NCBI RefSeq assembly: GCF_000003605.2
Contig: NW_003120937.1
Coordinates: 67,678 to 113,113, forward strand
Direction of reading: 5' to 3'
Length of the DNA stretch: 45,436 bases
DNA from: Saccoglossus kowalevskii
Taxonomy: Eukaryota; Hemichordata; Enteropneusta; Harrimaniidae
The position numbers were made by a program, and so were the translations under genes. This document shows positions 1 through 45,436 of the stretch, piece by piece; within the stretch, counting starts at the first letter, position 1; each line of letters opens with the position of its first letter. The notes below the pieces were generated by a model. The model was not told the DNA's origin, ran no database searches, and saw only the letters and a list, made by a program, of their open reading frames with translations.

Positions 1-1008
1 TCTCGGGTTCTATCGCGCTATCAAAACCTTGTGTGTATTGTTTTTTTTTTTTGTTCAAAAATAATTTTGACTTTATTTCACTGAATGTCAATAACAAAGG
101 CATACTGCAACTTATAAAACGGCATAGAAGTATTTTTAAAACTGTCAAACAGTACCACTACATCACTACACCACAGAAACGATTACTCAGTTTCCCGAAT
201 TATTTTAATTTTATAGGCCACATCATCATTTAACGAAGCTCACCTTGATTTGGGGTGTCTGTTTATTTTTGATTTTTGTAAAGCTTCGATAACTGATGAA
301 TAAAATAGCGCTCGATCAGTTTAAATTCGATAATTATTTTATTTGTTTCCATGGCGATGATTATTATTTATTATTTAACAGTTTATTTGATTTACGCTTT
401 TACAGTAGCTCTGAGCGGGCCTCGGGTCTTTTCAAGCTAATTTCGTTTTAGCTCGATGACACGATTATGTACTACACCACACCATTTGGGCGCTAAATTA
501 TGTTCATTTGGCACACTGCTTTAATTTTCTGATAAGTGACTGAAAATAAGTTGAATGCTAAAGCCACAATTATTGCTTCTGCTCCGGCGAGATCCCACCT
601 ACAGATCATTTTATAATTTCTACCATCTGATGACACTAACCTCACAGCAGCCAGAACTACACCTGCTTTACGACCTCACTGTTTAAAATACTCCTTTCTC
701 AACATCACACTGCCTCATTCAGGCCAGCTGCTTTAAAGTTTGCAGTAGGGAATTACAGCAAGTAACACTACGATGGGTTGTTTCTCATGCAAAAATTCAC
801 TGGTTGTAGTGCGATCACTGATTGACAACTCGCGTTATCACTTGGCCAGTGTAAAAATACTTAATGAATACATCGAACTCGGGTAAAGTTTAAATGGAAT
901 TTACTTGTGAGTCATTCATTGTAAAGTTGTTATTCAAATCATGTTTGCCTACAAATTTGCTGTTATGGTCAATACCATTATGATACGGGTACTAAGGTAA
1001 CAACAACA
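1..1008. other. Non-coding DNA 3' of SULT-1
   Basis: AT-rich sequence downstream of the minus-strand SULT-1 gene. Only short chance frames are present, including a 66-codon one near the left edge with low-complexity Phe-rich content. I see no exon, RNA gene or clear repeat here. Confidence 0.5.
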
Positions 1009-1014
1009 TTTATT
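1009..1014 (-). promoter_or_regulatory. Polyadenylation signal AATAAA of SULT-1
   Basis: A canonical AATAAA hexamer on the minus strand (TTTATT on plus) lies about 66 nt beyond the SULT-1 stop codon. That is a normal distance for a short 3' UTR. The inference rests on position and motif only. Confidence 0.45.
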
Positions 1015-1079
1015 GTGTCGAAAAATAATTGTAATCATTCACTACATATAAAACATGTAGTTTTATCTAAAGCAATTGT

Positions 1080-4000
1080 TCAATTCATTTCTTGAGGTAG
1101 AAAGTCGAATGATAATTCCGTCCCTTCAACAGATTGTTCATACCATTTGTCAATGGCCTCATTCTGCGCCACAGTAAACTGTTGTTTCCATCCACCGACT
1201 TTACCTGTATGTATATATAAAGCACGAAGTCAAATAACACGGCACAACTTTGTTTATGCTCAGCATGGATCATGAATGAAAAACATGGTATAACTAATCG
1301 TAACACAATATGCCACATGTCAGTGGAAAATGTTTCGTAGGCAAATAACTGTCTTGTTCAATACAAAAAATATATCAACTATAAGGTATGATATTACCTT
1401 TTCTCACGTAAGATGATAATGCGGGATCAACTTTAAGAATATCACATATGTGGTCTCGCACTTTGCGTTTTTTCATCGAATCAAACGTGCACTCTTGGGC
1501 AATTCAGCGAAGCGTTTCGTCAGACAGTGTTTTTTCTAGGAATGTGCATACACACTTAACAGTTCCTTCCAAGTCCTATTATGACAAAGAATAGAAAGTT
1601 CCTTCAAAAACATTCATTATCTAACTATGTATATTAAGATTCTCTGCAAAATATATTGATAATTATGTATTTTTTTTAAATAAATTTAGCAACAGACTAA
1701 TTACTTTATTGATTGTGTGTATTATGTAGTACTGACGGGTAGGATAATTAGTTCATTACCTTTAGCATGTCTTCATATTTTAAAAACAGAACATGATCAT
1801 CATCTTTTTTCTTCCACCAGTAATTTATATGACTCGGCCAATCACCCATTGTGACTAATGAGGAAGCAAAAAATATTTTTTTTAAATGTTTGGAGCTATT
1901 TAAAAATGTTTTAAATGAAGCCATACGTGACTTTCAGGTGTTAAATTAGGCATTATCGCAGCTTCTGTTCTTCAGTTGCCACGAAAACTCAGATATATAT
2001 AGATTCGATAGTTTTGCGAGTCAGTAAAACTATTACGAATTACGAAGGTTCAGATATAAAGAAATCAAACACTCAGCTTGAAATACTATTACACTACAAC
2101 AAGTTATACTATTCGAAAGTCAAGATCTGCTTTAATTCACAAAAAACGTCAGTGTGGTGAACATTCATAGTTAAATAGTAGTTTTGCCACTCACATACGT
2201 AATCAATTGTGTTGTTAAAACAAATAGAGTATACATGAATAGATGAAGTAAGAGGCAGTTATTCCACTCGATTGCTCATATAGTGACTTACTTTGACCAC
2301 TCATGAACTCGTCTAGAAAGTCTTGAAATGTATTGTAAGATGGACTCATTGGTATGATATTTGAATGATAGTGTAAAGATACAGCAATATCTTTCGGGTT
2401 TCTGGCGACATAGACAATCTGAAAAATATACGATAATTATGTGTGTCATAATGCACAATCATTGTAACTATAACTGTTTGTTTCACAGGGTAGAATATGT
2501 TCTGATCTAAGAACAATGTGTTGCGCATTACTGAATTGTTCTCAAAGGCTGGGACAAAGATATTTAATGATCTTGCCCAATAATGGACAAACAATATATT
2601 ACTAAAAAACTAACTCGCAGCGCCTTAAAATTTCAGAATCGTAGCATTTTCCACCCCGACATCAATGGTTTTGCTGCTTAGAATTTTTCATTTTTGGAAT
2701 AATTTTTCCAAAAATGTGGCCAACTATCGAAGGGTTTTGTCACTATACAGTCTTAATGATTTTAACGGTGATTTACATCTCGATGTTGATGGTTGCGGCT
2801 GCATAGTAATCGCTGGTTTTACTGCAGGTGGATCTTCCGAAGGGTCCTTCAAGCTTTATAAAACTCAGTTTCCAGGTGGTCAACATACATTAAGTTCTCC
2901 CAATCGTAGTATTCCATGTGATGTACACCTAAAACGCCAAAAAAGTTGCCTGGCGATTTGAACCGGATAAAAATAGCAGATGAAAATGTATTTACAAAAT
3001 AAAAATTTTTCGGTAGCCAATGAAAATACCATGTTCATTTGCATATCGACCGTGAAAATACCGAAAACATTATTGCATGGGTGATAGGCAAATTAGTTTC
3101 AGTCAAAATAAGTGACTGGCTAAAGGTACCATTACTGTTGTTCAAATTTCATTTCACTCGGCAAGTATATTCATTTATCCCAAAAGAAAAATATCGTACT
3201 TCTTATTATTGTTTATTTCTGCTATGTTTCAGAAAAACGGTACTTTGTTTGCTCTCAGACCTCATTTGCCTATGAGGTGTGGAAATAGCGAATCAAAATA
3301 AACTGCAGTGCATGTGTAATAATCTACTTTTCAATATTCAACAACACTGCAATAATCAGATAAGTGACTTCAAAGTTTGGAGGGTGTAGCTATGGCAAGT
3401 GCCACAATAGCTTGTTGATTATTAATGACGAAACTCATCACTTGTGATGAAACCATTTATTGGCCATTCACTATGTAAGTAACGTTGCTGATGTAAGAGT
3501 TCGGCGAGTATCCATTGTTTGTGGCGTACGCCTGCTAAATATAAACCACACTGGATCGTACCGCTGCTTTTCTAACATTTAGTAGAAAATGCACAGCCTC
3601 AAAATTGAGAACCGGAGTGATTAACAATCCAACACAGGATTCTGCAAAACTATTCCACCTTCAGGTTTGCTATCCATATGCTCAGATCAAGAAGAAAGGT
3701 ACATGTTGCAGTCACTTCACTGGAGCTCAGATGTCTGAGCCACTGGGGGTATTACATAAAACTGGTGTATTTGTTATAGTATGCGGGAAATACTGGGACG
3801 AAAGCCCCTTCTATAGTGACAAATATCAAATAGTCCAGCAACATCTAGCCAAACACTGAAGGCTAGAACACGATTAACGCGTTCATGGGCACGAATGGCT
3901 CTAAGGAAAGGTACCTCTTCCGGGCTTTTTAATTAGTACAAGAGTCACTTAAGCACACTCCATGCAAACCCCATGCAGCATCATTTGCCGTGAAATGCCG

Positions 4001-6277
4001 CTAGCATTAGTTGTTTTGGCCTCAGGCAGAGAAATGCAGCAAGCCGCAACGATTATCGTTTGCTGATCATGAACTGTTTTTAAAGCTCAACATTTAACCG
4101 TTACCATCCCAACACTAAACATCCACCAAACAGCATATGATAAACACGAAACAGATACAAAAACACACTAAAACCACCGAAATAAAATTCCTCCCAAATA
4201 ATATCTCCGCACATTCTAAGCAATTTGGATATCGAAAAGTAATTTAAAGTGGGAGGATCGTCACCTGCGCACGTGCGGGAATTGAACTCTAAGCGACGAT
4301 AACAACACACGCTAAAAACGCAAAGGGTCATGGATAAACCCTTGTTTGTGAACAATGACACGCTATGGCCATCTGACGTATGCACAGGGGACGACTCGCT
4401 ATTTTCAATCATTCATAAGATCTGAGATAATACGTTGAAAAATTGAAATCCGGTACTTAATATGCAAAACATTCAATTACCATATATTTTTGTATATACA
4501 ATTGTAATTACTTCATCTGCTGCTCAATTGTTACATGAACAGTAAGATGATCACGCTCGAAAGGTCGTCATACCATAGACGGCGACTGATATTAGGAAAC
4601 ACGGCCTTTTATTTGGTTTATTATATAGGTTGTACTTTACTCGTCATTTAGTGAACTTGTGAAATGTATTAGGCATTTGATTGTAATTTCCCACTCTAAC
4701 AAGTATGTACTGTTATGATTTATCAAAAAGCAACAACACTTACTAGATGTCTAGCCAAATTAGGCTCACAGTCTAGGGTTTCCGTAATTAACAGTCAATC
4801 ACGCCGTGTGTATGTGACTTTGGTAGTGTTTGTCTGTGTGACGAAACCATGCCATCCAGTATCAATCGATTATAATCCACTACCGACATATTATTTTACA
4901 AATTAAGAATAATTATACTATTTTGCATTAAGTTTGTGTTGGGTTTTTTTCAGTTAGTAGTTGGGTCTTGTAACTAATACTGGAAATATTGTAATTTAAA
5001 ACTTCAACAGTGTATTTTACCAGTTGCATTTGCAAAAAAATCAAAACAGTAATAGGACTGTGATAGTAGTATATGTGTACATGTGTGTATTACTTTGTGC
5101 ATTAAGACACAGGTATAAAAGGTAGAAGTCATTAGAGTTACAACGAGCTGCTCGATTAGCTCGGATATATACAGCAAAACATTTGGCTCATGGAGCTAAT
5201 TAGTCATATTTAAACATTATTTGACATGCGGTTTGTTAGATTTCGGTAAAGCACACGCTCATACACACAGACGTACACACGGGAATATAAGTAAACAAGG
5301 ATATTTTATGAGATATACTGATTTGCTAATGAGTTGGTAGGCTCGCAACATTGACAGTGAAAATTATTTAAGCGTATTTAAATACAACAGAAAAGTGACA
5401 CAATAAATAGTGACAATGAACACAATTATATCAGAGGGTTTTCGTATACACGTAAACACTAATCACTCATTCCTTTCAATACCAGTTATATGAATATACA
5501 CGCGTGGCTAGTGCTCTCGTTTTACCTTTGGTTGTACAACAAAAAGTTGCGGGGGCAGAAACGAATCAGGTAGGTGGGTAGATATTATCCGTGGTGAAGG
5601 CATTTCAGCTACAATTTCGCAATTAGGTCGTTCCCCCCCCCCCGGTAGTGGAGGTCGGGATATATACATTTGTCCAACGGCTCTTCTGTATCAATAAATC
5701 CACTGTAAGACAATATCCTCCAAATTATTTCAGCCATCCACCCTGTCCCTAGTGAAGTAATGCAGAATAAAATTATATATCTAATCATTATTTTTTTGAT
5801 TAAACAATAGATATATTTTCAAGATGATTTTGTTTCTCGATGGCCATGTCGTGAGCATGCTACTCTATGATGAGTTAAAGCAATAAGTCTTGTCAACTTT
5901 CGAGTTCTCCCTTCCAAATAGTATTTCGCGATGTGTGTTTTGAATGCATTATTCGAGTATAAGGTTTCATTAAACGGTCATACGTGATGAGTTGTTCAAA
6001 TATCATGTCAACGCATTTACGAGCTCTCAATAGAAAACACAAGTTAACGCCTTCAAATACCCTATTGGACACCATTACCTGCCAAATAACTGTCTAGCGA
6101 TACACTATCGAAAAACAAACCTGATTTAGCGTAGGTACATATCCATACATCTTCCTTTCTCTCTTCAAAACTATCCATGGCCTTTAGACTCGATAGTGGG
6201 ATAAACCAAGGGAATCTGACTCCTTTGTACGTATGTGTATCTGTTCGCCATGTCCTATCCTCATTGAAAGTATTCAT
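1080..6277 (-). pseudogene. SULT-1: cytosolic sulfotransferase, six exons, three lesions
   Basis: Minus-strand gene with exons 6121-6277, 5526-5748, 2292-2418, 1760-1845 (or to 1854), 1398-1575 and 1080-1204. Seen: loop TYAKSGTGW split across the exon 1/2 junction (phase 1), SPRIISTHLP with the catalytic-type His, [14 protein letters not shown] for 3'-phosphate binding, LKYEDM, and RKGKVGGWKQQFTVAQNE at the C-terminus. The family transfers sulfonate from PAPS to small hydroxyl or amine compounds in the cytosol. Lesions: exon 2 holds an 11-G run and is 223 nt instead of 218, so the frame shifts. The intron-3 acceptor AG reads GG at the conserved position, although an upstream AG at 1855-1856 keeps phase and adds three codons. 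Exon 5 has an in-frame TGA at 1504-1506 where relatives have GGA or an Arg codon. The homopolymer could be an assembly error, but three lesions together suggest a pseudogene. Exon 6 of 125 nt and the loop Trp group it with SULT-5. Confidence 0.9.
2419..5525 (-). other. SULT-1 intron 2 (3.1 kb)
   Basis: Intron between exons 2 and 3 of SULT-1. No convincing coding content is visible; the 60-103 codon frames lack recognisable motifs. A weak tRNA-like B-box (GTTCAATTC on minus at 4279-4287) lies in it and could mark an old SINE. Confidence 0.6.
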
Positions 6278-7535
6278 GGTAATATAACGAAGGCCTGACA
6301 AAATATAAAATACCACCTGTACAATATCAAATGCAAAAACCGGACACTGTTTTGAATATGGTAGGAATATCTAGCTGAATTGGGAATAAAACTGTGGTTC
6401 ATGAACACCAACAATAAAGCAATTATATAAAATATAGAAATTACAGGCATTTTAGGAACATATAAAATTAAAAATCACGACTAAAGCAATGCGTCTGGCT
6501 ATTATATGTACTATTAATATGCGTGATGTTACAACACAACTGTGCATGCTGTATAATATTATCAGAAAAAGAAAACATCTAACAAATTGAGGTTTCAGAC
6601 ATGTTATGAAACTCGTATTCTATAACACTTACGATAATTAGCTCTTTTACTGAAACAGTATTCTAAATAGCCATGAGAACGTAGGTAACAGGTGAATCTG
6701 TGAGACCTTCTGTATTGGACTAGTTGGCTTCGATACAAAAAAACTGATTTGTGACGTCGTTGAATAATCCATGTATTTTTATTTTAAGTATCAGTACATA
6801 TCAGTAATGTTGGTATTTAAATTAGTAAACCACAAAGAAAAAAAAAACGATGTAGTTGTCGATGCCCGAAACTTCTTGTATATAGCATCTATGACATTCA
6901 GCTCTTTGATTGATTATAATATTTTTTCTTATATACATCACAAAGTGATCAGATGAGTTATACCACATGTAATAGATCAACCATTCATCTCATCGATAAC
7001 ATAGAGTGAATTTAAAAATAACTATATCTGCATTTACTGAAGTGTCCCTTTTTTAGGCAATGGGATTTAAAAAAAAATGAGTGCTGTTATACCATTATTC
7101 CTTACTGCAAAAGGTTTATTTAATTGTAAAAAAACAACGTATCATGTCTGAAAGTAGTGGCTAACTAAACTAATTGACAACAATGCACCCATGTGTTTAT
7201 ACAATTTAACAAATAGTAAGGCTCCAATAAATTCACTATGTCTTCTATACCATAATGATAATTAACATAACGTGTATACAAAATGTATTGTCTGATGTTA
7301 TATCATAATAGAGAAAGACAACGAACGAGAGAGACGATGGGGAAGAGTGAGAGTGAGTGAGAGAATAAGAGTGAGTGTTGATGAGTAATCATAATCATCA
7401 GTGTGTTTAGTCGTCACGGTTACAAAAAAGGAACAATAAATTTAAGGTGTTGTGTTTCTTTTACCATTCCCATCTTACAGAGTAATACACCTACTCGCCT
7501 ACGTTTTAGAATACTAGCTAATGAATAATTCAGTA
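6278..7535. other. SULT-1 5' flank, shared with SULT-2 and SULT-4 flanks
   Basis: Non-coding flank upstream of SULT-1. Parts, for example about 7190-7460, align by eye in the same orientation with 20275-20470 upstream of SULT-2, and inverted with about 30290-30540 upstream of SULT-4. The flanks were therefore duplicated along with the genes. The promoter cannot be placed from sequence alone. Confidence 0.5.
7313..7380. repeat. GA/GT-rich simple repeat
   Basis: A purine-rich run built from GAGA, GAGT and GTGA words. A similar run lies at 20330-20395 in the corresponding position upstream of SULT-2, so it predates that duplication. Confidence 0.6.
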
Positions 7536-9690
7536 ATAAGCCCTGTTCCACAAACTGTGAGATCACGCGTGACCACGGTTCACGCACCTCAGCAACCAGT
7601 TGAGTCACGTGATACAGGTAAAGTTTTCAGTCCAATACGGTAGCAACCACATTGTCCAACGTGTTGTAAACCTCACCACTAATACACACGTGCACTGGTT
7701 GCTTTATTACAATCTTGATTTGGTGTTCAAAATGAGTAATACAAAAAGAAGGCAATGTAAAGTCACTGTACATTATTTCATTTTATTAAATAAAACTTTT
7801 CATACTGATGACAATCTGACAACGTTTCATAAATACTGCAGAGGAATAGTAACTCATGCAGTAGCAAAGAGTCTGGGCTGCACACACAAAAAAGTAAACT
7901 TTTGAACCATGCTGGAAAAATACTTCATTGAAAGGGATAGTAATGATCTGAATACCAAGCTTTGTGTAAATAACCATATCACACTCAGTAAATTTGTAAA
8001 TACCGAGCTGACCTTGTATCCGCTACATCTTTATAACGTTTATCCTTGGCAGTATCTTTAGGGGACTTCAGCTTTTACATGTGGTTTACATCAGCAGAAA
8101 AGTCTAAATGGCTTACTCTCATCCACACTGGGTACCTGGGTACATACACTTTCTGGTGTCTGTGTTTTTTCCCATTTATCTTATTTTCTTTGTTACGCCC
8201 CAATTGAAGTGCTTGTAAATCAGCACGATGGAGGAGGCGACAATCTAATAACCCTATCGACAGTCCTGATAGGATCTGCTGATGGGTTTGCCGCTAGTGT
8301 AGTGGCTTGGCTTGCAACTTGTCTGAACAGGGATGCAGTAATCATTCCCTTCCTCATTTCATACCTCACTTGTCACCGATTCATGTTATTAATCAGTTCT
8401 ACTTCATTATTTGTACATGATAAATTGTCCATGAAGAGTGAAACTGTACGTGAAACTGAAGCGTCTATGTTTTCAGGAAGATAAATTAATCAGAGAAATT
8501 TAACAAAAATAATTCTGAATGTTGAATATGCAGCCATGCATAAAATGACATAAACTTTAATATTAATTTGCATTCCTGCAGGAAATTTCTCATGAACTGT
8601 ACGAAATCCAAAGCTTACAGAGGTCAATGAAAAGTGCTCTGCAGATAGATCATAAACAGTAGGAATGCAACGTCAATGAATCTATCTTAGTGACAGGTGG
8701 CATGGAATACTATTGTGGCGAAAGGGATACTCACCTTGATACTTGAACTTTAAGTTTGTTAACAGGTACAGGTACATCATGCTGCATGGGACGTTTTGTC
8801 CACAGACAGGACACACACCATCAACTCAATAAATACCATTTAATGTTGAAAAGAATCATTAATCACAACCAATAGTGAAAGGCTACAGATACACCACACT
8901 GAATTGAACATTGAAAGAAAAAAACTAACATCAAATTATTACAACACATGAGTAAAGTAGAAACAACATAAATCATAAATGCAATTTAATTTTGCAAAAT
9001 AAAATGGCATCCACATTATGAATTTCTAAAACATTGTTTTCAATAGAACCGTGAAAGCGTTGCTTTAAAAAATATATTGAGTGGTTCACTGCTAAGTCTA
9101 GACGCGTAATGAGCACGACGTTAAAAAATGCACGATACTTGACATAACTCGAGGGCATTCACAATACGACGTCAGAGTGCTACTTCTCCATCAAGAACCA
9201 CAAGTCATAGCTGCATTTCTCGAGATACATTTTATCTTTTTGAGTAGGTTTTACCTTCGCCTTGAAAGAACCAAGTGAACTTGTTCTGGAAATCGTCGTG
9301 TATTGCAGGTCAACCACATGCTCATCGCAATACAGCTTGAAATTTTCGAACGATTTGTAGGCCCTAAGCTTCATTCGAATCGATGACACATCAAATAGTT
9401 GAAAACAGCGGACAAGCCGAGTTCCTGAAATCACGAGAGTATCCCGGTAATATTTTTTTATAGTTACCCAGGAAGTGTTCACGCTGTGGTACTGTCATTC
9501 TGTCAAAGTAAGCCATGGTCGAAGACGTGAAACAGATGCAGGAAATCAATCAGAAATTTAAAGCGCGACACGAGGTGCACTCACGATTTAGCGCCATTTT
9601 GAATCAAAGCTTGACCTGTATCACGTGACTAGCAACCGGTTGCTATGCAAATTTAACAGTCTCGCGATACCTCGAACGAACGAACGAAGC
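7535..9690. mobile_element. Putative DNA transposon remnant with inverted repeats
   Basis: The flank shared by the SULT units is interrupted here. Sequence just left (GAATAATTCAGT) and just right (ATGACGCAGT) are adjacent in the SULT-4 flank (inverted, near 30265-30300). Near both ends lie inverted repeats of about 33 bp, at 7591-7623 and 9610-9644, sharing the core AGTCACGTGATACAGGT. They are subterminal rather than at the inferred edges. The core contains a palindromic E-box (CACGTG), and the right copy is followed by an octamer ATGCAAAT. No intact transposase is visible. The 100-codon minus frame inside is listed separately. The superfamily is not identified. Confidence 0.55.
9180..9482 (-). 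pseudogene. Decayed frame, SWIM-type protein-like fragment
   Basis: A 100-codon minus-strand frame within the inserted element. It contains LRAYKSFENFKLYCDEHVVD and then SFKAKVKPTQKDKMY. Those two blocks resemble the segment just upstream of the SWIM zinc finger in multi-copy invertebrate proteins often linked to mobile elements. The expected zinc-binding CxCxnCxH part is absent, because the frame ends soon after. Upstream, another frame starting at a minus-strand ATG near 9517 runs only about 40 codons. The family assignment is from memory of the pattern and is weak. Confidence 0.3.
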
Positions 9691-10620
9691 GGAAAATGAC
9701 GCAGTAGAACAATATTCACATGTATTATAGGTAATCCAACCTAATGTATTATAATGAAGAACGTGGAATATAGCAACGTTCTCATCACATTTCGCTATAC
9801 ATTCCAGTGTTGTGTTATCACTTGAATGTAATGTAAATGAATGTAAACTCAACATCGTCATAAAAGGATATGAATAATGAAGTCCTGAACTTGAAAATCC
9901 GAGATGTTAAATATTCCATTATGATGAGGAGCGTATTTTTAATATTTTTGTCACCAGTTGTTTATGTAGAAAAAAATCTCTCAAACAGTATTTTATTATA
10001 ACCTTGTAATATACATGTTTTGATAGCAGCGCAAAAATCATATTTTATAATTAGTATAATTATTTTGATTGCAATTTTAAATGAAATTTGAACATCGTCA
10101 TCAATACCAGCATATGCGACATTTAGAGTAAGCTGTAATAATAAACAATTATTTTTTGCAATTATTTTGACTGGTTCATCTGGAGTAATCCATGTTTTAT
10201 CTACCCGCTAATGCTTTTGCTGTCAAGATTGATTTATACACCTAATGAGTAGATATTATTTGTATTGTAATTTAGTATAGCGCCACCTAGCGATGCAGTG
10301 TATTTTAAGTTTGTTTTTAGATAGATTAGGCCATATTGTTTCATGGTGAGAACTACATGGGTTTGTTTCTCGATCATGTGCCATGCTAAAAAGAGATGCT
10401 TTGTTGTTAAAATCCACCGACGAAACTTAATGTTTATTTACTAGAATATGTGTTTACTCTTGGGTTCGCCTATTAGTTTGGTAAAAAAACGAAATTCAGT
10501 TTTCCGTGAAATTTATGTGTGCCACACATGTGAGAAACTATAAATAGCGGTGATGAGACATGTTTACCATAAATATAATTCAAATATTACATTTTACATA
10601 TTACACCTAAATCACATTCA
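9691..10620. other. Duplicated spacer between SULT-1 and SULT-2 units
   Basis: Non-coding spacer. About 9690-9770 and 10160-10270 align in the same orientation with about 20560-20640 and 21340-21470, so this spacer was copied along with the gene units. No gene is visible. The short frames carry no recognisable motif. Confidence 0.45.
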
Positions 10621-10693
10621 TGTTTGTTACGTTCTATTTATATTGTGTATTTCTAGATGGAAACTGCGTAGATAGATATACATGTGCATAACT

Positions 10694-13600
10694 TTAAACA
10701 TTTTGACTAGTATTTGTAAGAAAGTCGAATGATAATCCAGTGCCTTGGACCGCTTTTTTATACCATTTATCAAATTCGTCGTTTTGGGAAACAGTAAAAT
10801 GTTGTTTCCAGCAACCAACTTTTCCTGCAATAAAAAAAGTAATAGGTGTAATATTATATTAATGCTAATCAATGTCTATAAATTTGTATCTGTGCAATAT
10901 TGTTTCTTAGTGGCCCAATTCATATTGTGTCGCATTAAACTAAGGAAAGTGTTTGGGGGTGATATAAAATGTTCAATATTTCCAAAGTAAGGAATCAATT
11001 CGAACGTGTACGTAACACTGAATTGTAAGACAAATACCTTACCTTTTCTGACGAATGGTGATAGATGTGGGTCTATTTTATAAAATTCACAAATATGATC
11101 TCGCACTTTTCGCTTTTTCATCGCCTCAAATGTGCAGTTTTCGGCTATTCCTCGAATGTTTTCCAATGTCAGTGTATTTCCCATAAAAGTACATATCATT
11201 TTAACTGTTTCTTCTAGGTCCTATACGACAAAGATTATAAAGTTCATACATAAAGTCTGACATTAGTGTATTGTGTACGCCTTGTGTTACTACTTGGATA
11301 TTCAAAGTAACGTGTTTGTACGGATATATTTGGGAAAAGTTAAATATGTCGATCACTATGAGTAAATTTTAATGTCGGGTTCGGTACAAACCATTTGTAC
11401 TGGTGTAAACTAAGTTTATAGACAATTGTTGTAATTTGTTGGGTTTATTTTCTCGATCGTGAAGTTTGCTAACATTCCCATAGCCCGTAAATCTTGTCTT
11501 TGATTCCCATGCTAGCAATTAAGACATGAGTATCACTGTAGAATATTGTAATGTTGAATTTGTTTCCATTACCTTTACTATGTCTTCATATTTTAAATAA
11601 AGAACATTGTCATCGTCTTTTTTCTTCCACCAGTAGGTAACCTGGGTTGGCCAATCTCCTAGTATGACTAACAACAAATAACGAACACGCATATATTAAT
11701 TTATTCTGGGTACGTGAAATACTGTAATATTGTAAATAATAATTAAATACTTGAAAATGAAATTGAACATTTGAGCTACGTAACGATGAATTGAAAATGG
11801 TCAAACAGCATTAACCAATATTAATCCGTAAATATATTCGATGATCAATAATCAACGTTTACGAGAAGGGATTGCGAGATATCAGAGTATTTGACGCAAG
11901 GTGTAGATCAAGTTTACAGAATATGGATATTCCATGGATTTAGCTCTGTGCAGACACGATAAGATGTGTATAGTTTGATCCGACTCTAAGTGCTTTTATC
12001 TGATGTATCCCTTGTACATTGCAGGAAAATTAGCAGGAGCATTCGGCTCCCGGTGACCTTTGTGCTTCACATCATTTATCGATTATTTACAGTTTAGCAT
12101 GCATGGACCATCTGATTTTGGAGATTTCCCTGAAAACCTGATTCCATGATTCCAGTCCCCGCCATGCCATTGACCAATAATTTATCTTGAAAACTACATT
12201 AAGTGATTCTACACATGGCAGTTATTTCGCGAGTGACATTGAATTGAAGCAACAACATACATTAGGCATTATATCATACGCGTAACTGTTAGGTTAGTCG
12301 ATGGATTAAATATTCATTTATTTACTCAATAATCATGCGTATACCGACATCGTTATTTTCTCGTATTTTGTTTTAGTATTTATTTTATTGATTTGTAGAT
12401 TGTGTTTCCTGTGCTTTTGTATATCAGTTTAGAAGCGCATTGTAAAATCAGCTAATTAATTACAAATATCACCTCGTTTGTATTATAGCGATTTCATTAT
12501 TTTGTTACCAGCAATCGTACCTATTAAATACCTGTAAAAAGCCCGGTCTAATAATCTTTGATAATATTTGACAGGTTAATGACAGCTGGAAAATCAATCA
12601 GTCTTTTATAAACTTGTGTGATAAGAAGCTCTAAATAATTCCTGACAGACGTCATGCAAGTCTTTTTTGCGCATGCGTAAACTACCAAACAACGGACGAG
12701 GGTAGGACCAAATCATATAAGCTCAAAAGAACAATCAACATACAACAACATATGTGTGACAGTTTTTAACAAATTACGGAGTGAGTGAGTGTGGGTGTAT
12801 GCACTATGTATAAGGAGATGATATGTATATGTTTTGCTGATAAAATGTTCAAACCATCCAAAGACTATCAAGCATATGAAAATGTTTCGCTCTAGGCAAA
12901 GATAATTTTCATGTTTGTCCCTTTCGGAGACTGGTACGAATTAACTAAAAGATAATACCACTTTTATTTATAAGACATTTTGTGTTGGAAACAAGCGGAG
13001 TACTGCGTTTAGAACCAGCATGTTGACCTTACGTCCCTCAATATGCGCAAACGATAAGTGCACAAAAGCTGTCAATTCAAGAATTAAGAATTGCAAAATT
13101 TACTTACAGTAGTAATGATATAATTCGGAAGCTTTGATTAATTACACAACCTTCATATTATATTAAAACATTTTTTTGCCTTTTCGAGTAAACGATGCAA
13201 TGACATTGTAAAGTAGTACATATTGATATGTTCTGCAGTTATCTTACCTTTCCCACTCATAAAGTCATCGATGAAATGTTTGAATGTTGTATAAGTTTGA
13301 TTACTCGGTATAACAGATAAATGGTGATGGAAAGACACAGCAAGATCCTTTGGGTTTCTGGCGACGTAGACAATCTGCAAAACATTTGTCGTCATTCATG
13401 TTATACTAAAAATTGTTCTCAGAATAAAAATAAGAAGCGGACGTCTTGTACAATCACTCTAAGTACAGAGGAAGTTATAGTCATGTTCATTCTATGTTGA
13501 TTCATTGGCTACAAAATGGAAAACATGGATTAAAACAGACAGCAAAATCTGGTGAACGGTTAAAACAGTTTTCTCCACTAATGATGTTTCAACTCCAAAC

Positions 13601-16600
13601 ACCATACTATAAATGTTTCGCAAAGTATTAATTTATAAGGCAAATTTGTGATCATTAGAGTAACTAAAAGAATTTTCTTCCAAACTGTATTATTTCGTAG
13701 CACCTCTTATAATAGCCTAGCATGTAGGCGCGAGTAGGTGAGTAGTTGGGTTTGGAGCACCGCGGAGGGCGCAACTCCGGCGACTTGTCAGGCTACTCTT
13801 AAAACAAACATGAAATGTTTCAACCTAATGCACCCGACTATATACAGAACACTTTTGTCCACGATATGCATCTATAATAGTCATAATTATCGAGTGTATT
13901 TAGCATATTTATTAGACAAAAATTGCTCAGACTTGTCAGCAGACATGGTGTACATGTAGCGACAAGTTTTAATATTTTCCATAATAAACAGCCGTATGTA
14001 TTCATATATTTTGCGAGTATGCATACTATGTGCCTGTCTAAAGTTTAATAACATATGAAATTAAACATGCACGGTGTTGTTATAGGTCAGTAAGCTTGAT
14101 GACGCAGCCAGTGGTTTAATCATTAGATTCATTCTCTTAATAGCTATTATTCTATTGGCGGAGCCTCACTGTTGAATTCCATCTAATATTGTATTACCAC
14201 ACACCAGTAAAATTTGCGTACAATTTAAACAAGCTTCTCTAAGACTCTAATAATATATAATTTCATTGATACAATAAATACAATATGAAACCAAATATTG
14301 AATAAATTATTTTGCTACTTTTTTGCAACCATTTTCAAATACTTTTCGTAAACGGCGGTGTTCACGATGAACAAAATCATATGTTGTGTGTTCAAGTAAC
14401 TTGAACTCGTGTCACGCGCACGTTCATTCAACAATTGAATTACACTATCGAGAGTATGTGAAAAGATGGCATATTTTTTAAAGAAGAACCGGGGTTTAAA
14501 GCGCGGTAGTCGTCGCGCTGCGCATGTTCGACATTCGTGTTGATAAACATTGATTTTCCCACAATCCAAAGCGCTCTTCAAATGGAAATCACAAGTATGA
14601 GGTTTGACCTGGGTTCTACTTGCACTGATTACCGCCGGTGACTCCTTCGATACCTTCCAATCACATGAAAATTTCCTAATTAAAGCTTGGAAACGTGTCA
14701 GTTCGTACTTGTTGATCTGCGCAAAAGTCAAAGTCGCCATCTTTGTTTATATGAGACCCATATATCTCGCACATGCGCATCGCGACGACTACTGCGCTTT
14801 AACCTAAATAAACATGAAGATATGATTATATTGTTACTTCGTTACGAAACGTGTGGGAAGTGTAATTTGTTAGAGCTAGCGTCGGAAGTTGTGTACTGCA
14901 TTGTTATTTGCAATAGTCCCCATTCATTTCATTGTGTGCGCGATAACTGATTAAACCCAAGTTCATGCATTTACTGGACCGAAGAATTCCATACTGCATA
15001 ACTTCTTTGCCAACATTCACCAGAGATATTGATCTGAATTACCAAATAAAATCATAGAAATGTTGAACCGAATTTAACAGCAAAATTCAGTTCATTTCGT
15101 GTTCAAAATGTGTGGTCATGTCATTTTCACATTACATGTGCGTTACTTTATAACAACAATAATATTTTACGTCACATATTTCTCCATGCCAGAAGAATTC
15201 TGGCTAGGTGAGTATAGTTTTAAATAAAAACACAGTTCCCGTTTAGAAAAGCGACAGATGAATGAAACAGAATGGATGTAGAGATGCAGTTTCGAAGATT
15301 GAGGGAGAATGTGATTGCGATAGAGTAAATTTATTTACCGAGAGCATGTTTCTCTGAAATTGGGGATTTTTTATTTGTTCTACTATTTTTTGATAGCAAT
15401 TTGATGTGCCCGGGGAGACTGCATTAGAGACAACAATACCACTTGAGAAAAGAGTGGGAACTTTCATTTATGTCAATGAAGAATCGGTTTAAAGATGATA
15501 TTGTTCGTTTCAGTTCATTACTCATCTATTTTGAAGTGTAAATGTTCACAATTATTAGGTGTTATATCTATTGTTTCACGAAATGTTTAAATTTCAGTAA
15601 ACACACTTCAACTAACCTTTGGTCGTACAACGAACAGTTGTGGCGGTAGAAACGAGGGAGGTAGGTGGGTTCCGATGATACGCGGTGAGGACATGTCGGC
15701 TAGAACTTCGTAATTTGGTTTGGACAACCGTACTTGCATTTCGGGATATAAACATTTATCCAGAGGTTCTTCCGTATCAATAACACCGCTGCATGACAAT
15801 ATACCCCAGACAATCTCACTCACCAACGCTGTACCTGAATATAATGATGAATTACATTAGAAAAATACTATAATTATTAATGTTACATTAAAGTTAAAAT
15901 ATATAACCAGATTATAAACTTTAAGCATTTAATGCTATTTGATTGTGTTTTCCAATGCAGACGTTTTTTTCACATCATTAAAATTTCATTTCTACCACTT
16001 CTTTTCTCGCGTTTTTCGAATTCCGTATATTGATGGTAGTCGCCATGAAAGGCTTTTTACCATAGTTTCAGCATGCTGAATCCGATAATTCCGGTTCTCG
16101 TGTGATTTGAATAAACAAAATGGCCGCCGAATTGTATTCTAATAAGATTAGATCTATATAATCCTCATAAATATGGGAAAGTAGTGACGGCCATTACGGA
16201 GAACTAGTTTTTCCCGTATATCTCTGTAATTAGGCAAGCAAACAAAAAGTGTTTTCATAATCAAGGAATTCCATAAACAAGTCATATGCATTGTATATTA
16301 ATGTAACAGGTAGAAATGTGTCTGAATGTGATCCGCATCAAGGAAAAGCATATAAAGTTTGCATAATGTGTTGACTGAAATTATTCATACTCCTCATTAC
16401 ATCTTACATTGAGGCATTATTTGATACAATATTAGCCCACACTCGATATCAAGCTGTTAATCAGGATCTTACAATGTTGTTTGTCCACATCTCCACAAAC
16501 ACCCGGAGCGCTGTTTGTAAATTTGTTTGTCAACGTAGTAAGAATGGTCCAAACCACAATCCACAGGTACAGACAGATTTTCGACTACAGTCGTATTATT

Positions 16601-18982
16601 TATCATTCACCTAAAGGTAGCGGTAACCATCGCCGTGAAACAAACACTCCAACAGAATGTAGACACAGTATGTAGGTTTATGGGACAGTATAGCCACATT
16701 AAAATTAAAGTGCAACTTGGTCGTTGGCGTTTGTTTATTTGTAAACCTGTTGATAAAGATCATTTACTTGTCTAGTCAACAGGTGTGTTTGTTTGTCATT
16801 CTCAGTGGCTTTGTCATGGTTGATCTACAGCATTTTTTGTGTGCATTGTCTCATTTAGGAAGGGAGCAGAACCTAAGTTTTGTATGATTGCTGTTATTTG
16901 TTGATACAAATACATATTCGCACTATATATGTATATACACAGGTATATACACAAAATTTACTTAACGTCTCAATTTTCACTTTTATAAGTATAGTTTTAT
17001 TTGATCTGGTATTTTAGTTGCATCTTACTTCTCCTTGTTTTAGTTACTATATTAAATGAATTAGAAAAGTTAATTTTTTTTGGGAACAAGCAAATAAAAT
17101 ATTTATGTCGCAATCGGCAGGATAGAAGGTACGAATATTGCGATGTCGTACGATAATGCTTACTGGTTTCTGTATTATTACCATAATTGACGATACGTCA
17201 AGCCTTGTTACCCATGTTAATAACATAAACGCAGAGATAGTCAAATAAAACTCATATTAACGTTTGATTCTTACATATATTTTTAACGGCTCGTTACCGA
17301 AACTTTCGTCATATAACCATTACTGATAATATACCAGCAGTACCATCTTATTCCGACTAGTGAAGTACAAAACCGGTGCGTGCAAAAACAAAACAGTTAA
17401 CTATAAACACCAATGCCCTGCTAGTGCTTGTTTATAAGTTAATATATTACGCTGTCAAATCAATATTCATTGTGATTGATTTTGCAGAATATAGTGTTCT
17501 TGTATACAGTATCATCAAATTCACTGACCATAAAACACTTCATTTGTGATGTTTGCTTACCTAGTTACATAAAAGAAAAAAATGTGTCAATGCGAATTGT
17601 GTCAATGTCGTAAACAAAATATTGGTTACCATTCTCAAATTCTCACTCATGCCTGATACATACGAATTTATGTACACGATTACCACTTTAGTGAAACATA
17701 CATTTTGTTTGTATATGCGTATTATTATACATGAGTCTATTTGTTGATTGATGATTGATTGATGTTTCTATTTTGAAAAAAATGCAAAAAGAAAGTGCAG
17801 TAGTTTTAGGTCTGAATGCTTTAGATTGAATATCAATTTTAGTTTTAAATTAATGATTTGTCTGACTTATTTTTATTATTTATAAATTCTTATTAATTTA
17901 TATTTAGTAAGGTAAATAATATGATCAGACATGTCATTAAATTGTAAATATAATTATCTTAATTTGCTGCATATTGTTTGTGCGTGTTGAGTGAAAACAC
18001 TGAATTATGAGTAGTGATGGTATTTATTCGAATATATGATAATAAATCTGTATTGCCCCATTTACGCCGGGTCAATAGCAAAATCGTAAAATTCTTTTAT
18101 TCTTTCACTACATGCCATGAATATTTGTTTGGATTTTTTTCTATCAATTTTAACATTTATTTTTTTATTTTGTTAACATCACAAATATATGAATGAATTT
18201 ATTGAACTCGAAAAGTAGACAAAGTGATAATAAAATAATTAATACAATATTCTGAAAATTAGATACTATTTTTGTTCTAACGCATAAAATACAACTATAT
18301 TTATTGCCTCCTTTTAAAAAAACATAATATTGAGCAAATAGAAAAAAAGTTATGCTCTAGTTGTTTCATTTATGCCATGAAAATCAATTATATTGTCTTA
18401 TAAAAAATGTAACCTAATTTATTATTATTTTTTTAAATTACCAAATGATGTTTAAAATTCTGGCTTCACAAAAAATAATATTGAGCAACTAAAAAAAGAA
18501 AGAAAATCATTTGTATTGTCTTTTTCACATCACCAAATGTTGATAAGCTACTGGCTTTCCTATCTATATGCACCATGGGCTACGGCATATACATTCATCA
18601 CATTGTATATTTACGTATAGCATTTTGTTTAGTATACACATATCAGGCAAATACATGGTCATAAACGTAAAGTTAATATAATACACACAGCATAACTAGT
18701 ATTGACGGAAAGTTATGTACAATGTAGCAGTGATGACGTCGAATTGTGAAACAAATAATTATGTTCTTGCTGATAAACTATAAAAACACCTACTCTTATT
18801 ATATGCAATAAAGTGCGATCCTCACCAGATTTATGAAATGTACAAATCCACACATCATCTTTTCTCACTTCAAACTTGTCCATGGCATTCAGACTCGAGA
18901 GTGGGACATACCACGGAAAGTTGACTCCTTTATAACTGTATGTATCCGTCCGCCACGTCCCATCTTCGTTGAACAGATTCAT
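10694..18982 (-). CDS. SULT-2: intact cytosolic sulfotransferase, six exons
   Basis: Exons on minus: 18826-18982, 15617-15834, 13248-13374, 11573-11658, 11043-11220, 10694-10824. All have GT/AG borders, and together they give 897 nt or 298 residues plus stop, the usual SULT length. Predicted role: PAPS-dependent sulfonation of a small hydroxyl or amine compound in the cytosol; the substrate is unknown. Seen: P-loop TFHKSGTAL (residues 48-56, cut by a phase-1 intron after Ser52), THLP with His109 as catalytic base, YVARNPKDLAVS with Arg131 and Ser139 for the PAPS 3'-phosphate, KYED at 190-193, and RKGKVGCWK at 254-262. Odd points: His50 replaces the usual loop Pro, Ala55-Leu56 replace Thr-Trp, and Gly107 stands where Lys normally precedes the His. 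The start is the ATG aligning with the SULT-1 and SULT-4 starts. There is no signal peptide, as expected. Introns are 2991, 2242, 1589, 352 and 218 bp. Confidence 0.92.
11659..13247 (-). other. SULT-2 intron 3 (1.6 kb)
   Basis: Intron without coding content. About 11860-12500 aligns in the same orientation with 26270-26885 to the right of SULT-3 exon 4. This shows that SULT-3 once had the same intron. SULT-4 has only 420 bp here. Confidence 0.6.
13375..15616 (-). other. SULT-2 intron 2 (2.2 kb), duplicated at 38-40 kb
   Basis: Intron whose segments 13530-14050 and 14830-15600 reappear in the same orientation at 38095-38520 and 39255-40045. It also holds an inverted-repeat element at 14495-14807. 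In the otherwise similar SULT-4 the intron is only 398 bp. Confidence 0.6.
14495..14807. mobile_element. MITE-like element with about 37-bp terminal inverted repeats
   Basis: The left end (14495-14533) and right end (14767-14807) are near-perfect reverse complements sharing TTAAAGCGC, GTAGTCGTCGCG and TGCGCATG. The element is about 313 bp. A minus frame of 141 codons (14315-14740) starts inside it and runs out across the left repeat. Its first 70 residues may be a captured or transposase-derived fragment, but I do not recognise it. It is not seen at the matching place in the 38-40 kb copy. Confidence 0.6.
15835..18825 (-). other. SULT-2 intron 1 (3.0 kb)
   Basis: Large intron that splits the PAPS loop. 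Long stretches are inverted copies of SULT-4 intron 1, for example 17490-17545 with 33668-33720 and 17100-17200 with 34340-34400. It contains the empty site (18631-18641) matching the LINE insertion in SULT-4. No exon or gene is visible inside. Confidence 0.65.
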
Positions 18983-20560
18983 GCCAGTGTAACAATAAGC
19001 TGTTATTACAAAGTCCGTCTAAGATATTAGATTGAAACAAACAACTATTTGATTTTGATCGAACGACTCTACCAAAACGTTTACTAAATATGATGTGCAA
19101 ATGAACTAGTTGACATGTTTCATTCAAATGTGTTACATAATTATTTTATACCTAAAACCTCACAATCAACTGTATATATTTATTGAGAAGAGCTTAGTTT
19201 ATAAAACATAATTTCACCGGCAAAGTTTGTGAGTAAATCTTTTAAATTGAATTACTTGCTGAATTTGTAAACAACAGAATGGAACAGAACATTTACTACA
19301 AGACTATAGTAGAAAATACTTTTGACCATGATAGTAGTACATGGGAACTTGGTGAACGACTGAAATATAGACTAACAACGCCAGAATGGTTCTGGATATA
19401 GTGTACCACATGACGTCAAAATCATTTGTTCATATAAAAATATCATAAGCATTAAATGTCGTGGGAGAAATTTGAAAGTAAAAATAAATTATATAATCAA
19501 AAAAAGTTGTTAACTATTTATAAATTAGAAATCATTTTAGAATAAAGCACAAAAGAGCAAAATATTTTGCTTTGCTTCACTATGTGTTGAACTATATTTT
19601 ATCAAGAATATTTCTACTGCTTTCCCTAATTTTCAACACCTATAAGTACAAAGCTGATTCGGTCATTTCATCAGATGTACTTAAACTATTAAACTACACA
19701 CTAGCATACTAATTGCGGAAATGCAGAAGTTTCAAAGAAATGAATTTAACATGCTAAGAAAAAAGACGACATACCCTTATATTCACTGCAGTTCAGTCAG
19801 AATGACAACGGATCGTAAATGTAAGGTTTCGAGTGTACACTTGTAGCTGTATAAAGCTACATGCTGAGACCCGTTTTGTTCATATTGTTTAATACCGATT
19901 CAACAAATGTTAATAAATAATCTTTCAAATCTAAATAATATCATGTATGCTGATACTATACAACAAATGAAACACATAATTTATGTGCTACTAAAATACG
20001 AGCATCAACATCGATTTACTGTTATCTGTCGATTTGTTGAGGTGGACATTAATGGCAATATGTCAGTCCTAATTAGTACATGAGTGTGCGTATTTTTTAG
20101 CGTATTTTCTTGGGGAGAATGAGTTAGACCCTGGATAAAATTCTGTATATTTTTCACCGGGGGGGGGGGGTAAAACAAACAATTGATACATGCATGCGTA
20201 TTAAAGTGCATCATTCAATACTATTTAAAAAAAAAAACAGATTTAGTTCCGTGTTTGTCGACTTTGATGCTTCTTATAATTTAACAAATCGTAAGATTCA
20301 TATAAATTCACAATGTTTGTTCTTTATGAGTGAGAGTTAGAATAAGAGAGAAAGAGTTAGAATCAGAGTGAGAGTGAGTAAGTGATTGATCATAATCATT
20401 AGTGTATTCAGTCGTCATGGTGACGTTATAAAAGGAAGAATAATGTTGAGGTGCTGTGTTCTTTTACCATTTCTTTTTTATTATTAACGTGTGTGTTAAA
20501 GTGATAAATTAACAGAAAAACGACCTTCCCCGTTCACAGATCCACTACAAAGTAAATCAT
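18983..20560. repeat. SULT-2 5' flank; left arm of an inverted repeat
   Basis: Upstream region of SULT-2. By eye it is the reverse complement of about 30340-31878 upstream of SULT-4, with indels. Shared landmarks include a short hairpin (TGTAGCTGTATAAAGCTACA near 19840-19860, cf. 31000-31020) and AGAAAAACGAC near 20514-20524. Promoter elements cannot be assigned confidently. Confidence 0.6.
20159..20170. repeat. G12 homopolymer
   Basis: A run of twelve G in the SULT-2 upstream flank. It is one of several G/C runs of 9-13 bases in an otherwise AT-rich window (others at 5633-5643, 22267-22279 and 39429-39437). Such runs are length-unstable and prone to assembly error. Confidence 0.8.
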
Positions 20561-21782
20561 GACGCAGTGGAACAATGGTGCTCTGATAAGCATGTTCACA
20601 GATATTCCAACCTAATTCCTATCACTTGCTTTCACTTTTACGTGAATGCAATACTTGGTTGAGAAAAGAAATATTTGAAGTAATTTTGCGGTAGAAGGTC
20701 TCATTAGTGATAGGTTTTGATCCGTACTGACAAACGTAAAACTACACCAGACTGAACTCCATTTGGTCAAATTCATGAGAGGTTCCTGACGATTTTCACT
20801 AGTTGGTAGTTTATCAACAAGGTTTTCTTGAAGAGACGCATATCGAATCACAATTATGTTTAGATCAATGTGGTGCTCATCAATCAAATATCAAAATGTA
20901 TATCATTGATGCTAGTAATATCTTTTGGCCGTATCAGCAAATCAGACCTTACCTGACATGGCTTAAAATATGACTGTGAATGATTAACACGATGACAATA
21001 CAAAAATATAGTTTAGTAATGCGTCCTGGACAATCAACAAAATATCGTGATACTTTGATGGTAATTGTAGCGTCACAGTTCAGGAGTTAAGTATTTGTCC
21101 ATTTGAATGTATCATCGGCGTTGACAATTACCAACGTTATTTGAAAAAAATCGTAAAGAGAAAATATTGAATATAAAAGTTGTTCACCAATTATGAATTT
21201 TTAAAATCGTCTTAAAATAAAGCAAAATATGGCTATTTTGATCTACAATTGTATAAAAATGTTCTTCTTTTCATTATGTATTATGTGTGTGTAATTTAAA
21301 CAAAACAAAAACAGAACAACATACGTTTTTGTTGTTTTACCTACTCGATATATTATAAAAAAATCAAATCTATCCACTAGAGCTTTCGATGGTCAAATTA
21401 TTTTGTTGCTGTCGAGATTGATATACCCAACAAGTAGAAATTTGTGGGTTCTATTCTATTGTCTGAGTAATTATTTACGAAAACTTATTACTTCACTAGT
21501 GTAAAAAATGAAAATTTCAATTCAACTTAGTAATTTCGATGGTGGTATGTGCTGGTCACTGAATGTGGGATATATTCGTGGTGTTTCTTAATTCATATAT
21601 TGTTACATGCAGATACTTCATTAAACATCTTGTCTTGTTCACCAATAACCATTACTATTTTCTAGAAAAAGAATGCAAATGTAAGTTTGTGTAAGTAATT
21701 GGCTCATCTATTCCTCGTCTGGCAAATATAATAACGTAGAACTCTAGTAATAAGGAACATTATTTCACTTATTTTTCTTTTG

Positions 21783-22410
21783 CCCTCAAGTCGGAAAATT
21801 GAAAATTGGGTCGGTCGGTCGGATTATTTTAAACTCGCGAAAACTAAGGGTATCGTAAATAGCCGAGGTATATGGAAATCAATCAAACGTACGCTAGATA
21901 TTCAACACAAAATCAAAGTGTTTCTTTCAGTCTTTTGTATTTTTTTTATTTCCATCAGCACATTGTTTTTGTCTTTTGCTTAAACAACATTATCCTCTTC
22001 AACATCTATGTCCTCCGCTCTTGTCACGTTTTGTAAATTCAATAAAATTTTCTGAATTTTATGTATTAAAATTATATATACAACAACAAACGTATTGTTT
22101 TTGATTCAAAATAATGTTTTTACTTAATTAAGAAAATACTTGGTGCGGCGATATTTTTAATATTGTGCACCAACTATCCGTCGAATCGCAAAAGACGTGT
22201 TTGCTCTTCAGACTTTATAGTATTCGAACAATACAGATCAACCCGAGGTTCAAAGTCGCCACTTAACCCCCCCCCCCCCGGACCCTAGGGACCAAACAAC
22301 GGTCCGGAACACTTTTTTTACTGCTTAAAATGGTGAATTTTTAATAATTTGGCCTATTAAAAAAATTACCGCGACCCAATATTTCATATTTTTCGGTCAG
22401 TCGCTGAGGG
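21783..22410. mobile_element. MITE-like insertion with imperfect inverted ends
   Basis: The left end begins CCCTCAAGTCGG and continues to AATTGGGTCGG. The right end reverse-complemented begins CCCTCAGCGACTGACC and continues to ATATTGGGTCGCGG. The flanks, about 21541-21770 and 22432-22497, are nearly contiguous in the direct copy at 37470-37722, which supports an insertion here. The 67-codon frame inside (21780-21983) has no recognised domain. It also contains a C13 run at 22267-22279. Confidence 0.5.
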
Positions 22411-23154
22411 AAACAAAACATTGTTTTGGCCTAAAGTGCACTCCGTATCTATATAGAAATATTTAAAAGTATAGGATCACAAGGCTTTTTGAGAAGATAA
22501 CGGTTTATTGTTACAACAATTTCACTGTTGGTTCCGATATTGAAGATATTATGCTATATCTTAAATTGTACGTTGAGATATCGGCAATGGTGGTGTAACA
22601 CACCGTTCACAAAGCCTCATAGATCATTGATTCAGTGGGACAAATGTGTACGGGAAAGATAAATTTTGGTGCTCGGCACAGGAAAGATACATGTGGTTCA
22701 TCGATATAGTCACCAAGACCGGAAGCAGGGGCAACAAAACCAGGCGGCACACACAGGCACTTTTATAACTCCACAATCTTTAATGCAATCTACTTCAGTA
22801 AAATAAACAAAGGTACAATAATTAGCATATGCATATAAATATGTGAGATAGGATATCCTGAAAATATATCAAAGAAAGAGAGAAAACCTAACCTTAGCTA
22901 ATTAGAGTTTGAGTTTAAATGTGCTAATCGGTCCCTCAATGAATAATAAGATCAGCTAATTTGTCCCTAAGAAAGCCAATTTTATCAACAATAAATGAAC
23001 AATAACCATCAATCAATCAAAAAACACAAGTGTACATAAGTAACAAACACATGAATACGTCAACAGTTCAGCATCGATGTTCACATCAGGTCACAGTTCA
23101 CTTACAGTCAGCTTCAGTGTGCAGTTCCTGAGACTTGACAAAATCCATCGTTGG

Positions 23155-23310
23155 GGGCGCTGCATGACGAAATCGGGCGTGACCTGGGTGTGTCCGGTGA
23201 TTACCCATGTACAGCGTAGAGGGCGTTGTTCAACAACAACGGGCGTGGCCTGGGTGTGTCCGCAAATTATTCAGGCACAGCGTTGAGGGCACTGTTCAAC
23301 AACAATGTTA
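23155..23310. repeat. 66-bp minisatellite, about 2.4 copies
   Basis: Units begin at 23155, 23221 and 23287 (partial). The first two share GGGCGTG.CCTGGGTGTGTCCG, at 23175 and 23241; the last two share TGTTCAACAACAA. The unit is a multiple of three, so a chance frame repeats every 22 residues. It is much more GC-rich than its surroundings. Confidence 0.75.
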
Positions 23311-23404
23311 TCAAAAGTTCATTCGTAGAAATTCTGAACAATAGTCATAATCAATCGTCATAATTCAAAAATAGTTCTCTGTACAGTGGGACACAACTTG
23401 ACTA

Positions 23405-23957
23405 NNNNNNNNNNNNNNNNNNNNNNNNNNNNNNNNNNNNNNNNNNNNNNNNNNNNNNNNNNNNNNNNNNNNNNNNNNNNNNNNNNNNNNNNNNNNNNNN
23501 NNNNNNNNNNNNNNNNNNNNNNNNNNNNNNNNNNNNNNNNNNNNNNNNNNNNNNNNNNNNNNNNNNNNNNNNNNNNNNNNNNNNNNNNNNNNNNNNNNNN
23601 NNNNNNNNNNNNNNNNNNNNNNNNNNNNNNNNNNNNNNNNNNNNNNNNNNNNNNNNNNNNNNNNNNNNNNNNNNNNNNNNNNNNNNNNNNNNNNNNNNNN
23701 NNNNNNNNNNNNNNNNNNNNNNNNNNNNNNNNNNNNNNNNNNNNNNNNNNNNNNNNNNNNNNNNNNNNNNNNNNNNNNNNNNNNNNNNNNNNNNNNNNNN
23801 NNNNNNNNNNNNNNNNNNNNNNNNNNNNNNNNNNNNNNNNNNNNNNNNNNNNNNNNNNNNNNNNNNNNNNNNNNNNNNNNNNNNNNNNNNNNNNNNNNNN
23901 NNNNNNNNNNNNNNNNNNNNNNNNNNNNNNNNNNNNNNNNNNNNNNNNNNNNNNNNN
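23405..23957. other. Assembly gap (553 N)
   Basis: A run of N. Nothing can be said about its content. A frame reported across it is an artefact. Confidence 0.99.
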
Positions 23958-24668
23958 AATAAAACTAAAAAATAAAGAAACTTATGTCAATACATTATTA
24001 TCATATGTCTAATTAGTTAACTTATTAATTTCGCGACTAATTAATATTAATCACCTCAATTGCTTATTAAGCTATTCTAATTAATTTCTGCCCTAATTAG
24101 TACTAAGTAGCCATTAACTTGCTTGTAATAAGTGATTTCATCTTCAAGTTGGTCTCCATGGTTACCCCCATAGCTACCAAGAAAGTTATAGTACCCTGTA
24201 TAGGAAACCTATTTCAAACACAGTAATTCTTGAAGCAATTAAGCAACGCTCAAAAACTCCTAATAAAAATCACAAATTATCTATGATATACTACGGCTAA
24301 TCTTCAAACATTAAATCTTTGCTAATTATATTCATTACCGCATAATTGGCTTTGACCTAATTCGTACTTTCCCTGTAGTTTTAACTGAAGTTCACACACA
24401 CTAGCCATAACACTAATTCTTTCACTAAACTGTCACTCTCACAACTGATAGTGGGTTCTCAAGTATCAATAAACACCAGCTGGTATACATACACTAACAT
24501 GTACCAACTATCGTACCCTGGATCTATTGACTTACAATACATACTCAGTTAGAACCTACTCTTAATCGTATGAAATCATTAAGGTCTATTTATTTCAATC
24601 GGTTACAGTTGCATACATCTGAATATCAATAATTATTTTAAAAGTATGTGTTTTCAAAAATAGATAAA

Positions 24669-25595
24669 TTACAATAATTGACTAGTGTTTGGTAGAAAAT
24701 CGAATGATAATCCAGTGCCCTGAACCGCTTTTTCATACCAATTATTAAATTCATCGTTTTGGGAAACAGTAAAATATTGTTTCCAGCCACCACCTTTTAC
24801 TGCAATAAAAAATGTAACAGATGTAATATTATAGTAATACTAATCAATGTCCATAAAAGTACAATATGCAATATCGTTTCTTAGTGGCCCAATTCTTAAT
24901 GTGTTGCATGTTCTGTATTTCGAAGTAAGGATTTAATTCAAACGTGTACGAAAAAAAACACTGAAATGTAAGACAAATACCTTACCTTTTCTGACGAATA
25001 GTGATAGAGGTGGGTCTATTTTATGAAATTCACAAACATAATCCCGCACCTTTTGCTTTTTCATTGCCTCAAACGTGCAATTTTCGGCTATTCCTCGAAG
25101 GTTTTCCAATGTCAGTGTTTTCTCCATAAAAGTACATACCATTTTAACTGTTCCTTCTAAGTCCTATACGACAAAGATGATAAAGTTCATTCATGAAGCG
25201 TGACATAAGCGTGTCCTGTACGACTTTTGTTACTACTTGGATAATCAAAGTAACGTGTTTGTACAGATATATCCGGGCAAAATTAAATATGTCGACCACT
25301 ATGAGTAAATTCAAAGGTCGAGTTCGGTACAAAAGTGTCTACTGGTGAATTAGTGTAAACTAAATTTAAACAATTGTTGTAATTTGTTTACTTTCTCGAT
25401 AGTGAACTTTGCTAACATTCCCACAGCCCGTTCAATGTTGTCTCTTGTTAGCACTTAAGACAGGACTATCACTGTAGATTATCGTATTGTTGAATTTGTT
25501 TCCATTACCTTTACAATGTCTTCATATTTAAAAAAAAGGACATTGTCATCGTCTTTTTCCTTTCCACCAGTAGGTAACATGGGTTGGCCAATCTC
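24669..25595 (-). pseudogene. SULT-3: 3' half of a sulfotransferase gene, frameshifted
   Basis: Exon 4 is at 25509-25595, exon 5 at 24986-25163 and exon 6 at 24669-24799, in the same order and with the same GT/AG borders as SULT-2. Exon 4 has 87 rather than 86 nt. An extra base near 25553-25562, in the codons after YWWK, shifts the frame. In exon 6 the first codon gives Val for Gly, so the PAPS-binding RKGKVGGWK becomes RKVKGGGWK. Exon 5 keeps an open frame but has several private replacements (KKQKV, FHKIDPPLSLF). Exons 1-3 are absent: intron-3-like sequence continues to about 26885 and is then cut by a retroelement. Shared residues (GTVKMVCTFMEKTL, LRGIAENC) place it closest to SULT-4. No functional enzyme is expected. 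Confidence 0.9.
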
Positions 25596-26885
25596 CTAGT
25601 ATGACTAACAACAAATGTGAACACGCATATATTAATTTATCCTGGGTACGTGAAATAAATAGCTTCTTGAAAATTGAAATAAAAAAACGACTTATGGTTT
25701 GTGTACGTGTACCTTGGAGACTATTTATATATTGTCTTAATAAATCGGTGAACATTGTGTTATGAAATAAGTAAATTATAATGTATGCAAATCTGTTTAC
25801 TGCGTGATCAGAAGGTTCACGCTTGTATTGATTGTATTAACGCTTATTTGATCGAGTATCAAGTTCGCTGAAACAAATAAGTTTGTTTTGTTTGACAGTC
25901 GAATCACGTACCTGGAACAGCTTTCAAATACCGACAATTAAACCCTGGGCTCGCAAAATGTTAAGTAGCAAGTTGTGATAATGCAATAGTATTCGCATTA
26001 CAGTGGATGGTCGCGAGGTTATATTACCCCAAATACCGTAACTAAATGTATGTAATGGAATTGATTGATTATTAAGATGCAGATATGCTGAAATATATCA
26101 CATGATATTCCGCAGTATGCGGATGTAAAAAAATACTGTTAGTTATTTAAGTTATTCTATTGGTGCAGGTGAACTGCTTCAAGATACTGCAAACCGAATT
26201 AATGGGTGTAAACAGAAATACGAAAAGTGAGTTGCCATTAGAATTGAAAATGGTAGAGATATAAGAGAATTTGACGCAATGTTTCGATGAACTACACGCA
26301 ATTCAGGGATACCACACCACAGACATTCCATGGAGTTACCTCTGTGCAGACATGATAGGACTTCAATAAGTGCTTCAATCCGATGTATTCATTGTGCATT
26401 GCAGGAACAGTGCATTTAGTTCCAGTGACCACTATGGCTTCACAATGGTTATATTACTTATGTCTGGACTAGCTGATATTGGAAATATACCCAATGACTT
26501 TATTATTTATTTCAGTCGTTCTCCATGCCATGACTAATGGCACACGAAAATTACGACATCTTAATTTATCTTGGAGCAAAAAACGACGTCGGTTGAAAAT
26601 AACTTTAAGTGATTCTACACGTGGTAGCAGAAAAGAAAGAGATTCAATTGAAGCCACAAATTAATCTAAGCATTACTATATACGCGAGAATTTTAGGTTA
26701 GACGGTTTATTAAATATTCATTTATTTACTCTTTAATAATTCGTATATCAACATCGTTATTTACTCGTATTTTGTTGTTGTTGTAGTAGTAAATTAATAG
26801 TTTTAATTTTAATTTAGATGTGTATTGTAAAAACAGCTAGTTAGTCAGTTAAAAGTTGTACCTCGTTTGCATTATATTGATTAAA
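25596..26885 (-). other. Remnant of SULT-3 intron 3
   Basis: Non-coding. The outer part matches SULT-2 intron 3 in the same orientation (for example the CCATGGA and TGTGCAGACA neighbourhoods near 26330-26350 and 11930-11955). About 25830-25910 matches, inverted, 35880-35970 in SULT-4 intron 3. The homology stops at about 26885 where the Gypsy-type element starts. Confidence 0.55.
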
Positions 26886-28250
26886 CTTAGGTACCTTAGG
26901 TAGTAAAGGTTGTACATCTACTAATAAACAGGCTAGTGTGCCCTATATGGTGTCCAGGTGTTGAGTTGAGTTAAGTTAGCATTCAGTTAATGGGAGTGGT
27001 TGTGAACCCTTCATTGATTCTAGTCAGGATGATAGTTTAGATGTTGCACAGGTGGTACAGACTAGGGTTCAGAAAAAAACAAACAATATTACATAGGCCT
27101 ATAGTAGTTTAAAGAGTTGCATAGTAAGATTGATACTAATGATGGTAAGAAATATATTAATGTGGTCGCAGTGCGAGAGGCACAGCAGTATGGTTCCACA
27201 TTAGAGCTTGCTAGGAAATTAGTTATACCAATGTGTTACCGTGATCAAGTACTAGCACATGAGTCAGTTATGGCAGGTCATCTGGATGCTAAGCAGACTA
27301 CAGATAGAATAGCAACTCAGTTTTATTGGCCTGGTATGCAGTATGATGTTAGATATTGCAGATCATATGATATATGTCAGAAGACTTCTAGGAGTCGTGT
27401 TAGATTCGAACGATCAGTCCAGCGACTAAGGGAGTTATAGGTACATTTTAACTTTTGTAGACTATGCTTCTCAATACCCCGAATCTGTAGCATTAAAAAA
27501 ATTACCTCAGAAGTCGTTGCTGATGCATTAGTCAGTATATAGTAGGGTTGGTGTACCCAAAAATGTTTTAACACCTGACATTATAAAGGAAGTTAGTATA
27601 GTGTTGTCTATTAAACATTTAGTAACTACACCATATCACCCAGCATACAATGGTTTGGTTGAACGGTTTTTACATGAAAAGTATGTTGAAACACATGTGT
27701 CAAGAACGGCCCAAGGATTGGGATAGGTACCTTGACCCAGTACTGTTTGCTTATAGAGAAGCTCCTCGGGATAGTTTGGGTTTTTTTATGAAAGGGACAA
27801 ACTGAATGACATGGAAGTGGTTCCAGGTATGATGAACAGTATGTGTGTGCACGATACCAGTTAGATCTGAACCAGTTAGGTCAAAACCATACACTTTATC
27901 ATCCACCATGACAGATATAGTGCGGTCAGAGGTTAAGAGCATGTCAGAGATGGGTGTAATTGACCAATCAAATGCACCTTATGCCTCACCCATTGTTTTG
28001 GTAAATAAGAAAGGAGGGGCGTTAGGTTTTGCATTGAATTTCGCAAACTCAATCGAATTACAGTATTCGATGCAGAACCAATACCATCACCTGAAGACAT
28101 ATTTTCACGATTAAAAGATGGTTGGTACTCTAAAATTGATTTGTCCGAGGGGTACTGGCAGATCCCCATGAGTGAGGGGGCTAAAGAACAGACAGCTTTT
28201 CTCTAACCTGATGGTTTATTTCAGTTTCGACGCATGCCTTTTTCACAGAG
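26886..28250 (+). pseudogene. Broken Gypsy-type retroelement: integrase then reverse transcriptase
   Basis: From 27117 an open frame reads the integrase zinc-finger region: LAHESVMAGHL, then TQFYWPGM and YCRSYDICQKT. The usual CDxC Cys is Tyr. With frameshifts, the integrase core follows (FVDYASQYPE near 27455-27485, a deleted second Asp region near 27570, TTPYHPAYNGLVERF near 27625-27670, and DWDRYLDPVLFAYREAPR near 27718-27770). Reverse-transcriptase N-terminal motifs come next (EPVRSKPY, EMGVIDQSNAPYASPIVLV at about 27855-28005, then KIDLSEGYWQIPMSE and FQFRRMPF to about 28246). The element ends before the YxDD box. Integrase upstream of RT is the order known for Gmr1-like Ty3/Gypsy elements. 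There are multiple stops and no LTRs. It interrupts SULT-3. Confidence 0.8.
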
Positions 28251-28544
28251 AAATGATTATAAACGAACGAACAGAACAAAAGGGTAGGCCGTCGTGTTAT
28301 GGCGATATATTTTTTTTTTTACAATTTTCATTCAAATTTATTCCAAGTTATTGTATTATTTGTAACAATTTACTGATTATGTATGGACCTCTTTAAATAA
28401 GCTCGTTGATAAAGTATTTACTAAATAGTGAAAATTGTAAGGAATCTGAATTTGACATAATTTGTTCACATGCCGTTCAACCTGGATGAATTTCAGCATG
28501 GGGTCAAAAACTACCACAAATTGATTTGATATGATTTGATTTAT

Positions 28545-30030
28545 TTAAACTGATAAATTCATTTTCGGGACTGACAAGTTTCCATTGGAAATGGCTGTTG
28601 TTGGGTAACGATGGGAATGCTGATTAATATAATAACTGATATCATGGGCAAAGCGATTATTCTTAAGGTAAAATATGAGCAAACAAGTGTGAAGTTTGCA
28701 GAGTTTGTTAATGCCAAGGATGTCAAGCTGTTGAAAGAGAGGTGCAGAGTGCGTATATAAATCAGAGAAAGTAATAAGTCGCTGCAAGATTGGGTCCTAT
28801 ATTGGTAAAAAAAAATTAAATTCAGTTGCAATATCAAAGCTTTTTGATAATAGTCTGTTTTTATCGTCGTTGGCCATAATATCTTTAGGTGATGTCATGC
28901 TAGACTTTTTATTTAATAATTCATTAATTGTCATCCATGTTTTGTTCATATTCCCACTGGCAGACAAAAATCGTGTATGGTAGTATTTTTTTGGCTGACT
29001 TAAGCAATTTTGTCAAGATATTACGGTATTGTTTATATTTATTTCGCATTTCATCATTATTTGGCAATCTTTTCATTTTACAATATAATTTAAATTTTGA
29101 TTTAGTTGAAATAATTAGCCCCTTTGATAACCAAGGTTTGCGTATCGGGATCTTCTTTGTACTGACTTGAATTAATGGGGCGTGTTTTTTAATAGTACCT
29201 AAGAACAAGTCGCAAAAGGTCGCATATGCATAATTAATATCATTACAGTTATATACGGGTTGCCAGGAAATATTACTCAAATCGGAAATGAAATCGCTTT
29301 TATTGTAGCGTGAAAAGTCATATTTATGGAATAATGTGTTATGGTTAAGAACATGGTCAAGGTTTTTAATTATAGCAAAGATTGTATAATGGTCACTGAT
29401 ATCGGTTTCAATACTACCTCACTCGATGAAATAATCTGTAATATTTGTAATTACGTGAACAATAATGGTGTTTGTATTCTGCGTTACTCTAGTTGGGGTA
29501 TCATTTGTTTGAACAAAGTGATAACTATTCAGTAAGGCAACATAACTAGCAGGAGTTGGGATTCGTGAAATCAATATTGTAGTCACCAAATATAATACAT
29601 TTTTTTGTCTTTGGAGGACATATAATCTAAACACTTTTCGAAAGTATCTAGGAATTCGTGAAGGGGAGTATTTGGCTTCCTTTATATAACTCCAAATACA
29701 AACTTTTTGTTTTCTATGATCGTGACTCACAATGACTGATTTCAATATCATTAACACGAGAAAAGGACAATGAGTCATGAATATACAGTGCAACACCTCC
29801 ACCTTGGGAATGTATACGGTTGGAGGTGATAAAATTGTAGGATGAAATATTGAATAGCGAGCAATCAGTCTCATTACGTAACCAAGTTTCTGTTAGTGCA
29901 ATCATAGATAGTTTGTTTTCTATTACGCTAAGAAAACTAACAAGGTCATCAAAATGTTTACTAATTGATCTAATGTTTAGATGAAAACTGGAAAATGGAT
30001 GATGTTTAGGGTTTGATATAATATATATAA
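28545..30030 (-). pseudogene. Minus-strand LINE (CR1/L2-like) with endonuclease but no RT core
   Basis: Reading leftwards on minus: the endonuclease start FHLNIRSISKHFDDL then IALTETWL (about 29880-29985), GGGVALYIHD near 29795, FGDYNID near 29590, and TPTRVTQNTNT near 29480. A conserved linker follows (KKHAPLIQV...RKPWLSKGLI, KSKFKLYCKM, 29060-29200). Next, TWMTINELLN and ATEFN (28840-28925) precede where RT should start. At about 28788 the sequence jumps to the RT C-terminal end (TFSDLYTHSAPLFQQLDIL, 28545-28785). The palm with YxDD is missing. Frameshifts are frequent. A T13-like run near 28308-28320 could be the 3' tail but is separated from the frame by about 230 bp. Confidence 0.8.
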
Positions 30031-30049
30031 TATAATGAGACGTTCTATC

Positions 30050-31878
30050 ATATTGTGAATCCTTAAGTGGTATATGTAGATGTTGCCTCCAATATAATAA
30101 CGATGTCCGCCATATTGAATAATTATTTTCCTAGGCAAGGGTCAATGCATGATGCAATATAAGTCCGCAAAATGCGTGCGTTTCAGCTTTCCTTTATTAT
30201 AATACATTAGCTGGAGATATATGTATGTAATACAGGTTAACATGCTCATTCATCATAGTGCAATTGTTGCACTGCGTCATAAATGACTGAATTATTCATT
30301 ACTAGTATTCTATTTTCATTTTAAAACGTGGGCGAGTACGTGTTTACGTTGTAGTGGATCTGTAAACAAAGGTATGTCGTTTTTCTGTTAATTTATCACA
30401 TTCACATACCCGTTAACAGTAACACATTCAAATATGAAAATAACCCAACATCATTTTGTTTCTTGAATTAATATCATAGACGACCAAATATACTGATTAT
30501 TATGTTCACTCACTCTCCGACACTTTCATTCTCACTCTCTACATCTTTCTCTCTGTGTCACGTTCATTCCATATATACAGCATTTATTATATGATGATGC
30601 ATATATGTATAATAAATGCTGTATGAAATTTCGTGACATTGGTCATTATGATATAGCAATTGAATTCATCAATTTGAATACCAGCATTTGTACTGGTACG
30701 TACACTAAAAATACAGGGATTATTCAACGACGTCACAAAACATGTTTCGGTACCACATGCTGCCACTCGAATAAATATTAAGGTCTTTAGGGTTCTATAT
30801 GTCTTCATGCATTGTCACGAAGTGTCTGGATAACAATTATAATGAACTAATCACGTATTGTACACGAGAGGTGTAATTAATCATTATCATAGTGTAAACT
30901 GAATACTAACCACACTCAGAAGTAAGGTATATTACACGTACAAATATCTGAAAGTGTGTGTGTCATTACCGATGGCATACTGATGGTCGCAGCATGTAGC
31001 TATGTATAGCTACAAGTTTACACTCAAAACACTACATTTAACGTCCGTTAAACGCGCAGTGGATATAAGAGTATGTAGTTTTTTTTCTTAACATGTTTAA
31101 ATTATTTCTTCGAAACCTCAGCATTTCGGCAATTAGTATGTCAGTGTTTAGTTTAATAGTTTAAGTGAATCCCACGATATGATCGAATTAGATTTGCGAT
31201 GGGAATTATAATATACTTATAGGTATTGAAAAGTAGTGAAAGTAATAATATTATTGTGAAAAAAACTATAGTTACAAACATAGTGAAGCAAAGCAAAACA
31301 TTTTGCTCTATTCTAAAATGATTTGTAATTTATAATTGGTTAACAACTTTTTCTTATTATATAATTTATTTTTACTTTCAAATTTCTCCCACGACATTTA
31401 ATGCTTATGATATTATTACATGGACAAATGCGCACGTAAGAGTGATAAACTAGAGCACAATTTTGACGGCATGTACACTATATCCAGGTCCTTCCTGTCG
31501 TTGTTCGTCTATTTTTCGGTCGTAAAAAATCGAATCACCATGTTCCCATGTATTATCACGAGCAAAAGTATTTTCCCAGCTCAATATAACTAACGTCTTT
31601 TAGTTAATGTTCTCTTCCATTCTGTTGTTTACAAAGCCTGCAAATAATTCAATTAAAAGATTTACTCACACACTTTGCCGGTGAAATTATGTTTTATAAA
31701 CTAAACTCTTCTCAACAAATGTATACAGTTGATTGTGAAGTTTTAGGTATAAAATAATTATGTAACAACTAATTCACAATCACAACATATTTAGTAAGTG
31801 TATGGTCGCTCGATCAAAATCGGATAGTTGTCTGTTTCTTAGGCGGACTTTGTAATAACAGCTTATTGATACACTGCC
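30050..31878. repeat. SULT-4 5' flank; right arm of the inverted repeat
   Basis: Non-coding region upstream of SULT-4. From about 30100 it is an inverted copy of the SULT-2 flank (18983-20560). For its leftmost part, around 30110-30300, it is an inverted copy of 9690-9800 next to SULT-1. It also preserves an uninterrupted version of the site where the 7.5-9.7 kb element inserted. No gene is visible. Confidence 0.6.
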
Positions 31879-34800
31879 ATGAATCTGTTCAACGAAGATG
31901 GGACGTGGCGGACGGATACATACAGTTATAAAGGAGTCAACTTCCCATGGTATGTACCACTCTCAAGTCTGAATGCCATGGACAAGTTTGAAGTGAGAAA
32001 AGATGATGTATGGATTTGTACCTTTCATAAATCTGGTGAGGATCGCACTTTAGAGTATATAGTAAGAGTATGTGTTTTTACAGTTATTCTGCAAGAGCAT
32101 AATTATTTGTTTCAGATTTCGACGTCGTGCCTACTACATTGTACATAACTTTCAGTGAATACTGGTTATGTTGTGTGTATTATATTAACCGTCGATGTAT
32201 GATCGTGTATTTGTCTGACATGTTGATTACTTAATGTGTATACTATGAATGAAATCATCAAAGGTTAGTAGTCCGAATTGTTCGTTCTGTCATCAGGAAA
32301 CGGAAACTACTTACCATCTTTTTTATTATTGTAAATATGTAAAAACATTTTGGTTTGCCTTTAGTGATGTATTTAAAAACATCTTTGGTCCAGATGCTCT
32401 TTCCCTCAGGCAGATAATTTTAGGCTGTACTGATTTTTTGGTGTTGGCAAATTATTTGGTACTTTTAGGGAAGCAATATATTTATAATTGTATAATGAGT
32501 AAGAGTATACCGAGTGATGTATATTTTCGTAAGGTGGTAACTGAAGCATGCGAGATTGAAAAGCATATGGCTCTATTACCTCTGAAAACAATTACAAGAA
32601 ACAAAGCACAGACAAATACAATGAATATATTTTCTAAAATAGGGAAGTGGTCTATTATCAGTGAATTATTATTATATTATTTCAGTGAATTAGCAATTAT
32701 CTTGTTTTGTTTTATTTCTGTTACTCTTGTTTGCTTGTCTTTGTCGTTTTGTATTATGTAATTAATGTTTACTGTAATGTATGTAATTAAATGAAATAAA
32801 ATTGTGTAAAGAGAAAAAAAATGTGTATACTAAACTAAATGTAATACGTAATACACAATGTGATATATGTATATATGCCATAATCCATGGTTCATATAGG
32901 TAGTAAAGCCAGTGGGTTAAACAACATTCGGTGATTTATAAAAACAATAAATTAGGTTACAGTTTTATGAGACAATACAATTGATTTTCATGGCATAAAT
33001 GAAACAAATAGAGCATACATTTTTTTCAATTTTCTCAATAAATATAGTTGTATTTTATGTGTTAGAACAAAAATAGTATCTGATTTTCAGAATATTTCAT
33101 TGCATATTTTATTATCTGCCTTCTATGTTTAATAAATTCATATATTTGTAATGTTAACAGAATAAAAAAAAAATAAAATTGACAAAAAATATTCATGGCA
33201 TGTAGTGAAAGAATAAAAGAATATTAAGTTTTTGCTATTTACCCGACGTGAATTGGCAATACAGTTTTATTATTATACATTCGAATAAATAACATAACTA
33301 CTCATAACCAGAGTATTCGCACTCGAAACACACAAACAATTTATAATATATAATAAGTCAGACAAATCAATTAATTTAAAACTTAAAATTGATATCAATT
33401 TAAAACATTTGAAACTAAAAATAAAAGCAATTAAAGGTTACTGAACTTTCTTTTTGCATTTATTTCAATAATTGTCATCAACCATTCATCACTCAATAAA
33501 TAGACTTATGTAAAATGTTCAGTCAGATAAAACAAAATGTATATTCCACTACAGTGGTAATGAATGGTAACCAGTATATTTTTTTTAGATTTACGGAGTT
33601 GACAAATTTTCCTCTTTTATGTAACTAGGCAAGCAAACATGACAAATGAAGTGTCTAATGCATGTTTATGGTCAGAGAATTTGATAATACTTTATACAAG
33701 AATACTATATTTTGCAAATTACCTGCCATAATTGACATATACACTATAAATCTATTTTCGGTTCTAAATTGATTTATATAAAAAGAATATTATGGATCCA
33801 AACACTTACATGCATCATCGGCAGATTGGCAAAACAAACTGTTTGTTGGACTACTCCATATTTATTCATGGATCATGAGTCCGACATGCACACAATGTTG
33901 TGCATTTTATATACCTTGCTCCATCAATTGAGTTTGTTCTCGGCACATGATAAATTCTGCATCCAAACGTTTCTGAAGATGGAATGGTCTCTTCTGTGAG
34001 TTAAACTATAGCTAAGTTGATGAGCAGTTGTGATAGAGCCTTCAAATGTGACGTATATACGAAGTCGTCCAATGAAAATGGATATTGAGTTTACAGCAAT
34101 AGCAGGACATTGATGTTTATTGTGAAGAGTTTTGTTTTTGTCGCGCCGGGTTTGAAGTTCACTGGTCGGGATAAGACGGTAGTGCCGGTAGTTTTTATTA
34201 TCGGTAATGGTTACTAGTATATGATCTAAGATTCGGTAACGAAACGTTACACATATATGTACGAATAAAACGCTAATGTGAATTTTATTTGACCAAAAAC
34301 AATCTCTGCGAATATCATCTATTCTGCGAAAATTACAACAATTGGTAAGCATCATCGTAACAACGTCGTGATATTCGTACCATCTAACTTACAGATTGGG
34401 ACATAAATATCGTAATGTTGCTCGTCAGTTATTTGGTTGTTCTCAACAAGAGTTTCCTAGTCTTATTCAATCAATATAGTAACTGAAAACAAAGAATGTA
34501 ACAATTTGTCAGGAAATGTACAATTTTCGAATGGCATTTGAAATGACGAAGATCAACAAAGTAGGATAAAAATGTATGTTTTTGAAAATTTGTTAAAATA
34601 AGATACAAGTGAATAATTATATTGGAATGGAATCAATGAACATTTTAAAAGTCAAGGGTTACGAGAAACGTGTAATAACATTATATACATGGGTTATGCA
34701 ATGTAATGTGATGTGAGGCTTCGTTTCTGTATCTGTTTCTGTATTTGAAGACGTTTGATACACCATTTACAATTTATATTTATATTCTGATTTACACCTC

Positions 34801-37182
34801 GAATAGAGAACAGCATTTTCTAAAAAATATGTTAAGTTCCGTCTAATCTAATATACCTATAATGTATCCGAAAATTTATGTCATTTGAAAACAATAATAA
34901 ATTACTCACTTGTCAACAATGCAACATTGAGAGGTAATCTGATGTGCATTTAGAAATACATCAAAATATAATTAGATGCTTAAAGTTTATAATCTAATTA
35001 TATATTTTAACTTTATTAATGTAACTTTAATAATTATAGTATATTTATAAGTATTTCAACATTTAATTCAACAGGTACAGCATTGATGAGTGAGATTGTT
35101 TGGGATATAATATCATGCAGCGGTGTTATTAATACGGAAGAACCACTGGATAAATGTTTATATCTCGAAATACATGTTCGGTTGTCCAAACCAAATTATG
35201 AAGTTCTAGCTAGCATGCCTTCACCACGTATCATCGTGACCCACCTACCTCCTTCGTTTCTACCACCACAACTGTTTATTGTGAGACCAAAGGTTTGTTG
35301 AAAAAATACACAAGTATATACAAATATCGAATATTGACATATATAATCAATTTCAATGGCCGGCGAACAACTGTCTAGATAACTTGCTGTCATTGTTTTT
35401 CAGTTGCCTAGATTTACCTTTTTGGCATACATTAAAAGTAATAATGATGGCATTTAATATAATAACAAACAATGACCACCATAACTTGATCCTACACATA
35501 TGTTTTTTTTTTCCTGTCTGCTTTGGCCAATGGATATATATGATAGTTCATGAACATCATATGTTTGAAATATGTCCTTGTGAGCGTACTTGCTATTGGT
35601 TGTAAAAGACGTTCCATTCTCATGTCTTTTGAGAACAATTTTTGTTTGTGTTTAATATCTTGAATGATGACAAATCTATTATGTTTCCAGATTATCTACG
35701 TCGGCAGAAACCCAAAGGATCTTGCTGTGTCTTTCCATTACCATTTATCTGTTATGCCCATTAATCAAAGTTATACAACATTCCAACATTTCATCAATGA
35801 CTTTATGAGAGGGACAGGTAAGACAGCTGTAGAACATACCAATGCGTAAAACTTAACAATGAACATCGAATACACTAAAGGGCAAACAAAGGACGTAGTT
35901 CGATTGTCAATCAAAACAAACTATTTTTTTTCAGCGAAACAATATGCGATCAAATAAGCGTTAATACAATCAATGCGAGCATACGTACTAAACATACAAC
36001 ATTATAATTTACTTATTTCATAACACAATGTACACCGATGTATTAAAACAATATATAAATATTCTCCAAGACACATGTGGAACAAACATAATTTGGGCTA
36101 AACCACAAGTAGTGCACAAAGTTAATTCTCAATTCCATTTTCAAGTATTTGATTATTATTTACCATATTATAGTATATCACGTACCCAGGATAAATATTA
36201 TATATGCGTGTTCGTTATTTGTTGTTAGTCATACTAGGAGATTGGCCAACCCATGTTGCCTACTGGTGGAAGAAGAAAGACGATGACAATGTACTTTTTT
36301 TTAAATATGAAGACATTGTAAAGGTAATGGAAACAATTAAACAGTACGACATTCTACAGTGATAATCCTGTAAGTGCTAGCAAGAGAATCAAAGACAGAA
36401 TTGAACGGGCTGTGGGAATGTTAGCAAAGTTCACGATCGAGAATGTAAACAAATTACAACAATTGTTTAAACTTAGTTTACACTAATTCACCAGTAGACA
36501 TTTTTGTGCCGAACTCGAGCTTTAAATTTACTCATAGTGGTCGACATATTTAATTTTGCCCAAATATATCCGTACAAACACGTTACTTTGATTATCGTAA
36601 CAAAAGTCGTACAAAACACACAAATATCAAACTTTATGAATAAACGTTACAATTTTTGTCTTATAGGACTTAGAAGGAACAGTTAAAATGGTATGTACTT
36701 TTATGGAGAAAACACTGACATTGGAAAACCTTCGAGGAATAGCCGAAAACTGCACGTTTGAGGCGATGAAAAAGCGAAAGGTGCGAGATTATATTTGTGA
36801 ATTTTATAAAATAGACCCACATCTATCACCATTCGTCAGAAAAGGTAAGGTATTTGTCTGACAATTCAGTGTTACGTACACATTTGAATTAATTTCTTAC
36901 TTCGGAAATATAAAACAATTTATGTCACACCCAAACACTTTTCTTAGTTTAATGCAACACAATAAGAATTAGGCCACTAAGAAACGATATTGCACATTGT
37001 ACTTTTATGGACATTGATTAGTATATTGCACCTTTTACATTTTTATTGCAGGAAAAGTTGGTGGCTGGAAGCAACATTTTACTGTTTCCCAAAACGAAGA
37101 ATTTAATAATTGGTATGAAAAAGCGGTTCAAAGCACTGGATTATCATTCGACTTTCTTCCAAACACTAGTCAAAAGTTTTAA
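31879..37182 (+). CDS. SULT-4: intact cytosolic sulfotransferase, six exons, inverted copy
   Basis: Exons on plus: 31879-32035, 35075-35292, 35691-35817, 36238-36323, 36667-36844, 37052-37182. They sum to 897 nt (298 residues plus stop) with no lesion and GT/AG borders throughout. Predicted role as for SULT-2: PAPS-dependent sulfonation in the cytosol, substrate unknown. Motifs: TFHKSGTAL (48-56), RIIVTHLP with His109, IIYVGRNPKDLAVS (Arg131, Ser139), FKYED, and RKGKVGGWKQHFTVSQNE. Val107 stands where a Lys is usual. The first exon encodes exactly the same 52 residues as SULT-2, differing at six synonymous sites. Exon 2 differs at 11 of 72 residues. The C-terminal half is closer to SULT-3. 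Intron 1 contains a LINE insertion. It is the only copy on plus, with its upstream flank facing left toward the degraded retroelements. Confidence 0.92.
32234..32831 (+). mobile_element. 5'-truncated LINE in SULT-4 intron 1 with target-site duplication
   Basis: The body is about 32245-32820, ending in AATAAA (32795-32800) and an A-rich tail (32814-32820). It is flanked by ATGTGTATACT at 32234-32244 and 32821-32831. The paralogous intron of SULT-2 has a single copy of this 11-mer (18631-18641, minus) and no insert, which is a clean empty site. It contains a 170-codon frame with the C-terminal zinc knuckle of non-LTR elements. Confidence 0.9.
32249..32761 (+). pseudogene. LINE ORF2 C-terminal fragment (zf-RVT-type)
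   Basis: 170 codons, open to a stop just before the 3' tail. CSFC followed by HLFYYC gives a C-x2-C-x8-H-x4-C knuckle (Cys11, Cys14, His23, Cys28). It is followed by KTFWFAF and later LGKQYIYNCIMS and ACEIEKHMALL, a layout typical of L1/Tx1-like LINE tails. It is a truncated tail, so no reverse transcriptase or endonuclease is present. The hydrophobic end (LAIILFCFISVTLV) could look like a membrane segment. The start codon is not a real gene start. Confidence 0.8.
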
Positions 37183-38094
37183 TTTATCTATCTACGTAGG
37201 TTCTATCTAGAAATATACAATATAAATAGAACGCAACAAATATGAGTGTTATTTAGGAGTAACAAACCGTGTTTTGCAAACACAATGTTTTTTTCGGGGG
37301 ATCCATTACAGAAGACTTTGAAATTTACAATTGGGTGAGTTGGTATATTTTTGAAAACACATACTTTTGAAATAATTATTGATTAATAGTTGTAACACTA
37401 AACCGTTATTTTTTCAAAAAGGCTTGTGATCCTATACTTTATATTTCTATATTTCTATATAGATTGGGAATCACTGAATGTGAGACACATTTTTGGTGTT
37501 GGTCAATTGTCTTGTTCACTGAATATTATTAGTTTTTCGATAAAGGAGGGCAAGATTGTGTAGGCTGTAAGTAATTGACTCATCTATTTCTCATCTTGTC
37601 TTGTACTAAGGTATGATCCTAATAATGAATGTATTATGATTTAATTTGTACAATAAAGTGCACTTTTGATCTATTTTTATAAATATTTTAACGTATAGGA
37701 TCACTCGCCTTTTTGAAAAAACATTTGTGTTTTAGTACTTTTAGAAAAGTGTTTTAGGGAAATATCAAAACATTTTTTTAAGAAAATTAAACACATTCTA
37801 ATCACACTGTTTTACTGTTTGTTTTTTTTAAATGTCACTAAAATGATTATTGATGTGATATTCATGAACTAATGCAACTTCATGCAATCAGTATTAAAAA
37901 AAATTATTGAAAAGTTTGGCAGCTCGTAAGTAAACATTATGACATTTTCATAAAAGTTTTGTGTCAATAATGCGGAATAATTAAATGTGTGTACAAATAG
38001 AAATCGAGATACGTGGTTAATTAGGTACTTTGTGGTAAATGTGGTTCTTGTTCCACTCACATCTGATCTTTTTTTTCGAAAGCTATTAAATTTT
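37183..38094. repeat. SULT-4 3' flank with inversion junction near 37460
   Basis: About 37345-37440 is the reverse complement of the SULT-3 3' flank (24605-24660 joined to 22445-22517). From about 37470 to 37722 the sequence instead matches 21541-21770 plus 22432-22497 in the same orientation. The word TATAGGATCAC (37696) therefore recurs here in inverted form (GTGATCCTATA near 37430). This marks the right edge of the inverted segment. No gene is seen. Confidence 0.65.
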
Positions 38095-40045
38095 GAAACA
38101 TTTCAGAAAGCAAAATCACCAACGATGTTTCAACCCAAAACACCAGACTATAAATATTTTACAAAGTGTTGATGTTTATGGTACATTTATGTTCATGAAG
38201 TAACTAAAAACACTGTTTTCATTTGAATAACGTTATAAACCAAACACACAACCTAAAACACCCAACTATATAAGCATTCTTATGCAGGACACGTTTGTAT
38301 GTAATCTACGGTACGCACCTATAGTAGCCACAATGCTTATTATCGACTGTATGCAACATATTTATTAGGCGAAAATGCTCACACACGTAGCAATTGTCGG
38401 CAGACATACAGTGCATGTAGAGATAAATGTATTGAATTTAGTATTTTCATTAATAAACATCTTTATATATTTATGTATTTTGCGTGAACGTACCATGTAC
38501 CTGTCACAAGTTTAAAACTAAACATCCATGCTGTTATCAACTGTGAAAATCAACACCAGCATCTAGAAAACATATGTTTGTTATGTATTATTCGGAATGT
38601 CAGTAAATAAACAACTTAGCTGGTCTGTAGTGTTCATTCATAAAGAAATAAAGTTTATAATGAGTTCGTATGTATTACCGTTAAAATATTGTTATAAATT
38701 TACGTTCATTTGCTGTTTCATTTAAAACGTAATTTTTGGATATATTTGGCGACATTCGTTTGTGTATTGTGTGAGAGTTGTTGACGCGTTTGCGTCGTTT
38801 AGGATCCCACGTATAAATCCGCGCCAGTAAAAAGGCCTCTTACCAAAACCCGGATTAAATCGAATAGATTTTCTTTTAGACCAGACGAGCGAAAAATAAC
38901 ATGACTAAAAACTTTTTTTCGTATTCAGTTTTATGATAAAACCATTATGGCCTGGATACGGCTTTTGCTGCCGTCGATCGTACGGCGCACGCGCCCTCGC
39001 AACCTCGGACCGCAAAAGCCGTTCACACTGACTACACCAGCAGGGTTACCAGTTATTGTTTGTTGGCTGTATACACATATACAAGTCACATCTAATGCTA
39101 ACAAGTAGCAGTGGGAAAATAAACCCACAACACATGGGTAGTTCTGTTTGTTAGCCATACTTGACTCCACCCTGTGACATCATTAAAGAGCAACAACTTG
39201 AACCGAATGATGTCTTGTAGATTTTCTGAGAAAAAAAATGGGAATGTATGAAAGTGTTACGTCGTCACGAAACGTGTGGGAAATGTAATTGTTAAAGCCA
39301 GTGTCAGCAGTTATTTGCAGCGGCCTCCATTTATTTTATTAGATGCGGGTTAACACGTTTTTAAGATCACGTTCATGCATTTACTGGAAGAGAGAATTCC
39401 ATACTGCATAACTTCCCTGCCAGCATCCCCCCCCAGAGACATGATCTACGTTACCAAATAAAATTATAGAAGTGTTATGCAGAATTTAACGGGAATGCAG
39501 TTCAGTTTGTGTTGTTTGAACTTAATTTTTCATATTGCAATTGCGTTACTTTACAGCAATAATATTATACATTACATATTGCTGGTTCAAGTATTGCATT
39601 GCTTAAAACAATAATTAAACATTACTTGTTTTTGATAATATACGTTTTAGATTCATGAAAAAAAAAAGATCGGAGCGGACAAGATATTGGGAATTAATTG
39701 TGTCCTGTTAATATGGGTTATTTTAGTTCAGTGTTGTCCTCGTCCTCTATGTAGTGCATCTATGCAGATTCGAATATTGAGTGACGATGGGTTTACAATC
39801 GAGTATTTATTTTTAGAGAGCATGTTTCTTTGAAATTAATGTTTTTTTTATTTGTTCCACTATTTTTTCGTTTTTCACAAGAATTGTATGTGCCCGGAAA
39901 GCCAATCGAGACACCACCACATGGGAAGGGGTTGGGCACTTGCGTCACACTTATGTCAATGAAAAACAATTGTCCGATCTTTACAATTATTTGGTATTGT
40001 ATCTACAAGATCACGAAATGTTTAAATTTCAGTAAACACACGTAT
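38095..40045. repeat. Exonless copy of SULT intron 2
   Basis: Same-orientation copy of SULT-2 intron 2. 38095-38520 matches 13530-14050, and 39255-40045 matches 14830-15600 down to GTTTAAATTTCAGTAAACAC. Where SULT-2 continues into exon 2, the copy diverges and no exon 2 or exon 3 is found. The middle (about 38560-39240) is unrelated to SULT-2 and holds a GC-rich hairpin. The 106-codon plus frame at 39830-40150 is a chance frame. Confidence 0.65.
38959..39021. repeat. GC-rich inverted repeat
   Basis: CGGCTTTTGC at 38959-38968 and its exact reverse complement GCAAAAGCCG at 39012-39021 enclose 43 bp that includes GGCGCACGCGCC, itself palindromic. This is a sharp GC island in AT-rich DNA and could be the fold-back core of a small element. 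Confidence 0.6.
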
Positions 40046-40579
40046 TCATCTGCACATAAGTCTGGGACTCTTCATGCGATCAATATTATTATTTACAACA
40101 ATCATACCTGTTTTATATACAAGCTTGTTCTCATGGTATACTCAAACTAACTTTATTAATGTTACACGTGATCTATTAATCGTATTTTATGCTTACTCTT
40201 TGATATATTTCCAAGTTAACACTTTACAAAAATTATAATTTTATCAGTGGCAACACACTTGTGTCCCTGTTACAAGGACTTGTCAATATTCAGACTGTGT
40301 TTAGCGTGAGCATTTTTCATATTTCTGGTAAATGCACATTCCTGTTAGAAACACTTTCCCGAATGTGTTTCTATGAAAATTACTTTTAAAAATGTGATAA
40401 GCACATTTTTATATATGTTCCTGGTGGAAACACTTTGTAACTCGTTCTTTTCTATTGGAAATGCTTTTTAAATGTTTTACCACATTTCTACCTGTGCCCC
40501 AGTATTTCTTTAATGACGATTGTAATTTTGCGACATTGTTACGTTTCAGTAATTTAAGGAATATGGTCAATATGAACAT
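40046..40579. other. Spacer without recognisable genes
   Basis: AT-rich sequence with loosely repeated GAAACACTTT/GGAAATGC-type words between about 40290 and 40480. Nothing else is supported. Confidence 0.35.
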
Positions 40580-40945
40580 TTTGTATACATTTCAAAAATA
40601 AGGAATCCATTTCAATTCGTAGGCAACACTGAATTATTAGGAAATGTGTTAGCTTTCCTGATGATGTATTCTTTTAAAAATCACAAAAATATGTTTTGCT
40701 TTCTCATCGCCCGAGCAATTTTCTGCTATTCCACGAATATTCACAGAAGCGAGTGTTTTTTTCAATGAAATCCCACATCTTAATTCTCTTCCAAGTTCAT
40801 TTATAAAGTGTGTTGTGCACGTTTTGTGTGTGGACATATCTGAGCGAAGTTAAAAATGTCGACCACGATGAGTAAATTTAACAACAACACGACCAAACAC
40901 ATTTATATTATAACAACATTACACCACAGAAACGCTGCGCCACTT
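40580..40945 (-). pseudogene. Decayed SULT exon 5 relic
   Basis: Minus strand. The block IRGIAENCSGDEKAKHIFVIFKR, read at about 40690-40735 and beyond, matches the exon-5 segment around RGIAENCTFEAMKKRKVRDHIC with deletions and frameshifts. The flanks on both sides match those of SULT-2 exon 5 (40590-40640 with 10975-11030; 40840-40885 with 11320-11370). No other exon is adjacent, so this is an isolated remnant of another duplicated unit. Confidence 0.7.
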
Positions 40946-41442
40946 GAACATGCAGAATATATAGTGCATTCATGCATTCGATTTATTTTTGAGGCCAGGT
41001 ACACAACGTATAATGCTAATTTATGTTTATTTCCCTTAAGGAAATTCATTGTCTCTGAAATTATCAATATTTACCAACATGGATAAAGATATTATTAATA
41101 CAGAATACTGTCGAACCATACATTCTCAGTCAAGAATGTATTAAATAACGAACACATTTGTCATTACTATAACCAATTTTGTCTGACTGAAGAATGTAAA
41201 ATGTTCAGAGCGCAACACTTGGGTAATAGACCATTATGCACAATATACTAACTAAACGTTAATTAATCATTATAAACAGCTTACAACAGTTATGGTGTCA
41301 CATTGCGAATACGGAGAATGAACAATTCCCTTCACATACATATTTGCAAAAATATAGGCAATATAATCTGCACATCGCAATTTAAATAGCTCACTACGTG
41401 GGTCTGTTAGAACTATCATTAATAAATTATTGATGTAATAAA

Positions 41443-44400
41443 TCAACTGATTTGTTTTGGAAGAAAATCAAATGATAATCCTGTTCCTTCAACAGCTTGT
41501 TCGTACCATTTATCAATTGCTTCATTCTGAGCAACAGTAAAATGTTCTTTCCAGCCACCAACTCTACCTGCAAAATATATTCAAAAGACAACGAGAAAAG
41601 CTTAGACCAGTTTTTTTGTCCACTTCAATGTTTCTTTTGAGCACTAGTACTGTGACACAATTTTAAACCGACTGTTTTGTAGTCACAATAAAAATATATT
41701 AACCGTTACGATAATGTCGAATAATACCTTTTCTCACAAATGGTGACATTGAAGGGTCAATTTTTAAAAAATCACAGATATGACCCCGCACTTTGCGTTT
41801 CTTCATCTCTTTAAAAGTGCACTCTGCAGCTATCCTTTCAAGCGTTTCCGTAGATAGCGATTTCCCAAGGAAATTGCATATCATTTCAACTGTTCTCCTC
41901 AAGTCCTACAAAGATAAGCAATATAGATTTTATCTGAAAAATATTTAGATAGTACACAGATGACATTTGTTGACTATAAAGTGCAATCCGAACACCGGGG
42001 ACATTATTTCTACAACATTGTGTCTGTTACCTTTTTCATGTCTTCGTATTTCAAAAACAAAACATTGTCATCGTCCTTTTTCTTCCACCAGTAGGTAACA
42101 TGAGATGGCCAATCTCCTAGTATGACTAACAACAAATAACAAACGTAGTGTATATTTATATAGTGTAGATACGAGGGTCGATTATTCCAAAAAAAGTGCT
42201 CAATACAAAGTATTTGTAGAGCAAATAGATACGGTAATTAAGACAACTACATGAATATTGAAACTCGACAGCACTGTTTCGTAAGGTACAAGTACCTAAC
42301 TCATCAGGAGCTTCATGTTTAATATTTCACTGTACTGCACGCGCATGTATTATATGTGGGGGTATAGAAACGTCTGACTAAGTTAAATAAAATAAACTAA
42401 CTACAGTTTATTCAACATCGAACACTTCCATACTACCAGGATACAAACTGAAGAAATACATAACTTTAAGCGGGAATACTCTTTCGTGTAGGTCTTAAAA
42501 TTGAACGTGAAAGAAAACACACGAAGTTTAAAAGGCGCGGGAACTTCATATAATAAGTATATCTGAATGCCAAATTACTATACAATGATTGGTTAATTCT
42601 AAAACAATGCGTCGTTGTGAATGGCTCTATAATTGCCATGGTAACATATTTAGGTTATTTGATCTGCTGATAGCGGTAGAGAATCCGTCTTACGAGTATA
42701 AAAGGGAAGGTTGACTTCACGTTTAAATTATAGTGACAATCACCATGTGGTACGGACGTGCGCTTAGTCACATGGAATTTCAGAGAAATGAAAACGATAA
42801 CGTTCTCCGACATTATACACTTCGCAAACTAACATATGAAATGAAATTAAAACGCACAGGTTGTCTCATCATGTCTTTGATCTGTGTCGACATGATGATA
42901 CGAGTTCATTTCTTTTGCTCAGTGTGGAGTGGTGGAGTCTAAAAATGTAGATACATTTTTATTTCACACATAAAATGCATTGTTTGCTTGAGCTATTGTA
43001 CGGGCTAGAATTTTCCATGTTATTCTATGCTTACTGCTTTTTCTCCTTGAGTAACCAAACATGCTTACCTAATTCTGTCGTATCTACACTATATTCCGCT
43101 ACTTGGCTACATGGCATGGAGTAGGCATTTAGAACGTTTTCCATTCAAATCAAATATGTCACTGATATATAATACAATCGAAACACGGCTTAATTGTCCA
43201 CCTATACGTGTATTGGCGTGCTGCTATCCGATTGCAAACGACAGATTGGATAAACCGATTTCCTTATTAAAATAGAAATAAGTGATATCGTCGCTGCCAT
43301 GAATTTCAAATACAGAAAGCCTTGTTAGTTTTAGTTAATTTGCTTTGAACGTCAAACACTATAAAATTGGCGTTTTATATTCTCAGTAAAACACCACCAA
43401 TATAACACATTAGATAATATTTATGGTTGCACTTTCTAACACAATTGTGTTATCTTAAAAATATAAATTGCTCATGTTCTTTTTTCATATAGTTTATTTC
43501 ATTGAAAAGGTGATTTTTTTATGTGTTTTGGCCAGTTGCTCATTGAGCTGTTGTACGAAAATATAACTGTTAAAGAAGTCTCGAAAAAAATGGGTGGAGT
43601 CACTGTGAATGACTGTAAATGACACTTGTTTGCCTCAACGAATGTGTTATTAGGTTATGTTTTTAATTTATTTTATTTATTTTCACCGCACCCCAACCCA
43701 ACAAAACTCGACATAAATCAACAATTAATTGGTGTAACATCCAAAAAATTAAATATATATCTAGAATAATATGAGGTTATTACGAGTATATTTATGTCAA
43801 CAACTTGATTGATTTTTAAAAGTCATTTAAGTAACTGTTTGGCGAATCCGTCATCATTGAGTATATCATATGATTGGCCATGACATAACACATACACACA
43901 TATTAACGCGAGCCTGAATCCCCAAAAATGCAATAAATGTACGCACGCATGGGCCCTCTGTAAACTATTAAACTTACTGAATTTTCTACAACTTACACAT
44001 TCATTTTATGATGACTTACTTTGACCACTCAAAAACTCATCTAAAAAATCTTGATAAGTATTATAAGATGGAGATACTGGTGAAACAGTTAAATGATGGT
44101 GGTACGATACGGCAATATCTTTCGGATTTCTAGCAAGATATATAATCTGCAAAAAAAAAAAAAAAATTCTACACTGTCAAGCAAATCAGATTTACCCCTT
44201 CCCCTCACCCAAAAAGCAGTATGTATCACAATCAAGGTCGATATAACATGCAAGAATGGCAACGACAAGCGTGTACCCAAAATGATTCATTAACAAAATG
44301 AACTAAATAAGTATACTTATTGATAGCACATCTCACCTTTGGATGTACATCGAACAGCTGTGGCGGCAGAAACGAGGGAAGTAGATGCGTTGCAACGATC

Positions 44401-44554
44401 CGCGGTGAAGGCATCTCAGCTATGACTTCGTAATTAGGTCGTGGACCGCGGTAGTGAAAATCTGGATATATACATTTGTCCAACGGTTCTTCTGTATTAA
44501 TAGCGCCGCTGTATGATAATATCCTCCAAACAACTTCACCCATCCACCCTGTGC
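41443..44554 (-). CDS. SULT-5: cytosolic sulfotransferase, exons 2-6 (exon 1 off window)
   Basis: Exons on minus: 44337-44554 (exon 2), 44020-44146, 42031-42116, 41728-41905, 41443-41567. They are open throughout with GT/AG borders. Exon 2 opens in phase 1 with [10 protein letters not shown], so it needs an exon 1 supplying the KSG of the loop. None is visible up to 45436, where the intron holds a tandem array. Motifs: [16 protein letters not shown] with the catalytic-type His preceded by Ala two residues back, [26 protein letters not shown], and [18 protein letters not shown]. The loop Trp is retained, unlike SULT-2 and SULT-4. The 125-nt last exon and the [11 protein letters not shown] segment tie it to SULT-1. 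It is likely functional if exon 1 exists. Introns: 190, 1903, 125 and 160 bp for introns 2-5. Confidence 0.88.
42117..44019 (-). other. SULT-5 intron 3 (1.9 kb)
   Basis: Intron with no recognised exon. It includes a plus-strand promoter-like cluster at 42534-42704. The rest shows nothing I can name. Confidence 0.5.
42534..42704 (+). promoter_or_regulatory. Promoter-like cluster: E2F-like, inverted CCAAT, TATA
   Basis: GGCGCGGGAAC at 42534-42544, ATTGG at 42588-42592 and TATAAAAG at 42697-42704 lie in the order of a cell-cycle-type core promoter on plus. About 28 bp after the TATA box comes a 70-codon frame (42733-42942) that I cannot assign. All three motifs can occur by chance, so the call is tentative. 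Confidence 0.25.
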
Positions 44555-44599
44555 CTATTGAGATGAATAACTAATTACATTCAGAAATATAGCTGTATA

Positions 44600-45436
44600 G
44601 CAGCAGGGTTCCGGGCCCTCATGACCAAAGACACTAGGCACATTTGCTGTATACACTGATAGCACTGTTTGCATGTCCCTATCGACAATGGTGCATAAGA
44701 TATTACAGTTATGCATATTAATGAAGTGACATGACCATATATGGTCATTTGATACATTTGTAACATCTGCTGTCCAATGTTTTTATTAAAGTAATAGTTT
44801 ACCGTTTATATCTGCAACAGTGCTTGAAATGTGACAGTTATGCAAAATAATGTGGTATGGTCATCAGATATATTTATCATATCTGTTGTCCAGCGTCTTC
44901 ATTATAGTGCTGGTTGCAAGTTTATATCTACAACAGTCATTGAGATATGCCAGTCATGCATATTAATGAGGTCACATGTTCATATATGGTCATCTGATAT
45001 TTCAGATATCACATGTCCCTTCCCTTTACTATAACACTGGTTGCAAGTACCTAACTGCAATAGTGCTTGATATATTACAGATATGCATATTAAAGAGGTC
45101 ACATGACCATATGTGGTATTTCAGTCATATGACATGTCCCTTCCCTTTACTGTACACTGGTTGCAAGTACCTAACTGCAATAGTGCTTGATATATTACAG
45201 ATATGCATATTAAAGAGGTCACATGACCATATGTGGCATTTCAGTCATATGACATGTCCCTTCCCCTTACTATACACTGGTTGCAAGTACCTAACTGCAA
45301 TAGTGCTTTAGATATTACAGATATGCATATTAATGAGGTCACATGATCATATGTGGTATTTCAGTCATTTGACATGTCCCTTCCCTTTACTATACACTGG
45401 TTGCAAGTACCTAACTGCGATAGTGCTTGAGATATT
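44600..45436. repeat. 120-bp tandem array, about 7 units, running off the window
   Basis: The best units start at 45051, 45171, 45291 and 45411 (CTAACTGCAATAGTGCTT; the last copy has GCGA). More diverged units extend left to about 44690. Each unit contains TATGCATATTAA and an AGGTCACATGACC-like inverted motif. The array lies in SULT-5 intron 1. Because 120 is a multiple of three, an artefactual frame with a 40-residue repeat appears on plus. Confidence 0.9.

Follow-up and report, generated by a model that had tools for sequence, protein, structure and literature searches.

The window analyzed here, a stretch of 45,436 nucleotides from contig NW_003120937.1 of the hemichordate Saccoglossus kowalevskii (assembly GCF_000003605.2), contains five sulfotransferase (SULT) loci, of which SULT-1, SULT-2, SULT-3, and SULT-5 lie on the minus strand and SULT-4 on the plus strand (table 1). 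A sixth piece, a decayed exon-5/intron-4 fragment at 40,485-40,880, is also on the minus strand, in agreement with the preliminary description, according to which all SULT copies run minus except SULT-4; the latter is the sole plus-strand member of the array found in the window. No match to exon 1 of SULT-5 was found up to the window end. The window has a single N run (23,405-23,957), which lies outside both junctions discussed below.

Table 1. Features of the SULT array in the window
Feature	Position	Strand	Description
SULT-1	1096..6279	-	Broken: G run in exon 2 loses the frame, stop codon in exon 5
SULT-2	10694..18982	-	Intact, six exons; complete comparison unit
c3	21556..22497	+	Counterpart of spacer element c5d on the SULT-2/SULT-3 side
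c3 right end	22435..22521	+	Piece of SULT-3 3' flank, partner of c4i; 76/86 identical to the reverse complement of 37385-37475
SULT-3 stub	24625..26882	-	Exons 6, 5, and 4 and part of intron 3
Left junction zone	26883..28373	+	Mostly occupied by a Ty3-like pol fragment in which integrase zinc finger/core precedes reverse transcriptase
Far part of inverted SULT-4 5' flank	28374..28521	+	Beyond the LINE as seen from SULT-4
LINE	28522..30221 (approximate limits)	-	Decayed non-LTR retrotransposon interrupting the inverted 5' flank
SULT-4 5' flank	30222..31878	+	Inverted relative to the SULT-2 5' flank
SULT-4	31879..37182	+	Intact six-exon cytosolic sulfotransferase gene (predicted), 298 aa
SULT-4 exons 1-3	31879-32035, 35075-35292, 35691-35817	+	Spliced model
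SULT-4 exons 4-6	36238-36323, 36667-36844, 37052-37182	+	Spliced model
c4i	37385..37475	-	SULT-3 spacer in inverted copy, closing the SULT-4 unit on its 3' side; the inverted segment ends here
Right junction	37468..37475	.	Strand switch; CACT common to both sides
c5d	37471..37722	+	Spacer element oriented as the array (direct); homology to 21556-21770 and 22432-22495
SULT-5	41430..44561	-	Exons 2-6 open

The spliced model of SULT-4 has GT..AG boundaries at all five introns and no internal stop codons. Its translation contains the whole Sulfotransfer_1 domain (Pfam PF00685, E 3.1e-62, profile positions 1-254 of 255) at 210.7 bits, above the curated cut-off of 22 bits; SULT-2 scores 206.5 bits. 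Cytosolic sulfotransferases are marked by the co-substrate motifs KSGT, RNPKD, and RKGxxGxWK and by a catalytic histidine in THLP. The co-substrate motifs and this histidine are present in SULT-4 based on its translation and an alignment to 2reo, and the gene is predicted from these sequence features to encode a cytosolic sulfotransferase. The nearest solved structure by sequence is SULT1C3 (PDB 2reo and 2h8k; residues 35-288 of 298, E 1.5e-47), from which SULT-4 differs in that the lysine ahead of THLP is replaced (VTHLP).

SULT-4 had been described as the reverse complement of the SULT-2 unit in its exons, introns, and flanks. This is true of the exons, of much of intron 1, of introns 4 and 5, and of the 5' flank, but not of introns 2 and 3, which are 398 and 420 bp long in SULT-4 vs. 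2,242 and 1,589 bp in SULT-2, nor of the 3' flank beyond 37,262, which has no nhmmer match in the SULT-2 3' flank and matches the SULT-3 spacer. Together with exon 1, the 5' flank is identical at 1303 of 1610 positions (30343-32060 vs. 20556-18801), with a further nhmmer match of 30222-30288 to 20613-20551, and it probably carries the SULT-4 promoter. Transposable element insertions in the SULT-4 5' flank and intron 1 are visible by comparison with SULT-2.

Exons 1-3 of SULT-3 were not found, exon 4 has one extra base that shifts the frame, and homology to SULT-2 stops within intron 3, at 26882 (12493 in SULT-2). In the shared part, ungapped identity is 914/997 between SULT-3 and SULT-4, 1007/1125 between SULT-2 and SULT-4, and 884/1009 between SULT-2 and SULT-3. 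We considered SULT-2 as the direct parent of SULT-4, but on ungapped identity and the shared spacer it is displaced by SULT-3; the rooting is weak, the SULT-3 and SULT-4 pairing having a bootstrap of 65% (200 replicates). Rooted on the decayed fragment, 7, 4, and 2 of 335 sites unite SULT-3 with SULT-4, SULT-2 with SULT-4, and SULT-2 with SULT-3, respectively; the corresponding polarised sites are 6, 5, and 0 of 393 when SULT-5 is the outgroup and 6, 5, and 0 of 389 when it is SULT-1. The closest copy of SULT-4, where the two overlap, appears to be SULT-3 and not SULT-2. Gene conversion among copies may distort comparisons of this kind. With gapped columns dropped, SULT-3-only changes occur at 11/263 codon positions 1 and 2 and 30/594 intron or UTR positions (p 0.73), and SULT-4-only changes at 2/263 and 21/594, respectively (p 0.02); SULT-4 appears to be constrained and SULT-3 to evolve as if neutral.

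On the right side of SULT-4, 37,385-37,475 matches the SULT-3 3' spacer in inverted orientation (22,435-22,521, score 118), and 37,507-37,647 aligns directly to 21,630-21,770 (score 90). For the inverted and direct alignments, respectively, shuffled sequences reached at most 42 and 64 (200 dinucleotide shuffles) and 37 and 49 (30 plain shuffles). The direct match reaches 37,471/21,556 in nhmmer, which adds a further direct block at 37,655-37,723 (22,433-22,499), so that the strand switch can be placed at about 37,468-37,475, where the two sides share four bases, CACT. The preliminary description had located the switch near 37,460, with 37345-37440 inverted relative to the SULT-3 3' flank and 37470-37722 direct relative to 21541-22497, and the alignments bear out both the switch and the orientations (37,471-37,723 is direct to 21,556-22,499).

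The direct spacer element beyond the switch, c5d, is identical to its counterpart c3 at 127/170 and 52/64 positions and lacks approximately 660 bases (21771-22431) present in c3. The divergence between c3 and the inverted copy c4i (76/86 and 38/40 identical) is about equal to that between SULT-3 and SULT-4, and both are further from c5d (52/64, 127/170, and 51/62). An insertion in the SULT-3 spacer is visible by comparison with SULT-4. A small DNA transposon with terminal inverted repeats at 37,409-37,441 and 37,689-37,721 was rejected, c3 having no such left end; each arm is the right end of a spacer copy, the two copies lying face to face.

The left edge had been thought to be obscured by the LINE near 30050. 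This is not the case, as homology to the SULT-2 flank is found on both sides of the LINE: 28,374-28,521 is the reverse complement of 20703-20850 in the SULT-2 upstream flank (score 88, against maxima of 41 in 20 plain and 62 in 200 dinucleotide shuffles). This match was recovered by nhmmer with the SULT-2 flank as query (E 2.3e-5) and missed by nhmmer with 28200-28950 as query and by blastn at 1e-3. Because the inverted flank homology resumes beyond the LINE, the left junction can be confined to 26,882-28,374, where a Ty3-like pol fragment (about 26.9-28.3 kb; PF17921, E 9e-13; below cut-off, PF13683, E 0.0058, and PF00078, E 1.5e-5) conceals the edge. None of ten comparisons revealed array homology above dinucleotide shuffles in 26,883-28,373, either to a lost 5' half of SULT-3 or to more of the inverted flank. 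One open reading frame of the LINE (29717-30130) has a weak PF03372 match (E 0.008, below the curated cut-off) and another (28927-29418) has no Pfam match.

We lean toward a single small inversion which, through a staggered left break or an equivalent repair, flipped a whole unit and left a dead 3' stub behind. The choice had been put as one between simple inversion and inverted duplication; the reading favored here falls in between, the unit being inverted and its left end duplicated to give the SULT-3 stub. The junction of the earlier account stands; that account set SULT-4 against SULT-2 and made no connection to SULT-3 as a stub. The ancestral order along the plus strand, all genes being minus, would have been SULT-2, its 5' flank, c3, a gene X, the 5' flank of X, c5d, the older decayed SULT, and SULT-5. 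The segment from inside c3, across X, to the end of the X 5' flank would have turned, and exons 6, 5, and 4 of X, together with the sequence reaching from c3 into intron 3, would also have stayed in the old place, the left break having been staggered or repaired by copying with the same outcome. The flipped whole gene would have become SULT-4 and the stretch left behind SULT-3. Without exons 1-3 and a promoter of its own, SULT-3 would have been dead from birth, and the upstream flank taken along by SULT-4 would explain the survival of the latter.

Several observations agree with a one-step inversion. The inverted end of c3 is joined to the left body of the direct spacer copy with CACT alone shared. 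On the left, array homology resumes in inverted orientation at 28,374 and SULT-3 ends at 26,882 in intron 3. As expected of a staggered break, the c3 end and exons 6-4 are found both in SULT-3 and, inverted, in SULT-4. These two copies are the closest pair by ungapped identity, with similar spacer divergence and differing constraint, and SULT-4 is intact with no remnant of the SULT-3 5' half in the left junction zone. Against it stand the weak rooting, the failure of some searches to recover 28,374-28,521, and the unreadable left junction, any repeat at that break being hidden by the Ty3-like fragment. In addition, a later deletion must be assumed, since SULT-4 is without approximately 1.2 kb of intron 3 that is present in SULT-2 and partly in SULT-3. 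The insertions in the SULT-4 5' flank and intron 1 would be later than the inversion.

SULT-2 and SULT-4 are more alike in their 3' than in their 5' parts, with gapped identity of 85.9% in the 3' part vs. 69-82% in blocks of intron 1 and the 5' flank, ungapped identity of 89.5% vs. 80.9% (5' flank with exon 1), and synonymous divergence of 0.145 in exons 4-6 vs. 0.231 in exons 1-3 (significance not assessed). We take these contrasts as pointers to the tentative suggestion that gene conversion between the flipped gene and SULT-2, which is in direct orientation, continued past the inversion and maintained the similarity of exons 4-6 and their introns, in which case inversion would not have freed the flipped copy from concerted evolution. 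Exchange between the two genes might also predate the inversion.

The main rival is an inverted duplication, in which template switching copied X head to head beside itself, giving two whole genes, and exons 1-3 and the upstream flank of the older one, SULT-3, were lost afterward, perhaps in conjunction with the Ty3-like insertion. This explanation, possible though in our view doubtful, accounts equally for both junctions and for the closest pair, and the four shared bases at the right junction also fit template switching. However, it needs a second event, the lost half left no trace between 26,883 and 28,373 in any of the ten comparisons, and SULT-3 has no sign of a constrained period (11/263 vs. 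30/594), although such small counts permit a period of function. Less likely still is a clean cut-and-paste event that inverted one member of an older pair of whole tandem genes, SULT-3 and SULT-4, with the SULT-3 5' half and part of the SULT-4 spacer deleted at the left break. It would likewise leave just two junctions, and the bootstrap and polarised sites do not force a single-event origin of the pair, but it requires three breaks and one loss and does not by itself predict the absence of constraint along the SULT-3 branch.

Ectopic recombination between inverted repeats flanking the SULT-4 unit is very improbable: the 33-base inverted match at 37,409-37,441 and 37,689-37,721 (91%) was made by the junction itself, which joins the right ends of c4i and c5d, and c3 and c5d are direct to each other, so that recombination between them would give a deletion or duplication and not an inversion. 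The left side is unreadable. An assembly error, a backward contig or chimeric join, is scarcely credible, as there is no N run between 23,958 and 45,436 and SULT-4 is therefore not visibly scaffolded over a gap, and its ungapped differences where aligned (8.3% from SULT-3 and 10.5% from SULT-2) indicate that it does not merely represent a second haplotype of either.

Small inversions in tandem arrays are easily recorded merely as a change of arrow. The remains of the proposed inversion are sufficient to suggest which neighbor is the stub, where both breaks fell, and which insertions came later. An inversion can produce a dead stub together with an intact gene in reverse orientation, and the number of duplications could be overestimated if SULT-3 were treated as an array member in its own right. 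The case clearly illustrates a type of event already described in flies and involves no new mechanism; among the open-access papers searched, none was found to report a SULT array with an inverted unit.

Cytosolic SULT families have expanded in animals, for example to 83 genes in the scallop Chlamys farreri (PMC5700196). The array resembles that system in being a multi-copy cytosolic SULT family; gene orientation and inversion are not discussed in the available part of the scallop account. At Drosophila inversion breakpoints, truncated copies decay and the whole copy is kept (PMC5080602). As described in the available part of that work, the staggered-break, duplication-bearing inversions O4 and O8 of Drosophila subobscura carry an inverted duplicate of breakpoint sequence, as here, with a truncated gene copy at one break and a whole one at the other, like SULT-3 and SULT-4. 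Those inversions are polymorphic and were checked against the uninverted arrangement, whereas the uninverted state of the SULT array is reconstructed, and the SULT-4 inversion would span, unlike O4 and O8, approximately 7-9 kb and one gene of a tandem array.

The DNA of the window is AT-rich and eukaryotic, and its five sulfotransferase loci are assigned to the cytosolic family PF00685, with near-complete matches for the SULT-2 and SULT-4 proteins. The histidine of the THLP motif is kept in all four copies having exon 2 (SULT-1, SULT-2, SULT-4 at 35075-35292, and SULT-5), and the lysine preceding it in aligned solved sulfotransferases is replaced by V in SULT-4, G in SULT-2, S in SULT-1, and A in SULT-5. 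Upstream of SULT-5 exon 2, a 120-base tandem repeat (44998-45436; 3.7 copies, 94% matches) reaches the window end.

Members of the sulfotransferase array
Locus	Position	Strand	State
SULT-1	1.1-6.3 kb	minus	broken in exons 2 and 5
SULT-2	10.7-19.0 kb	minus	298-residue spliced product, GT..AG at 5/5 introns
SULT-3	24.6-26.9 kb	minus	exons 4-6 only, frameshift in exon 4
SULT-4	31.9-37.2 kb	plus	298-residue spliced product, GT..AG at 5/5 introns
Decayed SULT exon-5/intron-4 piece	40,485-40,880	minus	one more dead copy of the array, lying between SULT-4 and SULT-5
SULT-5	41.4-44.6 kb	minus	first exon not found up to window end

The preliminary description proposed an inverted SULT-4 unit with a switch near 37460, and this is borne out and well located, the strand switch lying at ~37,468. 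To the right of the last SULT-4 exon, 37,344-37,394 is a reverse match of 24,664-24,614 and 37,385-37,475 of 22,521-22,435, two pieces separated in the SULT-3 flank by ~2.1 kb of extra DNA including an N run. Beyond the switch, the matches are in direct orientation, 37,471-37,647 to 21,556-21,770 and 37,655-37,722 to 22,432-22,495, with ~660 additional bases between the latter pieces on the SULT-3 side. Junction match scores exceeded those of 200/200 dinucleotide shuffles (118 vs. a best of 42; 90 vs. a best of 64), and CACT at the joint is common to both sides. Further right, a ~2-kb direct-orientation sequence (38117-40041) is shared with SULT-2 intron 2 (13576-15606, with an internal inverted repeat at 14494-14804), is 67-85% alike in blocks, and is probably a transposable element. 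Misassembly of the SULT-4 region is unlikely because the single N run of the window (23,405-23,957) leaves 23,958-45,436 uninterrupted.

The left edge had been placed at a LINE near 30 kb, which most likely does not hold. The inverted SULT-4 5' flank aligns to that of SULT-2 from 32,060 back to 30,343 (1303/1610 identical), with a short extra piece at 30,222-30,288, and the homology recurs past the LINE at 28,374-28,521, the reverse complement of SULT-2 flank 20,703-20,850 (score 88 vs. a best of 62 in 200 dinucleotide shuffles; nhmmer E 2.3e-5 with the SULT-2 flank as query). This match, absent from blastn at 1e-3 and from nhmmer with 28,200-28,950 as query, appears old and weak, and is favored because its order and orientation are as expected. 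With flank homology on both sides, the LINE is therefore most likely an insertion within the inverted flank. A LINE 3'-end fragment in SULT-4 intron 1 (32224-32820; zf-RVT E 2.2e-5, below cut-off) is bordered by a 12-base target-site duplication, ATGTGTATACTA; SULT-2 lacks it and shows the empty site.

SULT-3 homology to SULT-2 stops at 26,882, within intron 3. When 26,883-28,373 was compared on both strands with SULT-2 (12,494-21,560) and SULT-4 (30,222-35,890, without 32,224-32,820), 0/10 comparisons rose above dinucleotide shuffles (15 each). Most of this interval is occupied by a Ty3-like pol fragment, and the left joint is unreadable. In that fragment (27108-28206), integrase domains precede a same-strand reverse transcriptase, as passages of PMC6238403 and PMC8220671 describe for the Gmr1 clade; it could alternatively be two adjacent fragments.

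Over the part common to SULT-2, SULT-3, and SULT-4, ungapped identity is 914/997 for SULT-3-SULT-4, 1007/1125 for SULT-2-SULT-4, and 884/1009 for SULT-2-SULT-3, and several small, unpolarized indels are common to SULT-3 and SULT-4. Blastn identities are opposite (SULT-2-SULT-4 85.9%, SULT-3-SULT-4 81.3%), mainly because gaps are counted and the SULT-3-SULT-4 block extends further into intron 3. The outgroup-based signal is weak: polarized sites (gapped columns dropped) for SULT-3+SULT-4, SULT-2+SULT-4, and SULT-2+SULT-3 number 7, 4, and 2 of 335 when the decayed fragment is the outgroup, 6, 5, and 0 of 393 with SULT-5, and 6, 5, and 0 of 389 with SULT-1, and rooted bootstrap for SULT-3+SULT-4 is 65% (200 replicates). 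The spacer on the SULT-2/SULT-3 side matches the inverted copy ending the SULT-4 unit at 76/86 (near flank 38/40) and the direct copy beyond the junction at 52/64 and 127/170, and the inverted and direct copies match each other at 51/62; these pieces agree with SULT-3-SULT-4 as closest pair.

Changes private to SULT-3 fall on 11/263 codon positions 1+2 and 30/594 intron/UTR sites (Fisher p 0.73), and those private to SULT-4 on 2/263 and 21/594 (p 0.02), so that the SULT-3 branch looks unconstrained and that of SULT-4 constrained. Between SULT-2 and SULT-4, dN is 0.061 and dS 0.194 (NG86), or 0.065 and 0.160 (YN00). Judged from the counts of private changes, SULT-3 fits a stub dead from the outset, and an early functional phase is also allowed.

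The inverted SULT-4 unit tells more than was at first described, since its neighbor SULT-3 is probably a stub of the flipped gene. On a narrow balance, the best explanation would be one inversion whose left break was staggered from inside the SULT-3-side spacer to intron 3. Such an event accounts for a stub beside a whole flipped gene, for the two junction zones, for the similar divergence seen in gene and spacer pairs, and for the constraint difference. Against it stand the weak rooting and ~1.2 kb of intron 3 missing from SULT-4; the main rival is inverted duplication followed by loss of the SULT-3 5' half. Staggered-break models are reviewed in passages of PMC7584159, according to which repair may leave identical marks, and at SULT-3/SULT-4 the two cannot be told apart. 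The SULT-4 rearrangement is a fresh example of an already known type; passages of PMC5080602 describe staggered-break inversions in Drosophila subobscura, among them cases where truncated copies decay and the whole copy is retained.
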